Assembly: GCF_001429285.1 (NCBI RefSeq)
Contig: NZ_LMJJ01000040.1
Location: forward strand, 230,281-294,280
DNA: 64,000 bases
Reading direction: 5' to 3'
Source: Ensifer sp. Root278
GTDB lineage: Bacteria; Pseudomonadota; Alphaproteobacteria; Rhizobiales; Rhizobiaceae
A program made the translations under genes and the position numbers. Numbering within the stretch: the stretch's first letter is position 1; each line of letters begins with the position of its first letter. Shown piece after piece: positions 1-64,000 of the stretch. The notes under the pieces are model-generated. The model saw nothing but the letters and a program-made list of their open reading frames with translations, did no database searches and was not told where the DNA came from.

Positions 1-1
1 C

Positions 2-754
2 TGTTCGACGCGGCGCTCGATCTCGCAGATCTGCCGTGAGATCGGCATCAACCGGCAGCAGTTCAATCGCTACATCGGTGGCGAAGCGCGGCCGTCACCG
101 CACAATGTCACGCGCATCGCCCGCTTCTTCGGACTGGCGGCCGAGGACTTCGCGCTGCCGGCAAAACAGTTCGAGGCGCGCATGACGCGACCGGACCGCG
201 ATCGCTCGGACGCCGGTCTGCTGCTCGAAGGCTTTCCCGGCGACATCGCGGGCTTGAGGCGCCATATCGGCTACTATCAGACTTACCATGTTTCGCTCTC
301 CTGGCCGGGGCTGGTTGTGTGCTCCTGCGCCCGGATCTACGAGGAGGCCGGCTCGATCCGGGTGAAATCGATCGAGCGCATCCGCGACCCGAAAAACGAG
401 ATCCAGCAGTTCTCGAAATATGTCGGTCTCGTCACCTTCTGGCGAAACCGCATCTTCGTCGCCGAGCGCAGCATCGGGCGCGAGCCGATGCTGGCGCAGA
501 CGATCCTTCTGCCTTTCGAAGTGCACCAGCGCGTCTATCTGCGTGGCACCACCATGGGGGTCTCCTGGCGCAAGGAGAACCTGCCCTATGCGTCTCGGAT
601 GATCTGGCGATCTCTTGGGGCTCAGCCGGATCTGCGCCAGATGCTCTCGCGCTGCGGCGTGCTTTCCTTCGGTTCGCGACACATGCCGCAGACGGTCCGC
701 GCCTTCCTCGATACGCCCGATGCCGAGCCTTTGACCGTGCCGACCGAATATTGA
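2..754 (+). CDS. Helix-turn-helix (Cro/CI-like) regulator, 5' end missing
   Basis: The reading frame is open from the window edge to the TGA at 752-754, so the true start lies upstream; 250 residues are visible. The first ~50 visible residues look like an XRE/Cro-type helix-turn-helix (motif REIGINRQQFNRYI followed by PSPHNVTRIARFFGL). The remaining ~190 residues are a conserved-looking but unnamed C-terminal region that probably senses or oligomerises. An ATG at 182 is an internal methionine, because starting there would cut off the HTH. No neighbour inside the window indicates a target. The DNA-binding role is well supported; the regulon is unknown. Confidence 0.7.
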   Translation, partial: CSTRRSISQICREIGINRQQFNRYIGGEARPSPHNVTRIARFFGLAAEDFALPAKQFEARMTRPDRDRSDAGLLLEGFPGDIAGLRRHIGYYQTYHVSLSWPGLVVCSCARIYEEAGSIRVKSIERIRDPKNEIQQFSKYVGLVTFWRNRIFVAERSIGREPMLAQTILLPFEVHQRVYLRGTTMGVSWRKENLPYASRMIWRSLGAQPDLRQMLSRCGVLSFGSRHMPQTVRAFLDTPDAEPLTVPTEY

Positions 755-813
755 GGCGGGGGCGCGGCCGTGTCATAGCTTGCACCGGCAAGGGGACAAT
801 TGGAGGAGAGATC

Positions 814-1155
814 ATGAAAGCTGTAGCGGCCGTCACCGCCTGCCTTTGGTTCGCCGTGCCGGCTCCGTCTGCAATGGCCGAGGAGGCGCGGGCGCCGATC
901 CCGTCCTGCGCGCTTTCGGGCGCCTCCAGCGTGATGATCGGCGGCCAGCCGGCGCTCAGGCTCTCCGACGTCGCCAATTGCCCGCCGGAACTCTACGAGG
1001 TGGTGCCGAGCATCATGATCGAGGGTCAGCCGGTCGTGCATTTCCGCGCGGGTGCTGGCGCCAAGGGCGATTGCGCCGCGAAGGCAGAACCGTCTGTGAC
1101 GTTTGAAGGCGAAGCCGCCCAGCGCGTGGGCGACGTCGATTGCCGGCAGAAGTGA
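814..1155 (+). CDS. Small exported PAAR-like repeat protein
   Basis: 113 residues. The ATG at 814 is preceded by a strong GGAGGAG at 802-808, which selects this start over the longer overlapping frame. Residues 1-22 form a Sec-type signal peptide ending in AMA. The mature part holds three short related units with the pattern S-[VI]-x-[IF]-x-G-[QE]-x-[AV] (about residues 39-52, 66-77 and 94-107), the first and third ending in an R-x-x-D-V type PAAR signature. Cysteines 32, 56, 87 and 110 could form two disulfides. PAAR proteins cap type VI secretion spikes, but those are not secreted through Sec, and no T6SS gene is nearby. I therefore call this only a PAAR-like periplasmic or secreted protein of unknown role. 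Confidence 0.65.
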   Translation: MKAVAAVTACLWFAVPAPSAMAEEARAPIPSCALSGASSVMIGGQPALRLSDVANCPPELYEVVPSIMIEGQPVVHFRAGAGAKGDCAAKAEPSVTFEGEAAQRVGDVDCRQK

Positions 1156-1165
1156 GATTGCGCCG

Positions 1166-2596
1166 TCAGTCGAGCATCGCCAGCCGGGCTCCTTCCTGAA
1201 CGGCTTTGAGCGCCGGCGGGTTGGTGACCGGGTAACCGGCGATGAAGCGCTCGACGGAGAAGTCCGGGAACTCGGTGCGTAACCGTGATGCGGCGCTTGC
1301 CGCTTCTTCGGTCTCTCCGATACGGGCGTGTCCCATGGCCTGAAACATCAGCGTATTGGGCGATTCCTGTGAACTGCGTCCCAGCGCCGAAAGGCTCTCC
1401 GCATGACGGCCGATGACGAAGAGCACGCGACCGAGCATGCCGTAGTACCAGGGCGGTGCCAAGGGATTGAGGGACAACGCTTTCTCGATTAGCGGCATCG
1501 CTTCGGCCGGATTTCCGGCCACCAGAGCCTTGCTGCCGGCCAAGAGCGCCAGGGTATCGGCATTGTGCTTGCCGTGCTCGAACGCGTGCGCCTGGGCGTC
1601 GGCGGCACCTTTGAGGTCGCCGAGGCACGCCTTGAGATCGCCAAGGCAGGTATGGGCGAACGGGTTTGCCGGATCGAGGCGCAAGGCCTCCTCGATAGCC
1701 GATCGCCAGTTCCCGATGGTCGTATCAAAGTCGATGCCATAGCCGTTGCAGGCCTGGACGGAGTAGGCATAGGCCAGTTCGGTCCAGGCCCTTACCCGTG
1801 CGGGGTCCAATTCGAGCGACCGCGTGAGGAGGTGAATTGCCGCGGCGTTTCCTTCCGCGCTGAACCGGTTGAGCTCTTCGACGCCGAGAAGATAGTAATC
1901 GTAGGAATGCAGGTTCGAGGGGGCCTTCTTGCGGCTGGCATTGCGCCTGAGGGCGGCCAGCTTGCCGAAGCAGCCTGCCAGCGCGTTGACGACGCTCTCC
2001 GTCAAATCGTCCTGAAGCGCGAGTATGTCTCCGATCGGCCGGTCGTAGCGTTCGCTCCAGAGCGTCATACCGGAGCGCGTTTCCGAGAGCTGGATCGTCA
2101 GCCGCACCTGCCGGTCGTCGGCGCGCACTTGGCCGGTCACCGCATAGGTCGCGCCGATGGCCTGGACATGGTCGTCGTAGCTCTCCGCACGATTGCCGAG
2201 CAGCTTCATGGTGTGAAAGGCGACAACGGGCAGATCCGCGTAGCGCGCGAGATCGACGCAGATATCCGACGAAAGGCCGTCGGCAAACCGGCGCCAGCGC
2301 CGCTCTTCGTTCAGGCTTTCGATCGGGAACAGGGCGAGGACCGGTGGCCCTTGCTCTGCCGGTGCCGCGGTCGTTAACTCCCTTGGTCCGGCTATCTCTG
2401 ACGCCAGCGCGATCTTGTTGCGAACGCCAAGCTTGCCATAGATCGTCGCGAGATGGCTGCGCACGGTCGATGGCGCGATGCAGAGCGCTTCGCCGATCTG
2501 GCGGTAGGTCAGGCCGGCAGCAAAGCGTTCGGCGACTGCACGCTCGCGATCCGACAGGATCGCAGGCACAAAGCGACGCCTCAGGATGCGGGTCAT
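1166..2596 (-). CDS. LuxR-type HTH / TolB-like / TPR regulatory protein
   Basis: 476 residues. A LuxR/FixJ-type HTH occupies residues ~14-64 (LSDRERAVAERFAAGLTYRQ, then TVRSHLATIYGKLGV). It is followed by a TolB/FlgO-like domain (~85-200) of the kind found in CadC-like and adenylate-cyclase-like proteins (ALFPIESL; TYAVTGQVR). The C-terminal half (~220-450) is a run of TPR-like helical repeats (LTRSLELDPARVRAWTELAY; ALRLDPANPFAHTCLGDLKA). The usual class III cyclase domain is absent and replaced by the HTH. It probably acts as a cytoplasmic transcription factor with a protein-binding TPR array. It is divergent from the DUF1127-like gene across ~150 bp, so that gene is a possible target. Confidence 0.75.
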   Translation of the reverse strand: MTRILRRRFVPAILSDRERAVAERFAAGLTYRQIGEALCIAPSTVRSHLATIYGKLGVRNKIALASEIAGPRELTTAAPAEQGPPVLALFPIESLNEERRWRRFADGLSSDICVDLARYADLPVVAFHTMKLLGNRAESYDDHVQAIGATYAVTGQVRADDRQVRLTIQLSETRSGMTLWSERYDRPIGDILALQDDLTESVVNALAGCFGKLAALRRNASRKKAPSNLHSYDYYLLGVEELNRFSAEGNAAAIHLLTRSLELDPARVRAWTELAYAYSVQACNGYGIDFDTTIGNWRSAIEEALRLDPANPFAHTCLGDLKACLGDLKGAADAQAHAFEHGKHNADTLALLAGSKALVAGNPAEAMPLIEKALSLNPLAPPWYYGMLGRVLFVIGRHAESLSALGRSSQESPNTLMFQAMGHARIGETEEAASAASRLRTEFPDFSVERFIAGYPVTNPPALKAVQEGARLAMLD

Positions 2597-2745
2597 ACCT
2601 GCCTCCTTGTCGTTTCACCGGTTCGGTTCTGCTGCGGCTCCAGCAAAATACTACAAATGCTGGAAGCAAAACACTGCACATGTGCGATTGCCGCATAGTC
2701 CTATGAGGCTAGAGTTTGCGCTGAACATCACGCGGGAGGACGACC

Positions 2746-3003
2746 ATGAGCAAGCTTCTGTCAGGCATGTCCGACTTCTACCACTCCGTATCCGAGGACG
2801 TTGAGCAGACATCCGAGCCCGGCGATGGCCGCATCACCAAGTGGTTTCACCCGAAGCGTCTCTTTGCCATGTGGGACGATCGTCAGCACTACCGCGATCA
2901 GCTTGCCCATATGGCGGCCGACTCGCCGGAGTTGATCGATGATATCGGCCTGACCGAAAAGCAGGTCGATACCGAGGTCAAGAAGCATTTCTGGGAGCAT
3001 TGA
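2746..3003 (+). CDS. DUF1127-like small protein
   Basis: 85 residues with a good GGAGGA Shine-Dalgarno just upstream. The C-terminal ~45 residues match the DUF1127 pattern: an arginine/aromatic-rich helix (LFAMWDDRQHYRDQLAHMA) followed by a DIGLT-x-x-x-V turn and a terminal aromatic stretch (KKHFWEH). Some short alphaproteobacterial DUF1127 proteins have been linked to RNA turnover and phosphate/carbon physiology. This one has an acidic N-terminal extension of ~35 residues, so it is not one of the minimal ~50-residue members. No function can be assigned beyond family membership. Confidence 0.6.
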   Translation: MSKLLSGMSDFYHSVSEDVEQTSEPGDGRITKWFHPKRLFAMWDDRQHYRDQLAHMAADSPELIDDIGLTEKQVDTEVKKHFWEH

Positions 3004-3163
3004 CGCGAGCTCATGCGAAGCGTGACTGCGCCCGTCGGGTCGTGACACGGCGGATCCCGGAAACCGAGCATTGGGGGCAGGGAAGCCGATCGCCTCTGTG
3101 CAGCCGGCTTCCCTTCAGATTGCGTCCCACAACAGGCAACGCGCATTTTCCGCGATGGCCCTA

Positions 3164-3200
3164 GAGCAATTCACTGTTTCATTGAAACAGCGAATTGCTC
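3164..3200. repeat. Imperfect palindrome, 17-bp arms
   Basis: Arms GAGCAATTCACTGTTTC and GAAACAGCGAATTGCTC pair over 17 bases with one A/G difference and an ATT loop. The flanking DNA up to 3262 continues with a second GCAATTCC... / ...GGAATTGC inverted pair (~3213-3262). This looks like a dispersed rhizobial intergenic element (from memory, not searched). It lies between two converging genes and may also terminate transcription of one or both. Confidence 0.6.
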
Positions 3201-3262
3201 CAACTGTTTGAAATTGCGCAATTCCGGACGGAAAACCGTTTCACACTTTTCCTGGAATTGCC

Positions 3263-4894
3263 TTAGTTTCCGGCGCTTTCCATCCTTCGCGTCTTCAGCA
3301 CGCGCTCCAGCCAGCCGATCTCCATTTCCGGAACCGATTTCAAAAGCAGGTCGGTATAGTCGTCGAAGGGTGGCGACAGCACCTTCGATTTCGGCCCGAA
3401 GCGCACGAGGCGGCCGCGATGCATGACCGCGACGCTGTCGGCGATCGCCCGGACGATGGCGATGTCGTGGGTGATAAAGACATAGGAAACAGCGGTTTCC
3501 TCCTGAAGCTTCAAAAGCAGATTCAGGATGCCTTCGGCCACCAGCGGGTCGAGCGCCGAGGTCGGCTCGTCGCAGAGGATCAGCTCCGGCTTGGCGGCCA
3601 AGGCGCGTGCGATCGCCACGCGCTGTTTCTGCCCGCCGGACAGCTCGGCCGGATACCGATCGAGGAAGCGGCTGCCCATCTCGATCTGGTCCAAGAGTTC
3701 CTTGACCCGCTCCGACTTCTTCTGGCCGTGCATGCCGAAATAGAAGGAGAGCGGCCGGCCGACGATGTCGCGCACCGTCTGGCGCGGGTTCATCGCCGTG
3801 TCGGCCATCTGGTAGATCATCTGGATGCGGCGAAGCTCGTCATTGCTGCGGCCCTTCAAGGCCCGCGGCAGTTCCTTGCCCTCGAAGCTGATGCGGCCCT
3901 CGGTCGGCGGCAAGAGGCCGGTGATGACCCGGGCGAGCGTCGATTTGCCCGAGCCGCTTTCGCCGACGATCGCCAGCGTCTGGCCCTTGGGCAGATGCAT
4001 CGAGACGTCGTGCAGCACCTTGAAGCCGTTGGCGTAGCCGGCGCTGACATGCTCGATCTTCAACTGCGCCCCGGTCTGGTCGGCCGCCTCGTCGCGCTTG
4101 GTCTGGCGGACGCTGACGAGCGCGCGGGTATAGTCCTCCCGCGGTGCCTCGATCACCTGCTTGGTAGTGCCGTATTCCACGGTCTTGCCGTGGCGCAGCA
4201 CCATGATGTCGTCGGAGATCTGGGCGACCACCGCGAGATCATGGGTGATGTAGAGCGCTGCCGTATGCGTCTCCTCGATCGCGTGTTTGATCGCGGCGAG
4301 CACGTCGATCTGGGTTGTCACGTCGAGCGCCGTCGTCGGCTCGTCGAAGACGATCAGCTCCGGATTGGGGCAAAGCGCCATGGCGGTCATTGCGCGCTGG
4401 AGCTGGCCGCCGGAGACCTGGTGCGGATAGCGGTCGCCGAAGGTTTCCGGATTGGGGAGGCCCAGCACCCGGAACAGATAGAGCGCCCTTTTCTTCGCCT
4501 CCTCACGGCTCATGATGCCGTGGCGAACCGAAGCCTCGATCACCTGGTCACCAAGCCGGTGGGCCGGGTTGAAAGCCGCCGCCGCGGATTGCGCGACGTA
4601 GCAGACGCGGGCGCCGCGGATCGAGCGGATACCGTTCTTGTCGAGCGTCAGGATGTCCTTGCCGTCGAGCAGGACCTGGCCGCCGGTGATGCGCACGCCA
4701 CCGCGACCATAGGCGAGCGCCGAAAGCCCGATGGTCGACTTGCCGGCGCCGGATTCGCCGATGAGGCCGAGCACCTTGCCCTTCTCAACGTCGAAGGAGA
4801 CGCCCTCGACGAGGGTCACGACCTTGGGCGGTTCGCCCGGCGGATAGCTGGTCGCTTCGATCTTGAGGTTCTTGACGGAAAGCATCTCAGGCAT
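3263..4894 (-). CDS. Peptide-type ABC importer, fused double ATPase (DppD-DppF)
   Basis: 543 residues containing two complete nucleotide-binding domains in one chain. The first has Walker A GESGAGKS at 46-53 with signature VSGGQLQR; the second has Walker A GESGSGKS near residue 320 with signature LSGGQKQR. Both have Walker B ending in DEP. This arrangement is typical of alphaproteobacterial dipeptide/opine/nickel-type importers, where DppD and DppF are fused. It is the last gene of the minus-strand operon 8409-3263 and overlaps the permease start by 8 bp. It energises uptake through the two adjoining permeases. The substrate cannot be read from the ATPase. Confidence 0.9.
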
Positions 4895-5714
4895 CGCCGC
4901 GTCCTCCCTTGAGGCTCGAGGTTCTTTTCATCAGCCAGTCGACCACGAGGTTGACGCAGATCGCCAGCGTGGCGATTGCCGCGCCCGGGATCAGGGCCGC
5001 CGAAATGCCGAAGATGATGCCATCCTTGTTGTCCTTGACCATGCCGCCCCAGTCGGCGGACGGCGGCTGGATGCCGAGGCCGAGGAAGGAGAGGGTGGAG
5101 AGGAACAGGATCGAGAAGGCGAAGCGCAGGCCGAATTCGGCGAGCAGCGGCGACAGCGTGTTCGGCAGGATCTCGCGGAAGATGATCCAGAGCGAACCTT
5201 CGCCGCGCAGCCTCGCGGCTTCGACGAATTCCATGACCGCGACGTCGAGTGCCACGGCGCGGCCGATGCGGAAGACGCGGGTGCTGTCGAGCACTGCCAT
5301 GACCAGGATCAGGATCCACAGATGTTGCGGCAGCACGGCGAGAACGACGAGGGCGAAGATCAGCGTCGGGATCGCCATCATCAGGTCGTTGAAGCGGGAG
5401 AAGAACTGGTCGGTGAAGCCGCCGACAACGGCCGCCGTGAAGCTCAGGAGCATGCCCAGCGAGAAGGAGAGCACGGTCGCCGCTAGCGCCACGAAGATCG
5501 TGGTGCGGGCGCCATAGACCAGACGCGACAGCAGATCGCGGCCGAGATTGTCGGTGCCGAGCAGGAAGTCGCCGCCGGCCGGAAGCCAGATGTCGCCGAC
5601 GACGTCGCGTTCGCCGAAGGGGGCGATGACGGGCGCGAAGACGGCACAGAAGATCGCAAGGGCGATGCCGGCGATGCCGACCCAGGCGCTGAAGGGAATG
5701 GATCTCAGGTTCAT
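4887..5714 (-). CDS. Peptide-type ABC importer permease (DppC-like)
   Basis: 275 residues with six hydrophobic segments and a short cytoplasmic N-terminus, as in DppC/OppC. The EAA coupling-helix region is visible as EAARLRGEGSLWIIFREILP (about residues 165-184), which contacts the ATPase. The gene overlaps both neighbours by a few bases (start inside the DppB stop, stop inside the ATPase start), indicating translational coupling. It forms the inner-membrane channel with the DppB-like protein. Confidence 0.9.
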   Translation of the reverse strand: MNLRSIPFSAWVGIAGIALAIFCAVFAPVIAPFGERDVVGDIWLPAGGDFLLGTDNLGRDLLSRLVYGARTTIFVALAATVLSFSLGMLLSFTAAVVGGFTDQFFSRFNDLMMAIPTLIFALVVLAVLPQHLWILILVMAVLDSTRVFRIGRAVALDVAVMEFVEAARLRGEGSLWIIFREILPNTLSPLLAEFGLRFAFSILFLSTLSFLGLGIQPPSADWGGMVKDNKDGIIFGISAALIPGAAIATLAICVNLVVDWLMKRTSSLKGGRGDA

Positions 5715-6823
5715 CGCGGATGCCTCAGTCTCGGGTTGGCGATGATCGCGAGAATGTCGGCCGCCATGTTGAGGAAGATGTAGAAGGCGGCGAAGATCAG
5801 GCCGCAGGCCTGAACGACCGGCATGTCGCGCACGGTCACCGCATCCACCATGTATTGCCCCATGCCGGGATAGACGAAGACCACCTCGACCACCACGACG
5901 CCGACGACGAGATAGGCGAGGTTGAGGGCGATGACGTTGATGACAGGCGCAACGGCATTGGGAGCAGCGTGCTTGGCGATGATGCGAAAGGCACTGAGCC
6001 CCTTCAGTTCCGCCGTCTCGACATAGGCCGACGACATGACGTTCAAGATCGCGGCTCGGGTCATGCGCATCATGTGGGCGAGCACGACGAGAACCAGGGT
6101 CGCGACCGGAAGTGCTATCGCCGAGAGACGTTCGGTGAAGCTCATGCTGTCATAGACGGTCGCGGGGAAGGTCGCGATGCCGTATTTGACGGCGAAGAAC
6201 ATGATCAGGAGATAGCCGACGAAGAACTCGGGCAGCGAGATGGCCGCGAGCGACACGACGTTGATGATCTTGTCCGGCAGCCTGTTGCGGAACTGGACCG
6301 CCAGCATGCCGAGGCCGACGGCGAGCGGCACGGATATGAGCGCTGCGAAGAAGGCGAGGAACAGCGAATTGCCGAGGCGCTTGCCGATCTGCTCGCCGAC
6401 CGAATTCTTGCTGGCCCAGGAAGTGCCGAAATCGCCTTGAACGGCGCCGCCGAGCCAGGACAGGTAGCGCTCGGTCCAGGGCTTGTCGAGGCCGAGATCC
6501 TTGCGGATGTTCTCGACCGCCTGCGGTGTTGCGGACTGGCCGAGATAGGTGGTGGCGAAGTCGCCGGGAAGCGCCTCGATGCCGCCTGATATCATCAGCG
6601 ACACGGCGAAGAGCAGGCCGACGCTCAGGCCCAGGCGCTGCAGGATCAGCGCCGCGAGCGGGCGGCGGAAGGTGAAGCGGCGCCAGAAGGTGCCGCCGAT
6701 TTCACCATCCGCAGGGTTGGGTTTTGCTGGTACTCCGGAAAGTTCGGCAGGGCGCGGATGGGTTCCATCCGCGCTCCCGTCCGTCGGAACCGGACCAGTG
6801 AGCGGTCCGCTTTCCATCATCAT
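5711..6823 (-). CDS. Peptide-type ABC importer permease (DppB-like)
   Basis: 370 residues from the ATG at 6823, which overlaps the TGA of the upstream binding-protein gene as ATGA; a GTG at 6835 is an alternative. Compared with typical DppB proteins (~310-340 residues) it carries an extra ~45-residue, Pro/Gly-rich polar N-terminal extension before the first membrane segment. The characteristic DppB periplasmic loop (ALPGDFATTYLGQSATPQ) and the EAA-like ETAELKGLSAFRIIAKHA motif are present. It pairs with the DppC-like permease. Confidence 0.88.
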   Translation of the reverse strand: MMMESGPLTGPVPTDGSADGTHPRPAELSGVPAKPNPADGEIGGTFWRRFTFRRPLAALILQRLGLSVGLLFAVSLMISGGIEALPGDFATTYLGQSATPQAVENIRKDLGLDKPWTERYLSWLGGAVQGDFGTSWASKNSVGEQIGKRLGNSLFLAFFAALISVPLAVGLGMLAVQFRNRLPDKIINVVSLAAISLPEFFVGYLLIMFFAVKYGIATFPATVYDSMSFTERLSAIALPVATLVLVVLAHMMRMTRAAILNVMSSAYVETAELKGLSAFRIIAKHAAPNAVAPVINVIALNLAYLVVGVVVVEVVFVYPGMGQYMVDAVTVRDMPVVQACGLIFAAFYIFLNMAADILAIIANPRLRHPR

Positions 6824-8409
6824 GCGTCCAGCCACACCCGGGTTGCGACATAGCCGTTCGACATGTCGTTGCCGATATCGTGCACGTAGCCCTTCACTTG
6901 CTTGGTGGAGGCGTTCACGAAGTCGTTGAACATCGGCAGGATCAGACCGCCTTCGTCACGCACCATCATCGCCATGGTCCGGTACATCTCCTTACGCTTC
7001 GCTTCGTCCAGCTCGGAGCGGGCCTCGAGCAGGATCTTGTCGAAATCGGCGCGCTGGAAGCGGGTATCGTTCCAGTCGGCGTTCGAGAGATAGGCGGTGG
7101 AATACATCTGGTCCTGGGTCGGGCGGCCGCCCCAGTAGGACGTCGAGAAGGGCTGGACGTTCCAGACGTTTGTCCAGTAGCCGTCGCCCGGTTCGCGCTT
7201 GACCTCGATTTCGATGCCGGCCTTCTTGGCGCTTTCCTGGTAGAGCACCGCCGCGTCGACCGCGCCTGGGAAGGCGACGTCGGAGGTGCGCAGCAGCACC
7301 GAGCCGCTATGGCCGGACTTCTTGTAGTGGAAGGCCGCCTTGTCCGGGTCATAGGCGCGCTGCTCGATGCCCTCAGGGAAGAGGGCATAGGTGTCGTTGA
7401 TCGGGAAGTCGTTGCCGACCTTGCCATAGCCGCCGAGGATGCGCTCGACCATGGTTTCGCGATCCATCGCGTATTTCAGCGCCAGCCGCAGGTCGTTGTT
7501 GTCGAACGGCGCCGTGTTGCAATGCATGATGAACACGTAGTGGCCGCGGCCCGACGTGTTCAGGATCTCGACAGTGGGCGCCCTCTTCAACAGGTTGACC
7601 GTCTTCGGATCGACTCGGTTGATGAAGTGCACCTGGCCGGAGGAGAGGGCGGCGATGCGGGCCGTCGCATCGTTCATGGCGATCAGTTCGACGGAATCGA
7701 CATAGCCACGATCCGTGCGCCAGTCGTCGGCATTCTTTTCGAAGGTGGCGCGAACGCCGGGTTCGAAGCTCGTCACCTTGTAGGGGCCGGTGCCGATCAT
7801 CGCGTCGGGACTGTCGAGACCGCCGTTCGGCTGGATGATAAGGTGGTAGTCGGACAGCAGCAGCGGCAGGTCGGCATTGCCTTCCGTGAGTGTCAGCACG
7901 AGCTTGCCGCCGTCGGCCTTGATTTCCTTGATCGACTTCATCACGCCGAGTGCGCCCGATTCCGACTTGTCATCGGTGTGGCGCTGCAACGTCTTGATGA
8001 CGTCGTCGAGCGTCAGCTCCTTGCCGTCGTGGAACTTCACGCCCTTGCGGATGGCGAAGGTCCAGGTCGAGGCGTCGGCCGAGGGCTCCCACGATTCGGC
8101 AAGTGCCGGCACCGGTGCGCCCGTCGTCGGATGGCTTTCGACCAGCATGTCGCCCCAGTTGCGTCCGACGACGAACATGAATTGCGAAAGCGCCTTGGCC
8201 GGGTCCTTCGAGTCGGTGGCGGCGGCACCTTCGAGGCCGAGCTTCAGATGGCCGCCGCGCTTCGGCTCCTGCGCCGCCGCGCTGGTGGCGAACAGCGTGC
8301 CTGCCGTCGAGGCGAGAATGCCGGCAGCGGCTGCGCGGCCGAGAAACTCGCGCCGGTTCATCTTGCCGAGCATGACCTGTTGTGTGAGGTAATCCTTGTA
8401 ATCGCTCAT
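6820..8409 (-). CDS. Peptide-type ABC importer, family 5 substrate-binding protein
   Basis: 529 residues. A twin-arginine signal is evident: NRREFLGRAAAAGILAS at residues ~18-34, ending in a SAAAQ cleavage site. The mature protein reads as the SBP_bac_5 fold (RGGHLKLGLEGA; TWTFAIRKGVKFHDGKELT), the family that binds peptides, nickel complexes, opines and other solutes. First gene of its operon; it follows the carnitine operon after a ~340-bp gap on the same strand. The substrate could be a peptide or a nitrogenous compound from the neighbouring pathway, but nothing in the sequence decides this. Confidence 0.85.
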   Translation of the reverse strand: MSDYKDYLTQQVMLGKMNRREFLGRAAAAGILASTAGTLFATSAAAQEPKRGGHLKLGLEGAAATDSKDPAKALSQFMFVVGRNWGDMLVESHPTTGAPVPALAESWEPSADASTWTFAIRKGVKFHDGKELTLDDVIKTLQRHTDDKSESGALGVMKSIKEIKADGGKLVLTLTEGNADLPLLLSDYHLIIQPNGGLDSPDAMIGTGPYKVTSFEPGVRATFEKNADDWRTDRGYVDSVELIAMNDATARIAALSSGQVHFINRVDPKTVNLLKRAPTVEILNTSGRGHYVFIMHCNTAPFDNNDLRLALKYAMDRETMVERILGGYGKVGNDFPINDTYALFPEGIEQRAYDPDKAAFHYKKSGHSGSVLLRTSDVAFPGAVDAAVLYQESAKKAGIEIEVKREPGDGYWTNVWNVQPFSTSYWGGRPTQDQMYSTAYLSNADWNDTRFQRADFDKILLEARSELDEAKRKEMYRTMAMMVRDEGGLILPMFNDFVNASTKQVKGYVHDIGNDMSNGYVATRVWLDA

Positions 8410-8600
8410 TCCCCTGTTCCCTTCTTTGTCGGCATTCGCCGTTCGTTGTGGTTGTTAGAGATTGCTGCGTACAGCCATTGTATCGATGGCATTTCGGATC
8501 GGCCCGGGCGGCCGCTTCTTGTTTCGTCGGGTTTCGTTCTCCTTTCGTCGACCGGGCGCATTAGCTTCAGATCGATAAGCGTAGTCGCTGGAACCGATCT

Positions 8601-8646
8601 TGTAACGCCCTAAATTACAATTTATTTCCATAAGCTTGGCTTATGG
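8601..8646. promoter_or_regulatory. Inverted repeats in the leader of the peptide-type ABC operon
   Basis: The gene-free stretch 8410-8747 contains two palindromes: TGTAA-N9-TTACA (8601-8619) and the perfect CCATAAGC-TTG-GCTTATGG (8628-8646). The first resembles an operator and the second could be an operator or a short hairpin. They lie ~200 bp upstream of the binding-protein gene and just past the end of the carnitine operon. The rest of the gap is AT-richer than the coding DNA and shows no ORF I trust. Confidence 0.35.
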
Positions 8647-8747
8647 ACGCGTGGTTTATGGCGCGCGGCTTTGCCCGCGCGTCTCGTCACGTCTCAATGC
8701 CGGTCGCCCGGCTCGGTTCCCTGCGCCACCAAGGATGGCGGGGTCTG

Positions 8748-9530
8748 TCAGCGGCCCTTCCAGACGGGGTCGCGCTTCTCGGCGAAGGCGCGTGCGCCCT
8801 CCAGCTGGTCTTCGCTAGAATAGAGAATGTCGACCGTCTTGAACTGCCGTTGGGTGATCTTGTTCATGGTCGTCTGGAAGGCCTCGCCTTCGGCGGCGCG
8901 CACCACTTCCTTGATCGCGGCGTAGACCAGCGGCGGTCCGCTTTCGAGCAGGCGGGCGAGCTCCCAGGCGCGCTCCATCAGCCTGTTTGCCGGCAGGATC
9001 TCGTTGACGAAGCCCCAGCGGTGGGCTTCCGCCACGTCGAGCCAGCGACCGGTCAGGAGCATGTCCATGGCGATGTGATAGGGGATGCGCTTCGGCAGCT
9101 TGATTGAGGCGGCGTCCGCAACTGTGCCGGAGCGGATTTCAGGTAGCGCGAAGGTCGCGTGTTCGGCGGCAAGGATCAGATCGGTCGACAGCGCGATTTC
9201 GAGACCGCCACCGCAGCAGATGCCGTTGATCGCCGCAATGATCGGCTTGTTGAGGTCGCGCAGCTCCTGCATGCCGCCGAAACCGCCGACGCCATAGTCG
9301 CCGTCGACCGCGTCGCCATCGGCGGCCGCCTTCAGGTCCCATCCCGGACAGAAGAATTTTTCACCGGCGCCGGTGATGATCGCGACGCGTAAGCTGTCGT
9401 CGTCGCGGAAATCACGGAAGATCTCGCCCATCACCCGGCTGGTCTTCAGGTCGATGGCATTGGCCTTCGGCCGGTCGATCGTGACTTCGAGAATGCCGCC
9501 TTCGCGGCGCGTGAGGATCGGTCCGGTCAT
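8748..9530 (-). CDS. caiD: Enoyl-CoA hydratase family, probable carnitinyl-CoA dehydratase/crotonobetainyl-CoA hydratase
   Basis: 260 residues with a full crotonase fold. The oxyanion-hole segments are recognisable as FFCPGWDLKAAA (~60-71) and GICCGGGLEIALS (~105-117). It resembles CaiD, which interconverts crotonobetainyl-CoA and L-carnitinyl-CoA. Last gene of the carnitine operon, 5 bp after the acyl-CoA synthetase. With that synthetase and the acyl-CoA dehydrogenase it would take gamma-butyrobetaine or crotonobetaine to carnitinyl-CoA. The family is certain. The carnitine assignment rests mainly on context (carnitine dehydrogenase, BKACE and CdhR-like regulator in the same cluster). Confidence 0.8.
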   Translation of the reverse strand: MTGPILTRREGGILEVTIDRPKANAIDLKTSRVMGEIFRDFRDDDSLRVAIITGAGEKFFCPGWDLKAAADGDAVDGDYGVGGFGGMQELRDLNKPIIAAINGICCGGGLEIALSTDLILAAEHATFALPEIRSGTVADAASIKLPKRIPYHIAMDMLLTGRWLDVAEAHRWGFVNEILPANRLMERAWELARLLESGPPLVYAAIKEVVRAAEGEAFQTTMNKITQRQFKTVDILYSSEDQLEGARAFAEKRDPVWKGR

Positions 9531-9535
9531 CAGGG

Positions 9536-11602
9536 TCAGTTCCTTCGGCGGATGAGGGCGTCGGCGGCAACGGCACCCTGGCCGTTCGGCAACACCATCA
9601 AAGGATTGATATCGAGTTCTTCGAGCTTCGAGGCGTTTGAAACGACATAGGATGCCGCTGCGGCGACAGCCTCGACCAATGCCGCGAAATCGCCTGCCGG
9701 GCCGCCGCGATAGCCATCGATGAGCTTACGGATCTTCAGGCCGGCGATTGCCTCGTTTATCGCTTCCGGTGTCGTCGGCAGCGTCAGGATGGCGGAATCG
9801 TCGAGCAGTTCCACCAGGATGCCGCCGGCGCCGATCGTCAGTACCGGACCTGCCACGGGGTCGCGCATGGCGCCGATGATCAGTTCGGCGACGGGTTTTG
9901 CCACCATCTTCTCGACCAGGTAACCCGAGGCGACGGCGGCCATTGCCTTTGCTGCCGCATAAACGTCATCGCGGTTTGCAAGGTTGAGCTTCACGGCGCC
10001 CGCTTCGGTCTTGTGGGCGACGCCCAGACCCTTGAGCACGACGGGGAAACCGAGGGCCTCGGCAGCGTTTGCGGCCTCTTCGGCGGTCGCCGCCGTTCTG
10101 CCTTCAGGCACCTTGAGGCCCGAAGCGGCAAGCTCCACCTTCGCCTCATGTTCGCTGAGCGTGATCGCCTCGCCAGCGGCGCTGCCGCTGCCGTCGAGCA
10201 GGCGGGGCGGGACCGGTTTCATCCAGGCGGCGCCGATGTCGGCGGCCGTCTCGATCGCGGCCAGCGCCTCCTCGATGCCGAAGAAGGGGACGACACCCGC
10301 CTTCATCAGGAAGAGCGCCGTAGCCTCCGGCATGTTCTCGCCAAGGCTCGCGACGATGCCGGCGCGGGCGCCGGTCGCCCGTGCCGCGTCGATCACCGCG
10401 TGGCAGGTCGTCTCCCAGTCGGTCGCGTCGCAGCGGTCAAGCCGCGGGAAATCGAGCACGAGGAGATTGATCGCATAGCCGCCCTTCATCATGGCGGTAA
10501 ACGCGGTGGTCTGCTTCTCGCGGTTGCCCCAGACGAAGGTGTGGTAGTCGAGCGGGTTGGCGATCGTCACCATCTCGCCGAGCGCATCCTTGAGCGGCTT
10601 CTTCTGCTCTTCACGCAGTGCCCGGTAGTTCACCCGGTAGCGCTCGCCGGCGTCCGCCATCAGCGAGGCCTCGCCGCCGGAACAGCTCATCGAGGAGATG
10701 TCGTTGCTGTCGAGCGGGCCGGCCACATGCAGGAGCTTCAGCGTTTCGAGAAGCGCTGGCAGCGTATCGACGCGGCCGATGCCGAGGCGGGCAAGCAGAG
10801 CCGAGGAGACGCGGTCGTTGCCGGCAAGTGAAGCGGTGTGTGAGACGGTCGCAAGCTGCGCCGCCTCCGATTTGCCGACCTTCAGCGTCACGACCGGCTT
10901 GCCGAGTTCGCGCGCCCGCGTCGCCAGCCGTTCGAGGGCTGCCACGCTGTCGAAGCCTTCGATATGCAGGCCGACGGCGGTGACGCGCGGGTCTTCGAGC
11001 ACGGCGCAGGCGATGTCGGACAAGCCCGTCTGCGCCTGGTTACCGGCGGTCATGACATAGGCGAGCGGCAGGCCGCGCGTCTGCATCGAGATGTTGCAGG
11101 TGATGTTGGAGGATTGCGTCAGGATGGCGACGCCCTTTTCGACGCGCTGCATTCCATGCTGGTCCGGCCAGAGCAGGGCGCCGTCGAGCATGTTGATGAA
11201 GCCGTAGCAATTCGGCCCGACGATCGGCATGTCGCCGGCAGCCGCCACCAGCGCCTCCTGCATGTCGTTGCCGTCGTCAAGCTCGCTTGCCGCCTCGCGA
11301 AAGCCCGAGGCGTAGCAGACGGCACCACCGGCGCCGCGGCGCGCGAGATCGCGGATGATATCGATCGTCAGCTGCCGGTTGACGCCGACGAAGGAGGCAT
11401 CCGGTGCGCCTGGCAGTTCCGCCACCGAGCGGTAGCACTTGCGGCCGAGGATCTGGTCCTCGCGCGGATGCACCGGCCAGATCTCGCCGGAAAACCCCAT
11501 CTTGTCGCATTGTTCGATGACACGCCGGGCTTCCTTGCCGCCGAAGACGGCGATGGTGCGCGGACGGATCAGGCGGTCGAGGGAGCGGGGGGCGTCGGTC
11601 AT
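9536..11602 (-). CDS. NDP-forming acyl-CoA synthetase (probable betainyl/carnitinyl-CoA synthetase)
   Basis: 688 residues. An N-terminal CoA-binding Rossmann domain (~1-140; PIVGPNCYGFIN) and central succinyl-CoA-ligase-like domains carry the conserved phospho-histidine segment (VSHTASLAGND). They are followed by a C-terminal ATP-grasp domain (~470-688; FPVVLKGLGVAHKTEAGAVK). This is the single-chain NDP-forming acyl-CoA synthetase family. In the carnitine cluster it most plausibly activates gamma-butyrobetaine, crotonobetaine or D/L-carnitine to the CoA thioester, replacing the CaiB/CaiC pair of enterobacteria. It sits between the acyl-CoA dehydrogenase and caiD on the same strand. Confidence 0.8.
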   Translation of the reverse strand: MTDAPRSLDRLIRPRTIAVFGGKEARRVIEQCDKMGFSGEIWPVHPREDQILGRKCYRSVAELPGAPDASFVGVNRQLTIDIIRDLARRGAGGAVCYASGFREAASELDDGNDMQEALVAAAGDMPIVGPNCYGFINMLDGALLWPDQHGMQRVEKGVAILTQSSNITCNISMQTRGLPLAYVMTAGNQAQTGLSDIACAVLEDPRVTAVGLHIEGFDSVAALERLATRARELGKPVVTLKVGKSEAAQLATVSHTASLAGNDRVSSALLARLGIGRVDTLPALLETLKLLHVAGPLDSNDISSMSCSGGEASLMADAGERYRVNYRALREEQKKPLKDALGEMVTIANPLDYHTFVWGNREKQTTAFTAMMKGGYAINLLVLDFPRLDRCDATDWETTCHAVIDAARATGARAGIVASLGENMPEATALFLMKAGVVPFFGIEEALAAIETAADIGAAWMKPVPPRLLDGSGSAAGEAITLSEHEAKVELAASGLKVPEGRTAATAEEAANAAEALGFPVVLKGLGVAHKTEAGAVKLNLANRDDVYAAAKAMAAVASGYLVEKMVAKPVAELIIGAMRDPVAGPVLTIGAGGILVELLDDSAILTLPTTPEAINEAIAGLKIRKLIDGYRGGPAGDFAALVEAVAAAASYVVSNASKLEELDINPLMVLPNGQGAVAADALIRRRN

Positions 11603-11611
11603 GCCGTCTTG

Positions 11612-11782
11612 CTCTCCCTCATTCCTGTGCTTATCACAGGAATCCAGCCGGCTTGCGTCGGCAAGCCGATAGGAACTCTTTCCATCTCGAAGCGCATGCG
11701 CTTGTTGCTTTGGTCATGGGCGGCACGGACGTGCCGCTGCTGGATTCCTGTGACAAGCACAGGGATGAGGGAGGGAGAGAGG
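11612..11782. repeat. Inverted-repeat element, copy A (MITE-like)
   Basis: About 170 bp bounded by ~35-base inverted arms. The left arm begins CTCCCTCATTCCTGTGC and the right arm ends GCACAGGGATGAGGGAG. Each arm contains its own small palindrome (CCTGTG...CACAGG). The same arms recur at 25942-26085 and 27125-27270. It lies between two genes of the carnitine operon, so it must be transcribed and would fold into a long hairpin in the mRNA. No transposase or target duplication is visible. Confidence 0.75.
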
Positions 11783-11797
11783 GTGGCCGTCATCCCG

Positions 11798-12958
11798 TCA
11801 CGCTCCCAGCGGCCGGAGCAGGTCGCGGCTGATGATGTGGCGCTGGATTTCGGACGTGCCGTCCCAGATGCGCTCGACGCGGGCGTCGCGCCAGAAGCGG
11901 GCGAGCGGCAGATCGTCCATCAGGCCCATGCCGCCGAAGATCTGGATCGCCTCATCGGTGACGCGGGCGAGCATCTCGGTGGCGAACACCTTGGCCGACG
12001 CGATCTCGCGGTTCGACGGCAGGCCATTATCGAGCCGCCAGGCGGCAGACAGCGTCAGGAGGTCGGCGGCGTCGATCTCGGTGATCATGTCGGCGAGCTT
12101 GAAGGAGACGCCCTGGTTGGCGCCGATCGGCTTGCCGAACTGCTTGCGTTCGGCGGCGTAATTCAGCGCATAGTCGAAGGCGCGGCGCGCTCGGCCGACC
12201 GAGGTCGCAGCCACCGTCAGCCGGGTGGCAAACAGCCAGTCGTTGGCGACGTCGAAGCCCTTGTGCACTTCGCCGAGGATCTGGGCGGAGGGCAGGCGGC
12301 AATCGTCGAAGGTCAGGATGCAGTTGTTGTAGCCGCGATGCGACACGGAATTGTAGCCCTTGCGGATCTCGAAGCCGGGCGTGCCGCGGTCGACGAGGAA
12401 ACAGGTGATCTTCTTCTTCGGGCCGCGCGGCGTGTCCTCTTCGCCGGTGGCGATGAAGACGATGACGAAATCGGCGATGTCGGCATGGCTGATGAAGTGC
12501 TTGGTGCCATTGACGATCCAGTCGTCGCCATCCTTGCGGGCAAAACACTTCATGCCGCGCACGTCGGAGCCGGCGTCCGGCTCGGTCATGGCAAGCGCGT
12601 CGAACTTGTCGCCCTTGACCGCCGGCAGCAGGTATTTTTCGCGCTGCTCGGCATTGCAGGCCATCAAGATACCCGAGGGGCGGCCGAAGAAGACGGTGAG
12701 GCCCATGGAGCCGCGGCCAAGCTCGCGCTCGACCAGCGTGAAGGAGGTGTGGTCGAGGCCGGCGCCGCCGACTTCTTCAGGGAAATTGCAGCCGAAGAAA
12801 CCGATTTCCTTGCACTTGCGGGCGATCTCCTGGCCAAGCTCGCGCGGCACCACGCCGGTGCGCTCGACCTCGTCCTCATGCGGATAGATTTCCGTTTCGA
12901 CGAAGCTCCTGACCGTATCGACGATCATCTGCTGTTCTTCGGTCAGTGCGAAATTCAT
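11798..12958 (-). CDS. Acyl-CoA dehydrogenase, probable gamma-butyrobetainyl-CoA dehydrogenase
   Basis: 386 residues with the full acyl-CoA dehydrogenase architecture: N-terminal helical domain, beta domain with the FAD/substrate motif FDALAMTEPDAGSDVRGMK (~120-138), and C-terminal helical domain. Near the C-terminus the conserved Y-E-G-T segment of MCAD-type enzymes reads W-D-G-T, with Asp366 where the catalytic Glu is expected. In this operon it most likely oxidises gamma-butyrobetainyl-CoA to crotonobetainyl-CoA, feeding CaiD. It could instead act on another acyl-CoA; only the context supports the named substrate. Confidence 0.75.
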   Translation of the reverse strand: MNFALTEEQQMIVDTVRSFVETEIYPHEDEVERTGVVPRELGQEIARKCKEIGFFGCNFPEEVGGAGLDHTSFTLVERELGRGSMGLTVFFGRPSGILMACNAEQREKYLLPAVKGDKFDALAMTEPDAGSDVRGMKCFARKDGDDWIVNGTKHFISHADIADFVIVFIATGEEDTPRGPKKKITCFLVDRGTPGFEIRKGYNSVSHRGYNNCILTFDDCRLPSAQILGEVHKGFDVANDWLFATRLTVAATSVGRARRAFDYALNYAAERKQFGKPIGANQGVSFKLADMITEIDAADLLTLSAAWRLDNGLPSNREIASAKVFATEMLARVTDEAIQIFGGMGLMDDLPLARFWRDARVERIWDGTSEIQRHIISRDLLRPLGA

Positions 12959-13094
12959 TGTGTTGTTCCCCTCGTTTTCGCGCCGCTGACGTCCGTCCCG
13001 GAGCCTCGGCCCACCTCCTCAAGCGAGCCTTGGCTGCGGTTTGCGGCTCCGCCTGAGGGCGAAGTCGCCTGTTGATGTCCTGCCGCTGTTGCGG

Positions 13095-14588
13095 TCAGGC
13101 GCGCTTCTGGCCGACGAAGCGGCCCACACCTTCCGGTGCCGGCAGCTGCGCATGTGCTTCGGAAATGGCGGCAAGCTTGCTCAATACGTGTTCCGGTGCC
13201 GGCACGGACTTACCGGCCTTGCTGTCGACATGGAGCGCCATCTGCTCGGCGGTCGCCACTGCTTCATTGGTCTCGGCGTTGTAGATCGTCGAGAAGATGT
13301 GCAGGCGCTTCTCGTCGGAGGACAGCACCTGGCAGGTCGAATAGAGCGCGTCGCCGAGCTTGGCCTCGCCGAGGTTCCGGATGTGGGTCTCGACCGTGTA
13401 GTAGCTGTGGCCGTCGCGCACATAGTCGAGATCGACGCCGATCAGGCGCAGCAGGCCGTCGGTGGTGTCGCCGAAGACCTGGAGATAGCGGTGCTCGGTC
13501 ATGTGGCCGTTGTAGTCGACCCAGGCGGCGCTCACCTTGGTGTCGACGATGCGCAGCGGCTTGACGTCGCCGAGGTCGGCTTCCGGCTTCTTGGCATTGG
13601 CCCAGAGCTTGGCCTCGAAATCGGCAAGCAGCTTGCCCGCACCCCAGCCTTCGCCGCCGTTGCCGGATTTCAGCGCGTGCATGATGCCGACGAGGTTTTC
13701 GTCGCGGATGCGCTCCAGCTCGCGGATCGAGCGGCCGGCGGCCTGCGCGTCCGACTGGGCGCCGATCTTTTCGACGAGCGCATCGTCGAGATCGACGACG
13801 TCGGTGAACTTCGTCCAGGGCCATTTCAGGCAGGGACCGAACTGGGCGAGGAAGTGGCGCATGCCGGCTTCGCCGCCGGCGATGCGATAGGTCTCGAACA
13901 GGCCCATCTGCGCCCAGCGCATGCCGAAGGAATAGCGCATGACGTTGTCGAGCGTTTCGGTATCGCAGATGTCATCCTGGATCAGCCAGAGCGCCTCGCG
14001 CCAGAGCGCCTCGAGCAGGCGGTCGCCGACGAAAGCCTCGATCTCCTTGGCGATGACGACGCCCTTCATGCCGATCTGCTCGACGCCCAACATGGCGCGC
14101 TCGATCGTCGCCTTCGACGTCTTCTTGCCGCCGACCAGTTCGACGAGCGGCAGCAGGTAGACCGGGTTATAGGGGTGCGCCACGAACATGCGCTCGGGAT
14201 GGTGCATCTCGGCTTGTAGATCGGAGGGCAAAAGACCCGAGGTGGACGAGCCGATCAGCGCATCGGCCTTTGCGGCCGCATCGATCTTGGTGATAACGCC
14301 GCGCTTCAGTTCCAGCCGTTCCGGCACACTTTCCTGAATCCAGTCAGCGCCTTCGACTGCTTCCTCGATGCTCTTGCAGAAGGTGAGTTTTCCCTTCGGC
14401 GGAAGCGGCGCCATGGTCAGCATGGCGTAGGCGCGCTCGGCATTAGCCATGACTTCGCCGATGATGCGCTCGGCTTCCGGATGCGGGTCGAAAATCTTCA
14501 CGTCGATGCCGGCGAGCGCGAAGCGCGCCACCCAGGCGCCGCCGATGACGCCGCCGCCGACACAGGCTGCTTTGGTGATAAAGCTCAT
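13095..14588 (-). CDS. lcdH: Carnitine 3-dehydrogenase fused to betainyl-CoA thioesterase
   Basis: 497 residues, two modules. Residues 1-~320 are a 3-hydroxyacyl-CoA-dehydrogenase-like NAD enzyme with GGGVIGGAW at 11-19 and the HPYNPVYLLPLVE catalytic segment. Residues ~345-480 form a hot-dog thioesterase domain beginning around Trp356 (WVDYNGHMTEHRYL). The same fusion is known in rhizobia: L-carnitine is oxidised to 3-dehydrocarnitine and, after the BKACE step, the thioesterase releases glycine betaine from betainyl-CoA. It lies 16 bp after the BKACE gene. In Pseudomonas the two functions are separate proteins (CdhA, CdhB). Confidence 0.88.
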   Translation of the reverse strand: MSFITKAACVGGGVIGGAWVARFALAGIDVKIFDPHPEAERIIGEVMANAERAYAMLTMAPLPPKGKLTFCKSIEEAVEGADWIQESVPERLELKRGVITKIDAAAKADALIGSSTSGLLPSDLQAEMHHPERMFVAHPYNPVYLLPLVELVGGKKTSKATIERAMLGVEQIGMKGVVIAKEIEAFVGDRLLEALWREALWLIQDDICDTETLDNVMRYSFGMRWAQMGLFETYRIAGGEAGMRHFLAQFGPCLKWPWTKFTDVVDLDDALVEKIGAQSDAQAAGRSIRELERIRDENLVGIMHALKSGNGGEGWGAGKLLADFEAKLWANAKKPEADLGDVKPLRIVDTKVSAAWVDYNGHMTEHRYLQVFGDTTDGLLRLIGVDLDYVRDGHSYYTVETHIRNLGEAKLGDALYSTCQVLSSDEKRLHIFSTIYNAETNEAVATAEQMALHVDSKAGKSVPAPEHVLSKLAAISEAHAQLPAPEGVGRFVGQKRA

Positions 14589-14604
14589 GGTGTTCTGCCC
14601 TTGC

Positions 14605-15507
14605 TCAGCGCTTCGTCAGCTTCAGTTTCTCGCGGACTTCCTTCGGCCCGATGATCTTGGCGCCCATGCCTTCGATGACGCCGACCGCCTTTTCGACGAG
14701 CTTGCCGTTGGTGGCGAGCTGGCCCTTGCCGATATAAAGGTTGTCTTCGAGGCCGACGCGGACGTTGCCGCCGGCAAGGACCGCCGCTGCCGGGTAGGCA
14801 AGCGCGTTGCGGCCGATGGAGAAAGCCGAGAAGGTCCAGTTATCAGGCACGTTGTTGACCATCGCCATGAAGGTGTTGAGGTCGTCAGGCGCACCCCACG
14901 GAATGCCCATGCAGAGCTGGATCAGCACCGGATCCTCGATCAGACCTTCCTCGGCGAGTTGCTTGGCGAACCAGAGATGGCCGGTGTCGAAGGCCTCGAT
15001 CTCGGGGCGGACGCCAAGTGCCGTCATCTGCCGCGCCATTTCGCGCAGCATCGACGGCGTGTTGGTCATGACGTAGTCGCCGAGCGAGAAGTTCATGGTG
15101 CCACAGTCGAGCGTGCAGATTTCCGGCAGACATTCGGCCACGTGGGCGACGCGCTCGGTGGCGCCGGCCATGTCGGTGCCCTTCTCATTGACGGGCAAGG
15201 GGCTCTCGACATTGCCGAATACCAGGTCGCCGCCCATGCCGGCCGTCAGGTTCAACACGATATCGATATCGGCGGAGCGGATGCGGTCGGTCACTTCCCG
15301 GTAGAGATCGAGCCTGCGGGAGGGCGCGCCGGTTTCCGGATCGCGAACATGGCAGTGGATCACGGCGGCCCCGGCCTTTGCCGCCTCGACCGCCGCTTCG
15401 GCGATCTGTTTCGGCGTGATCGGAACATGGCTGGACTTCGAAACGGTGTCTCCCGAGCCGGTGACGGCACAGGTGATGAATACCTCGCGGTTCATGCTGA
15501 GCGGCAT
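14605..15507 (-). CDS. Beta-keto acid cleavage enzyme, probable 3-dehydrocarnitine:acetyl-CoA cleavage (CdhC-type)
   Basis: 300 residues from the ATG at 15507, which has AGGGAG upstream; a start 36 bases further out lacks this. BKACE (DUF849) family: TIM barrel with the zinc ligands visible as HCHVRD near residue 50 and the conserved GLEDN segment near the C-terminus. It would condense acetyl-CoA with 3-dehydrocarnitine to give betainyl-CoA and acetoacetate. First gene of the carnitine operon, divergent from the CdhR-like regulator over 108 bp. The neighbour LcdH makes this substrate far more likely than the others known for the family. Confidence 0.85.
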   Translation of the reverse strand: MPLSMNREVFITCAVTGSGDTVSKSSHVPITPKQIAEAAVEAAKAGAAVIHCHVRDPETGAPSRRLDLYREVTDRIRSADIDIVLNLTAGMGGDLVFGNVESPLPVNEKGTDMAGATERVAHVAECLPEICTLDCGTMNFSLGDYVMTNTPSMLREMARQMTALGVRPEIEAFDTGHLWFAKQLAEEGLIEDPVLIQLCMGIPWGAPDDLNTFMAMVNNVPDNWTFSAFSIGRNALAYPAAAVLAGGNVRVGLEDNLYIGKGQLATNGKLVEKAVGVIEGMGAKIIGPKEVREKLKLTKR

Positions 15508-15562
15508 TGCTGTCTCCCTTTTATTGACCCCATTACGAGCCAAGAAAGGGCGCGCTGCTTTT

Positions 15563-15593
15563 CATAATCGGCTTCATCCTATACATTATCGGC
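15563..15593. promoter_or_regulatory. Candidate operator of the CdhR-like regulator: two direct repeats 21 bp apart
   Basis: CATAATCGGC at 15563-15572 and CATTATCGGC at 15584-15593 are direct repeats with 9 of 10 bases identical and a period of exactly 21 bp (two helical turns). That is the typical layout of AraC-family binding sites. They lie in the 108-bp divergent region between the BKACE operon and the regulator gene. Confidence 0.6.
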
Positions 15594-15615
15594 GATGGCG
15601 CGGAGAAGTTTAGAT

Positions 15616-16587
15616 ATGGATCAGAACGTTTCGCAGGTGCAGCACGTCGATATCCTGGTGCTGCCGGAGACCAATCTGATCCTCGTTGCCTCGGTGATCG
15701 AGCCGATGCGTGCGGCCAACCGCATCGCCGGGCGGCCGCTCTACGACTGGACGATCTACAGCCCGGATGGAGAACCGATCGAGACGAAGAGCGGCATACC
15801 CATCCCCGTCTCGGGCATCTTCCGGCCGCAGCGTGAAACGTCGCCGCTCTTCATCCTGTCGAGCTACAACTGGCAGCGTAGCGCCACCTCGCAACTGAAG
15901 ATGCTGCTTTCGCAGACCGCACGGCACCGCGAGATGATGGCGGGCATCGAATCCGGCTCATGGCTGCTTGCCGAAACCAGCCTGCTCGACAATTTCAAGG
16001 CGACCACCCACTGGGAGGATTTCGAGGATTTCACCACCACCTATCCGCAGGTGATCATGGTTCGCGAGCGCTTCGTCATCGACGGCAAGCGCATCACGAC
16101 CGGCGGCTCGCTACCGACGCTCGATCTGATGCTGGAACTGATCCGCCGTGCGCACGGCTACTCGCTGGCGCTCGAAGTGTCGCGCCTCTTCATCTACGAG
16201 CAGGAGCGCACCCGCGGCGACCTCCTGCAGATGCCGGCGATCGGCAACATGCGCATCCTCGATCCGCGCGTCGGCGCCGCCGTCAAGCTGATGGAGGAAA
16301 CCGTGGAAGCGCCGTTGACGCTGGCGCGGCTTGCCCGCCGCATCGGTGTCAGCACGCGCCACCTGCAGGATCTCTTTCGCGACACGATGGGCGTCGCGCC
16401 GCACGAGCATTACCTTGCGCTTCGCCTCAATGCGGCGCGGCGCAAGGTGATCGAGACACGTCTGGAATTTGCCGACATCGCGGCGATCTCCGGCTTCAAC
16501 TCGTCGTCGTCCTTCTCGCGAAGCTACCGGGCGCATTATCGCGAGAGCCCGAGCGAGACCCGGCGACGACTGAAGCTCAAGACTTGA
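15616..16587 (+). CDS. GlxA/CdhR-type AraC regulator of carnitine catabolism
   Basis: 323 residues from the ATG at 15616, preceded by GGAGAAG; an upstream start (15595) is less well placed. The N-terminal ~190 residues form a DJ-1/PfpI-like amidotransferase-type sensor domain (VDILVLPETNLILVASVIEP). The C-terminal ~100 residues are a double AraC HTH (LARLARRIGVSTRHLQDLFR; FADIAAISGFNSSSSFSRSY). CdhR of Pseudomonas has this architecture and activates carnitine genes on sensing carnitine. Divergent from the carnitine operon, with a tandem repeat operator candidate between them. Confidence 0.85.
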   Translation: MDQNVSQVQHVDILVLPETNLILVASVIEPMRAANRIAGRPLYDWTIYSPDGEPIETKSGIPIPVSGIFRPQRETSPLFILSSYNWQRSATSQLKMLLSQTARHREMMAGIESGSWLLAETSLLDNFKATTHWEDFEDFTTTYPQVIMVRERFVIDGKRITTGGSLPTLDLMLELIRRAHGYSLALEVSRLFIYEQERTRGDLLQMPAIGNMRILDPRVGAAVKLMEETVEAPLTLARLARRIGVSTRHLQDLFRDTMGVAPHEHYLALRLNAARRKVIETRLEFADIAAISGFNSSSSFSRSYRAHYRESPSETRRRLKLKT

Positions 16588-16689
16588 ACACCCACTTCAT
16601 GTGTTGATTCAGAAGGAAGTTTTCCGAGTCGTTTCAGGCGGTTGGCCGCAGGGGATCAAAGTTTGATTCCGCCGGCGGCACCGTTGCCA

Positions 16690-17868
16690 TCAGGCCCGTG
16701 GGCTCGCCTTCATCATCGAAATCATCAGTTCGCCGATCTCGCCGGCGAAAGCGCCGCGCGGCCAGACAAGCGTTAGGGATTGCCGGTAAGCAGGGCCAAG
16801 CCGGATCATCGCCGGAGGCCGGTGCATCCTTGCGAGCGAGGATTCCGGCAGCACCGAGAGGTAGCCGTGCTGAGCGACGAGGTTGATGATAACAGGAATG
16901 GAATCGACTTCGACGAGGGCGATGCGGCGACGCTCGGTCTCATCAAGCGTGTCGTCGAGGAAGCGGGCGGTCTCGCGGCGCAATCCGCTCCTGACGCTTG
17001 GCACTGCGATCGGGCAGGCGGCGAGCAGCCTTGGCAGGTCGCCTGCGAACGCGGAAAGGACGGAGGCGGGGCCTGCCAGCGCCAGTGGCATCTGCGACAC
17101 CAGCCTGCCGTCGCAATCCAAGGGGATCTCGGCGACATCGAGAAGGGCGGCGTCGAACCGCCTGCTTCTAAGGCCAGCCAAAAGTTCATCCGCCGTGGTG
17201 CTGGATATGTATAGCGGCTGGCGCGGGCGGGTACGTTGCCAGTTCGCCGTCAGCGCTGCCAGCATGCGGGCGATCTCGCTTTCAGGACCGAGTGGCATGA
17301 CGGCGCCCAGGCGCCAGGTGGCGGCGTCGCGGCGGAAGCGATCGGCGGATGCGTGTGTCAGCCGCGCCCAGATGTCGAGCAGGGCGTCGACAAATGGAAT
17401 GATCCGCTCTGCGGTTGCCGTGCCGAGGACACCGCCATGAGAGCGCTCGAACAGGCGGCTGCCGAGATGGCGTTCAAGGTCGGCCATCTGCCGTGTCAGC
17501 TGCGGCTGGCCGAGGCCGAGCGCCTTGGCGGTGGCGCGGATGCTGCCGGAGCGGGCGATCCGGACGAAGCGGTCGAGCGCGACGAGGCCGATCGGCGGCG
17601 TGGGATCGATCGCCTCCTTGCCTGCCGCCTCCATGATGGCAGCAATCTTGGTCGTTGCCTCCCTGATTTCAGTTGTGCGGGCGCGCGCTTCGAGCGTCAG
17701 GACGAGTGCGGTTTCTTCTCGCCGGAACAGCGACATGGAGATCGCCTGTTCAAAGCGCTTGATGGCGGCGCTGACACTTGAGGGGGCGCGTCCGCTGAGC
17801 GTGGCGGCGCGGCGGATGCCGCCTTCGCGGAGCACCGTATCGACGATCACGATCGTTGCTAAGTCCAT
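16690..17868 (-). CDS. LysR-type regulator with two tandem HTH domains
   Basis: 392 residues from the ATG at 17868 (AGAAGGA upstream), about 90 longer than a usual LysR protein. The extra length is a second winged HTH: domain 1 at residues ~2-60 (AATLSGRAPSSVSAAIKRFE) and domain 2 at ~95-155 (RATAKALGLGQPQLTRQMAD, LERHLGSRLFER). A LysR substrate-binding domain follows (~175-385). It is divergent from the ergothionase-like gene across ~220 bp, so it probably controls the ergothioneine operon, perhaps with ergothioneine or thiourocanate as effector (inference). Domain 1 is the more divergent copy and may have lost DNA contacts. Confidence 0.8.
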   Translation of the reverse strand: MDLATIVIVDTVLREGGIRRAATLSGRAPSSVSAAIKRFEQAISMSLFRREETALVLTLEARARTTEIREATTKIAAIMEAAGKEAIDPTPPIGLVALDRFVRIARSGSIRATAKALGLGQPQLTRQMADLERHLGSRLFERSHGGVLGTATAERIIPFVDALLDIWARLTHASADRFRRDAATWRLGAVMPLGPESEIARMLAALTANWQRTRPRQPLYISSTTADELLAGLRSRRFDAALLDVAEIPLDCDGRLVSQMPLALAGPASVLSAFAGDLPRLLAACPIAVPSVRSGLRRETARFLDDTLDETERRRIALVEVDSIPVIINLVAQHGYLSVLPESSLARMHRPPAMIRLGPAYRQSLTLVWPRGAFAGEIGELMISMMKASPRA

Positions 17869-18087
17869 TCGGCGATCCTTCTGCCAGACGAGCGGTACCA
17901 TGCGCCGATGGCATGTCCATGATTACGCATTGCCCGTTCCAGATTTGGGATATAGCACGAGCGGGCGATAAGCGCATAGCATGCACAAAGCAACCAAGGC
18001 CTTGCGAGCGGCGGTTGCGAGACATCAGAGCATCCGCGCACCGTTTCGAAACCGAAGCGGCTCCTGCGCGGGAAGGTATCCATCGGC

Positions 18088-19626
18088 ATGCTGCATCAGG
18101 TCAAATCCATCGTTCTCTGCGGGAAACCGCTGGACTTCGCGACGCTCGAGGACATCGGGGCGGGAAGGGTTCGGCCGGTGGCCGATGACGGCGGCATGGA
18201 GCGGGTGGCCGCGGCCCACAAGGTGGTTGCCGAGCGTGTCGCGATGGGGCTTCCCGTCTATGGTTCCAACACCGGCGTCGGCTCGATGAAGGACCGTCTC
18301 TGGACGGCCGACGATCTGGCTGAATTCAACAATTCGCTGGTCAGAGCCCACCATTTCGGCACCGGCGAGTTCTTCGCGCCGGCGATCGTGCGCATGGCGA
18401 TCGCCATCCGCGTCAACACCGCCATGCGCGGCCACACCGGCTGCAGCCCGGATCTGATCCGGGCGTTTCTGTCCCTTCTTGCGTCCGACATCATTCCGGC
18501 CGTGCGCCGGCACGGCTCGATGGGCTGCGCCGATATCGGCCTGATGGGGCAGATCGCCTCGGTGCTGACAGGCGTCGGCGAGGCCTACTATCAAGGGCGC
18601 CTCGTTTCGGCCGAGACGGCGCTTGCCGAGGCGGGCCTGAAGCCATTCGTCATGCAGCCGCGCGACGCGCTGGCGGCGCTCAGCGTCAATGCCATTTCCT
18701 TCGCCGCGGCGGCCAACGTGCTGCGCGAGGCGGCGGCCGCGATCCGCGTGCTGCTCGTCACCGGCGTTATGTCATCCTTAGCGCTTGGCGCGTCGGCCGA
18801 TCCGTGGCGGGTGGCGGCAACGCTCTCGACCCGCGGCGAGGCGCTGGTCGGCTCCTGGCTCTACGGTCAATCCGGTGTTGCAGACTGGCCGGTGCCGACG
18901 GCCATCCACGATCCGCTCAGCCTGCGCATGACCGCCCAGGTGTTCGGCGCCGTCGTCGATACACTGATGGTTGCCGCCGGGCGGCTGGTGGAGGCGACCT
19001 ATCTCTCCGACGACAACCCGGTGGTGCTCGGCGGCCAGGTGCATTCCTCCGGTGCGTCGCTGCCGTTGACGACGACGCTTTATATCGAAGCGGCACAGAT
19101 CGCCTTTTCGCATGCGGCACGCAACGTGTTGAACCGCTGCATCCTTCTGTCGAACGGCGGACGTCGCAATCTCTCGGTCAATCTTGTCGCGCCGGGAGAG
19201 GTGGCGACCGGGCTCGGCCCGCTGATGAAGCTCGCCGTCGAACTTTACATGCGGGTGCAGTCGCTGGCCGTGCCGCTCTCGGCGCAATCGATCGTCGTTG
19301 CCGGCGGTCTCGAAGAAGAAGCGACCTTCCTGCCGCTGATCGTCGAGCGCATGGAAACGCAGGTGCGGGACCTGCGCCAGCTTGCCGCCATCGAGGCGAT
19401 GCTGTCGTCGCAGGCGATCGATCTCGTCGGTGACCAGCCGCAGGGCGTCGTCAAGCGCGCCTACGACCAGACCCGTTCCGTCAGCCCTATGTATCTCAAG
19501 GACCGGCCGCTCTCGAAGGAGATCGAGGCGCTGCAGGATGCCTTCACCTGCCACGATCTGCTGCGCTCCTTCGTCGCCACCGCACCGATGCCGGAGTTCG
19601 ACGACTTCTTCGCGCTCGGCAAGTGA
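18088..19626 (+). CDS. Ergothionase-like lyase (histidine ammonia-lyase fold without MIO triad)
   Basis: 512 residues, homologous throughout to histidine/phenylalanine ammonia-lyases (VYGSNTGVGSMKD at ~57-69, with Tyr58 as the usual catalytic Tyr; SDDNPVVLGGQVHSSG). In true HAL/PAL the Ala-Ser-Gly within GSVGASGDL cyclises to the MIO cofactor. Here the segment reads GSMGCADIG, with Cys147-Ala148-Asp149, so MIO cannot form. Ergothionase, which eliminates trimethylamine from ergothioneine to give thiourocanate, is to my knowledge a MIO-independent member of this fold. The following genes encode the rest of that pathway. First gene of the operon; GGGAAGG lies ~10 bases upstream. Confidence 0.82.
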   Translation: MLHQVKSIVLCGKPLDFATLEDIGAGRVRPVADDGGMERVAAAHKVVAERVAMGLPVYGSNTGVGSMKDRLWTADDLAEFNNSLVRAHHFGTGEFFAPAIVRMAIAIRVNTAMRGHTGCSPDLIRAFLSLLASDIIPAVRRHGSMGCADIGLMGQIASVLTGVGEAYYQGRLVSAETALAEAGLKPFVMQPRDALAALSVNAISFAAAANVLREAAAAIRVLLVTGVMSSLALGASADPWRVAATLSTRGEALVGSWLYGQSGVADWPVPTAIHDPLSLRMTAQVFGAVVDTLMVAAGRLVEATYLSDDNPVVLGGQVHSSGASLPLTTTLYIEAAQIAFSHAARNVLNRCILLSNGGRRNLSVNLVAPGEVATGLGPLMKLAVELYMRVQSLAVPLSAQSIVVAGGLEEEATFLPLIVERMETQVRDLRQLAAIEAMLSSQAIDLVGDQPQGVVKRAYDQTRSVSPMYLKDRPLSKEIEALQDAFTCHDLLRSFVATAPMPEFDDFFALGK

Positions 19627-19654
19627 CCCACACCTGACCCATCGGGAGTACAGC

Positions 19655-21031
19655 ATGTCCGATTTCGATCTCGTTCTGAAAGGCACCGTTGTTCTCCCTC
19701 ACCGGATCGTCGAGGGCGGGCACGTGGCGGTTCGCGACGGCAAGGTGGTGCATGTCGGCCAGGGAGCGGCACCGGCGGCACGCGAGCGGCATGATCTCGG
19801 GAATGCGCTGATCCTGCCCGGCGCCGTGGATGCGCAGGTGCATTCGCTGTCGCAGAAGAACCAGGAGGATTTCATCTGGTCGACGCGTTCGGCGGCTGCC
19901 GGCGGCGTCACCACCATCGTCGACATGCCCTATGACGAGGGCAATCTCGTCTGCTCGGCTGAAGCCCTTCGCCGCAAGATCGACCATGCCGGTCCGCAGG
20001 CGCGTGTCGACTTCGCGCTTTATGGCACCGTCGACCCAGAGGAGGGGCCGGCACGCATCGGCGAAATGGTGGAGGCGGGTGTCGCCGCCTTCAAGTTCTC
20101 GACCTTCGGCACCGATCCCAAGCGCTTTCCGCGCATTCCGGCGGCGCTCCTTGAAGATTGCTTCCGCGCGATCGCGCCAACCGGGCTTGCCGCCGGCGTC
20201 CACAACGAGGACGACGAGGCGGTGCGCGCCGCGATCGATAAGGTCAAGGCGGCGGGCATCACCGACTACCGCGCCCACGGGCTGTCGCGCCCGCCGCTGA
20301 CGGAACTGCTTGCCACCAACCAGATTTATGAGACCGGCGCTGCCACGGGCTGCCCCGCGCATGTGGTGCACTGCTCGCTCGGCCGTGGCTACGAGATTGC
20401 CGCCGCCTACCGCGCGCAAGGACATGCGGCGACGATCGAGTGCTGCATCCACTATCTGACGCTCGACGAGGAAAACGACGTCCGGCGCCTCGGCGGCAAG
20501 GCGAAGATCAATCCGCCGATCCGCCCGCGCGCCGAGGTCGAGAAACTCTGGCGGCATGTGGCCGATGGTACGGTGACGATGGTCTCGACCGATCATGTGA
20601 GCTGGTCGGAGGACCGCAAGACCAATCCGGACATGCTGGCCAATGCCTCCGGCGTGCCGGGGCTGGAAGTCATGGTGCCGCTCTTCGTCAAAGGCGCGCT
20701 CGAACGGGGCATTCCGTTGACGCGAGCAGCCGAACTGATGACGCTGAACCCGGCGCGGCATTTTCGTCTGGACCACCAGAAGGGCGCGCTCGAATCCGGC
20801 AAGGACGCCGATATCATCGTCATGACGCCTGAGCCCTATGTCTATGACGCAGCGGCAAGCGGTCACAACGTTGTCGGCTGGTCGCCCTATAACGGTATCA
20901 GGCTACCCTGGCGGGTATCTGCCACGTATCTGCGCGGCAGGCTCGCCTTCGATGGTCGCGAGGTGCTGGCCGAGCCCGGTGTTGGGCAATTCGTCCGGCC
21001 GCTGGCCACGTTGGCGCTGCAGGAGGCGTGA
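19655..21031 (+). CDS. Dihydropyrimidinase/hydantoinase-like amidohydrolase (probable hydantoin-5-propionate hydrolase)
   Basis: 458 residues; start chosen at 19655 with GGGAG upstream. Cyclic amidohydrolase fold: metal-site segments FKFSTFG (lysine to be carboxylated), GVHNED, VHCSLG and STDHVSW are all present. The first motif, normally H-x-H, reads DAQVHS with Gln61 in place of the first histidine, so one metal ligand is altered. In the ergothioneine route this enzyme would open L-hydantoin-5-propionate to N-carbamoyl-L-glutamate. It lies 28 bp after the lyase and is coupled to the carbamoylase gene (TGATG). An allantoinase or dihydropyrimidinase role is less likely given the neighbours. 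Confidence 0.78.
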   Translation: MSDFDLVLKGTVVLPHRIVEGGHVAVRDGKVVHVGQGAAPAARERHDLGNALILPGAVDAQVHSLSQKNQEDFIWSTRSAAAGGVTTIVDMPYDEGNLVCSAEALRRKIDHAGPQARVDFALYGTVDPEEGPARIGEMVEAGVAAFKFSTFGTDPKRFPRIPAALLEDCFRAIAPTGLAAGVHNEDDEAVRAAIDKVKAAGITDYRAHGLSRPPLTELLATNQIYETGAATGCPAHVVHCSLGRGYEIAAAYRAQGHAATIECCIHYLTLDEENDVRRLGGKAKINPPIRPRAEVEKLWRHVADGTVTMVSTDHVSWSEDRKTNPDMLANASGVPGLEVMVPLFVKGALERGIPLTRAAELMTLNPARHFRLDHQKGALESGKDADIIVMTPEPYVYDAAASGHNVVGWSPYNGIRLPWRVSATYLRGRLAFDGREVLAEPGVGQFVRPLATLALQEA

Positions 21032-22314
21032 TGAGCAAGACCGCCCACAACAAGGTCCCGGCCAATCTGCCTGTCAATGCCGGCCGGATCGCCGGCATCG
21101 TGAACGGTTTGGCCGGCATCACCGAGCTCGACCGGCCCTACACACGCCGCGCTTTCACGCCGCTGTTTCTCGAGGGCCGCGCCTTCCTCGACCGGCGCTT
21201 CCGTGCCGCCGGGCTCGAAACCCGGATCGACGCCGCCGGAAATCTGATCGGCCGGCGCAAGGGGCGCAAGTCGGCGCTCGGCACCATCATGCTCGGCTCC
21301 CATTCCGACACGGTGCCGGACGGCGGCCGCTTCGACGGTATCGCCGGCGTTGCGGCCGCGCTCGAAGTGGCGCGGGCCCTGGCCGACAACGGCATCGAGC
21401 TCGACCATGATCTGGAGATCGTCGATTTTCTCGCGGAGGAAGTGTCGATCTTCGGCGTTTCCTGCGTCGGCAGCCGCGGCATGGCGGGCGTGCTGCCTGA
21501 TGGCTGGCTGAGCCGTACCCAGGGCGAACTCAGTCTGCGGCAGGGTATCGTCGAGGTCGGCGGTGATCCGTCGCGGCTTTCGGGTTCCAAGCGCTCCGAC
21601 ATCAGGGCATTTCTGGAACTGCACATCGAGCAGGGGCCGGTGCTCGAAACCGGGCGGCTCGATGTCGGCGTCGTGACCGCCATTTCCGGCATCACTCGCA
21701 TCGAGATCATCGTCGAGGGGCAGGCGGATCACGCCGGCACGACGCCGATGGGGCATCGGCGCGACGCGCTGGTCGCAGCCTCGCGGCTCGTGCTGGAGAT
21801 CGAGCGGCTGGCGATGGAACTCTCGCAAGGCGAGGGGCATTTCACCGCAACGGTCGGCGAATTTGCGATCGAGCCGAATGCGGCGAATGTGGTGCCGTCG
21901 CGCGTGCGGTTGTTGATCGACGCGCGTGCCGAGCTCAGGCCGCAGATGGAGCGGTTTCTCGCGACGCTTGGGCCCCTTTGCAACGGCCTCGCCGAGGCAT
22001 CGGGCGTGACGATCGCGCCTGCCAATGTGATTTCCGACAACCACCCGACGCCGGGCGATGCGCTGCTGCTCTCGACGCTGGAAGAAAGCTGCGACGCAAT
22101 CGGCGCCAAGCACCGGCGCATGGCGTCCGGTGCCGGCCACGATACCGCCTGGATGGGGCGCATCACCCGCTCGGCGATGATCTTCATACCCTGCCTCGGC
22201 GGGCGCTCGCATGCGCCGGAGGAATGGGCCGAAAACGACGACATCGCGCTTGGCGCCGCCGTTCTTTTCGATGCGGTGAAGAGGCTCGACAGACGATTGC
22301 AGGAGAAGGTGTGA
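21031..22314 (+). CDS. M20-family N-carbamoyl-L-amino acid hydrolase (probable N-carbamoyl-L-glutamate hydrolase)
   Basis: 427 residues from the ATG that overlaps the preceding stop (TGATG). Binuclear zinc motifs of the AmaB/HyuC amidohydrolases are visible: GSHSDTVPDGGRFDG (His, Asp), LAEEVSIFG (Glu-Glu), LHIEQGPVLE and GAGHDTAWM near the C-terminus. The lid/dimerisation insert (GQADHAGTTPMGHRRD) is typical. It would release L-glutamate, CO2 and NH3 from N-carbamoyl-L-glutamate, the last step of the proposed ergothioneine route. Allantoate amidohydrolase is the main alternative family member, but no ureide genes are nearby. Confidence 0.82.
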   Translation: MSKTAHNKVPANLPVNAGRIAGIVNGLAGITELDRPYTRRAFTPLFLEGRAFLDRRFRAAGLETRIDAAGNLIGRRKGRKSALGTIMLGSHSDTVPDGGRFDGIAGVAAALEVARALADNGIELDHDLEIVDFLAEEVSIFGVSCVGSRGMAGVLPDGWLSRTQGELSLRQGIVEVGGDPSRLSGSKRSDIRAFLELHIEQGPVLETGRLDVGVVTAISGITRIEIIVEGQADHAGTTPMGHRRDALVAASRLVLEIERLAMELSQGEGHFTATVGEFAIEPNAANVVPSRVRLLIDARAELRPQMERFLATLGPLCNGLAEASGVTIAPANVISDNHPTPGDALLLSTLEESCDAIGAKHRRMASGAGHDTAWMGRITRSAMIFIPCLGGRSHAPEEWAENDDIALGAAVLFDAVKRLDRRLQEKV

Positions 22315-22315
22315 G

Positions 22316-23410
22316 ATGGGCCGGATACTGAAGGAAAAGGACGTCGAGGCGGCGGTCAAGGGCGGCTCCGTCTATGCCGCCGGCGGTGGCGGCTGGGCCG
22401 ACCATGGCCGCATGCTTGGCTACGCCGCGGTCTCGATCGGCAAGCCCGAGCTGGTGTCGATCGACGAGCTCGACGCCAACGATTGGGTGGCGACGGCAGC
22501 GGCCATCGGCGCCCCGGCCTCGACCACGCCCTGGGAAATGCGCGGCGTCGACTACGTCAAGGCGGTGCAACTGTTGCAGGAGGCGCTCGGCGAGAAGCTC
22601 TCGGGCCTGATCATCGGCCAGAACGGCAAGTCCTCGACGCTCAACGGTTGGCTGCCCTCGGCAATCCTCGGCACCAAGGTGGTTGACGCGGTCGGCGATA
22701 TCCGCGCGCATCCGACCGGCGACATGGGCTCGATCGGCCTTGCTGGTTCACCCGAACCGATGATCCAGACGGCGGTCGGCGGAAATCGCGACGAGAACCG
22801 TTATATCGAGCTGGTGGTGCGCGGCGCCACCGCCAAGGTCTCGCCGGTCCTGCGCACCGCGTCGGACATGTCGGGCGGCTTCATCGCATCCTGCCGCAAT
22901 CCGGTGAGGGCGTCCTACGTGAAAGCCAATGCGGCGCTCGGAGGTATCTCGCTGGCGCTGGCTCTGGGTGAGGCGATCATCGCGGCGGAAGCCAAGGGCG
23001 GCAGCGCTATCATCGACGCGATCGTCAAAGCGACCAATGGCGCGATCCTTGCCGAAGGCACGATCACCGACAAATCGGTCGTCTATACCAAGGAAGCCTT
23101 CGACATTGGCACGGTGACGCTGGGGAAGGGCGCTGACTCGACGGTACTGCACGTGATGAACGAATACATGGCGGTTGACTCTGCGGAAGGCCAAAGGCGC
23201 GCGACCTTCCCCGACGTCATCACCACGCTTTCGCCCGACGGCGAACCCTTGAGCGTCGGGCAATTGCAGGTGGGGATGAGGATCTTCGTGCTGCATGTGC
23301 CGAAGACGGTGATCCCGCTTTCTTCCAGCGTACTCGACCCGACGGTCTATCCATCCGTCGAAAAGGCGATGGGCATCGAGCTTGCCCGCTACGCGCTTTC
23401 CGAAAGCTGA
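22316..23410 (+). CDS. DUF917-family protein (probable thiohydantoin desulfurase)
   Basis: 364 residues, DUF917 / S-methyl-thiohydantoin-desulfurase family over the full length (VYAAGGGGWADHGRMLGYAA near the N-terminus; C-terminal domain with LHVMNEYMAV). ATG two bases after the preceding stop. In bacterial ergothioneine degradation the thioxo-imidazolidine propionate formed from thiourocanate must lose its sulfur as H2S to become hydantoin-5-propionate. This family is the natural candidate for that desulfhydrase step. Older annotations call such proteins hypothetical or hydantoinase-associated. The family is confident; the exact reaction is inferred from the operon. Confidence 0.75.
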   Translation: MGRILKEKDVEAAVKGGSVYAAGGGGWADHGRMLGYAAVSIGKPELVSIDELDANDWVATAAAIGAPASTTPWEMRGVDYVKAVQLLQEALGEKLSGLIIGQNGKSSTLNGWLPSAILGTKVVDAVGDIRAHPTGDMGSIGLAGSPEPMIQTAVGGNRDENRYIELVVRGATAKVSPVLRTASDMSGGFIASCRNPVRASYVKANAALGGISLALALGEAIIAAEAKGGSAIIDAIVKATNGAILAEGTITDKSVVYTKEAFDIGTVTLGKGADSTVLHVMNEYMAVDSAEGQRRATFPDVITTLSPDGEPLSVGQLQVGMRIFVLHVPKTVIPLSSSVLDPTVYPSVEKAMGIELARYALSES

Positions 23411-23423
23411 CGGGAGCGATGCC

Positions 23424-23753
23424 ATGGCGCGTGATGCAGGGCTTGAGGAACTGATACGGGAGGAACTCGGCGAGCGAGCCGGCCTTTCGGAAAAGGCGAT
23501 GTTCGGCGGCTGGGCCTATCTGCTGCATGGCAACCTGCTCCTTGGCGCACGCGAGGGCTCGCTGCTGGTGCGGCTCGGCAAGGGCAATGACGGCTGGGCG
23601 CTGGCACTACCCGATATCGAGCTGATGGTGATGAACGGGCGGGCGATGCACGGCTGGGTGCGCGCAGGCGCGGATGCCTACGGCGACGATGCCTTGCGCC
23701 GGCGGCTGCTCGATGGGGCGGTTGCGTTCGTGGAGACGCTGCCGCCGAAGTGA
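23424..23753 (+). CDS. TfoX N-terminal-domain protein
   Basis: 109 residues from the ATG at 23424 (CGGGAG upstream). Only the N-terminal domain of TfoX/Sxy is present: LIREELGERAGLSEKAMFGG, WAYLLHGNLLLG, then a basic-aromatic stretch (MNGRAMHGWVRAG). Stand-alone TfoX-N proteins are common in alphaproteobacteria, often next to unrelated enzymes, with no proven function. It is co-directional with, and 13 bp after, the DUF917 gene, so it is probably co-transcribed with the ergothioneine genes. A second paralogue lies at 54179-54523. Confidence 0.75.
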   Translation: MARDAGLEELIREELGERAGLSEKAMFGGWAYLLHGNLLLGAREGSLLVRLGKGNDGWALALPDIELMVMNGRAMHGWVRAGADAYGDDALRRRLLDGAVAFVETLPPK

Positions 23754-23812
23754 TGTGATGACACGGAGAATGTAGTATCATCCAAGTTATATGTCTTGGC
23801 GAGGATTGCTTT

Positions 23813-24193
23813 ATGTTTAGATCGCGATCAGCTAGCTTAGTTCATTTTTTTATCGGTGTTGGTTTGCCCTATTTTGCAATTTTATCAATGTATATAAATG
23901 CATGGATATTGTATTTAAATTATAGATTGTCTATCGGCAGTGTTAGTATTGATGTAATCAGAATCATGATAAAGTCATATAATTATAGTTTGTATTCAGT
24001 TCTTTTATATTTCGCTCCTGTTTGGCTTATTTACATGGCCGCGAACTGGCGGGCCTATCTGTCTATTTTAGCGGATGCGACAGATAGAGAGAGGTGGAAG
24101 AAGGATCCTGCTTTAAGAGAAACCATTCTAGGGATGAGCATTTTCTACTGGGACGAGTTGGTCAAAGAATGTGAATCGCTGCCTGCGAAATGA
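23813..24193 (+). CDS. Small AT-rich membrane protein, unknown function
   Basis: 126 residues. Base composition changes sharply from ~23760 to ~24190: runs such as TTTTTTTATC and ATATAAATG contrast with the GC-rich neighbours, which suggests acquired DNA. Two hydrophobic stretches (~9-33, IGVGLPYFAILSMYINAWIL, and ~57-78, VLLYFAPVWLIYMAANW) predict two membrane helices, with a charged C-terminal cytoplasmic tail (ATDRERWKKDPALRETILG). I recognise no family. It sits between the TfoX-like gene and the thiourocanate-hydratase-like gene, interrupting an otherwise compact operon while preserving its direction. Confidence 0.6.
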   Translation: MFRSRSASLVHFFIGVGLPYFAILSMYINAWILYLNYRLSIGSVSIDVIRIMIKSYNYSLYSVLLYFAPVWLIYMAANWRAYLSILADATDRERWKKDPALRETILGMSIFYWDELVKECESLPAK

Positions 24194-24241
24194 AACAGGC
24201 GTTCGTCGCCGGTCGGCGAGACAACAAAGAGGAACAAGACG

Positions 24242-25900
24242 ATGCCCAAGGCCAATCCCCGGCACCCTAATTTTCCGATCCCCGGCGGGCCGGAGCTGCG
24301 CGCCAAGGGCTGGCGGCAGGAGGCGCTGTTGCGGCTCCTCGAAAACGTGCTTTCGGTCGGCGAGGATCCGGACAATCTGATCGTCTATGCCGCACTCGGC
24401 AAGGCGGCGCGCAACTGGCCGGCGCATCGCGCCATCGTCAAGACGCTCACCGAGATGGACGAGGACCAGACGCTGATCATCCAGTCGGGCAAACCCGTGG
24501 GTCTGCTCCAGACCCATGCCAAGGCGCCGCTGGTGATCATGGCCAATTGCAACATCGTCGGCCAATGGGCGAAGGCGGAGGTGTTCTATGAATTGCAGCG
24601 CAAGGGGCTGATCTGCTGGGGCGGGCTGACGGCCGGCGCCTGGCAATATATCGGCAGCCAGGGGGTGATCCAGGGCACCTACGAGATTTTCATGCGCATC
24701 GCCGAGCGCCGATTCGGCGGCGATCTCTTCGGTCGTTTCGTGCTGACGGCGGGTCTCGGCGGCATGGGCGGGGCGCAGCCGCTCGCCGGCCGCATGGCGG
24801 GGGCTGCGATCCTCTGCGTTGACATTGATGCGGAGCGGGCGAAGAAGCGCCGGGAGATCGGCTATCTCCAGGAGATCGCGCCGGATCTCGATGCGGCGCT
24901 GGCGATGATCGACGCGGCTGTGAAGGAGAAGCGCGCGCTTTCCGTCGGCCTCGTCGGCAATGCGGCGGAAATCTACCCGGAAATCGCACGGCGCGGCATC
25001 GTGCCCGACGTGGTGACCGACCAGACCTCGGCGCATGATCTCGTCTACGGCTACGTGCCGAAGGGCATGAGCCTCGACCAGGTGAAGTCGCTGCGCGATG
25101 ACGGCCAGGGGCAATTGATGGCGGCAAGCCGTGCCTCGATCGTCGAACACGTCAAGGCGATGCTCGACTTGCAGAAAAAGGGCTCGGAAGTCTTCGACAA
25201 CGGCAACCTGATCCGCACCCAGGCCCGCGAGGGCGGCGTTGCCAATGCCTTCGACATTCCGATCTTCACCGAAGCCTATCTCAGGCCGCTCTTTGCCCGC
25301 GCCATCGGGCCGTTCCGCTGGATGGCGCTGTCAGGCGAGGAGAGCGACATCGCCCGCATCGACGACCTTTTGCTGGAGATGTTCCCGGACAACAAGATCA
25401 TCACCAACTGGATCAAGCTCGCACGTCAGCATATCCCGTTCGAGGGCCTGCCGGCCCGCATCGCCTGGCTCGGCCATGGCGAGCGCACGGCACTGGCGCG
25501 GCGCGTCAACGAACTGGTGGCGTCCGGCGAACTCAAGGGGCCGATCGCGTTCTCGCGCGACCATCTCGATGCTGGCGCCATGGCGCACCCGAACATCATG
25601 ACCGAGCGGATGAAGGACGGATCGGACGCGATCGCCGATTGGCCCTTGCTCGACGCCATGCTGCTCTGCTCGTCGATGGCCGATCTCGTCGTCGTGCATT
25701 CCGGCGGCGGCGGCTATGCCGGCTATATGACCAGCTGCGGCGTGACCGTCGTTGCCGACGGCACGGCTGAGGCCGACGAGCGGCTCGACCATGCGCTCAC
25801 CAACGATACCGCGCTCGGCGTCATCCGTTATGCCGATGCCGGCTACGACGAGAGCTTCGAGGAGATCGCCGCCAAGGGCATCGGGCATGTGAAGGTGTAG
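24242..25900 (+). CDS. Urocanase-family enzyme, probable thiourocanate hydratase
   Basis: 552 residues, urocanase fold throughout. The NAD-binding segment TAGLGGMGGAQPLAGR (~178-193) and VTDQTSAHD are urocanase hallmarks. The catalytic-region motif that is HHGGG-V-G in HutU reads HSGGGGY here (His486 onward), and the nearby segment is LLCSSMADLVVVHS, so the substrate pocket differs from true urocanase. With the ergothionase-like and DUF917 genes in the same operon, hydration of thiourocanate to 3-(5-oxo-2-thioxoimidazolidin-4-yl)propionate is the likely reaction. A plain histidine-degrading HutU is disfavoured because HutH, HutI and HutF are not adjacent. AAGAGG lies just upstream of the start. 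Confidence 0.8.
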   Translation: MPKANPRHPNFPIPGGPELRAKGWRQEALLRLLENVLSVGEDPDNLIVYAALGKAARNWPAHRAIVKTLTEMDEDQTLIIQSGKPVGLLQTHAKAPLVIMANCNIVGQWAKAEVFYELQRKGLICWGGLTAGAWQYIGSQGVIQGTYEIFMRIAERRFGGDLFGRFVLTAGLGGMGGAQPLAGRMAGAAILCVDIDAERAKKRREIGYLQEIAPDLDAALAMIDAAVKEKRALSVGLVGNAAEIYPEIARRGIVPDVVTDQTSAHDLVYGYVPKGMSLDQVKSLRDDGQGQLMAASRASIVEHVKAMLDLQKKGSEVFDNGNLIRTQAREGGVANAFDIPIFTEAYLRPLFARAIGPFRWMALSGEESDIARIDDLLLEMFPDNKIITNWIKLARQHIPFEGLPARIAWLGHGERTALARRVNELVASGELKGPIAFSRDHLDAGAMAHPNIMTERMKDGSDAIADWPLLDAMLLCSSMADLVVVHSGGGGYAGYMTSCGVTVVADGTAEADERLDHALTNDTALGVIRYADAGYDESFEEIAAKGIGHVKV

Positions 25901-25941
25901 GCCTTGGCGCAAGGCCCGCGCAGGGCCGTCACATTCACCGA

Positions 25942-26085
25942 CCTCATTCCTGTGCCTGTCACAGGAATCCAGCAGCGCCGCGTCGGCGGCGCTAGAGACG
26001 CTTTCATTTTCGCTGACTGCAGAGCGTCATTCACGGCGCGGACGCGCTGTGGCTGGATTTCTGTGACAAGCACAGAAATGAGGGA
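25942..26085. repeat. Inverted-repeat element, copy B (MITE-like)
   Basis: The arms CCTCATTCCTGTGCCTGTC and GACAAGCACAGAAATGAGG bracket ~145 bp. The interior has a smaller GC-rich hairpin (GCGCCGCG..CGGCGGCGC). The element ends ~220 bp before the methyltransferase gene. It is closer to copy C than to copy A: both share the inner string TCATTCACGGCGCGGACGCG. The remainder of the 25901-26305 gap shows no convincing gene. Confidence 0.75.
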
Positions 26086-26305
26086 GAAGAGGAAACGCTC
26101 CAGGTCCTCAGGCAAGGGCGATGGTCGAGGCGGCGATGGCCGGCCTCAGACAGAGCGCAGAAAATGTGACGATCGTCGCTGGCTTTGCGGCCGATCAACA
26201 GCTGGCCTGCCTCGCTGACTTGCGGGATTCCACCTGTCCGGCTCTGAGGCTTGGGCTTGAGCAATGCAAGCGCTAATATGCCGCCTTTGCTGCCCGGAGG
26301 CGATC

Positions 26306-27112
26306 ATGACGTCGAGCTTCAATGTGCAGAGTGCGGCCGGCTATGAACAACTGATGGGGCGGTGGAGCAGGCAGCTGGCGCCGTTGTTCATCGACTTTGC
26401 CGGCATTACCGACGGCGAACGGGTGCTGGACGTCGGCTGTGGCACCGGAAGCCTGACCTTCGCGCTGCCGCATGCCGCAAATCTCAGCGAGATTGTCGCG
26501 ATCGATTTTTCACCCGTCTTCGTCGAGGCGGCGACCCGGGCGAACAGCGATCCACGGATCAGGATCCAGCAGGCCGATGCCTGCGCGCTTCCCTTTGCCG
26601 ATGCTTCTTTCGACCGGGCGCTGGCGCTGCTGGTGCTGCATTTCGTTCCGGAGGCGGGAAAGGCGGTTGCCGAGATGCGCCGGGTCACGCGGCCGGGCGG
26701 CGTGGTCGCCGCTGTGGTCTGGGATCATCTTGGCGGCATGCCAGGCATGCGCATGGTGCTCGATACGGCGGCGATGCTCGATGAGAATGCGGAACAAATA
26801 CGCAGCCGCTATTGCTTCCAGCCGATGATGCGGCCGGGCGAAATGATGCAGAGCTTTGCGGCGCATGGCCTTGAAAAGATCGAGCAGACCTCTCTCATGA
26901 TCCGGATGGACTATCAGTCGTTCGAGGATTTCTGGCAGCCGATCGCGGCGGGCGAGGGACCCTTGGGCAAATATGTCGGCGGGCTGGATCAGGCGCTGCG
27001 GGCAAAGGTCGATGCGGCGGTCAAGGCCGCCTATGAGGCCGGCCAGCCCGACGGTCCCCGGTCCTTTGCGGCGGTGGCTTGGGCATGCCGGGGGACGGTT
27101 CCGGAGGCCTGA
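26306..27112 (+). CDS. SAM-dependent class I methyltransferase
   Basis: 268 residues from the ATG at 26306, with GGAGG at 26296-26300. Motif I VLDVGCGTGSLTF lies at ~residues 39-51; the acidic post-I position (AIDFSP) and motif with DAxxLPFADASFDRAL follow, as in UbiE/Methyltransf_11 enzymes. The substrate is unknown. The gene is transcribed with the ergothioneine operon direction but separated from it by ~400 bp holding repeat copy B. Repeat copy C follows 12 bp after the stop, so the gene is bracketed by two same-orientation repeats. Confidence 0.85.
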   Translation: MTSSFNVQSAAGYEQLMGRWSRQLAPLFIDFAGITDGERVLDVGCGTGSLTFALPHAANLSEIVAIDFSPVFVEAATRANSDPRIRIQQADACALPFADASFDRALALLVLHFVPEAGKAVAEMRRVTRPGGVVAAVVWDHLGGMPGMRMVLDTAAMLDENAEQIRSRYCFQPMMRPGEMMQSFAAHGLEKIEQTSLMIRMDYQSFEDFWQPIAAGEGPLGKYVGGLDQALRAKVDAAVKAAYEAGQPDGPRSFAAVAWACRGTVPEA

Positions 27113-27124
27113 TAAGGTCGCCAA

Positions 27125-27270
27125 CCTCATCCCTGTGCTCGTCACAGGGATCCAGCAGCGGCGCGTCGGTGGTGCGAAAGGCACCTTCGATCCGGCGTTC
27201 TAAAGAGTCATTCACGGCGCGGACGCGCCATGGCTGGATTTCTGTGACAGGCACAGAAATGAGGGAGGGG
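27125..27270. repeat. Inverted-repeat element, copy C (MITE-like)
   Basis: Third copy, ~146 bp, with arms CCTCATCCCTGTGCTCGTC and GACAGGCACAGAAATGAGG, in the same orientation as copy B. It begins 12 bp downstream of the methyltransferase stop and lies between that gene and the converging SDR gene, so it may also act as a bidirectional terminator hairpin. Confidence 0.75.
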
Positions 27271-27354
27271 AGGAGACGCTCCAAGCCCAACTGCATGAGG
27301 GGAACGCGCGATTGCCGCACCTCGCGACATCGGGAGGATGCTACGTCAGCATCT

Positions 27355-28116
27355 TCACACCACCGTCTCGCCACCGTCCACCACCAGGATCTGGCCGGTC
27401 ATGTAGGAGGAGCGGTCGGAGACGAGGAAGAGGATCGACTCGGCGATCTCGTCGACACTTGCCCAGCGGCCGAGCGGCACCTTTTCGCGGATATAGGATT
27501 CGATCGCGCCGCGCCCGCCCATCTGGGCGATGAAGGGCTCGTTGAAGGGCGTGTCGACCCAGCCGGGGCAGAGCGCGTTGACCCGGATGCCGTGGCGTGC
27601 GTAGTCGCCGGCCATCTGCTTGGTCATGGCGATGACGGCGTGTTTGGTGGTGGTGTAGGCGATCATCTCGCGATCATAGAGCACGCCTGAGGAGGACGAG
27701 GTATTGACGATGACGCCGCGGCCGGCCGCCCTCATCGACGGCATGACGAGGCGTGCGGCCATGAAATGGGCGCGGACGTTGAGGTTCCAGGAACGGTCGA
27801 AGCCCGAAATCTCGACCTCTTCGAGATCGCCCGCCACTTGAGCGCCGGCATGGTTGTGCAGAATGTCGATGCTGCCGTGGCGATAGAGGATATCGGCGAT
27901 ACCATCGCTGAGCGCTGCGTCGTCGGTGACGTCGATCGCCAGCGCCTCGGCGCTGCCGCCCTTGGCGGCGATCGCCGCGACGGCGGTGCTGGCAGCCGCA
28001 AGGCTGCGGTCGACGACGACGACATGGGCGCCCTCGCGCGCCATGATGGCAGCACCCGCCTGACCGATCCCGGAGCCGGCTCCGGTCACGATCGCGACCC
28101 GGTCTTTCAGGATCAT
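27355..28116 (-). CDS. Short-chain dehydrogenase/reductase
   Basis: 253 residues, classical SDR: cofactor motif TGAGSGIG at ~11-18, an N-A/H-x-G segment (LHNHAGAQ), and catalytic S...Y-x-x-x-K (SSSSGVLYDREMIAYTTTK). Asp after the second strand (VVVDRS) suggests NAD(H). Last gene of the minus-strand ABC operon, 4 bp after the permease, so it probably oxidises or reduces the imported compound or a product of it. The substrate is not readable from sequence. Confidence 0.85.
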   Translation of the reverse strand: MILKDRVAIVTGAGSGIGQAGAAIMAREGAHVVVVDRSLAAASTAVAAIAAKGGSAEALAIDVTDDAALSDGIADILYRHGSIDILHNHAGAQVAGDLEEVEISGFDRSWNLNVRAHFMAARLVMPSMRAAGRGVIVNTSSSSGVLYDREMIAYTTTKHAVIAMTKQMAGDYARHGIRVNALCPGWVDTPFNEPFIAQMGGRGAIESYIREKVPLGRWASVDEIAESILFLVSDRSSYMTGQILVVDGGETVV

Positions 28117-28120
28117 GGTT

Positions 28121-28939
28121 TCACTCCCCGGATTTTGTTTTCTTCTCTCGCATCAGGATGCGGGCGGTCAGGATCAGAAGCAGCGAGGCGACAAGCACCA
28201 GCGTCGCGATCGCGTTGATCTCGGGCGTCACGCCGCGGCGGATCGAGGCGAAGACGTAGATCGGTAGCGTGGTTTTCGAGCCCGCGACGAAGAAGGCGAT
28301 GATGAAATCGTCGAAGGAGAAGGTGAAGGCCAGAAGAAAGCCGGCGAGGATCGACGGCAGGATCTGCGGCAGCACGATCAGCCGGAAGGTCGTGAGCGGT
28401 GTCGCGTAAAGGTCGCTCGAAGCCTCGACGATATCGCGGCCGAGGCTGGCGATGCGGGCCTTCACGATCATCGTCACCAGCGCCATCGAGAACAGGCCGT
28501 GGGCGGCGATGATCGAGCCGTAGCCGAGGCCGAGCTGCGGCGGCTGATCGCCCGGCCAGATGGTGGCGAGCGCCGGATTGATGAAGGAGAAGACGGCGAC
28601 CAACGCCACCAGCGTCGCGATGCCGATGACGACGCCGGGCACGACGATTGCCGCTGCAAAGAGCGCATCGAAGATCGCCCGGTTGCGCGGCGCCAGCCGC
28701 TCCATGCCAAGGGCCGCCATGGTGCCGAAGATCGCCGCAAGCGTGGCGCTGGTGAAGGCGATCAGCAGGCTGTTCTGCAAGGCCGAGACCAGGAAGGTGT
28801 TGCCCAGCGCCTTGCCGTACCAGGCGGTCGAAAACCCGGTGAACTCGCTGGCGTTACGCCCGGCGTTGAAGGAGAACAAGACGACGAGCGCGATCGGCGC
28901 GTAGAGGAAGAGATAGACGGAAGAGATAAAGGCGCGCAT
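28121..28939 (-). CDS. Polyamine-type ABC importer permease (PotC-like)
   Basis: 272 residues from the ATG at 28939, which overlaps the preceding stop as ATGA. Six membrane segments and the coupling motif EASSDLYATPLTTFRLIVLP (~170-189) place it in the PotC/YdcV group. A much longer reading frame exists through this point, but its N-terminal part is an out-of-frame shadow of the upstream permease. Works with the PotB-, PotD- and PotA-like products of the same operon. Confidence 0.87.
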   Translation of the reverse strand: MRAFISSVYLFLYAPIALVVLFSFNAGRNASEFTGFSTAWYGKALGNTFLVSALQNSLLIAFTSATLAAIFGTMAALGMERLAPRNRAIFDALFAAAIVVPGVVIGIATLVALVAVFSFINPALATIWPGDQPPQLGLGYGSIIAAHGLFSMALVTMIVKARIASLGRDIVEASSDLYATPLTTFRLIVLPQILPSILAGFLLAFTFSFDDFIIAFFVAGSKTTLPIYVFASIRRGVTPEINAIATLVLVASLLLILTARILMREKKTKSGE

Positions 28940-29814
28940 CAGACGAGATCCACCTGTCTTGTGCCGGCAACGCGGAAGGCAATGCGCATCGCCACCATCA
29001 GGATCACCACGACAACGGCAACGAGGGTGACGGCGATCGCCGAGCCGAAGGGCCAGTTGCGCGATTGCAGGAAGAGATCGACCAGTGCATTGCCGATGAA
29101 GAACACTTTGCCGCCGCCCAAGAGCTGCGGGATCAGGTATTCGCCAAGAAGCAGGATGGTCACCAGCGCGACACCGGTCATCACCCCTGGTAGCGACAAA
29201 GGCAGGGTGACGCCGAAGAAGGTCGAGACCGGCTTGGCGCCGAGATCGGCGGAGGCTTCGAGCAGCCGGCGGTCGAGTTTTTCGAGGCTCACATAAATCG
29301 GCATAATCATTAGCGGCAGGTAGCCGTAGACGATGCCGAGCAGCACGGCCCCGGGCGTGTTGAGCATCCTCACGTCCTCGATGCCGATCACCGACAAAAG
29401 GTTCGGGATGCCGCGCGAGCCAAGGATGTACATCCAGGCATAGGTGCGCACGAGCAGGCTGGTCCAGAAGGGTACGACCACCAGCGATACGAGGATCAGC
29501 CGGTAGCGCGGGTTCGCCTTGACCGCGAGATAATAGGCGACCGGATAGGCGATCAGCAGGCAGGCGAGCGCGCCGATCGGCGCGAGAACGAGCGTGTTCC
29601 AGAAGGCCGCCGCACGTGTCGGCAGGTTGGCGAACTGGGCAAAGGTGAAGGCCGCCTGATAGCCGCCTTCCGGTGCGCGTTCGCCGAAAGCGAAGACCAG
29701 CATGGCGATGAATGGCAGCACGAGGAAGATCATCAGCCAGGCCGCCGCCGGCGCCACCAGCGCCGCCGTCACCAGGTTTCTCTTCGTGTTCGTTGCCGCG
29801 GGCATAAAGTTCAT
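28939..29814 (-). CDS. Polyamine-type ABC importer permease (PotB-like)
   Basis: About 291 residues. The start is uncertain: ATG at 29814 or 29805; longer forms extend toward the RIME element and look artefactual. Six hydrophobic segments; coupling motif EASADLGAKPVSTFFGVTLP; the conserved long periplasmic loop after helix 1 (FGERAPEGGYQAAFTFAQFA). PotB/YdcU group. It is separated from the upstream binding-protein gene by ~250 bp of repeat sequence. Confidence 0.85.
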   Translation of the reverse strand: MNFMPAATNTKRNLVTAALVAPAAAWLMIFLVLPFIAMLVFAFGERAPEGGYQAAFTFAQFANLPTRAAAFWNTLVLAPIGALACLLIAYPVAYYLAVKANPRYRLILVSLVVVPFWTSLLVRTYAWMYILGSRGIPNLLSVIGIEDVRMLNTPGAVLLGIVYGYLPLMIMPIYVSLEKLDRRLLEASADLGAKPVSTFFGVTLPLSLPGVMTGVALVTILLLGEYLIPQLLGGGKVFFIGNALVDLFLQSRNWPFGSAIAVTLVAVVVVILMVAMRIAFRVAGTRQVDLV

Positions 29815-29892
29815 CCGTTCGAGTTTCAGTCGTGTTTCGGTCTGCTTGGCGCGGTGAGGGAAAATGCCCCTCTTCTGCACACAGTGGGTAAG

Positions 29893-30060
29893 CGCCCCTC
29901 ATCCGGCCTGCCGGCCACCTTCTCCCCGCTTTCGGGGCGAAGGACACTCGTGGCCCTCGCTTGGTCCCTCTCTTCCGACAGAAGCAAGAGGGCAGGGAGC
30001 TCGCCGCTTGTTCCTTCTCCCCGCAAGCGGGGAGAAGGTGCCGGCAGGCGGATGAGGGGC
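29893..30060. repeat. RIME-like mosaic element between binding-protein and permease genes
   Basis: Two GC-rich palindromic blocks. The left block is GCCCCTCATCCGGCC..., with CTTCTCCCCGC/GGGGCGAAGG. The right block is CCTTCTCCCCGC/GCGGGGAGAAGG, ending GGATGAGGGGC. They are separated by ~60 bp, the layout of the Rhizobium intergenic mosaic element RIME1. In the transcribed strand each block folds into a strong hairpin between the PotD- and PotB-like genes, and could limit expression of the downstream permeases. Confidence 0.75.
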
Positions 30061-30071
30061 AATTTCCAGGT

Positions 30072-31232
30072 TCAAGCCGACTTGAAGCGCGCCATCAGCT
30101 CTGCGCGGCCGGGGTCGGTCAGCGTCACGGCGGCGCCGAATTCGAGCGGGGTCAGCGAGGCCTCGTCCGGATAGACGATCTTGTTGCCGGTGACGTCGGC
30201 CGGAAGCAGCTTCAGCACGCGGCTGTCGGTGGTCGGGGCGCCGTTGGCGATGTGCTCCTTCATGGCGTTTTCCGGCGCCATCAGGTAGTTGAGTAGGGCG
30301 TAGCCGGCGGCCTTGTTGGCGGCGCTCTTCGGGATCGCGTAGAAATCCGACCAGATCTCGCCGCCGTCCTTGCCGAGCACGAACTGGATTTCCGGCATGT
30401 CGCGGTTGAGCTGGGCGCCGTCATTGGTCCAGCACATGGTCATCCAGGCATCGGTCGCGCGCATCGACGGCTGGTAGTCGCTGTTGATGGCGTAGAGATG
30501 CGGCTTGACCTTGATCAGCAGTTCCTCGGCCTTGGCGAGTTCGTCCGGCTTGATCGAGTTGAAGGAAAACCCAAGCGATACCAGCGCATTGCCGATGGTG
30601 GTGAGCTGGTAGTCGTGGACCATGGCGCGGCCGTCGGCCTCGGTCATGGCGATCTCGAAGAAGTCCTTCCAGCTCGTCACCGGCGTCTTGATCTTGTTCG
30701 AGTTGAGCGCGATGCCGGTGGTGCCCCAGTTCTTCGGCACCGCATAGGTCTTGCCGTCGACGACGCCTTCGTTGGTGAAGCGCGCCGTCTCGGTCGCAGC
30801 GTCGTAGTTCGGAAGTTTGGAAAGATCGAGTTCGTCGATGAGCCCGAGCTTCACATAGGTCGAGATCGTGTAGTTGGTGGGAACGAAGAGGTCCCAACCG
30901 GTGCCGCCGGCCTGGAGCTTGGCGAGCATTTCCTCGTTGGAGCCGAAGACGTTGACCTCGACGGCAACGCCGGTTGCGGCCTGGAAGGCCTCGAAGGTCG
31001 CGGGATCATGGTAGTTCGGCCAGGTGGCGATCGACATCTGCGTGCCGAGGTCGCCGGCAAAGGCAGTGGAGTTGAAGAGGCCCGGCTGGCGCGCGAGAAC
31101 CGCTGTCGCAAGCCCGAGGCCGGTGACGCCGAGGAAATGACGGCGCGTAACCGAGCCGCGCTTCAGGCGCATCAGTTCGTCCGAGAGCTGATCGGCGGTG
31201 ATAGGGGCATTTTCTCTGTACCATTTGCTCAT
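30072..31232 (-). CDS. Polyamine-type ABC importer, substrate-binding protein (PotD-like)
   Basis: 386 residues. Unusually long N-terminal region (~30 residues) before a twin-arginine motif TRRHFLGVTGLG, then a hydrophobic stretch and an AFAG cleavage site. The mature part reads as SBP_bac_8/PotD (MSIATWPNYHDPATFEAFQA; WDLFVPTNYTISTYVKLGLI). Relatives bind spermidine, putrescine or other cationic amines. Given the neighbouring carnitine and ergothioneine catabolism genes, a quaternary amine is a fair guess, but no binding-site residue proves it. Confidence 0.85.
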   Translation of the reverse strand: MSKWYRENAPITADQLSDELMRLKRGSVTRRHFLGVTGLGLATAVLARQPGLFNSTAFAGDLGTQMSIATWPNYHDPATFEAFQAATGVAVEVNVFGSNEEMLAKLQAGGTGWDLFVPTNYTISTYVKLGLIDELDLSKLPNYDAATETARFTNEGVVDGKTYAVPKNWGTTGIALNSNKIKTPVTSWKDFFEIAMTEADGRAMVHDYQLTTIGNALVSLGFSFNSIKPDELAKAEELLIKVKPHLYAINSDYQPSMRATDAWMTMCWTNDGAQLNRDMPEIQFVLGKDGGEIWSDFYAIPKSAANKAAGYALLNYLMAPENAMKEHIANGAPTTDSRVLKLLPADVTGNKIVYPDEASLTPLEFGAAVTLTDPGRAELMARFKSA

Positions 31233-31302
31233 GACGCTGTTCCCTTTATCGTTTGACGTTCATGCGTAGGCGGCAGAACCGGCTTGGTGAGGCCGGGAGA
31301 GT

Positions 31303-32385
31303 TCAGGCTGGAAAGACGTGCAGCGCGTTCGGATCGAAGGCGAGGCCGACCTTTTCGCCGGGCTCCACCAGTTCGCTGTCGCCGAGCGTCCGACGGTCGG
31401 CCGTCACCAGGAAATCGCCGAGCCCGTCGACCGCGACGGAGTATTCGACGGCTGAGCCCAAAAAGATCCGGTGAGTGACGGTGCCGGCAAGCGCGTCTGC
31501 GCTGGCGGCGCCGTTGCGCGTCAGGCGGATCGCTTCGGGCCTGAGCGCCACCGTTGCCGCACCCTTCGTTCCATTGACGGCAGGGGTGGCGAAGCGGGCG
31601 CCGTTGGCAAGGACAAGCGACGAGGCGCCGTCGACGGTCGCATCGATGCGGTTGGTCTTGCCGACGAAATCGGCGACGAAGAGGCTTGCGGGACGATCGT
31701 AGATCTCCTGCGGCGGGCCGACCTGGACGATGCGGCCGGCATTCATGACGCAGACAAAATCGCTCATCGACAGCGCTTCTTCCTGATCGTGGGTGACGAG
31801 CACGAAGGTGATGCCGAGCTCGCGCTGCAGCGTCTGCAGCTCGATCTGCATGGCGGTGCGCAACTTCTTGTCGAGGGCCGCCAGCGGCTCGTCGAGCAAA
31901 AGCACCTTCGGCTTGTTGACGATGGCGCGGGCAAGCGCCACGCGCTGCTGCTGGCCGCCGGACATTTCATGGATGCGGCGTTTGCCGAAGCCGCCGAGCC
32001 GCACCATTTCCAGCGCCTCCTGGGCGCGGCGGGAAATCTCGGCGCTGGCGATGCGCGGCCGCATCTGCCTCAAGCCGTAGGAGACGTTCTGCTCGACATC
32101 GAGATGGGGAAACAGCGCATAGTGCTGGAACACCATGTTGACCGGGCGGCGGTAGGCGGCAACACCGTTCATCGGCTCGCCGCTGATGAAGACCGTGCCC
32201 TCGCTCGGCTGCTCGAAGCCGCCGATCATGCGCAGGCAGGTGGTCTTGCCGCAGCCGGAAGGCCCGAGAAGCGCCATGAAGGCGCCACGCGGCACCTCGA
32301 GATTAATGTCCGATACGGCCGTCACGGCGCCATAACGTTTGGCGACCGAACGGAATTCGATGTCGTTCGTCGAAGCGGATGTCAC
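31303..32385 (-). CDS. Polyamine-type ABC importer, ATPase (PotA-like)
   Basis: 360 residues: NBD with Walker A GPSGCGKT (~40-47), intact Q-loop (NMVFQHYALFPH), signature MSGGQQQR and Walker B LLLDEP. A C-terminal TOBE regulatory domain follows (~270-360). First gene of the minus-strand operon ATPase - binding protein - permeases - SDR, divergent from the LuxR regulator over ~185 bp. Confidence 0.9.
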   Translation of the reverse strand: MTSASTNDIEFRSVAKRYGAVTAVSDINLEVPRGAFMALLGPSGCGKTTCLRMIGGFEQPSEGTVFISGEPMNGVAAYRRPVNMVFQHYALFPHLDVEQNVSYGLRQMRPRIASAEISRRAQEALEMVRLGGFGKRRIHEMSGGQQQRVALARAIVNKPKVLLLDEPLAALDKKLRTAMQIELQTLQRELGITFVLVTHDQEEALSMSDFVCVMNAGRIVQVGPPQEIYDRPASLFVADFVGKTNRIDATVDGASSLVLANGARFATPAVNGTKGAATVALRPEAIRLTRNGAASADALAGTVTHRIFLGSAVEYSVAVDGLGDFLVTADRRTLGDSELVEPGEKVGLAFDPNALHVFPA

Positions 32386-32485
32386 GTCTGTTCCCTGCGG
32401 TTGTTTTCGGATGCAGCCAGGAATCTCCGTCCTGGCACTCCACCGTCATTGATACGCAGCCTAGTCAGCGCGCACCCTGCCGGTA

Positions 32486-32544
32486 TATACCCCGAGAGAG
32501 GTATTTCAACGTGGAATGCTCTGTGTGAGGAGTATACCCCGGAG
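32486..32544. promoter_or_regulatory. Candidate operators in the divergent potA-like/luxR-like region
   Basis: TATACCCCGAG (32486-32496) recurs as TATACCCCGGAG (32533-32544), a direct repeat with a 47-bp period. The first copy is also part of an inverted repeat ATACC-N8-GGTAT (32487-32504). They sit between the ABC operon and the LuxR-type gene; the second copy lies ~25 bp before the regulator start. Likely binding sites of that regulator. Confidence 0.5.
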
Positions 32545-32570
32545 CAGGAAATATCGGCCGGGAGGGCGGT

Positions 32571-33374
32571 TTGAGCGTCGATCTCGAGGGGCTTTTTCAG
32601 GTCATGGCACCGTTGGTGGCAGGTCCTGCGCTAGACGACGAGGCGGTCGGCACCGCCTATCGGCGGCTGATGTCGACGCTGATGACCTTCGACTATGTGG
32701 TCGTCTTTGCCTATCGCGGCAAGGAACGGCCGATCGATCTCTTCAGCACCTTCAACGCCAAGGATCATGTGCTTTTCGTCAGCCTCTACCAGGCGGGGCC
32801 CTATCTGCTTGACCCGTTCTACCATGCGGCGTCACAGGGCAAGCCGGGCATCTGGCGGATGCGGGAGCTTGCGCCCGATCGGTTCTTCTCCTCGGAATAC
32901 TACCGCACCTACTATGTGCAGACCGGGCTTGCGGAGGAAGTCGGCTTCTTCGTGCCGGTCGACGAGCAGATCACCGTCGTGCTGTCGCTGATGCGGCGCG
33001 AGGCGACGGGGCCGTTCAGCCCGGCGGAGTTTGCGCTGTTGAAGAAGGTCGAGCCGCTGGTCTCGGCACTGGTGCGCCATCATTGGGCGGGTCTCGGCCG
33101 ACGGTTCGATGCGGCGCTGGCGAAAACCGGCCGCAGCCGCCGCAAGGCGACGCATCCACCGGCCGATGGCGTCTGGCAGCATCTCAATCTGACGGAGCGG
33201 GAATCCTCGATCATCGAACTGGTTCTGCAGGGCCATTCGTCGGAATCGATCGGCCTCAGGCTCGGTATCTCCACCGGTACGGTCAAGGTTCACCGCCGGA
33301 ACGTCTACCGCAAGCTCGGCATTTCCTCGCAGACGCAATTGCTGTCGCTGTATCTGAGAAACCTCGGGCAGTAA
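32571..33374 (+). CDS. LuxR-family transcriptional regulator
   Basis: 267 residues. TTG start at 32571 with GGAGGG 5-10 bases upstream; no better in-frame ATG fits. The N-terminal ~190 residues are a GAF-like sensory region (DYVVVFAYRGKERPIDLFST) without recognisable acyl-homoserine-lactone residues. The C-terminal ~65 residues are a LuxR HTH (LTERESSIIELVLQGHSSES; ISTGTVKVHRRNVYRKLGIS). Divergent from the polyamine-type importer and its SDR, which it probably controls in response to the transported compound. Confidence 0.82.
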   Translation: MSVDLEGLFQVMAPLVAGPALDDEAVGTAYRRLMSTLMTFDYVVVFAYRGKERPIDLFSTFNAKDHVLFVSLYQAGPYLLDPFYHAASQGKPGIWRMRELAPDRFFSSEYYRTYYVQTGLAEEVGFFVPVDEQITVVLSLMRREATGPFSPAEFALLKKVEPLVSALVRHHWAGLGRRFDAALAKTGRSRRKATHPPADGVWQHLNLTERESSIIELVLQGHSSESIGLRLGISTGTVKVHRRNVYRKLGISSQTQLLSLYLRNLGQ

Positions 33375-33510
33375 GCCGTGTAGGCGCCGCCCATCACTGC
33401 ATGCCCGCCCGTAGCGGCGCCCCGACGGCGCGCCGCGCCAGTCGATGCCGGCTCTCCCAATCCCATTCCTCCACAAACGTGATCGATCGCGCGGCTGATC
33501 GCTATTGACA

Positions 33511-33585
33511 TTTTTTGCACGCCATGAAATTTCTTTCATTAACGGATAAAAATATCACGCGGTGCAAAAAATATCATGCAGCGCA
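33511..33585. promoter_or_regulatory. Candidate EryD operator: tandem and inverted repeats
   Basis: An 18-base unit AAAATATCAYGCRGYGCA occurs twice in tandem (33549-33566 and 33568-33585, period 19 bp, 15 of 18 identical). In addition TTTTTTGCAC (33511-33520) and GTGCAAAAAA (33562-33571) form a perfect inverted pair. All lie within 100 bp upstream of the preferred eryD start at 33606. The second direct repeat covers the alternative ATG at 33576, which argues against that start. Confidence 0.6.
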
Positions 33586-33605
33586 ACAAGGACCGGGTGG
33601 AGACA

Positions 33606-34571
33606 ATGACGATTGGCGGGACAGGTATTCGTGACGACGAGACCAGCATGGCGACGCGGGCGGCCTGGCTGCACTATGCCGGCGGGCTGACCCAGGCCGA
33701 GGTCGCCAAGCGCCTGGGGCTTACCTCGCTCAAGGCCCATCGGCTGATCATGAAGGCCAACCAGGAAGGACTGGTGAAGGTCTATATCGACGGCGAAGTC
33801 TCGGAGTGTGTCGAGCTCGAGCAGGCGCTTTCGGCCCGCTTTGGCCTCGACTATTGCGAGGTGGTGCCGGACTTCGATTCCGACGATCTGCCCCTGAAGG
33901 CGCTCGGCATTTCCGGCGCGCAGTTCCTGAAGCGCGAGATCGAGCGCGGCGAGACGGCACTGGTCGGCGTCGGCCACGGCCGCACGCTTGCCGCGTGCGT
34001 CGAATATCTGCCGCGCATGGCAAGCGGCAACACCCGCTTCGTGTCGCTGCTCGGCGGGCTCACCCGCAAGTTCTCGGCCAACCCGCATGACGTGATCCAC
34101 CGGCTCGCCGAGCGCACCGGTGCGGAGGCCTATGTCATGCCGGTGCCGTTCTTCGCCAACACGGTCGAGGATCGCGACGTGCTCTTCAGCCAGCGTGGCG
34201 TGCGCGAGGTCTTCGATCTCGCCAAGACCGCCGACCTGCTGATGGTCGGCATCGGCACCGTCGAGCGAGAGGCGTCGCTGGTCTCGACCGGCATGATCGA
34301 GACGAGCGAGATCGAGGAGATCCAGAAGGGCGGGGCGATGGGTGAGCTGCTCGGCCACTTCTTCGACAAGGACGGCGCACCAGTCGAAACAGCGTTGTCC
34401 GACCGGACCTTCACGCTCAGCCGCGACGACCTGAAGAACCGCCGCACGGTTGCCGTGGCCGGCGGCAAGATCAAGGTGCCGGCCATTCGCGCCGTGCTCG
34501 CAAGCGGGCACCTGAGCGGCCTCATCACCGACGAGCGGACTGCACGGGCGCTTGCCGCTGAGAGCGCATGA
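33606..34571 (+). CDS. eryD: EryD-like SorC-family regulator
   Basis: 321 residues from the ATG at 33606, which has GGTGGAG at the right distance. N-terminal HTH at ~26-55 (GGLTQAEVAKRLGLTSLKAH) and a C-terminal SorC sugar-phosphate-binding domain (VGVGHGRTLAACVEYLPRM; LLMVGIGTVEREASLV). Close in pattern to EryD, the Brucella/rhizobial regulator of erythritol catabolism that responds to erythritol or its phosphate. First gene of a long co-directional series to 51459. Repeats overlapping its promoter suggest autoregulation. Confidence 0.82.
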   Translation: MTIGGTGIRDDETSMATRAAWLHYAGGLTQAEVAKRLGLTSLKAHRLIMKANQEGLVKVYIDGEVSECVELEQALSARFGLDYCEVVPDFDSDDLPLKALGISGAQFLKREIERGETALVGVGHGRTLAACVEYLPRMASGNTRFVSLLGGLTRKFSANPHDVIHRLAERTGAEAYVMPVPFFANTVEDRDVLFSQRGVREVFDLAKTADLLMVGIGTVEREASLVSTGMIETSEIEEIQKGGAMGELLGHFFDKDGAPVETALSDRTFTLSRDDLKNRRTVAVAGGKIKVPAIRAVLASGHLSGLITDERTARALAAESA

Positions 34572-34693
34572 GGCGCTGAACATTCGGGGCCATTGCGGAG
34601 GGCAGGGAGGATCTGCCGTCCAGGCCTTAAAGGGAGGAATACCGGTGGGGTAGCCGGCAGTCGCAATCATACCCGCAACGGAGGAGAAGACGA

Positions 34694-36136
34694 ATGTACG
34701 AGAAGGAGAAGGACCTCATCAGCGCATTCCTGCGTGGGGAGGTGGACCGCCGTGGCATGCTCAAGGGATTGGGTGCCGCAGGCCTGACCGCCGGCACGGC
34801 CGGCACGTTGTTCAACATGATGTCGACCCGGGCGCTTGCTGCCGATTTCGACTGGAAGGCGCATTCCGGCAAGAAGCTGAAGCTGCTTTTGAACAAGCAC
34901 CCTTACGCCGACGCGATGATCGCCAACCTGCAGGCCTTCAAGGATCTGACGGGCATCGAGGTCACCTATGACGTGTTCCCGGAAGACGTCTATTTCGACA
35001 AGGTGACGGCGGCGCTGTCGTCGGGATCGGCAGAATACGACGCCTTCATGACCGGCGCCTACATGACCTGGACCTATGGTCCGGCCGGCTGGATCGCCGA
35101 CCTCAACGAATGGATCAAGGATCCGACCAAGACCAACCCCAACTACAACTGGGACGATTTCCTTGCCGGCGTGAAGAACTCCTGCGCCTGGAACGGCCAG
35201 CCGGGCGGAGCGCTTGGGTCGGAAGACGCCAAGCAATGGTGCATTCCGTGGGCGTTCGAACAGAACAACATCACCTATAACCGCGAGATGTTCGACAAGG
35301 CCGGCGTCGAATTGCCGAAGAACCTCGACGACATGATCGCGGTTGCGGCCAAGCTGCAGAAGGACATCGGCGGCATTTACGGCATCGGCGTGCGTGGTTC
35401 GCGCTCCTGGGCAACGATCCATCCGGGCTTCCTGTCGGGTTATGCCAACTTCAACCAGAAGGACCTGAACGTCGGCGCGGACGGCAAGCTGTCGGCAGCG
35501 ATGAACACCGACGGTTCGAAGGCCTATCACGCCAAGTTCGTGCAGATGATCCAGGAAAGCGGCCCGAAGGACTGGTCGACCTATACCTGGTACCAGGTCG
35601 GCACCGACCTCGGCGCCGGCGCATCGGCCATGATCTTTGACGCCGATTGCCTGGGTTACTTCATGAACGGCGGCGACAACAAGATGGCCGGCAAGCTCGG
35701 CTATGCCGCCTTTGCCGCAAACCCGGAGGCCACCGCCTCAACGCCGAACATCTGGATCTGGTCGCTTGCCATGTCCAACTTCTCCAAGGACAAGGACGCC
35801 ACCTGGTACTTCCTGCAGTGGGCTTCCGGTCCCGAACATGCGCTGTTCGGCGCCACAAAGATGGACTTCGTCGATCCTGTTCGCCAGTCGATCTGGAAGG
35901 ACGAGATCTTCCGCGAGAAGCTGAACGGCAAGTATCCGGGTTACGTCGAAATGTTCGACGCCTCGGCCGCCGGCGCCTCCATCAAGTTCACGCCGCAGCC
36001 GCTGTTCTTCGACGTCACCACCGAATGGGCGGCGACGCTGCAGAAGATGGTCGCCAAGCAGGTGCCTGTCGATGAAGGTCTCGACCAGCTTGCAGAAAGC
36101 ATCAACCGCCAGCTCCAAGAGGCGGGTCTCGGCTGA
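34694..36136 (+). CDS. Polyol/sugar ABC importer, substrate-binding protein
   Basis: 480 residues, family 1 (SBP_bac_1) sugar/polyol-binding protein. The signal is unusual: ~20 charged residues, then DRRGMLKGLGAAGLTAGTAG, a twin-arginine-like motif, ending ALAAD. The mature domain has typical segments (LKLLLNKHPYADAMIANLQA; IPWAFEQNNITYNREMFDKA). The gene order binding protein, two permeases, two ATPases resembles the rhizobial glycerol importer GlpSTPQV type. Here it is linked to eryD and ery enzymes, so erythritol or a related polyol is the likely substrate. Confidence 0.8.
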   Translation: MYEKEKDLISAFLRGEVDRRGMLKGLGAAGLTAGTAGTLFNMMSTRALAADFDWKAHSGKKLKLLLNKHPYADAMIANLQAFKDLTGIEVTYDVFPEDVYFDKVTAALSSGSAEYDAFMTGAYMTWTYGPAGWIADLNEWIKDPTKTNPNYNWDDFLAGVKNSCAWNGQPGGALGSEDAKQWCIPWAFEQNNITYNREMFDKAGVELPKNLDDMIAVAAKLQKDIGGIYGIGVRGSRSWATIHPGFLSGYANFNQKDLNVGADGKLSAAMNTDGSKAYHAKFVQMIQESGPKDWSTYTWYQVGTDLGAGASAMIFDADCLGYFMNGGDNKMAGKLGYAAFAANPEATASTPNIWIWSLAMSNFSKDKDATWYFLQWASGPEHALFGATKMDFVDPVRQSIWKDEIFREKLNGKYPGYVEMFDASAAGASIKFTPQPLFFDVTTEWAATLQKMVAKQVPVDEGLDQLAESINRQLQEAGLG

Positions 36137-36150
36137 TAGGCCTCCCAAGC

Positions 36151-36180
36151 GATGCCCGGCGCTGACAAGCGCCGGGCATC
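36151..36180. promoter_or_regulatory. Perfect hairpin after the binding-protein gene
   Basis: GATGCCCGGCGCT, loop GACA, AGCGCCGGGCATC: 13 perfect pairs beginning 14 bases after the stop. There is no T-run, so it is more likely an mRNA-stabilising or attenuating structure that keeps binding-protein mRNA in excess. A smaller GCCGGC-TGA-GCCGGC hairpin follows at ~36187. Confidence 0.7.
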
Positions 36181-36321
36181 CCGAGATGCCGGCTGAGCCG
36201 GCCTGTTGCGACCGGTTTGAGGTTGCACCGAAATCAACCCGAGATGCCGAGGGACTGGCGCGGCGCCTATAGGCTCCCGCGTGCCGCGTGCTCTTTAAAG
36301 ACTTCAGGAACGGAGCTCAAC

Positions 36322-37245
36322 ATGGCTTCAACAGAAACCCTCCGCAGACCGGCCTCCGGTTTCAGGATCAGCAGGAAGATGCTTCCCTACGTGCTGAGCC
36401 TGCCGGCGTTGCTCGTCTGCATCGGCATCCTCATCCCGTTCTTCACGGCAGTGATCTATTCCTTCCAGCGCTACCGGCTGAGCCAGCCCTGGAGCCGCCA
36501 GTTCAACTGGGGCGAAAACTACCTCAACTTCTTCACCGACCCCGCCTTCTGGAACACGCTCAAGGTGTCGCTGCTTTATGCCGGCATCACCGTGACGCTG
36601 GAACTGCTGCTCGGCCTTGGCATCGCGCTGCTGCTGCAGCGGCGCTCGACCATCAACAACTTCATCTCGATCATGCTGCTTCTGCCGCTGATGATCGCGC
36701 CGGCGCTGGCCGCGCTGATGTGGAAGCTGATGACCAATCCGAGCTTCGGCATTCTCAGCTATCTCGCAAGCCTGATCGGCCTGCATGATTTCCGCTGGGC
36801 ATCCTCGCCGGATACGGCGCTGCTGACCGTCGTGCTCGTCGACATCTGGGTCTATACGCCCTTCATCATGATCCTGCTTCTGGCGGGCCTGCGCTCGCTG
36901 CCGACGCAGCCCTTCGAGGCGGCGGCTCTCGATGGCGTGCCGCGCAGCTTCGTCTTCTTCCGCATCACGCTGCCGATGCTGACGCCCTATATCCTGACGG
37001 CGACGCTCTTCCGGCTGCTCGACAGTATCCAGCAGTTCGACATCATCTACGCGATGACGCAGGGCGGCCCCGGCAATACGCTCACCGTCTTCCAGGTCGA
37101 GGCCTATCTCAACTTCTTCCAGTCGACCAATGTCGGCCGTTCGGCGGCGCTGCTGATCATCCTGTGGGCGATCACCTACACGCTCTCCAACGTCTTCATC
37201 AAGAACTGGCTGCGGCTGCGCGAACGCGCTCGCGGCGAAGCTTAA
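36322..37245 (+). CDS. Polyol/sugar ABC importer permease 1
   Basis: 307 residues from the ATG at 36322 (GGAG upstream); an earlier start at 36217 falls in the intergenic hairpin region and is rejected. Six membrane segments; MalF/UgpA-type coupling motif EAAALDGVPRSFVFFRITLP (~205-224). It pairs with the next gene, 11 bp downstream. Part of the importer for the ery locus. Confidence 0.87.
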   Translation: MASTETLRRPASGFRISRKMLPYVLSLPALLVCIGILIPFFTAVIYSFQRYRLSQPWSRQFNWGENYLNFFTDPAFWNTLKVSLLYAGITVTLELLLGLGIALLLQRRSTINNFISIMLLLPLMIAPALAALMWKLMTNPSFGILSYLASLIGLHDFRWASSPDTALLTVVLVDIWVYTPFIMILLLAGLRSLPTQPFEAAALDGVPRSFVFFRITLPMLTPYILTATLFRLLDSIQQFDIIYAMTQGGPGNTLTVFQVEAYLNFFQSTNVGRSAALLIILWAITYTLSNVFIKNWLRLRERARGEA

Positions 37246-37256
37246 GGGAGGGACCA

Positions 37257-38114
37257 ATGGAAACCATGTCTCCGCTCGAACGGGTCTTGCGCGGTCTCGC
37301 CCTCACGCTCGTCGTCGTCTTCTTCATGTTCCCGATCTTCTGGATCTTCCTGATGTCGTTCCAGACGAACGAGACGATCCTCGCCATCCCACCGTCGATC
37401 GTGTTCTCGCCGACGCTCTCGAACTATGCGGCGCTGATCACCGGCAAGCTGCAGACGGCGGCCGGTACGCTCGACATCGCCTTCATGCGCAATCTCGGCA
37501 ACTCGATCTTCCTGTCGGTCGCCTCCGTTGCCGTAGCGCTCGTGCTCGGCGTGCCCGCGGCCTATGCGTTTGCCCGCCACAAGTTCAAAGGTTCGGAGGA
37601 CATCGCGTTTACGCTGCTGTCCTTCCGCTTCGCGCCGCCTCTCCTGGTGCTACTGCCGCTGACGCAGTATTTCCAGTGGCTCGGCCTCTCCAACACCTAT
37701 TTCGGCCTGATCTGGGTCTACCAGCTCATCTGCCTGCCACTCATCCTCTGGATCGTGCGCGGCTACTTCGAGGATATCTCGGCCGACGTCGAATATGCCT
37801 ATCGCATCGCCGGCCATTCTTGGTTTGCGACGTTCCGCAAGATTGCTCTGCCGCTTGCCGGACCGGGCATTGCCGCTGCCGGCCTGCTCGCCTTCATCTT
37901 CGCCTGGAACAATTTCGTCTTCGCGCTGGTGTTGGCATCTGCTGACAAGCAGCCGGTGACGGTCGGCGCGCTTGCCTTCGTCACCTCCTCGGGCATCCAG
38001 TACGGACAGATCGCCGCGGCCATCGTGCTTTCGGTCACGCCGACGCTCGCACTTGCACTCTACGCCCAGCGCTACCTCGTCGAAGGCCTGTCGCTCGGCG
38101 CGGTGAAAGGGTAA
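37257..38114 (+). CDS. Polyol/sugar ABC importer permease 2
   Basis: 285 residues from the ATG at 37257 with AGGGAGGG immediately upstream. MalG/UgpE-like with six membrane helices. The coupling segment reads YAYRIAGHSWFATFRKIALP, where the usual EAA glutamate is replaced by Tyr-Ala. Followed after 3 bp by the first ATPase gene. Forms the heterodimeric channel with permease 1. Confidence 0.87.
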   Translation: METMSPLERVLRGLALTLVVVFFMFPIFWIFLMSFQTNETILAIPPSIVFSPTLSNYAALITGKLQTAAGTLDIAFMRNLGNSIFLSVASVAVALVLGVPAAYAFARHKFKGSEDIAFTLLSFRFAPPLLVLLPLTQYFQWLGLSNTYFGLIWVYQLICLPLILWIVRGYFEDISADVEYAYRIAGHSWFATFRKIALPLAGPGIAAAGLLAFIFAWNNFVFALVLASADKQPVTVGALAFVTSSGIQYGQIAAAIVLSVTPTLALALYAQRYLVEGLSLGAVKG

Positions 38115-38117
38115 CTC

Positions 38118-39236
38118 ATGACCACGCTGCAACTGAAGAATATCGTCAAGCGCTACAAGAGCCAGACGGTTCTCGACGATCTCACGCTTGACGTCGCCGA
38201 CGGTGAACGGCTGGTGCTCTTCGGCCCCTCCGGCGCCGGCAAGACCGTACTGCTTCGCCTGGTGGCCGGCGTCATCGAGCCGGATGAGGGCAGGGTGCTG
38301 ATCGGCGGCGAGGACATGACCGATGTCGATGCCGAACATCGCGGCGTCGGCATGGCCTTCCAGAACTTCGCGCTCTTCCCGCACATGAGCGCCTTCGACA
38401 ACATCGCAAGCCCGCTGACGGCGACGCGATCGTCGAAGGAGAAGATCGCCGCCGGCGTGCAGAAGGTCGCGAAACTGCTCAAGATCGACCATGTGCTGAC
38501 GCATCATCCGAAGGCGCTTTCCAACGGCCAGAAGCAGAGAACGGCACTTGCCCGCGCGCTCGTCGGCTCGCCGCCGCTCTTGCTGCTGGACGATCCCTTG
38601 CGCAACGTCGACGCCAAGCTCCGCTTCGAGATGCGGCTGGAACTGCCGCGGCTGCTCGCGGCGCAAGGCGCCACCGTCGTCTACGTCACCCAGGACTACA
38701 AGGAGGCGATGGCGCTCGGTGACCGCATCGCCGTCATGGCTGCCGGCCGCATCCGCCAGGTCGGAACGCCGCAGGAAATCTACAATGCGCCGGCCGATAT
38801 CGAGATCGCGCGGCTCTTCGGCGATCCCACCATCAACCTGCTCGACGTGGTGCCGCAGCGCAGCGGCGAGGGCGTGTTCGTCGAGCTCTCCAATGTCCGG
38901 GTACGCCTTGCCGATTATGATGCCGATGTCGCGGGTAAGGAATGCGTCCTCGGCCTGCGGCCGGAGGCGATCAGCTTTGCCGATGCCGTTGCACCCGGCG
39001 CGATCCCCGTGACGGTGGAGGCGGAAACGCCGCTCAACGAAAAGACCGTGACGCTGGCACTGACCGCCCGCGGCCGCGAAATCCTGGTGTCGCGTCCGGC
39101 CGGTACGCCTGGTCCGGTCGCCGGCCCGGCCCATATTGCCGTCAATGGCACCCAGGCCTTCCTCTTCGACAAGACGAGCGGCGCCCTGCTGCCGCGCGCC
39201 GACCTCGCAGCCAAGCGCAGTGGAGAAGCGGCATGA
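38118..39236 (+). CDS. Polyol/sugar ABC importer, ATPase 1 (altered Walker B)
   Basis: 372 residues: NBD (1-~235) with Walker A GPSGAGKT at 36-43, intact Q-loop (MAFQNFALFPHM), signature LSNGQKQR, and a C-terminal TOBE region. Walker B ends LLLLDDP: Asp159 replaces the catalytic glutamate. Paired with a second, different ATPase encoded by the next gene (ATGA overlap). Two non-identical ATPases are also found in the rhizobial glycerol importer family. The Asp substitution should weaken hydrolysis at this site. Confidence 0.85.
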   Translation: MTTLQLKNIVKRYKSQTVLDDLTLDVADGERLVLFGPSGAGKTVLLRLVAGVIEPDEGRVLIGGEDMTDVDAEHRGVGMAFQNFALFPHMSAFDNIASPLTATRSSKEKIAAGVQKVAKLLKIDHVLTHHPKALSNGQKQRTALARALVGSPPLLLLDDPLRNVDAKLRFEMRLELPRLLAAQGATVVYVTQDYKEAMALGDRIAVMAAGRIRQVGTPQEIYNAPADIEIARLFGDPTINLLDVVPQRSGEGVFVELSNVRVRLADYDADVAGKECVLGLRPEAISFADAVAPGAIPVTVEAETPLNEKTVTLALTARGREILVSRPAGTPGPVAGPAHIAVNGTQAFLFDKTSGALLPRADLAAKRSGEAA

Positions 39237-40357
39237 CCGACACCGCTCTTTTGATCAAGGACGTCGACAAGTTCTACGGCCCTGTCGATTACGGCGTGCA
39301 TGCCGTGAAGAAGCTGAACATGGATGTTCAGAAGGGCGAGATCATCGCGCTGCTCGGCTCGTCCGGCTGCGGCAAGACCTCGACATTGCGGATGATCGCC
39401 GGCTTCGAGGCGGTCTCGCGTGGCACGATCTCGCTTGCTGGCCGGCCGGTGCAGACCCTGCCGCCGGTGCGCCGCAACGTCGCCATGGCGTTTGAGGGCT
39501 ATTCGCTCTACCCGCCGCTCACGGTGCGCGAGAACATCGCCTTCGCGCTCAAGGCTTCGAAGCTTTCGCAGGGTGTCGTCGACGAGAAGGTCGCTGGTAT
39601 CGCCAAGCTTTTGGAGATCGAAGACATTCTCGGGCGCTATCCAAGCTCGATCTCCGGCGGCCAGCAGCAGCGCGCCTCGCTTGGGCGGGCTCTCATCCGC
39701 GATGCCAGCCTGCACCTGCTCGACGAGCCGATGGGACAACTGGAGCCGCAGCTTCGCGCGCTGCTTCGCGGCCGCATCAAGCACTACATCAAGGAGCGGG
39801 GGCTGACGGCGATCCTCGTCACCCACGACCAGACCGAGGCCAACGCGCTCGCCGACCGCATCGCCGTCATGGAAGGCGGCGTGCTGCAGCAGTTCGACAC
39901 GCCGCAGAAGATCAAGGAGCGCCCGGCCAATCTCTTCACCGGCACCTTCGTCGGCGAGCCGCCGATGAACGTCTTCGAGGCCAGCGTTTCGGGATCGGAG
40001 AGCAAAGTTGCCTTCGGCCTCAAGGATGGCGTGCGGCTCGAATATCCAGCCTCGGACTTCTCGCATGCGGTGCGTGATGCGCTGGTTCAGCGGCAGAAGG
40101 TGGTGCTCGGCATAAGGCCCTATTCGGTGCGCCGCAGCGCCGACGGCGTCACCGGCCGCGTCGCCGTCAACCAATGGCTGGGTGACCAGACCCATATCGC
40201 CGCGGATTTTGCCGGCGGCACCATGGTGCTGGTCGAGCACGACCGGACGGAGCTTGATGTCGGCCAGCCGATCGGTATCCATCTCGACCCGTCGAGCCTG
40301 CATGTCTTCGACGGCGAAAGCGGCCGGGCGATCAGCCATGGACAGGAGCTCGCCTGA
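39233..40357 (+). CDS. Polyol/sugar ABC importer, ATPase 2 (altered Q-loop)
   Basis: 374 residues from the ATG overlapping the ATPase 1 stop (ATGA). Walker A GSSGCGKT, signature ISGGQQQR and Walker B HLLDEP are intact. The Q-loop glutamine is Glu88 (AMAFEGYSLYP), and a C-terminal TOBE domain is present. It thus has the catalytic Glu that ATPase 1 lacks but not the Q-loop Gln that ATPase 1 has. Coupled to the kinase gene (TGATG). Confidence 0.85.
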   Translation: MTDTALLIKDVDKFYGPVDYGVHAVKKLNMDVQKGEIIALLGSSGCGKTSTLRMIAGFEAVSRGTISLAGRPVQTLPPVRRNVAMAFEGYSLYPPLTVRENIAFALKASKLSQGVVDEKVAGIAKLLEIEDILGRYPSSISGGQQQRASLGRALIRDASLHLLDEPMGQLEPQLRALLRGRIKHYIKERGLTAILVTHDQTEANALADRIAVMEGGVLQQFDTPQKIKERPANLFTGTFVGEPPMNVFEASVSGSESKVAFGLKDGVRLEYPASDFSHAVRDALVQRQKVVLGIRPYSVRRSADGVTGRVAVNQWLGDQTHIAADFAGGTMVLVEHDRTELDVGQPIGIHLDPSSLHVFDGESGRAISHGQELA

Positions 40358-41934
40358 TGCGGGATATCCTCATCGGCATAGATGCGGGTACGTCGGTCAT
40401 CAAATCGGTGGCCTTCGACCTGCGCGGTCGGCAGATCGCCATGGCGGCCCTGCCGAACGCCTATGAGGCCGTGGGCCGCGCCGGCAGCGTGCAGGATCTC
40501 GACCGCACCTGGGCCGATGCGGCAGCGACGCTCAAGCAGCTCTCCGACAAGATCGAAAACCTCCCTGGCCGTGTTGCCGCGATCGCGGTGACCGGTCAGG
40601 GGGACGGCACCTGGATGATCGACAGGGACGGCGCGCCTGTCGGCAAGGGCTGGCTCTGGCTCGATGCGCGCGCCGGCGAGACGGTGGAGCGGCTGCGCGC
40701 CGACAGCGGCGATATCGACCGCTTTCAAAGCACGGGCGTGGGGCTCGCCGCCTGCCAGCAGGGCCCGCAGCTTCGCTGGATGCGCGACCATGCGCCCGAG
40801 ATGCTCAACGGTGTCGCAACGACGTTCCATTGCAAGGACTGGCTCTATTTCAAGCTGACCGGCAAGCGGGCGACCGACCCATCCGAGGCCAATTTCAGCT
40901 TCGGCAATTTCCGCACCCGCAGCTACAACGACGACGTCATCGCCTTCCTCGGCCTCGAAAAGCTGAAGCATGTGCTGCCCGAGATCGTCGATGGTGCCTC
41001 GACCCATCACCTGCTTTCGGCCGAAGCCGCTCGCATCACGGGGCTCACCGAAGGCACGCCTGTTGTGCTCGGTTACGTCGATGTGGTCTGCACCGCGCTC
41101 GGTGCCGGCCTCTATGATCCCGGCACCGATACTGGCTGCTCGATCATCGGTTCGACCGGCATGCATATGCGACTGGCCAACGGTGCCGACGATGTGCGCC
41201 TCAACCGCGACTTGACCGGCTACACCATGTGCATGCCGATCCCGGGCACCTATGCGCAGATGCAGTCGAATATGGCAGCGACGCTCAACATCGACTGGAT
41301 CCTGTCGGTGGCATCCGGGCTGCTCAAGGGCATGGGCGTCGAAAAATCGAAGGACGAACTGCTTTCCCATGTCGACGGCTGGCTTGCGGACGCCAAGGAC
41401 ACGCCGCTGATCTTCCAGCCCTATATCTCGGAGGCGGGCGAGCGCGGGCCTTTCGTCGACGCCTCGGCCCGCGCCTCCTTCGTCGGCCTCTCGATCACCC
41501 ACGGCTTCGGCGACATGGTGAAGGCGGTCTTTGACGGGCTCGCCATGGCGGCGCGCGATTGCTACGCGGAAATGGGGCCGCTGCCGGCGCGCATCCAGCT
41601 GACGGGTGGTGCTGCCCGCAGCGCCTCGCTCCGCCGCATCCTCGGAGCGGCGCTCGGCGCCAGCGTCCAGACGAGCGAACGGGAAGAGGCGGGTGCTGCC
41701 GGTGCTGCCATGATCGCCGCCGTCTCGCTCGGCATCTATCCCTCGATGGCCGATTGCCTCGGCGATTGGGTCACCCCCTACCAACGACCGGCGGAAGCCG
41801 CCGATCCGGTGCTTAGCTGTCGCTTTGACGAACTCTTCCCCGCCTACCAGCAGTCGCGAACAGCGCTCAGACCCGTCTGGCACGCACTCTCCCAAGGTGT
41901 TGACGCCGGAAATCAACAGGAAAGACCGAAATGA
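40357..41934 (+). CDS. eryA: FGGY-family polyol kinase, EryA-like
   Basis: 525 residues. N-terminal phosphate-binding motif GIDAGTSVIKSVAFD, second domain adenosine motif ~LTGGAARSASLRRI. Length and position among eryB/C/D homologues fit EryA, which phosphorylates erythritol to L-erythritol 4-phosphate using ATP. The start overlaps the stop of ATPase 2, so uptake and phosphorylation are translationally coupled. Related FGGY kinases act on xylulose or ribitol, so the substrate could be another polyol. Confidence 0.75.
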   Translation: MRDILIGIDAGTSVIKSVAFDLRGRQIAMAALPNAYEAVGRAGSVQDLDRTWADAAATLKQLSDKIENLPGRVAAIAVTGQGDGTWMIDRDGAPVGKGWLWLDARAGETVERLRADSGDIDRFQSTGVGLAACQQGPQLRWMRDHAPEMLNGVATTFHCKDWLYFKLTGKRATDPSEANFSFGNFRTRSYNDDVIAFLGLEKLKHVLPEIVDGASTHHLLSAEAARITGLTEGTPVVLGYVDVVCTALGAGLYDPGTDTGCSIIGSTGMHMRLANGADDVRLNRDLTGYTMCMPIPGTYAQMQSNMAATLNIDWILSVASGLLKGMGVEKSKDELLSHVDGWLADAKDTPLIFQPYISEAGERGPFVDASARASFVGLSITHGFGDMVKAVFDGLAMAARDCYAEMGPLPARIQLTGGAARSASLRRILGAALGASVQTSEREEAGAAGAAMIAAVSLGIYPSMADCLGDWVTPYQRPAEAADPVLSCRFDELFPAYQQSRTALRPVWHALSQGVDAGNQQERPK

Positions 41935-42968
41935 AGAAGATAGCCATTATCGGCGACCGGTTCATGCTGCCGGACGTCTTCCGCGACAAGATCGTCGAGG
42001 CGACCGGCAACGGCCATGACATCCGCACGCTCGAACTGCCCTGGCCCGATGTGCCGATGGAGCACGGCTATGCCGTCGAAGGCATGGACGGGCTGAAGGA
42101 ATACCTCGGCAAGCCCGAGGACATCGTCGAATTCATCGGTGACGCGGAAATCCTGGTGACGCAGCTGGCGCCGCTGTCGCGAGGGATGCTTGCGGCACTG
42201 CCCGGCCTCAAGCTCGTCGCGGTCTCGCGCGGCGGACCTGTGAATATCGACATGGGTGCGGCGCGCGACGCAGGTGTGCGCGTCGTCAACACGCCCGGCC
42301 GCAATGCGAGCGCCGTTGCCGAATTCACGCTCGGCGCGATCCTCGCCGAGACGCGGCTGATCCGCACCGGGCATGAGGCGCTGCGCAAGGGCGAATGGCG
42401 CGGCGATCTCTATCGCGCCGACCGCACCGGCCGCGAACTCTGCGAAATGACCGTTGGCGTCATCGGTTACGGCAATATCGGCACGAAGGTCGTGCGTCTG
42501 CTGCGCGCCTTCGGCACCAAGGTGCTGGTGCACGACCCCTATGTGCAGCTTTCGGCGGACGACCTCAATGCTGGCGTCGAGCAGGTCTCGCTCGACGATC
42601 TTCTGTCCCGCTCGGACCTCGTGACGCTGCATCCCCGCGTCACGGAGGAGACGCGCAATATGATGAACGCCGAGACCTTCGCCAAGATGAAGCCGGGCGC
42701 GATCTTCGTGAACACGGCGCGTGGCCCGCTCTGCGACTACGACGCGCTCTATGAAAACCTGCTGAGCGGCCATCTCTCGGCGGCGATGCTGGAGACCTTC
42801 GCCGTGGAGCCGGTACCGGAGGATTGGCCGCTGCTGCAACTCCCCAATGTGACGCTGACGCCGCATATCGCCGGCGCCTCGGTGCGCACCGTGACCTTTG
42901 CCGCCGAAATGGCGGCCGAGGAAGTCCGCCGCTACATCGCCGGCCTGCCGCCGGTTCATCCCTGCTGA
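41931..42968 (+). CDS. D-isomer-specific 2-hydroxyacid dehydrogenase
   Basis: 345 residues, phosphoglycerate-dehydrogenase-like. NAD motif GVIGYGNIGTKV (~175-186), catalytic Arg in NTARGPLCD, Glu in the LETFAVEP segment, and catalytic His in LTPHIAGAS. The ~30-residue N-terminal variation (MKKIAIIGDRFMLPDVFRDK) is unusual for this family. It overlaps the kinase stop by 4 bp. It is not part of the defined erythritol route, so it probably oxidises or reduces a tetronate, glycerate or similar acid in a side branch. Confidence 0.8.
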   Translation: MKKIAIIGDRFMLPDVFRDKIVEATGNGHDIRTLELPWPDVPMEHGYAVEGMDGLKEYLGKPEDIVEFIGDAEILVTQLAPLSRGMLAALPGLKLVAVSRGGPVNIDMGAARDAGVRVVNTPGRNASAVAEFTLGAILAETRLIRTGHEALRKGEWRGDLYRADRTGRELCEMTVGVIGYGNIGTKVVRLLRAFGTKVLVHDPYVQLSADDLNAGVEQVSLDDLLSRSDLVTLHPRVTEETRNMMNAETFAKMKPGAIFVNTARGPLCDYDALYENLLSGHLSAAMLETFAVEPVPEDWPLLQLPNVTLTPHIAGASVRTVTFAAEMAAEEVRRYIAGLPPVHPC

Positions 42969-42978
42969 GGTGACAGTT

Positions 42979-43641
42979 ATGAGCGAACGCGAACTGCGCC
43001 AGTCGATCGTCGACCATTGCCGCCACATGAACGCCATCGGGCTCAACCAGGGCACGTCGGGCAATATCAGCCTGCGCCACGGCGAGACCATGCTGGTGAC
43101 GCCCTCGGGCATTCCCTATGACGAGATGACGTCCGAGATGATCGTCGCCATGCAGATCGAGGGCGAATACGGAAGCTGGTCAGGGCCGAAGAAGCCGTCG
43201 GTCGAATGGCCGTTTCACCTGGATATCCTGCGCGCTCGGCCGGAGGTCTGTGCCGTCGTCCACACCCATGCGATGTATTCGACCATTCTGGCGATCGCCC
43301 GCAAGCCGATCCCGGCGTGCCACTACATGATCGCGGCCTTCGGCGGCAGTGATGTGCGCGTCGCGGACTACGAGCGCTATGGCACCAAGGCGCTCTCCGA
43401 CAGCGTCTTGCGCGCCCTCGAAGGCCGCAGTGCCTGCCTGATGGCGAACCACGGCATGATCGCGACCGGCGCGAGCCTGGAGAAGGCGATGTGGGCGGCG
43501 GTCGAGCTCGAGACGATCGCCAAGCAGTACTACCACACGCTGCTGATCGGCGGCCCGGTGCTCCTGTCGGAGGCCGAGATATCAGGCGTGATCGAGGGCT
43601 TCTCCACCTATGGCCTGCAGGACAAGACGAAGGCGGCGTGA
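42979..43641 (+). CDS. Class II aldolase/adducin-fold protein (FucA/AraD/OtnC-like)
   Basis: 220 residues from the ATG at 42979; a longer frame starts inside the preceding gene and is rejected. NQGTSGNISLR (N-terminal phosphate loop), zinc histidines in HTHAMYS and the conserved ANHGMIA are present. Members include L-fuculose-phosphate aldolase, ribulose-5-phosphate 4-epimerase and 3-oxo-tetronate-4-phosphate decarboxylase (OtnC, similar length). Next to a 2-hydroxyacid dehydrogenase and polyol kinase, either a ketose-phosphate aldolase or an OtnC-type decarboxylase would fit. Confidence 0.8.
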   Translation: MSERELRQSIVDHCRHMNAIGLNQGTSGNISLRHGETMLVTPSGIPYDEMTSEMIVAMQIEGEYGSWSGPKKPSVEWPFHLDILRARPEVCAVVHTHAMYSTILAIARKPIPACHYMIAAFGGSDVRVADYERYGTKALSDSVLRALEGRSACLMANHGMIATGASLEKAMWAAVELETIAKQYYHTLLIGGPVLLSEAEISGVIEGFSTYGLQDKTKAA

Positions 43642-43674
43642 GGCATGGCGGCGATGGCGACAGGAGTAACGACG

Positions 43675-45189
43675 GTGGGTTCCGAGACCAGAGTGTATGA
43701 TCTGTTTGTCATCGGCGGCGGCGTCAATGGCGCGGGCATTGCGCGCGACGCCGCCGGGCGAGGGCTTTCGGTTCTCTTGTGCGAGAAGGACGATCTGGCG
43801 CAGGGCACGAGCTCGCGTTCGGGCAAGCTGGTGCATGGCGGTCTGCGCTATCTCGAATATTACGAGTTTCGTCTGGTGCGCGAGGCGCTGATCGAACGCG
43901 AGGTGCTGCTTCAGTCCGCGCCGCACATCATCTGGCCGATGCGTTTCGTGCTGCCGCACAACCCGGAGGATCGGCCGGCCTGGCTCGTGCGGCTCGGGCT
44001 CTTCCTCTATGACCATCTCGGCGGACGCAAACGGCTGCCGGGGACGCGGAGCCTCAATCTTTCGACCGCGCCTGAGGGCGCGCCGATCAAGCGCGAGTAT
44101 CGCAGGGCGTTCGAGTATTCCGACTGTTGGGTGGATGACGCCCGCCTCGTGGTTCTGAACGCGCTCGATGCACGCTCCCGTGGCGCCCGGGTCTTGACGC
44201 GCACCGCCTGCAGCGCGATCCGCCGGCGGGACGGGCTCTGGTTTATCGAGATGACCGATACGCGAACCGGGGCGAAGACCGAGGCGAGGGCGCGGTGTGT
44301 GGTCAACACGGCCGGCCCCTGGGTCAACGACGTCATCGGCCGGATCGGCGGGCTGAACTCCAGCCGCAGCGTGCGCCTGGTCAAGGGCAGCCACATCGTC
44401 GTGCCGAAGTTCTGGGAGGGACGGCAGGCCTACCTGGTGCAGAACCCGGACAAGCGGGTGATCTTCATCAACCCCTACCAGAATGACCTGGCGCTGATCG
44501 GGACGACGGATATCCCTTACGAAGGCCGGCCGGAGGACGTATCGGCCGACGGCAACGAGATCAGCTATCTGCTGAAGTCGGTAAACCGCTACTTCAAGCA
44601 ACAACTGACCTCTGACGATATCGTCTACAGCTTCTCCGGCGTGCGCCCACTCTATGACGACAATGCCGAAAACCCCTCCGCCGTCACCCGCGACTACATC
44701 TTCGAGGTCGATGCGGCCGATGGCCAGGCGCCTCTGCTCTCGGTCTTCGGCGGCAAGATCACCACGTTCCGCAAGCTTTCCGAACATGCATTGGAACGGC
44801 TGAAGCCCTTCTTCCACAAGATGGGGCCAGCCTGGACGGCGAGCGCGCATCTGCCGGGCGGCGATATGGCGGATGCCGATTTCGAGCAGTTCCTGGGTGA
44901 TCTCAAGGCGCGCTACCGCTGGCTGCCCGCCGATCTCGCCAAGCATTATGCGCGGCTCTACGGCACGCGGACGCATGCGCTGCTCGCCGGTGCCACCGCG
45001 GTCGAGGATCTCGGGCGGGCCTTCGGTTCGCTCCTTCGTGAGCGCGAGGCGCGCTTCCTCATCGAAAACGAATGGGCGCTGACGGCGGACGACATTCTCG
45101 ACCGTCGGACAAAACACGGCCTGCACATGACACTGGCCGAGCGGCAGGCCTTCACCCATTGGCTGGAACGCCAGCAGGCGGCGGCCTGA
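43675..45189 (+). CDS. eryB: EryB-like FAD-dependent polyol-phosphate dehydrogenase
   Basis: 504 residues from a GTG at 43675, chosen because AGGAG (43662-43666) lies 8 bases before it and the length then matches EryB (~500); an ATG at 43645 is the alternative. GlpD family: FAD motif VIGGGVNGAGIARDAAGRG near the N-terminus, then the GTSSRSGKLVHGGLRYLE segment. EryB oxidises L-erythritol 4-phosphate to L-3-tetrulose 4-phosphate at the membrane, feeding electrons to quinone. A plain glycerol-3-phosphate dehydrogenase is the alternative but fits the context less well. Confidence 0.82.
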   Translation: MGSETRVYDLFVIGGGVNGAGIARDAAGRGLSVLLCEKDDLAQGTSSRSGKLVHGGLRYLEYYEFRLVREALIEREVLLQSAPHIIWPMRFVLPHNPEDRPAWLVRLGLFLYDHLGGRKRLPGTRSLNLSTAPEGAPIKREYRRAFEYSDCWVDDARLVVLNALDARSRGARVLTRTACSAIRRRDGLWFIEMTDTRTGAKTEARARCVVNTAGPWVNDVIGRIGGLNSSRSVRLVKGSHIVVPKFWEGRQAYLVQNPDKRVIFINPYQNDLALIGTTDIPYEGRPEDVSADGNEISYLLKSVNRYFKQQLTSDDIVYSFSGVRPLYDDNAENPSAVTRDYIFEVDAADGQAPLLSVFGGKITTFRKLSEHALERLKPFFHKMGPAWTASAHLPGGDMADADFEQFLGDLKARYRWLPADLAKHYARLYGTRTHALLAGATAVEDLGRAFGSLLREREARFLIENEWALTADDILDRRTKHGLHMTLAERQAFTHWLERQQAAA

Positions 45190-45200
45190 AGGAGACTGAG

Positions 45201-46253
45201 ATGCGAAGTCTGGAATTCGAAGCGCTTCTCGATCTTTCGGCCCGTATCGGGTCGGATCCGCTGCTGGTGCAGGGGGCGGGCGGCAATACCTCGATCAAGG
45301 AGGGTGGGGCGCTCTGGATCAAGGCCTCGGGCTTCTGGCTGGCCCATGCGCGCCAGCGCGATGTCATGGTGCCGGTGGCGCTCGATCCCTTGCTCGATGC
45401 GCTGGAGCGGAGCGATCCGGCGACGGAGAAGGCCCAGGACTTCGTGATTGCCGAGCGCAACCCCTCGGGCCTGCGCCCTTCGATCGAAACGACGGTGCAT
45501 GCGCTGATGCCGCAAAGAGTGGTCGTGCATGTGCACTGCGTCGAGACGATCGCGACGGCCGTGCAGACCAACGGTGCTGCGATCGCCGCCGAGCGGCTTG
45601 CCGGCTTTCCGCATGTCTTTGTGCCCTATGCGCGGCCGGGCCTGCCGCTGGCCAGGGCGATCGCCGAACGGGTGCAGGACAACACATCGGTGCTGGTCCT
45701 CGGCAATCATGGCCTTGTCGTCGCTGCCGAGAGCGTGGTCGATGCGACCATCCTGCTGACCGACATCACGCGCTGCCTGACCGGGCAGAGGCGGGAGGCG
45801 CCGACGGCGGATGTGGCGGCCCTTTCGCGGCTTGCCGTCGACAGCGACTACCGGCTGCCGGAGGATCCGTACCTGCACGCGGTGGCGGCCGACCTCGACA
45901 GCTGCCGGCTTGCCGCCGGCGGCAGCCTCTATCCCGACCACGTGATTTTCCTCGGCAAGGGCGTCGTAGTAGCCGCTCCCGGCGAGACCGCGCTTGCGAT
46001 CGAGGCGAAGCGGCGTGCTGCCGGCGAGAGCCTGCCGCCGTTGCTGCTTTTCCCCGGCAAGGGCGTGCTGGTGCAGAAGGAGATGTCCGCCGGCGCCTTC
46101 GCCATGGCGCGGTGCCTTGCCGACGTGACGGCACGCATTCCGGCGGATGCTCGCCTGCGCTACCTGACGGAAGCGGAAAACGCGGAACTTCTCGGATGGG
46201 ATGCTGAGAAATACCGCCAGCAGCTCAACTGCGCCGGACAGGTGCTGCAATGA
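45201..46253 (+). CDS. Class II aldolase-fold protein with C-terminal extension
   Basis: 350 residues from the ATG at 45201 (AAGGAGA upstream). Residues ~10-215 are a class II aldolase domain (VQGAGGNTSIKEGGALWIKA; VHVHCVETIATAV; VLGNHGLVV), as in the N-terminal half of RhaD-type bifunctional enzymes. The ~120-residue C-terminal part (YPDHVIFLGKGVVVA; LFPGKGVLVQKEMSAG) resembles the linker before the dehydrogenase domain in those proteins, with the dehydrogenase itself missing. Coupled to kinase 2 (ATGA). A ketose-phosphate aldolase working on the product of kinase 2 is a reasonable guess. Confidence 0.75.
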   Translation: MRSLEFEALLDLSARIGSDPLLVQGAGGNTSIKEGGALWIKASGFWLAHARQRDVMVPVALDPLLDALERSDPATEKAQDFVIAERNPSGLRPSIETTVHALMPQRVVVHVHCVETIATAVQTNGAAIAAERLAGFPHVFVPYARPGLPLARAIAERVQDNTSVLVLGNHGLVVAAESVVDATILLTDITRCLTGQRREAPTADVAALSRLAVDSDYRLPEDPYLHAVAADLDSCRLAAGGSLYPDHVIFLGKGVVVAAPGETALAIEAKRRAAGESLPPLLLFPGKGVLVQKEMSAGAFAMARCLADVTARIPADARLRYLTEAENAELLGWDAEKYRQQLNCAGQVLQ

Positions 46254-47530
46254 GCGGTGACAAGCTGGTCCTCGGCATCGATATTGGCACCTCGGGCGCG
46301 CGGGCAGTGGCCATGGCCGCGGATGGCGTCGTCGTCGCATCGGGTGCGGCGAGACTCGCGTCCTTCTCCGGGGATCATCGCGATCCCATCGGCTGGTGGA
46401 AGGCGGTGCAGGCGGCGCTCGGCGAAACGCTCGGAAGTATCGACAGGCGACAGGTTACAGCGCTCGCGATCGACGGCACGTCCGGAACGATGCTGCCGGT
46501 CGATCAAAGCGGTGCGCCGCTGGCGACGCCGATGATGTACAACGATCCGGTTGCCGACCGGGCTCTTCTCGATGCGGTTTCCGCCCATGCGCCGCGGGAG
46601 AGTGCTGCCCATGGCGCCACATCCGGCCTTGCCAAGCTTCTCGCCTTCCAGTCGGTGCCGGATGTTTTCCGGGTGATCCATCAAGCCGATTGGCTCGCCG
46701 GGCACTTCACCGGGCTCTATGATGTCTCCGACGAAAACAATGCCCTCAAGACTGGCTACGACCCGGTATCACGCTCGTGGCCGGAGTGGATCGGAAGGAC
46801 GGGGGCGCGTGTCGAGCTTTTGCCAGACGTGCTGCCAGCCGGCGCGCCGATCGCGACCATCGCGCCGGCGGCGGCCGAAGCCTTTGATCTACCGGCCGGC
46901 GTGGTGATCGTTGCCGGCACCACGGACGGGTGCGCCTCGTTCCTGGCAACGGGCGCCGATCAGCCGGGGGACGGCGTCAGCGCGCTTGGCACGACTTTGA
47001 CGGTGAAGATGCTCTCCGAACGGCCGCTGTTTGCGCCGGAATATGGGCTCTACAGCCACCGCATCGGCGAGATGTGGCTTGCGGGTGGGGCATCCAATAC
47101 CGGCGGGGTGGTGCTCGCCGAGCATTTCTCGCCGGAAAGGATCGCCGTGCTTTCTGAGGAGATCAACCCGGTCGTCGATACCGGGCTCGACTACTATCCG
47201 CTCGTCAAACCCGGCGAGCGTTTTCCGGTCGCCGATTCGGATTTTCTGCCGCGGATGAGCCCACGGCCGGCCGACGATGCGACCTTTCTGAAGGCAATCT
47301 TCGAAGGCATCGCCGGGGTCGAGAGCCTTGCCTACCAGCGGCTGACCGAGCTCGGCGGACCGGCGCTCCGTTCGCTCCGCAGCGTCGGCGGCGGCGCGAA
47401 GAATGTGGCCTGGACCGCGATCCGCATGCGCAAGCTCGGCGTCCCATTCCTGCCGGTTCTGTCCGAAGAGGCAGCCGCCGGCACGGCGCGGCTTGCGCTT
47501 GCCGGCGCCAGAAAGGCGGGTGTGCTGTGA
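46250..47530 (+). CDS. FGGY-family carbohydrate kinase 2 (ribulokinase/xylulokinase-like)
   Basis: 426 residues, shorter than EryA. GIDIGTSGARAVAMA near the N-terminus, VAGTTDGCASFLATGA and SVGGGAKNVAWTAIR in the second domain. It resembles the compact D-ribulose kinases of bacteria and plants rather than XylB. Start overlaps the aldolase stop and stop overlaps the HAD start, so aldolase-kinase-HAD form one tightly coupled block inserted between eryB and eryC. Substrate unknown; probably a ketose or tetrulose. Confidence 0.78.
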   Translation: MSGDKLVLGIDIGTSGARAVAMAADGVVVASGAARLASFSGDHRDPIGWWKAVQAALGETLGSIDRRQVTALAIDGTSGTMLPVDQSGAPLATPMMYNDPVADRALLDAVSAHAPRESAAHGATSGLAKLLAFQSVPDVFRVIHQADWLAGHFTGLYDVSDENNALKTGYDPVSRSWPEWIGRTGARVELLPDVLPAGAPIATIAPAAAEAFDLPAGVVIVAGTTDGCASFLATGADQPGDGVSALGTTLTVKMLSERPLFAPEYGLYSHRIGEMWLAGGASNTGGVVLAEHFSPERIAVLSEEINPVVDTGLDYYPLVKPGERFPVADSDFLPRMSPRPADDATFLKAIFEGIAGVESLAYQRLTELGGPALRSLRSVGGGAKNVAWTAIRMRKLGVPFLPVLSEEAAAGTARLALAGARKAGVL

Positions 47531-48372
47531 CGGTTATCGAGACGATCGCCGGCCTCAGCGAGATTGCCGATCGCTACGACGCCTTCCTGATCGACCAGTT
47601 CGGCGTGCTGCGCGACGGGCGCGGTCCGTATCCGGTGGCGGCCGACACGCTGGTGCGGCTGAAGGATGCCGGAAAACGCATCATCATCCTCTCCAACTCG
47701 GGCAAACGTTCCGCGGAGAACGACCGTCGCCTTGTAGACATCGGCTTTGCCGCCGGCAGCTGGGACTGGTTCCTGACTTCGGGGGAGGTCGCCTGGCAGA
47801 TCCTCAAGCGAGAAGGCGCAGGCAGCGCAGGCACGCCGCGCAAGTGCCTGCTGATCAGCCGTGACAACGATCTGTCGCCGATCAAAGGGCTCGACCTCGA
47901 GCGCACGACAAGCGGCGCTGATGCCGATATCGTGCTGCTTTCGGCGAGCGAAGGCGATCTCTATCCGCTCTCTCACTATGAGGCGCTGCTGGCACCGGCG
48001 GCCGCGCGTGGCGTTCCCTGCCTCTGTACCAATCCCGACAAGGTGATGCTGACGAAGACGGGTACCGCCTTTGGTGCCGGTCGCATCGCCGACCTCTACG
48101 AAGAACTTGGCGGCAAGGTGCGCTGGATCGGCAAGCCCTTCGCCGACATCTACGCGCTCGCGCTCGACTTCCTCGGTCATCCCGATCCGACGCGGGTCTG
48201 TGCCATCGGCGACAGCATAGAGCATGACATCGCCGGTGCGGCGAATGCGGGGCTGCATTCCGTGCTGGTGACGACCGGGATCCTGGAACACGCCGTGGAC
48301 GAGGAACGTCGCCGGCTCTTTGCCGAGCACGGCGCGTCTCCCGATTTCATCCTTCCGAAATTTCACTGGTAG
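47527..48372 (+). CDS. HAD superfamily class IIA hydrolase-like protein
   Basis: 281 residues; GTG start overlapping the previous stop (GTGA). Class IIA HAD fold with cap domain (IIILSNSGKRSAEN; RWIGKPFADIYALALDFLG; AIGDSIEHDIAGAANAG). Motif I reads LIDQFGVLRDG: the nucleophile Asp is present, but the second Asp of D-x-D (acid/base) is Phe, as in an alphaproteobacterial subfamily where an aromatic occupies this place. It may be a weak phosphatase, a sugar-phosphate-binding protein or a damage-control enzyme for this pathway. Confidence 0.78.
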   Translation: MTVIETIAGLSEIADRYDAFLIDQFGVLRDGRGPYPVAADTLVRLKDAGKRIIILSNSGKRSAENDRRLVDIGFAAGSWDWFLTSGEVAWQILKREGAGSAGTPRKCLLISRDNDLSPIKGLDLERTTSGADADIVLLSASEGDLYPLSHYEALLAPAAARGVPCLCTNPDKVMLTKTGTAFGAGRIADLYEELGGKVRWIGKPFADIYALALDFLGHPDPTRVCAIGDSIEHDIAGAANAGLHSVLVTTGILEHAVDEERRRLFAEHGASPDFILPKFHW

Positions 48373-48386
48373 CCGGGAGTAAGGTC

Positions 48387-49325
48387 GTGGCCTTCACGCT
48401 GTCGCTCAACACCAATCCGCTGGTCAACCGCTTCGCCGAGGCCGACGACCTGATCGACACGATCGCCGAGAAGATCGGCATCGGCTACGTGCAGCTGACG
48501 CATGAATTCGTCAATCCGGGCTGGCCGGCGGCGACGATCGCCAAGACCGTCAGGCAGTTTCGCAAAGCGCTGGACCGCACCGGGGTGAAGATCACCTCGG
48601 GCATGACCGGCCCCTATGGCCGGCTCAACCATTTCGGCCATCCGGATCCGGATGTGAGGCGCTACTATGTCGACTGGTTCAAGACCTTTGCCGATATCTC
48701 CGCCGAGCTCGGCGCCTCCGGCATGGGCACGCAGTTCGCGATCTTCACGCTGAGGGATTACGACGATCCGGCGCGGCGCGAGGAGATGATGCGGATCGCC
48801 ATCGAATGCTGGCGCGAAGTGGCAGAGCACGGCAAGGCGGCGGGGCTCTCCTACGTCTTCTGGGAGCCGATGTCGGTCGGCCGCGAATTCGGCCACACGA
48901 TCGAGGAATGCCGATCGCTCGACCGGCGGCTGGCCGAGGCCGATCTGCCGATTCCAATGAAGATGATGGTCGACATCGACCATGGCGACGTCACCTCGGA
49001 CAATCCCGATGATATCGATCCCTATGCCTGGGCCGGGGCGTTTCCCGAGCGTTCGCCGATCATCCACATCAAGCAGTCATCAATGAACAAGGGCGGCCAT
49101 TGGCCGTTTACCGCTGCCTACAACCGGGACGGCCGCATCACGCCGGAGAAGCTGATCGGCGCGGTCAAGGCTGGCGGCGGCACCGACAACGAGATCTGCC
49201 TCGAGCTTTCCTTCCGCGAGCGCGAGCCGACCGACCACACCGTCGTGGAGATGATCCGGGAGTCGGTGGAGTTCTGGGAACCCCACATCGATACCGGTTT
49301 CAATCGCCCACAGAAATCACATTGA
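48387..49325 (+). CDS. eryC: EryC-like tetrulose-4-phosphate racemase (xylose isomerase-like TIM barrel)
   Basis: 312 residues; GTG start at 48387 with GGGAG upstream. Xylose-isomerase-like TIM barrel with metal/substrate residues in the segments YVFWEPMSVGREFGHT, MMVDIDHGD, IIHIKQSSMNKGGHWPF and CLELSFRERE. In Brucella EryC interconverts L-3-tetrulose 4-phosphate and D-3-tetrulose 4-phosphate (older literature called it a dehydrogenase). Followed by eryR and the two isomerase genes that complete the route to D-erythrose 4-phosphate. Confidence 0.82.
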   Translation: MAFTLSLNTNPLVNRFAEADDLIDTIAEKIGIGYVQLTHEFVNPGWPAATIAKTVRQFRKALDRTGVKITSGMTGPYGRLNHFGHPDPDVRRYYVDWFKTFADISAELGASGMGTQFAIFTLRDYDDPARREEMMRIAIECWREVAEHGKAAGLSYVFWEPMSVGREFGHTIEECRSLDRRLAEADLPIPMKMMVDIDHGDVTSDNPDDIDPYAWAGAFPERSPIIHIKQSSMNKGGHWPFTAAYNRDGRITPEKLIGAVKAGGGTDNEICLELSFREREPTDHTVVEMIRESVEFWEPHIDTGFNRPQKSH

Positions 49326-49366
49326 AAGATCACAAAATCACACCATAGAAATTGAAATATCACAAA
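49322..49366. promoter_or_regulatory. Candidate EryR operator: two direct repeats 30 bp apart
   Basis: TTGAAAGATCACAAA (49322-49336) and TTGAAATATCACAAA (49352-49366) differ at one base and are spaced exactly 30 bp apart, immediately after the eryC stop and ~60 bp before eryR. DeoR regulators often bind such repeats. This implies an internal, autoregulated promoter for eryR-tpiB-rpiB. The AAATATCAC core also occurs in the eryD leader. Confidence 0.65.
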
Positions 49367-49422
49367 TAGGTGTTATCTTCTCACGGTGAGCGCGGCCATG
49401 GCTGCGCGTGATCGGGACCGAG

Positions 49423-50211
49423 ATGATGAAGCCGGAAGACAGGCGACAGGCGATCATGGATGTGCTGATGGAGGCCGGAGCGGCGTCCGTCGAAGACCTG
49501 TCCTTGCGCTTCGGCGTCAGCAAGATGACGGTGCATCGCGACCTCGACGACCTCGAACAGGCGGGCCTGCTGCGCAAGGTGCATGGTGGCGCCTCGATCC
49601 AGTCGAGCCCACAATTCGAAAGCGACATCCGTTACCGTGAGAAGATCGCCACCGCCGAAAAGCGGCGGATCGCCGAATATGCGGCGGGGCTGATCGAGCC
49701 CGGGCAGAGCATCCTGATCGACGACAGCTCGACGACCGGCGCGATTGCCGAATGTATCCGCGACATTCGCCCGCTGACGGTCATCACCAACAATCTCGGC
49801 GTGATCACCAGCCTCTCGGGTGCGTCGGGCATCAATGTCATCGCGCTCGGTGGCCAGTACAGCAAGAAGTTCAATGGCTTCTTCGGCATCGTCACCGACG
49901 AGGCGCTGCGGTCGCTGCGCGTCGACATCGCCTTTCTCTCCAGCTCTGCGATCGAAGGGACGACGGCCTTCCACCAGGACCAGGAGGTGGTGCAGGCCAA
50001 GCGCCTGATGGTGAAGGCGGCCAAGCGCAAATACCTGCTGGTGGACCACGACAAATTCGGGCGCTCGGCGCTCCACTTCCTGACCGGGCTCGATGCCTTC
50101 GACGCGGTGCTGACCGGCGCCGAAGTGGCTGCCGAGCATGCAGCACCCCTCGAAGAGGCGGGCATCCGGCTGGTCAGGGTTGGCAATAGCAAGACATCGG
50201 AGAAAGCATGA
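49423..50211 (+). CDS. eryR: EryR-like DeoR-family regulator
   Basis: 262 residues from the ATG at 49423 (another at 49426; a GTG at 49408 is possible). N-terminal DeoR HTH (VEDLSLRFGVSKMTVHRDLD) and a C-terminal sugar-phosphate-sensing isomerase-like domain (ILIDDSSTTGAIAECIRDI; VDHDKFGRSALHFL). DeoR proteins usually repress until a phosphorylated sugar binds. Coupled to tpiB by ATGA overlap and preceded by direct repeats that look like its operator. Confidence 0.82.
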   Translation: MMKPEDRRQAIMDVLMEAGAASVEDLSLRFGVSKMTVHRDLDDLEQAGLLRKVHGGASIQSSPQFESDIRYREKIATAEKRRIAEYAAGLIEPGQSILIDDSSTTGAIAECIRDIRPLTVITNNLGVITSLSGASGINVIALGGQYSKKFNGFFGIVTDEALRSLRVDIAFLSSSAIEGTTAFHQDQEVVQAKRLMVKAAKRKYLLVDHDKFGRSALHFLTGLDAFDAVLTGAEVAAEHAAPLEEAGIRLVRVGNSKTSEKA

Positions 50212-50975
50212 ACAAGTCCGGGCTCTGGGTCGGCACCAGCTGGAAGATGAACAAGACGCTCGCCGAGGCGATGGCCTTTGCCGAAGGCCTGGCTACGGCA
50301 GACGCAGCGCGCGACGAACGGATCCAGCGCTTCGTCATCCCGCCGTTCACGGCGGTGCGTGAGGTCAAGGCGCGGCTTGAAGGCGCCAGCGTCAAGGTCG
50401 GCGCGCAGAACATGCATTGGGACGATGCCGGCGCCTGGACCGGCGAGGTGTCGCCGCTGATGCTGAAGGATTGCAATCTCGACGTGGTCGAGTTGGGCCA
50501 TAGCGAGCGGCGCGAACATTTCGGCGAGACGGATTGCACCGTCGGCCTGAAAACGGCGGCGGCCGTGCGCCATGGCCTGGTGCCGCTGATCTGCATCGGC
50601 GAGACGTTGGCCGAGCGTGAGGCGGGCGAAGCGGACGCGGTGCTGAAGCGTCAGGTCGAGGGCGCTCTGGCGCTGCTCGAAGGCGAGGCGAAGAACGCGA
50701 CCATCCTGCTTGCCTACGAGCCGGTCTGGGCGATCGGCGTCAACGGCATTCCCGCGACATCAGACTATGCCAACGAGCGCCACAAGCGCATCGCTGACGT
50801 CGCCGAAGCGGCGCTCGGCCGGCGCGTGCCGGTGCTCTACGGCGGCAGCGTCAATCCCGGCAATTGCGAAGAACTGATCACTGAGCCGCATATCGACGGC
50901 CTCTTCATCGGCCGCTCCGCCTGGGACGTCGCCGGCTATCTTGACATTCTGCAGCGTGTCGCAAAGGCGATCTGA
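50208..50975 (+). CDS. tpiB: Triose-phosphate isomerase-like D-3-tetrulose-4-phosphate isomerase (TpiB/EryH)
   Basis: 255 residues. TIM catalytic set present: Lys in GTSWKMNKT, His in [10 protein letters not shown], Glu in [11 protein letters not shown], phosphate loop YGGSVNPGN. Loop 6 reads [10 protein letters not shown] instead of the AIGTG-x-x-A of housekeeping TpiA, in line with a longer substrate. In Brucella the homologue (EryH) converts D-3-tetrulose 4-phosphate to D-erythrulose 4-phosphate. Follows eryR with a 4-bp overlap. Confidence 0.87.
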
Positions 50976-51018
50976 GCCTTCGGCCGCGGCAGTTCCTGAA
51001 GAATGGAAAGGAACAATC

Positions 51019-51459
51019 ATGAAGATTGCAATCGGGGCAGACAGCGCCGGCAAGCCCCTGCTGGACGTCATTGCCGCCCATCTCGCGGGCCGGGCCGACG
51101 TCGAAGTCGTGGACCTCAGCCAGTCCGGCTTTTACGCGGATCTCGCGCAGAAGTTGGCGCAGCAGGTCGTCGAGGGCAAGCACGACCGCGGCATCCTCTT
51201 CTGCGGTACCGGCATCGGCGTCTGCATCTCGGCCAACAAGGTGCCGGGCATCCGTGCAGCACTGACGCACGACACCTATTCGGCCGAGCGTGCGGCGAAG
51301 TCGAACAACGCCCAGATCATCACCATGGGTGCGCGGGTCATCGGGCCGGAGCTGGCGAAATCGATCGTCGACACCTGGCTCGCGTCCGAATTCGATCCGC
51401 AGGGCGCTTCGGCCGGCAACGTGCAAGCGATCGACCGTCTCGATGCTGCCAAGGCATAA
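51019..51459 (+). CDS. rpiB: Ribose-5-phosphate isomerase B-like D-erythrulose-4-phosphate isomerase (RpiB/EryI)
   Basis: 146 residues from the ATG at 51019 (AAAGGAA upstream). RpiB/LacAB fold with the catalytic Cys/Thr segment [20 protein letters not shown] and the conserved [20 protein letters not shown]. In the erythritol route the Brucella homologue (EryI) yields D-erythrose 4-phosphate, which enters the pentose phosphate pathway. Last gene of the ery series; a terminator follows. Confidence 0.87.
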
Positions 51460-51505
51460 AGAACATCGCGACGCCCGTTGATCCTCCCTCAGGCATCGTG
51501 ACGAG

Positions 51506-51533
51506 ACGCCCGCCAGAGATGCCGGGCGTTTTC
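51506..51533 (+). terminator. Rho-independent terminator after rpiB
   Basis: Stem ACGCCCG/CGGGCGT (51506-51512 with 51523-51529) with a 10-base loop, continuing into TTTTC on the plus strand, 46 bases after the rpiB stop. It ends the ery transcript. Confidence 0.75.
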
Positions 51534-51614
51534 ATTTCTGGCGCGCACCACGCCTTGACGACGCTTCCGCAAATATTTGAATGTGCTTGCAGATGTCAGC
51601 AGGGACCTTATCGC

Positions 51615-52897
51615 ATGAGCGAACCAACCTCGATTGAACCGCATCCGAGCGCTCATCACCACGTGGCCCGCATGAGCGGTCGCGATACGCTTGAGCATCA
51701 CAGGACCGCGACGACACTCGAGCTTCTGTTCGACCTCACCTTCGTCATCGCCTTCAGCCTGGCTGCGTCGCAGCTTGCGCATCTCTTTGCCGAGGGCCAT
51801 TTCACGGCGGGGCTGATGGGCTTCGGCTTTGCCACCTTTGCCATCTGCTGGGCCTGGATCAATTTCAGCTGGTTCGCATCGGCCTACGACACCGACGACT
51901 GGATCTTTCGCAGCGTCACCATGGTGCAGATGGTCGGCGTGCTGATCCTGGCAATCGGACTGCCGCCGATGTTCGAATCGATCGACAAGGGCGAGCACCT
52001 CAACAACGGCGTCATGGTGCTCGGCTATGTCGTCATGCGCGTGGCCATGGTCTTCCAGTGGCTGCGCGCCAGCCGGCAGAATCCTGCGCGGCGGCAAGCC
52101 TGCATAGCCTATGTGAAGGCGATCAGCGCCGCCCAGCTTGGCTGGATCGTACTGATCTTCTTCGACTTCTCCCTCGTCGTGACTTTTGCCATGGTCGTCG
52201 CGCTGACCGCGGTCGAGATGGTCGGCCCCTGCATCGCCGAGATGCGCTACGGCGGAACGCCCTGGCACGCGCATCACATCGCCGAGCGTTACGGGCTGCT
52301 GGCGATCATCGCGCTCGGGGAGGGGGTGGTCGGCACGGTCGCCTCGATCTCCGCGGTCGTCGACGGCGATGGCTGGAACCTTGACGTTGCTCTTGTCTGC
52401 CTGGCGGGCACCGGGCTCACCTTCGGCATGTGGTGGATCTATTTTCTGCTGCCGAGCGCCGAGGTCCTGCACCATCACCGCCTCAAGCGGTCCTTCGTCT
52501 GGGCTATGGCCACATCCCGATCTTCGCCTCGATCGTGGCCACCGGCGCCGGGCTGCATGTGGCGGCCTATTATATCGAGCACAAGGCCCATATCAGTTCG
52601 GTGGCGACCGTGCTGACCGTTGCCGTCCCCGTCGCGCTCTATATCGGGCTGCTCTACGCAATGTACGCCTATCTGCTGCGACAGACGGACCGGCTGCATC
52701 TCTGGCTGCTCTTCGGCACGGCGCTGGTGCTGGCCGCGTCCGTCGTTGCGGCGATGGCCTGGCTCGATATGGCGATGTGCCTGATCATCCTGATGTTCGC
52801 GCCCGTCGTCACCATCGTCGGCTACGAGGCCGGTGGCCACCGTCACCGGATGGCGGCGCTGGAGCGCAGCCTGCATGAGGGCGAGGCAGCGCGGTAG
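51615..52897 (+). pseudogene. Low temperature requirement A (LtrA)-like membrane protein, frameshifted
   Basis: The N-terminal ~295 residues (from the ATG at 51615: RTATTLELLFDLTFVIAFSL; IAERYGLLAIIALGEGVVGT) are a typical multi-helix LtrA protein. At 52501-52503 the frame is lost. The expected continuation (VWGYGHIPIFASIV) is in the frame one base away, running to the stop at 52897. Adding one G to the GGG run would restore a ~427-residue protein of normal family length. Either a genuine single-base deletion or a homopolymer sequencing error; the downstream part shows no other decay, so the lesion is recent or artefactual. Confidence 0.8.
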
Positions 52898-53028
52898 GCG
52901 CGAATTTGAGAGTCGGAACAGGAGGTTATCGGCCGGGGCTGGCGGTTTGATTCAGGTGGTTCAGAGGTTGATTCAAAAGGCGCGCCGTCACCATGAGGGG
53001 CCGTGAGCTTGGAGCGCATGGAGCGCTT

Positions 53029-53242
53029 TGCCCCTCACCCTAGCCCTCTCCCCGCAGGCGGGGAGAGGGGACAGTCGAGCGTGCCGCGGGCTTCTCATTC
53101 CGTAGCGGATGTAGGAGCGGTGCTGCGGCGAAGCATCGTCAATCCTGCTTGTATCAAACGGCCGCGGTCGGGCACGGAGCGTGCCACGCGTGTCCTTCTC
53201 CCCGCGAGCGGGGAGAAGGTGGCGGCAGCCGGATGAGGGGCG
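53029..53242. repeat. RIME-like mosaic element (second copy)
   Basis: The left block GCCCCTCACCCTAGCCC with CTCTCCCCGC/GCGGGGAGAG and the right block CCTTCTCCCCGC/GCGGGGAGAAGG, ending GGATGAGGGGC, are separated by ~110 bp. It fills most of the 52898-53285 gap between the broken LtrA gene and the converging ribH2 gene. The remainder of the gap holds no ORF I trust. Confidence 0.7.
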
Positions 53243-53285
53243 CGCCCATCAGGCGGTGCGCTGGATCACGTGGGCGCGTCGCCGA

Positions 53286-53999
<714 letters not shown>

Positions 54000-54178
54000 C
54001 GCGACTATATAGGCCGGGATTGCCCGGTCAAACGCACGCCGCGACGAAAAGAGCGGAAATCACGACAGATTTTTGCTTGTGGGGTGCTGGTGAGGACAAA
54101 TTCGTTCCCGCCAGGACATTAATCCGGATGGTCAGGTTGCCATGCAGTCATGGCGGCAACATTCCGACCGCGTGGCAC

Positions 54179-54523
54179 TTATCCGCGCAGATCGTCGTCT
54201 TCCGCGGTAACCGCGCGTCCGGCCCAGTGGAGGAGGGCATCCCGGTCGTCGAGGCAGTCGACAGGCGCTTCGTAGAAGCGATGCACGACCACGGTCTTGC
54301 CGCCCTTCTCATAGGTGAACGGCTGGCAACCCTCTGATATCAGCGCGTCTTTCAGCGCCTGATCAACCCTGAAATAGAGGCGGTCCTTGATGCTGACGGC
54401 AAAGCGCTTGTCTGCGACGACGTAGGCCCAGCCGCCGAAGAAGCGGTCAATCTGAACAGGCCCGAGATCGGAGAGTTCATCCTGGATATGCCTGACGAAG
54501 GCACTTGGTTCAGCCTTGGCCAT
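54179..54523 (-). CDS. TfoX N-terminal-domain protein
   Basis: About 114 residues from the ATG at ~54523 (GAGG upstream). TfoX-N features: HIQDELSDLGPVQIDRFFGG, WAYVVADKRFAVSIKDRLYF and the C-terminal YEKGGKTVVVHRFYEAP. Single-domain form, like the protein at 23424-23753 but clearly diverged. It lies between the riboflavin leader and an ABC operon with no obvious link to either; function unknown. Confidence 0.75.
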   Translation of the reverse strand: MAKAEPSAFVRHIQDELSDLGPVQIDRFFGGWAYVVADKRFAVSIKDRLYFRVDQALKDALISEGCQPFTYEKGGKTVVVHRFYEAPVDCLDDRDALLHWAGRAVTAEDDDLRG

Positions 54524-54618
54524 GATTGCAACCTCGCGGGTCTCCGGCAATGGTGCAACGAACCGCTGCATACTCGCTGGCGCCCTGCGCGCCAGCGTTC
54601 ATCGGTCTTCTGCAAGGC

Positions 54619-55680
54619 CTACTCGCGAATAACGAGCAGGTCCTTGGCGGCGAAGCGCAGGGTGACGTTGTCGCCCGAGACCGGCGGGGTTACGCCCGGA
54701 TTGTTGAACATGTCGAAGGAGATGACATCGCCGCCGACGCGAAGCCGCGTGCGGATGACCGAGCCGAGGAAGCTCGTCGAGACGACCTCGCCGGCAAGCG
54801 CCGTATCGCCTTGCGCCCCTTCGGCAATCGAGCCCGCTTCAGGGCGCAACGCCAGCGAGATGCTGTCGCCACCCTTCATGCCGGCAATCGGGTCTTTCAG
54901 AGCCACCTGCTGGTTGCCGATCGTTACGGCGCCCGAGGCCGGATCCGCGACCTTGCCCTCGATGATGTTCAGCGTGCCGACGAAGGAAGCGACGAAGCGC
55001 GTTGACGGCGTGTTGTAGATCTCGAAGGGGGTGCCGATCTGGTCGGCACGTCCGGCATTCATGACGACGATACGATCGGAGATCGACAGCGCCTCTTCCT
55101 GGTCGTGGGTGACGAAGACCGTGGTGATGCCGAGCTGCTGCTGGATCTGCCGGATTTCTTCGCGCAGCGACACGCGGATCTTGGCGTCGAGCGCCGAAAG
55201 CGGCTCGTCGAGCAGCAGCACCTGCGGCTTGACCGCAATGGCGCGGGCAAGCGCCACGCGCTGCTGCTGGCCGCCGGAGAGCTGGTAGGGGAAGCGGTCC
55301 GCCAGGTGCTCGAGCTTGATCAGCCCGAGCATCTGCTTCACCCGTGCGTCGATCTCCGACTTGTCAGTGCCTGCGACCTTGAGGCCGAAGGCAACGTTGT
55401 CATGCACGTTCATGTTCGGAAACAGCGCATAGGCCTGAAACACCATGCCGATGTTGCGCTGGTTGGGTTTCAACGACCCTTGGTCCTTGCCGTTGATCAC
55501 GATAGAGCCGGCGGAGGGTGTCTCGAAGCCGGCGATCATGCGCAGGACGGTCGTCTTGCCGCAGCCGGACGGACCGAGGAACGAGACGAATTCGCCCTTC
55601 TCGATGTCCATGTCGAAATCGTGCACGACGTGAACAGGGCCGAAGGACTTCTTGATGCTGGTGAGTGACAGAAAACTCAT
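54619..55680 (-). CDS. Polyamine/iron-type ABC importer ATPase
   Basis: 353 residues: Walker A GPSGCGKT (~38-45), Q-loop GMVFQAYALFPNM, signature LSGGQQQR, Walker B LLLDEPLSALDAKIR, TOBE domain at the C-terminus. PotA/FbpC group. Last gene of the four-gene minus operon (binding protein, two permeases, ATPase). Confidence 0.88.
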   Translation of the reverse strand: MSFLSLTSIKKSFGPVHVVHDFDMDIEKGEFVSFLGPSGCGKTTVLRMIAGFETPSAGSIVINGKDQGSLKPNQRNIGMVFQAYALFPNMNVHDNVAFGLKVAGTDKSEIDARVKQMLGLIKLEHLADRFPYQLSGGQQQRVALARAIAVKPQVLLLDEPLSALDAKIRVSLREEIRQIQQQLGITTVFVTHDQEEALSISDRIVVMNAGRADQIGTPFEIYNTPSTRFVASFVGTLNIIEGKVADPASGAVTIGNQQVALKDPIAGMKGGDSISLALRPEAGSIAEGAQGDTALAGEVVSTSFLGSVIRTRLRVGGDVISFDMFNNPGVTPPVSGDNVTLRFAAKDLLVIRE

Positions 55681-55691
55681 GGGTGCGGTCC

Positions 55692-56474
55692 TCAGGCCTT
55701 GGGAGGCGCGCTTTTTTGGAAGCGCGAGACGAGCTGGATGAGGCCGAGGCAGCCCCAGGTGATGCCGAATGCGATAACGGCGAGTGCGGCAGGCTCATAG
55801 GCGCGGTTGGCGCCTAAGAGCTGCATGTACGGGCCGAAGGCCGGGCGGTTCAGAAGTGCCGCCATGGTGAACTCGCCGATGACGATGGCAAAGGTCAGGA
55901 AGGCGCCTGAAAGCACCGCGACGAGCACGTTCGGCAGAATGATCTTGGCGAGGATCGTGGCCCATCCGGCGCCGAGGCTCTGGGCGGCTTCGGTCAGGGT
56001 GGCGACGTCGATGGTGCGAAGGCCGGTGTCGACCGCGCGGTACATGTAGGGCAGAGCGAGCGTCGCGTAGCCGAACATCAGGAGGATGTTGGTCCCCGTC
56101 AGCGAGCCCGTCAGCGGCAGCCAGCTCGAGGTGTTGTAGAGCCGGATATAGCCGAAGACGATGACGATCGCCGGGATAACGAGCGGCAGAAGCGTGATGA
56201 ACTCGATATAGGGGCGCAGCCGCGGCAGCTTCAGCCGGACCCAATAGGCGGTAGGTACGACGAGCAGCACGCCGAAGACGATGGTGAACAGCGCCTGCAG
56301 CACCGAATAGCTGAAGGTTTCCTGGAAGCGCGGATCGGCGAAAACCTTCTGATAGGCGTCGAAGGAATATTCGCCGCGGCGCATCTTCAAGGAGAAGTTG
56401 GTCATGCCGATGAGCGGCAGGGTGAAATAGAGGAGGCCGAAAACGAGGGCCCCCCAGGCCCAGATCTTCTTCAT
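55692..56474 (-). CDS. Polyamine/iron-type ABC importer permease 2
   Basis: 260 residues from the ATG at 56474, which overlaps the previous stop (ATGA); the longer frame upstream is a shadow. Six membrane segments, with EAAQSLGAGWATILAKIILP as the coupling motif (~145-164). PotC-like. It lies 11 bp before the ATPase gene. Confidence 0.87.
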   Translation of the reverse strand: MKKIWAWGALVFGLLYFTLPLIGMTNFSLKMRRGEYSFDAYQKVFADPRFQETFSYSVLQALFTIVFGVLLVVPTAYWVRLKLPRLRPYIEFITLLPLVIPAIVIVFGYIRLYNTSSWLPLTGSLTGTNILLMFGYATLALPYMYRAVDTGLRTIDVATLTEAAQSLGAGWATILAKIILPNVLVAVLSGAFLTFAIVIGEFTMAALLNRPAFGPYMQLLGANRAYEPAALAVIAFGITWGCLGLIQLVSRFQKSAPPKA

Positions 56475-57352
56475 TTCAGCCACCTTTCGCTGCGGCCGCG
56501 CAGCCAGATGTAGATCGCGTTGGCAATGCCGGTGACGACGATCATGCCGAAGGCGAGCGCATAGCCGAGATGCGGATTGCCGAGCACGTCGCCGCGGATC
56601 TGGGCGAACAGCAGGATCGGCACGATCGACAGCGACGAGCCGGTGAGCGCGATCGCGGTCGCAACGGCGCCGAAGGCATTGGCGAAGAGCAGCGCCAGCG
56701 TGCCGAGCAGCGAGGGAAGCAGGATCGGGAAGGCGACCATGCGCCAGTACTGCAGGCCGGTGGCACCGAGGATTTCGGCGGCCTCGCGCCATTCGCGCTT
56801 CAGGCCGTCGAGCGCCGGCGTGATGATGAGGATCATCAGCGGGATCTGGAAAAAGAGGTAGGTGACTGTCAGCCCCCAGAAGGACAGGAGATTGAAGCCG
56901 AGCATTCTGAGGTCGAGACCGAAGTTCGAGCGCAGGAACACCGTAACGATGCCGACCGGGCCGAGGGTAGCGAGAAAGGCGAAGGCGAGCGGCACGCCGG
57001 CAAAGTTGGAGGCAACGCCGGAAAAGGTCAGAAGCGGCCCGCGGATGCCCTTCGGCAAGCCGCCGAAGACAATGGCCGAGGCCATGGCAAAGCCAATCAG
57101 GCAGCCGAGGAGCGCCGAGGCTATGCTGATCTTGATCGAGATCCAGTAGGCCGCAAGGATCGAGGGCGTGAACAGGCCACGGATGTTCTCGAACGTGAAG
57201 CTGCCATCCGGTGTCTGAAAGGCGCCGACCACGATCTTTGCCGTCGGCAATATCAGAAACAGCGTCACAAAGGCGGCAAAGGGCAGAATGCCCAGCCAGT
57301 GAAGCGGTAGGCGACGCGCCGGCGGGCTGGCGTCGGGTTTAGCAGATGACAT
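56471..57352 (-). CDS. Polyamine/iron-type ABC importer permease 1
   Basis: 293 residues, PotB-like with six hydrophobic segments and coupling motif EAAEILGATGLQYWRMVAFP (~190-209). It is separated from the upstream binding-protein gene by ~185 bp that contains a strong hairpin. Translationally coupled to permease 2. Confidence 0.87.
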   Translation of the reverse strand: MSSAKPDASPPARRLPLHWLGILPFAAFVTLFLILPTAKIVVGAFQTPDGSFTFENIRGLFTPSILAAYWISIKISIASALLGCLIGFAMASAIVFGGLPKGIRGPLLTFSGVASNFAGVPLAFAFLATLGPVGIVTVFLRSNFGLDLRMLGFNLLSFWGLTVTYLFFQIPLMILIITPALDGLKREWREAAEILGATGLQYWRMVAFPILLPSLLGTLALLFANAFGAVATAIALTGSSLSIVPILLFAQIRGDVLGNPHLGYALAFGMIVVTGIANAIYIWLRGRSERWLK

Positions 57353-57489
57353 TCCGTTCGCGCCCCTGAAACCGCGTTATCGACGCGGGCGTTATTGATA
57401 CTTGCAAGTTAGAGCGGGTGCGGGCTGAAACCCGCGCACATTTTTCCTCATTCCGCTCCAAAGACTTGAATTCCTTACGAATAACTTAT

Positions 57490-57521
57490 GTCGCCCCGGC
57501 CGGAAAACCGGCCGAGGCGAC
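57490..57521. promoter_or_regulatory. Strong hairpin between binding-protein and permease genes
   Basis: GTCGCCCCGGCCGG-AAAA-CCGGCCGAGGCGAC pairs over 14 bases with one mismatch, 16 bases past the binding-protein stop on the minus strand. No T-run follows on that strand, so it is probably an mRNA stabiliser or partial attenuator. Confidence 0.65.
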
Positions 57522-57537
57522 ATGTCTGTGGAAAGAC

Positions 57538-58644
57538 TTACTGAACGTTCGCGCCGACGACGGAATCCCAGCCGCCGGTGACGGCAGCCTTGTTGGCATC
57601 GACTTCTTCGAGCGTCGGGAAGTAGGCCTTTTCATAAGACGCTGCCGGCGGCAGGGCGTCGATCAGTGCCTGCGGAACCTTGCCGGCCTTGACCATCGCG
57701 TTGAAGCGGGTCGGGTGGCAGAAGCCCTTGAGCCAGCCGAGCTGACCTTCGTCGGAATAGAGGTGCTCCATCCACAGCTTCGCTGCGTTCGGGTGCGGCG
57801 CGTAGGCCGAGATGCCCTGAACGTAGACGCCGGCGAGAACTCCGCTGGCCGGAACGACGACTTCGGTCGGCGGGTTGCCGTTGAGGGTCTTGGCCCAGCC
57901 GAGCGCGTTGTAGTCCCAGGCAACGATGATCGGGGTCGAGCCCTGGGCGAGCGTACCGGACTTGCCGATGACCGGAACGAAGTTGCCGGCCTTGTTGAGT
58001 TCGGCGAAGTAGCCGAGGCCAGCTTCACCGGCTTCCTTGCCCGACTTCGCACCCTTGGCGAGACCGGCGGCGAGAACGCCGAGGATCGCCTGGTTCGACG
58101 CGCGCGGATCGCCGGCGAGAGCGACCTGACCGGCATATTCCGGCTTCAGGAGATCAGCCCAGTCCTTCGGAGCGGTCTGGACAAGGTCCTTGTTCACGAG
58201 GAACGACATCACGCCGTAATAGTCGCCGTACCAGTAGCCTTCGGCGTCCTTGACGCTGTCCGGGATCTCGTCCCAGGTGGAAACCTTGTAGGGCTGCAGC
58301 AGGCCTTCGGCCTTCATCTGCGGGCCGAAGGCGAGACCGACGTCGACGACGTCAGGGGCCTGCGGACCCTTGTTGTCCTTGTTGGCCTTGACGGCTTCGA
58401 CTTCGTCAGCCGAGCCCGCGTCCGGGTTCAGTTCGTTGACCTGGATTTCCGGATACTTGGCCTTGAAGGAGGCGATGACGTCGCCATAGCCGCACCAGTC
58501 GTGGGGCAGGGCGACGGTGGTCAGCATGCCTTCCTTCTTGGCGGCTTCGATGAGTTCGGCGCTCGGCTCGGCGGCGGCGATTGCGGTCGTCGCCAGGAAA
58601 ACGGCGGTGGAAAGCGAAAGCAGGCGATGGGTTCTTGAAATCAC
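57538..58644 (-). CDS. Polyamine/iron-type ABC importer, substrate-binding protein
   Basis: 368 residues from a GTG at 58644, chosen because AAGGAG lies 7 bases upstream; a further start at 58671 lacks this. Sec signal peptide (RLLSLSTAVFLATTAIAAAE). Mature domain of SBP_bac_6/PotD-AfuA type (LTTVALPHDWCGYGDVIASF; ASNQAILGVLAAGLAKG). Members bind iron(III), polyamines, thiamine or aminophosphonates. First gene of the operon; regulated, I infer, by the adjoining RpiR protein, since a TGTGACAG half-site lies ~85 bp upstream (58730-58737). Confidence 0.83.
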   Translation of the reverse strand: MISRTHRLLSLSTAVFLATTAIAAAEPSAELIEAAKKEGMLTTVALPHDWCGYGDVIASFKAKYPEIQVNELNPDAGSADEVEAVKANKDNKGPQAPDVVDVGLAFGPQMKAEGLLQPYKVSTWDEIPDSVKDAEGYWYGDYYGVMSFLVNKDLVQTAPKDWADLLKPEYAGQVALAGDPRASNQAILGVLAAGLAKGAKSGKEAGEAGLGYFAELNKAGNFVPVIGKSGTLAQGSTPIIVAWDYNALGWAKTLNGNPPTEVVVPASGVLAGVYVQGISAYAPHPNAAKLWMEHLYSDEGQLGWLKGFCHPTRFNAMVKAGKVPQALIDALPPAASYEKAYFPTLEEVDANKAAVTGGWDSVVGANVQ

Positions 58645-58849
58645 TGGTGTTCTCCTTATGGGTTTAGTCAAATTCGTGGGGTATTCAGTCGATTTCGGCT
58701 AGGCTGTTAAAGAGATGCCATGAAAGTAATGTGACAGCGGTTTATCCGTTCGCGCCGCCTATGTCGTTGGAAGAACATTTCTTTTTCTGGCGGGGTGGCT
58801 CACTGTCGCACAACTGTATGAAATTCCGTGAACGGGTCGGCGAGCACTC

Positions 58850-59728
58850 CTAGACGGGTTTGCGAAAGATGCGGGTGGAATCGAAAAGGCCTTCGAGCGT
58901 TTTCATTCGATCCCGGGTTTCCTCCCAGTTCGAACTTTGCACCGCCTCGATCAGAGCCTCGATCAAGAACAGGATCACCACCGAGCTGTCCCAGGCCGAC
59001 GGTACTTCGATCTGCGAGCGGAACACGCGGGAGGCGGATTTGGCGACCGGCGAAGTCCAGCGATCGGTGAAGAGGATGATCTCGACGCCACGCTCGCGGG
59101 CGGATGTGGCGAGCGTCGCCATCTCCTGCTCGTAGCGGCGAATGTCGAACAGAATCAAGACGTCGCCCTGGCGCATATCGAGCACGTAGTGCGGCCAGGC
59201 GCTGGCGTTGGAGGCGATCTCGGTGACACCCGGACGAATGACCTGAAGATGGGTGAAGAGATAGTCGGCAAGCGCATGGGTGATGCGGCCTCCGAGCAGA
59301 TAGATGCTGCGCTTGCGGTCGGCGATGAGGGCGGCGGCCTCGTCGAATTCCCGTGGATCGATCTGGGTCAGCGTCTCGCGCAGATTGCTGGTGATCGCGT
59401 CGGCGAAGCGGTTGAGCGTGTGGGTTCCCGGCGCATTGGCGGCCCAGCGGTCGTGCTTGGTGATCGGATTGGAGATCGTCGCTTCCAGTTCCTGGTGCAG
59501 CCGCGCCTGGAAATCCGGAAAGCCGCGGAAGCCGAGCTTCTGCACCATGCGCGCGACGGTCGGAGTCGATACGCCGGCGTTCTCGGCGACCGTGGTGATC
59601 GAGCCGAGTCCCGATACGGGATAATTGTCGAGAAGTGTCTCCGCCAGTTGCTTCTCCGCGCGGGTCAGCGCGGTGAAGTGGGCATTGATCACATCCGACA
59701 CCGTCGTCGATGTCGCCTTGCTGCTCAA
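58850..59728 (-). CDS. RpiR/MurR-family regulator
   Basis: 292 residues: N-terminal RpiR HTH (~10-85; TVAENAGVSTPTVARMVQKL, GFRGFPDFQARLHQ) and C-terminal SIS sugar-phosphate-type domain (~125-250; SIYLLGGRITHALADYLFTH; VLILFDIRRYEQEMATLA). It lies between the ABC operon (same strand) and the divergent amidohydrolase-permease-synthetase series, with a perfect palindrome in front of its gene. RpiR proteins next to such clusters usually respond to an intermediate of the pathway. Confidence 0.85.
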   Translation of the reverse strand: MSSKATSTTVSDVINAHFTALTRAEKQLAETLLDNYPVSGLGSITTVAENAGVSTPTVARMVQKLGFRGFPDFQARLHQELEATISNPITKHDRWAANAPGTHTLNRFADAITSNLRETLTQIDPREFDEAAALIADRKRSIYLLGGRITHALADYLFTHLQVIRPGVTEIASNASAWPHYVLDMRQGDVLILFDIRRYEQEMATLATSARERGVEIILFTDRWTSPVAKSASRVFRSQIEVPSAWDSSVVILFLIEALIEAVQSSNWEETRDRMKTLEGLFDSTRIFRKPV

Positions 59729-59760
59729 AATGTCTCCCCTGAACCGATCTAGAGCCGGTT

Positions 59761-59787
59761 TGTGACAGATTAAACATCGCTGTCACA
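59761..59787. promoter_or_regulatory. Candidate RpiR operator palindrome
   Basis: TGTGACAG-N11-CTGTCACA is a perfect 8-base inverted repeat 33 bases upstream of the rpiR-like start, in the divergent region 59729-59893. A further pair, GAGTCAATC (59792-59800) and GATTGACACTC (~59830), lies beside it. The same half-site TGTGACAG recurs at 58730-58737 in front of the ABC operon. Confidence 0.6.
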
Positions 59788-59893
59788 ATTGGAGTCAATC
59801 GCAATTTTGAAGAGATCGTTTCAGATTTTGATTGACACTCGCCAATCTCTGAAGAATTCTTTTCATTAACGAACGTCTAACGGGCAAAAGGGG

Positions 59894-60676
59894 ATGCCGG
59901 TGTTGACGCGACTTTTGACCGAAGCAGATGGCGATCCGGTTGCGATCGAAAACGCCACAGGGAAGGGCGATATCGTGCTCGTCTGCGAGCACGCCTCGCG
60001 TCGGGTTCCGGAGCGCCTCGGTACGCTCGGCCTTACGGAGCAAGCGCTCGAAAGTCATATCGCCTGGGACCCGGGCGCGCTCGCCGTCGCCAAGCTTCTC
60101 GCCGCCAAGCTCGATGCGGCGTTGATCTACCAGCGCTTCTCGCGGCTTGCCTATGATTGCAACCGCCCGCCCGAGGCAGAGGCGGCGATGCCGGTTCTGA
60201 GCGAAGTTTACGAGATCCCGGGAAACCGGACGATGACCGACGACGAGCGGCAGGCGCGGGTCGAGGAGATCTATCGCCCGTTTCACGATTCGGTCGCGCG
60301 CTTCGTTTCCGCCCGCAAGGCCGCCGGCAGGCCGCCGATCCTGGTGACGATGCATAGCTTCACGCCCGTCTATTTCGGCAAGCCGCGGGCCGTCGAGGTC
60401 GGTATCCTGCACGATGCGGACAGCCGCCTTGCCGACCACATGCTGGCGGTCGCGACGAAGGGGCAGGTCGCCTACGACATCCGCCGCAACGAGCCCTATG
60501 GCCCGGCCGACGGCGTTACTCACAGTCTGATTGAATACGGCGTCCTCAACGGACTGCCGAATGTGATGATCGAGATCCGCAACGATCTCATTCGCAATGA
60601 CATCGGCCAAAGGGTCATGGCCGACTATCTGGAAGGATTGCTCCGCAAAGGCGCAGTGGCACTTTCAGCACAATAA
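59894..60676 (+). CDS. N-formylglutamate amidohydrolase family protein
   Basis: 260 residues, FGase (HutG-type) family: IVLVCEHASRRVPERLG near the N-terminus, YQRFSRLAYDCNRPPEAEAA, VTMHSFTPVYFG and EIRNDLIRND are the zinc/substrate segments. Known members deformylate N-formylglutamate; others of this fold hydrolyse different N-acyl amino acids. No histidine-degradation genes adjoin it. With an APC permease and a gamma-glutamylamine-synthetase-like gene following, it more likely removes a glutamate-linked acyl group in an amine pathway. Confidence 0.8.
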   Translation: MPVLTRLLTEADGDPVAIENATGKGDIVLVCEHASRRVPERLGTLGLTEQALESHIAWDPGALAVAKLLAAKLDAALIYQRFSRLAYDCNRPPEAEAAMPVLSEVYEIPGNRTMTDDERQARVEEIYRPFHDSVARFVSARKAAGRPPILVTMHSFTPVYFGKPRAVEVGILHDADSRLADHMLAVATKGQVAYDIRRNEPYGPADGVTHSLIEYGVLNGLPNVMIEIRNDLIRNDIGQRVMADYLEGLLRKGAVALSAQ

Positions 60677-60788
60677 AAGACCCTGGGGAGCGGCTTGCCG
60701 CGGTCCTGTTCCGGCCAGCCGGGGCAGGTGGTTGATGGGACCCTGCCGCAATGGGGCGGTGTGGTCTGAATAAATCAGGGGAAGAAAA

Positions 60789-62336
60789 ATGTCAGACTAC
60801 AGCGATTTGGACAAAAAGCAGGACATGAGTGTCTTGCACTCGATGGGCTATGCCCAGGAGCTCGAGCGGCGCATGAGCCAGTTCTCGAACTTCGCGGTGT
60901 CGTTCTCGATCATCTGCATTCTCTCCGGCGGCATCAATTCGCTCGCCCAGGCGACAGCCGGCGCAGGGGGCGCCGCGATCGGCATCGGCTGGCCGCTTGG
61001 CTGCTTCATTTCCTTGGTCTTTGCGGTCGCCATGGCGCAGATCAGCTCGGCCTATCCGACGGCCGGCGGCCTCTACCACTGGGGTTCGATCCTTGGTAAC
61101 CGCTTTACCGGCTGGGTGACCGCCTGGTTCAACCTGCTCGGTCTCGTCACCGTTCTCGGCGCGATCAACGTCGGCACCTATTACTTCTTCATGGGTTCCT
61201 TCGGCACGCCCTATTTCGCGCTGGAGGACACAACCACTACCCGCATCGTCTTCCTGGCGATCATCACCGGCGCACAGGCGCTCGTGAACCACATGGGCAT
61301 CGGGCTCACCGCCAAGCTCACCGATTTCTCCGGCTACCTGATCTTCGCAACTGCGATCCTGCTTGCCGTCGTTTGCCTCGCGGCCGCCGACAGCTACGAC
61401 ATCGCAAGGCTCTTCACCTTCTCCAACTATTCCGGTGAAGCCGGCGGCAACGTCTGGCCGCAGACGTCGGGCACCTGGGTGTTCCTGCTCGGCCTTCTGC
61501 TGCCGATCTACACGATCACCGGCTACGACGCTTCTGCCCACACCTCGGAAGAAACCGTCAAGGCGGCGGAATCCGTGCCGCGCGGTATGGTTTCTTCCGT
61601 GCTCTGGTCGGCGCTCTTCGGCTACATCATGCTGTGCGCCTTCGTGCTGATGATCCCGAACATGGACGAAGCTGCCAAGCAGGGCTGGAACGTGTTCTTC
61701 TGGGCGATGGACGCCCAAGTCAACCCGGTCATAAAGGACATCCTCTATCTCGCCATCCTCGTCAGCCAGTGGCTGTGCGGCCTGGCGACGGTGACCTCGG
61801 TATCACGCATGATCTTCGCCTTCTCGCGTGACGGCGGTCTGCCGGCCTCCAGGGCGCTCGCCAAGGTCAGCCCGACCCACCGGTCGCCGGTTGCGGCGAT
61901 CTGGACCGGCTCGATCCTCTCGGTCCTGTTCGTCTGGGGCTCGTCGCTCGTGTCGATCGGCGAAACGCCGGTTTATACGATCGTCGTCTCGTGCACGGTC
62001 ATCTTCCTGTTCTTCTCCTTCGCGATCCCGATCACGCTCGGCCTTTTCGCCTGGGGAACCTCGAAGTGGGATAAAATGGGCCCGTGGAACCTGGGCGAGG
62101 CGATGTTCAAGCTCTTCGCGGTTCTGTCGATCATCGCCATGGTGCTGATCTTCGTTCTCGGTATCCAACCGCCGAACGACTGGGCGCTCTACATCACCGT
62201 GGGCTTCCTGGTGCTGACGGCTCTGATCTGGTTCGGCTTCGAAACCCGCCGCTTCCGCGGCCCGCCGATCGGCGACGAAGTGGCGCGCCGCCAGGCCGAG
62301 ATTGCCGCTGCCGAAAAGGCCGTCGGCGAAGTCTGA
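60789..62336 (+). CDS. APC-family amino acid/amine permease
   Basis: 515 residues with about 12 hydrophobic helices. The N-terminal conserved block (GYAQELERRMSQFSNFAVSF, then SGGINSLAQA) and PTAGGLYHWGSILG are typical of GABA/amino-acid APC permeases (BAT1/GabP-like). GGGGAAG lies just upstream of the start. It probably imports the amine or amino acid used by the neighbouring synthetase. A terminator follows it. Confidence 0.88.
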   Translation: MSDYSDLDKKQDMSVLHSMGYAQELERRMSQFSNFAVSFSIICILSGGINSLAQATAGAGGAAIGIGWPLGCFISLVFAVAMAQISSAYPTAGGLYHWGSILGNRFTGWVTAWFNLLGLVTVLGAINVGTYYFFMGSFGTPYFALEDTTTTRIVFLAIITGAQALVNHMGIGLTAKLTDFSGYLIFATAILLAVVCLAAADSYDIARLFTFSNYSGEAGGNVWPQTSGTWVFLLGLLLPIYTITGYDASAHTSEETVKAAESVPRGMVSSVLWSALFGYIMLCAFVLMIPNMDEAAKQGWNVFFWAMDAQVNPVIKDILYLAILVSQWLCGLATVTSVSRMIFAFSRDGGLPASRALAKVSPTHRSPVAAIWTGSILSVLFVWGSSLVSIGETPVYTIVVSCTVIFLFFSFAIPITLGLFAWGTSKWDKMGPWNLGEAMFKLFAVLSIIAMVLIFVLGIQPPNDWALYITVGFLVLTALIWFGFETRRFRGPPIGDEVARRQAEIAAAEKAVGEV

Positions 62337-62350
62337 ACACCAACAAAATG

Positions 62351-62386
62351 GGCGGGAGCGCGACCGCGACTTCCGCCTTTTCTTTT
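62351..62386 (+). terminator. Rho-independent terminator after the permease
   Basis: GGCGGGAG/CTTCCGCC (62351-62358 with 62370-62377) pairs over 8 bases with an 11-base loop, followed by TTTTCTTTT. It lies 14 bases after the permease stop. The synthetase gene therefore probably has its own promoter in 62387-62486, or depends on read-through. Confidence 0.8.
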
Positions 62387-62486
62387 CCGGAGCTTGTCCG
62401 GTTACTTGAACGGATCACGTCCACGCGGCCCAAAAATATCGTGACCCAAGGGAACGGCCGCGTGACCAAACATGGGATGGAAGTTG

Positions 62487-63851
62487 ATGAGCTATACGTT
62501 TGATGAGTTGAAGGAAGACGTCGCCGCCGGGCGCATCGATACGGTTCTCGCCTGCCAGGTCGACATGCAGGGCCGGCTGATGGGCAAGCGCTTCCACGCG
62601 CAGTTCTTCGTCGACGGCGCCTGGAAGGAAACGCATAGCTGCAACTATCTGCTTGCGACCGACATGGAGATGGAGACCGTTCCCGGCTACAAGGCGACGA
62701 GCTGGGAGAAGGGCTACGGCGACTATACGATGAAGCCGGACCTTTCGACACTTCGCCGCATTCCCTGGCTCGAAGGCACGGCGCTCGTGCTTTGCGACAT
62801 GCTCGACCATCACACCCACGAGGAAGTGCCGCACTCGCCGCGCGCGATCCTGAAGAAGCAGGTGGCGCGGCTCGAGAAGATGGGGCTCAAGGCCTACATG
62901 GCGAGCGAGCTCGAATTCTTCCTGTTCGACCAGTCCTACGACGATGCCCGCCAATCCGGCTATCGCGACCTGCAACTCGTCAGCGGCTACAACGAGGACT
63001 ACCACATCTTCCAGACGACCAAGGAAGAGGATGTGATGCGGGCGATCCGCAACGGCCTGCAGGGCGCCGGCATCCCGGTCGAAAATTCCAAGGGCGAGGC
63101 GTCGGCCGGGCAGGAAGAGATCAACGTGCGTTATGCCGACGCGCTGACGATGGCCGATCGGCACGCGATCATCAAGAATGGCTGCAAGGAGATCGCCTGG
63201 TCGCGCGGCAAGGCCATCACCTTCCTCGCCAAGTGGAATTATTCGGCCGCCGGCTCCTCCTCGCATATCCACCAGTCGCTCTGGAGTGCCGACGGCAAGA
63301 CCTCGAAATTCTTCGACGAGAGCGGCAAATACGGCATGTCGGAGATGATGCGCCACTATGTGGCGGGGCTGCTGACCCATGCGAGCGAGATCACCTATTT
63401 CCTTGCGCCCTACATCAACTCCTACAAGCGCTTCATGGCCGGCACCTTCGCGCCGACCAAGGCGGTCTGGAGCAAGGATAACCGCACCGCCGGCTATCGC
63501 CTTTGCGGCGAGGACACCAAGGCGATCCGCATCGAATGCCGCGTCGGCGGCTCCGATCTCAATCCCTATCTCGCCTTCGCGGCTTTGATCGCGGCCGGCA
63601 TTTCCGGTATCGAGAACAAGATGGAACTGGAAGCGCCCTTCGTCGGCGACGCCTATGGCGGCAAGGACGTGCGCGAGATCCCGCGCACGCTGAGAGACGC
63701 GACCGCAGCGCTCAGCGAATCCAAGATGCTGCGCGCCGCCTTTGGTGACGAGGTCATCGAGCATTACGCGCGGGCCGGGCGCTGGGAGCAGGAAGAATAC
63801 GACCGCCGCGTCACCGATTGGGAGGTCGCACGCGGTTTCGAACGGGCCTGA
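62487..63851 (+). CDS. Glutamine synthetase-like gamma-glutamylamine synthetase (PuuA/GlnT type)
   Basis: 454 residues from the ATG at 62487; an ATG at 62472 is also possible but has no ribosome site. GS fold: N-terminal beta-grasp (VLACQVDMQGRLMGKRFHAQ), catalytic metal segments MASELEFFLFD and ENSKGEASAGQEEINVRYAD, ATP segment KWNYSAAGSSSHIHQSLW, and NRTAGYRLCGEDTKAIRIEC. The length and the divergence from housekeeping GlnA point to the gamma-glutamylpolyamine synthetase group. It ligates glutamate to an amine; a dehydrogenase follows, as in Puu-type routes. The exact amine is unknown. Confidence 0.82.
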   Translation: MSYTFDELKEDVAAGRIDTVLACQVDMQGRLMGKRFHAQFFVDGAWKETHSCNYLLATDMEMETVPGYKATSWEKGYGDYTMKPDLSTLRRIPWLEGTALVLCDMLDHHTHEEVPHSPRAILKKQVARLEKMGLKAYMASELEFFLFDQSYDDARQSGYRDLQLVSGYNEDYHIFQTTKEEDVMRAIRNGLQGAGIPVENSKGEASAGQEEINVRYADALTMADRHAIIKNGCKEIAWSRGKAITFLAKWNYSAAGSSSHIHQSLWSADGKTSKFFDESGKYGMSEMMRHYVAGLLTHASEITYFLAPYINSYKRFMAGTFAPTKAVWSKDNRTAGYRLCGEDTKAIRIECRVGGSDLNPYLAFAALIAAGISGIENKMELEAPFVGDAYGGKDVREIPRTLRDATAALSESKMLRAAFGDEVIEHYARAGRWEQEEYDRRVTDWEVARGFERA

Positions 63852-63873
63852 TCCTGGTCCCTATCTCTCACAC

Positions 63874-63902
63874 GGTGGCCGATCCTGGCAGGGTCGGCCA
63901 CC
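63874..63902. promoter_or_regulatory. Intergenic hairpin between synthetase and aldehyde dehydrogenase
   Basis: GGTGGCCGA/TCGGCCACC, 9 perfect pairs with an 11-base loop, 22 bases after the synthetase stop. No T-run, so more likely an mRNA processing or stability element than a terminator. Confidence 0.55.
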
Positions 63903-63934
63903 GCATCATTCGCAATGAAAGCAGGAAAACGATC

Positions 63935-64000
63935 ATGAGCATGATCAAGTGCATTTCGCCCGTGAACGGCGAAGTCTACGCGGAACGCCCGGCGATGCCG
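63935..64000 (+). CDS. Aldehyde dehydrogenase family protein, N-terminus only
   Basis: The ATG at 63935 (AGGAAAA upstream) opens a frame that runs off the window end; 22 residues are visible. The start MSMIKCISPVNGEVYAERP has the 'xxSPVNGExxAERP' pattern typical of the N-terminus of NAD(P)-dependent aldehyde dehydrogenases. Following a gamma-glutamylamine synthetase, an aldehyde dehydrogenase would oxidise the amine-derived aldehyde. The call rests on a short segment plus context. Confidence 0.55.
   Translation, partial: MSMIKCISPVNGEVYAERPAMP

Follow-up and report, generated by a model that had tools for sequence, protein, structure and literature searches.

A predicted ergothioneine-utilization operon in Ensifer and related rhizobia, with a putative tandem-HTH LysR-type regulator

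Architecture of the locus

The 64,000-nucleotide stretch of the Ensifer sp. Root278 genome analyzed here (the window) carries five co-directional genes between positions 18088 and 25900, with a LysR-type gene diverging from them, as established from reading-frame positions and Pfam matches (Table 1). In gene order, the five enzymes match Lyase_aromatic, Amidohydro_1, Peptidase_M20, the N- and C-terminal S-Me-THD domains (DUF917 in older annotation), and three urocanase domains, while the minus-strand gene matches the LysR HTH_1 and substrate domains, both over cut-off. A preliminary description of this DNA had proposed the same arrangement; all six reading frames lie where it placed them and the Pfam families agree, with the start of the hydantoinase gene now refined to 19655.

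Table 1. Genes and control elements of the locus, in window coordinates
Feature	Position	Strand	Basis or remark
ErtR (label given here), tandem-HTH LysR-type regulator	16690..17868	-	392 aa, conserved start MD(L/I)AT; longer ORF to 17901
Probable operator, two direct boxes	17915..17951	+	Alignment of window and 33 loci; pattern search
Conserved GCATAGCATG block, perhaps promoter	17974..17983	+	Alignment of window and 33 loci
ErtA, MIO-less lyase, predicted ergothionase	18088..19626	+	PF00221; PDB 6s7j; residue set
ErtD, hydantoin-5-propionate amidohydrolase	19655..21031	+	NF058538
ErtE, N-carbamoyl-L-glutamate amidohydrolase, M20 family	21028..22314	+	NF058540; 4-base overlap with ErtD
ErtC, thiohydantoin desulfurase, DUF917/S-Me-THD family	22316..23410	+	NF058529
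Optional passenger, a small TfoX_N-like ORF in the ErtC–ErtB gap	23424..23753	+	PF04993
AT-rich membrane-protein-like ORF, probably recent insert	23813..24193	+	GC, conservation
ErtB, thiourocanate hydratase, urocanase paralogue	24242..25900	+	NF058530; PDB 7ned

Two small reading frames were considered as parts of the pathway and rejected for their poor conservation. The TfoX_N-like frame, whose PF04993 score of 31.8 bits is barely above the cut-off of 30.1, occurs in 33 of 56 rhizobial loci; the AT-rich frame (37.3% GC versus 64% for the window) has no Pfam match and occurs in none of them. A hairpin 3′ of ErtB, considered as a possible terminator and not claimed as one, folds better than most shuffled sequences (z −2.7).

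Assignment of ErtB, ErtC, ErtD, and ErtE

Pathway assignment used the NCBIfam equivalog models of ergothioneine breakdown, whose cut-offs four of the five enzymes exceed. ErtB scores 1059.9 bits against the thiourocanate hydratase model (NF058530, cut-off 930), ErtC 601 bits against that for thiohydantoin desulfurase (NF058529, cut-off 440), ErtD 802.8 bits against that for hydantoin-5-propionate hydrolase (NF058538, cut-off 600), and ErtE 598.7 bits against that for N-carbamoyl-glutamate hydrolase (NF058540, cut-off 520). The closest PDB match of ErtB is 7ned (E 2e-247). ErtD lies below the cut-off of a second ErtD model, NF058539 (383 versus 650), and ErtE, although it passes its own model, has a higher score (685) on one for Zn-hydrolases in general, which it passes as well.

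The folds of HutH, HutU, hydantoinase, and carbamoylase are also what a paralogous operon for histidine or pyrimidine/hydantoin salvage would present, and ErtB also passes the general hutU model (699 versus 375). Such an operon is nonetheless scarcely credible here, given that the locus scores below cut-off on the hutH (205 bits versus 539), D-hydantoinase (205 versus 393), and allantoinase (283 versus 358) models, that ErtA lacks MIO, and that separate HutH and urocanase matches lie on another contig, C6 (20832–22202 and 23571–24197), the HutH with an intact MIO triad. The preliminary description would have been contradicted by best homologues in histidine or pyrimidine pathways, and the scores do not show this, the one exception being the carbamoylase, with its higher score on a general model.

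Degradation of S-methyl-ergothioneine, which according to the NCBIfam descriptions uses the same enzyme families, is very improbable as the function of this operon: ErtB and ErtC fail the S-methyl models (742 versus 880 and 284 versus 450) while passing the plain ones. The two sets of models do discriminate, because one locus, L099, scores the opposite way, its ErtB just reaching the S-methyl cut-off (880.6 versus 880) and its ErtC having only a higher, sub-cut-off S-methyl score (409.5 versus 450).

The MIO-less lyase ErtA

ErtA matches PF00221 over cut-off (264 bits), and its closest PDB match is 6s7j, the ergothionase of Treponema denticola (E 1e-54); among the NCBIfam models, it passes none for ergothionase. 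Where the HutH of the same genome has the loop G-S-V-G-A-S-G-D, ErtA has G-S-M-G-C-A-D, and because the ErtA loop is one residue short and without Ala-Ser-Gly, ErtA is taken to be devoid of MIO. Tyr58, Lys68, Lys381, and Glu409, together with the shortened MIO loop, are common to ErtA and the T. denticola ergothionase, and these four residues are reportedly catalytic in the Treponema enzyme. Tyr58, Lys381, and Glu409 are present in all of 54 rhizobial ErtA proteins and Lys68 in 53 (one has Arg), a count that leaves out two disrupted matches (L059, L061) and three repeats (L003, L073, L100). All four also occur in the lyases of T. denticola, Burkholderia arboris, P. denitrificans, and two genomes (G096, G170), and both lysines are missing from six of six HutH proteins.

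In phylogenetic terms, ErtA stands apart. The ErtA clade (support 100/100) is separate from the Treponema/Burkholderia-type group (97/96) in a tree that is unrooted and flagged for long branches, and the clade of the T. denticola ergothionase excludes ErtA, which shares only some 30% identity with the lyase encoded next to B. arboris ErtB and ErtC. This position and this identity make the transfer of substrate by homology weaker for the lyase step. The ErtA loop has Cys147 where Glu stands in five of six members of the T. denticola clade, and the ErtA N-terminus has no clear signal-peptide-like character; those of the B. arboris, P. denitrificans, G096, and G170 lyases are of exported type.

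The separate clade and the loop Cys would fit a general trimethylammonium-imidazole lyase, and hence an operon that degrades a related compound such as ergothioneine sulfonate or hercynine in place of ergothioneine; a route for ergothioneine sulfonate in bacteria has been published, reportedly for Agrobacterium radiobacter. We regard this as improbable, since the thiohydantoin desulfurase ErtC is present at the locus and is over cut-off in all 20 family genomes that carry ErtA at 50% identity or more. A thiohydantoin desulfurase is needed only when the C=S bond lasts to the hydantoin stage; sulfite would leave the sulfonate at an earlier stage, and hercynine is sulfur-free. ErtA is thus best viewed as a predicted ergothionase that would convert ergothioneine to thiourocanate and trimethylamine. 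Because four pathway-specific cut-offs are passed and the residue set, loop, and closest structure of the lyase point to ergothionase, the one-to-one match of five genes to the five steps of ergothioneine breakdown in the preliminary description is supported.

Occurrence in relatives and genomic neighborhood

Fungi and some bacteria synthesize ergothioneine, which plants and animals take up; its degraders in soil and rhizosphere are little mapped. Among 56 rhizobial loci, 55 carry all five genes in the order LysR< ErtA> ErtD> ErtE> ErtC> ErtB>, and the 56th (L028), on a 10.6-kb contig, shows no ErtB. Such constancy of gene order goes far beyond chance. At two other loci, L087 and L098, no ErtD or ErtE was found within the stretch examined. 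Across 199 sampled genomes of the family, ErtC is over cut-off in 26, and ErtA (at least 50% identity) occurs in 20, all within those 26. According to a recent paper (PMC13405746), definitive identification of ergothionase is confined to a few microbes, namely Burkholderia sp., two Cupriavidus species, A. radiobacter, and T. denticola. Here, 55 of the 56 rhizobial loci have the complete row of five genes, with a residue-matched lyase.

Upstream lies a carnitine cluster, with a carnitine 3-dehydrogenase (911 bits) and, in 55 of 56 loci, a BKACE protein and a CdhR-like regulator. Because no BKACE or carnitine-dehydrogenase match is among those listed for loci L064–L099, the cluster is treated as a conserved linkage and is not counted in the system. 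Downstream lies a Pot-type ABC cluster; 16 of the 56 loci carry its binding protein, and many loci end before reaching it. A search of the strain's own genome for ergothioneine synthesis returned no EgtD-type (PF10017) match. Tdm-type trimethylamine oxidation was sought by the DUF1989 domain only, which the Tdm enzyme presumably carries, and that domain is absent from the same genome.

The tandem-HTH regulator and its putative operator

Typical LysR-type regulators have one HTH per chain and about 300 aa. ErtR departs from both features: Pfam matches two HTH_1 stretches and a LysR_substrate domain, the N-terminal HTH alone reaching E 2.7e-10, and ErtR-type proteins have about 385–446 aa in most loci. 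ErtR occurs in all 56 rhizobial loci (48–92% identity), and HTH_1 and the substrate domain are matched in 29 of 29 aligned ErtR-type proteins. In the strain's own genome, none of the nine other LysR matches listed begins its alignment before query residue 90.

The conserved element upstream of ErtA consists of two direct boxes, GTCCATGATTACGCAT (17915–17930) and GTTCCAGATTTGGGAT (17936–17951), 21 bp apart, and both are conserved in the alignment of the window with 33 loci. Of 33 aligned rows, 26 have a T-N11-A core in the distal box and 25 have one in the proximal box; in the window, the proximal box alone has it. The pattern CATN5GTTCN5TTGGGATAT occurs at up to two mismatches in 55 of 56 loci, once in each, a count that is not independent because the pattern was drawn from 33 of those loci and the window. 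In the strain's own 7.1-Mb genome, this is the sole site at up to one mismatch, and one further two-mismatch site compares with two in the control; a wider regulon in that genome was considered and rejected for want of a second site at up to one mismatch. Of the 20 family genomes with ErtA, 18 have the element immediately before that gene. A point against is that 11 of the 29 operator-like sites in the 199 genomes are not at ErtA (a reversed control gave 1). We take the two-box element as a probable ErtR operator. The GCATAGCATG block downstream of it, which is changed in Shinella and Mycoplana types, is perhaps a promoter.

Could the first HTH be an N-terminal extension that is decayed or accidental, with the boxes as an ordinary LysR recognition and activation pair? 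In-frame insertions in the linker between the HTHs in six loci would agree with this, as does the fact that ordinary LysR tetramers also span two neighboring sites. We consider it unlikely, albeit a serious contender, because thirteen residues inside the first HTH match (residues 7–62) are invariant in all 29 aligned proteins, and because N-terminal halves exceed the HTH_1 gathering cut-off in 10 of 10 proteins, some of them about 32–47% identical overall. ErtR thus appears to have two DNA-binding heads, which would be unusual in a regulator family that is both very large and well studied.

Proposed pathway and relation to known systems

As judged from gene content, family membership, the lyase residue set, and operator conservation, all read from the sequence, the Ensifer/Sinorhizobium locus is very probably a complete cytoplasmic ergothioneine-utilization operon leading to glutamate, under a LysR-type regulator with two HTHs and a two-box operator. 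ErtA would act on ergothioneine independently of MIO, eliminating trimethylamine, and ErtB would add water to the resulting thiourocanate to form thiohydantoin propionate. ErtC would then exchange the thione sulfur for oxygen, releasing H2S; ErtD would open the hydantoin ring to N-carbamoyl-glutamate; and ErtE would convert this to glutamate, CO2, and ammonia. The regulator, each chain of which carries two winged HTHs, would bind the two boxes in the gap to ErtA and switch on only the ert operon.

A five-step bacterial ergothioneine catabolism was reportedly described by Beliaeva, Leisinger, and Seebeck in 2021 (ACS Chem Biol 16:397). The locus has the five enzyme classes of such a route, with a gene for each step, and four of the enzymes pass NCBIfam equivalog cut-offs; its lyase is of another clade than the Burkholderia/Treponema type, and its regulator has two HTHs. 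The gene order also differs from that of B. arboris, where ErtC–ErtB diverge from ErtD–ErtE; in the rhizobial loci, all four are co-directional. With the ergothionases of T. denticola (6s7j) and of the Burkholderia type, a comparison that rests on the B. arboris locus and not on the HME13 sequence, ErtA has in common PF00221, the absence of MIO, the short loop, and the Tyr/Lys/Lys/Glu set, and differs in its roughly 30% identity (to the B. arboris lyase), in Cys instead of Glu, and in lacking a clear exported-type N-terminus. ErtR, in turn, resembles other LysR-type regulators in its HTH_1 and LysR_substrate domains, its divergence from the target, and a T-N11-A core, which the window has in one box and many relatives have in both; the second, N-terminal HTH_1 and the added length set it apart.

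The preliminary description had thought an ergothioneine operon with this regulator and added small genes new for a rhizobium. The function of the operon is not new, the five-step pathway having been published, an Agrobacterium ergothionase reported, and the operon found at 56 rhizobial loci with the lyase in 20 of 199 genomes, and the small genes are not conserved parts. What may be new is the control layer, the two-HTH LysR and its double-box operator: among the literature matches listed, from a search with most subscription journals outside its scope, there was no rhizobial ergothioneine operon, ErtR-type regulator, or tandem-HTH LysR.

Inducer, uptake, and a possible thiourocanate module

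The operator provides a sequence handle on the inducer, the importer, and the regulon. An ErtR-type regulator and operator also stand at some operons without ErtA; in the lyase-less loci L068 and L069, the operator is found at two mismatches, and in L070 and L071, likewise lyase-less, the pattern was not found at up to two mismatches. A like regulator and operator precede the ErtD-E-C-B block in ErtA-less loci, which points to thiourocanate, or an intermediate after it, as the probable inducer. A broader reading, for which we see about even chances, is that ErtD-E-C-B form a portable thiourocanate-utilization module under a new LysR type with two HTHs per chain and a double-box operator, to which lyases of at least two separate clades have been joined, namely ErtA, which is cytoplasmic, and an exported ergothionase of Burkholderia/Paracoccus type; bacteria that have no linked lyase may use the thiourocanate of others, and the operator would point to an unrecognized OsmF-type ergothioneine importer in relatives.

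In the strain's own genome, no operator-linked transporter was found; its contig C6 encodes an OsmF-type protein at 44293–45171. Relatives with an operon-linked protein of this type include G161. An OsmF-type quaternary-ammonium binding protein is encoded between ErtA and ErtD in L088, L096, and L097, and between ErtA and ErtC in L087. The L087 protein matches EgtUC chains of the ergothioneine ABC importer EgtUV (PMC9732360) at about 1e-24; it differs from them in belonging to the OsmF subtype, as it scores 494.7 bits on NF049931 (cut-off 400), and has no counterpart in the window. The operator thus predicts in relatives a putative ergothioneine importer of OsmF type, and in L064 the OsmF-type binding protein has its own operator copy 44 bp upstream.

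Operon layout and enzyme families

The degradation pathway for ergothioneine is already known. What is new and open to testing is an apparently two-headed regulator and its probable operator, a module that occurs without ErtA, and a separate ErtA clade. The ORF map bears out the positions claimed in the preliminary description for the five enzyme ORFs and the divergent LysR gene. The window lies on contig C40 of a 7.1-Mb genome in 44 contigs, and among named organisms Ensifer species are closest to it, the lyase of Ensifer sp. LC11 being 98% identical. The hydantoinase ErtD starts 28 bases past the stop of the lyase and shares 4 bases with ErtE, and a single base separates ErtE from ErtC. The names ErtD and ErtE are taken from NCBIfam models, and ErtA (lyase), ErtB (hydratase), ErtC (desulfurase), and ErtR (LysR) are labels coined here.

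The Pfam families of the operon proteins are those expected. NCBIfam equivalog models exist for four of the five steps, and the operon proteins pass all four: ErtD (803 bits, cut-off 600), ErtE (599, cut-off 520), ErtC as thiohydantoin desulfurase (601, cut-off 440), and ErtB as thiourocanate hydratase (1060, cut-off 930). A general Zn-hydrolase model gives ErtE 685, above its ErtE-model score, and the general hutU model is likewise passed by ErtB. The window proteins do not reach the NCBIfam cut-offs of the S-methyl models (hydratase and desulfurase) or of the second ErtD model. The control locus for the S-methyl models, L099, was picked up since its ErtC falls under the cut-off; both its ErtB and its ErtC score higher with the S-methyl models, ErtB just above the S-methyl cut-off and ErtC below. 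We consider an ergothioneine function of the operon very likely.

Positions of features in the window and in two further loci
Feature	Source	Position	Remark
Carnitine degradation cluster	window	8748-16587	beside the operon
ErtA	window	18088-19626	
ErtD	window	19655 (start)	
Membrane-protein-like ORF	window	23813-24193	AT-rich, 37% GC
ErtB	window	24242-25900	
First frame of putative repeat	window	25843-26115	minus strand
Methyltransferase gene	window	26264-27112	
Second frame of putative repeat	window	26510-27184	minus strand
Second tandem-HTH LysR and MIO-less lyase	L091	2662-6986	
ErtC with ErtD- and ErtE-like genes	L074	9001-17342	Microvirga plasmid

The lyase ErtA

In the NCBIfam search, the window lyase matched no ergothionase model and scored far under the cut-offs of HutH and related models. 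Its top chain in the PDB was 6s7j, the T. denticola ergothionase (E 1e-54); next came a probable HutH (5e-40), and further HutH chains were near 1e-31. We aligned the window protein with 54 rhizobial ErtA, the T. denticola enzyme, and further lyases, and followed Tyr58, Lys68, Lys381, and Glu409, which we take from the Treponema work to be the catalytic residues. Lys68 is present in 53 of the 54 rhizobial ErtA and the other three in every one; all four are found in the lyases of T. denticola, Burkholderia arboris, Paracoccus denitrificans, and the family-sample genomes G096 and G170. The six HutH all carry Ala and Val at the two lysine positions. In L091-L094, four further lyases without MIO, Lys381 is present and Lys68 is missing.

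In a maximum-likelihood tree of 31 lyases, which is unrooted, carries a long-branch warning, and does not distinguish convergence from deep divergence, 15 ErtA form one group (100/100), and T. denticola and the Burkholderia/Paracoccus-type lyases a separate one (97/96). Signal-peptide-like N-termini (peak hydropathy 1.5-2.1) occur in the lyases of B. arboris, P. denitrificans, G096, and G170, and the window lyase has none (0.85). Values for the 54 rhizobial ErtA span 0.55-1.47, so near the top of this range peak hydropathy does not decide the matter by itself. Judged from sequence, the Burkholderia/Paracoccus-type lyase may act in the periplasm.

Further members of the family were encountered. 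In the own genome, HutH and a second urocanase lie close to each other on contig C6, and contig C41 bears one more lyase (L102), the third PF00221 protein. The loop of this protein lacks the Ala-Ser-Gly triad and reads GSVG---YL in the alignment. At L091, a second tandem-HTH LysR, 45% identical to that of the window, stands beside a MIO-less lyase of another kind, which has a GA-AD loop and lacks Lys68; no ert enzyme matched in the 12 kb around it. Three more MIO-less aromatic-lyase-family proteins from Rhizobiaceae (L092, L093, L094) have GA-GD or GT-GD loops, again without Lys68.

Distribution of the operon

A genome-collection scan used ErtA as seed, and is therefore uninformative on ErtA-less loci. 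It retrieved 56 loci, which belong to Ensifer, Sinorhizobium, Rhizobium, Pararhizobium, Shinella, and Mycoplana or, in some cases, are assigned only to "Rhizobiales". LysR, ErtA, ErtD, ErtE, and ErtC matched in all 56 and ErtB in 55, with gene order and directions identical throughout those 55; a few loci (L059, L061) have disrupted genes. Among 199 genomes of the family, 26 have ErtC above cut-off and 20 have ErtA at ≥50% identity (in two pieces in G011), every one of them ErtC-positive, and none of the 173 ErtC-negative genomes has ErtA at that identity. The class sample yielded ErtC in 5 of 289 genomes, own genome counted.

Loci without ErtA were taken from ten plasmid records carrying a close ErtC. 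ErtD-E-C-B occurs in P. aminophilus (L068), T. marina (L069), Neorhizobium sp. NCHU2750 (L070), and Rhizobium sp. CC-CFT758 (L071), with no lyase match inside the 16.5-19 kb examined around each. L068, L069, and L070 also encode a LysR, with 40-47% identity to that of the window; in L071 no LysR matched in the stretch examined, and the ErtC match is split over two frames. In P. denitrificans (L072), D-E-C-B are 59-79% identical to those of the window and the downstream lyase is of the other kind (28%); the B. arboris values (L073) are 70% for ErtC and ErtB, 46-47% for ErtD and ErtE, and 30% for the lyase. Six ErtC-positive family genomes are without ErtA (G049, G068, G096, G152, G156, G170). 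A Burkholderia/Paracoccus-type lyase adjoins ErtD in two of them (G096, G170), the additional lyase matches examined from five are all HutH with the triad intact (5/5), and G156 gave no lyase match at 1e-30.

The Microvirga cluster (L074) adjoins flavin reductase, racemase, and oxidoreductase genes, matched neither lyase nor hydratase over its extent, and perhaps represents another thiohydantoin route.

A probable two-headed regulator and its putative operator

The window LysR is about 100 residues above the usual length and has two HTH_1 matches. N-terminal halves alone exceeded the HTH_1 gathering cut-off in all ten proteins tested, which included those of Paracoccus, Thalassospira, Neorhizobium, and P. 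denitrificans, and the first HTH has thirteen invariant residues in 29 aligned regulators (that of the window plus those of 28 loci picked from the 56 for spread). The nine other LysR matches listed for the own genome lie in open frames of 298-333 aa, and their alignments begin no earlier than query residue 90. In L025, L026, L028, L029, L032, and L062, the linker joining the two HTH domains contains a repeat-like in-frame insertion.

Alignment of the LysR-ErtA gap from the window and 33 loci revealed two direct boxes, 21 bp apart. Of the 33 readable rows, 26 show the T-N11-A core, an expected feature of LysR sites, in the distal box and 25 in the proximal box; in the window, only the proximal box contains it. 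The pattern derived from these rows, CATN5GTTCN5TTGGGATAT with ≤2 mismatches, has exactly one site in each of 55 of the 56 loci, being absent at that threshold from L061, and no second site was found in the 1.16 Mb of locus DNA scanned. The site falls inside the gap in 54 loci; L059, with its broken LysR, was judged separately. The own genome has a single site at ≤1 mismatch and one extra at 2 mismatches, versus 2 in the reversed control. The 199 family genomes hold 29 sites at ≤1 mismatch versus 1 in the reversed control: 18 lie within ~170 bases upstream of ErtA, accounting for 18 of the 20 ErtA-positive genomes (not G011 and G088), and the remaining 11 are unexplained or background. Elsewhere, the pattern precedes ErtD in L065, L068, L069, and L072 (with 2 mismatches in L068 and L069), and ErtA in L064, L065, L086, L087, L089, L090, L096, and L097; no such site turned up in L070, L071, L088, L091, and L098, among others.

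Uptake

In L088, L096, and L097, a gene for an OsmF-type binding protein is placed between ErtA and ErtD. L087 has such a gene between ErtA and ErtC, with neither ErtD nor ErtE found in the 16 kb around the locus. The two binding proteins tested (L087, L097) pass the OsmF model, and the adjoining ATPase genes match ABC models. In L064, a related system is encoded as an operon of its own, and a further copy of the operator stands 44 bp ahead of the start of the binding-protein gene. Contig C6 of the own genome encodes a binding protein 72-73% identical, without the operator. For the relatives, it is therefore fair to predict that an OsmF-type importer takes up ergothioneine; in the own genome, such an importer is only a candidate.

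Neighboring DNA

The adjacent carnitine cluster comprises carnitine 3-dehydrogenase (911 bits), BKACE, and, both under their cut-offs, a crotonobetainyl-CoA hydratase-like protein and a CdhR/GbdR-like regulator; BKACE and this regulator recur in 55 of the 56 rhizobial loci. Carnitine and ergothioneine are both trimethylammonium compounds. The AT-rich ORF ahead of ErtB has no relative in the 56 loci and no Pfam match, and looks recently acquired. Downstream, two minus-strand frames begin with a near-identical peptide (APPTRRCWIPVT), which suggests repeat copies on either side of the methyltransferase gene; an exact palindrome search there returned the first copy only. The methyltransferase gene is present in 10 of the 56 loci.
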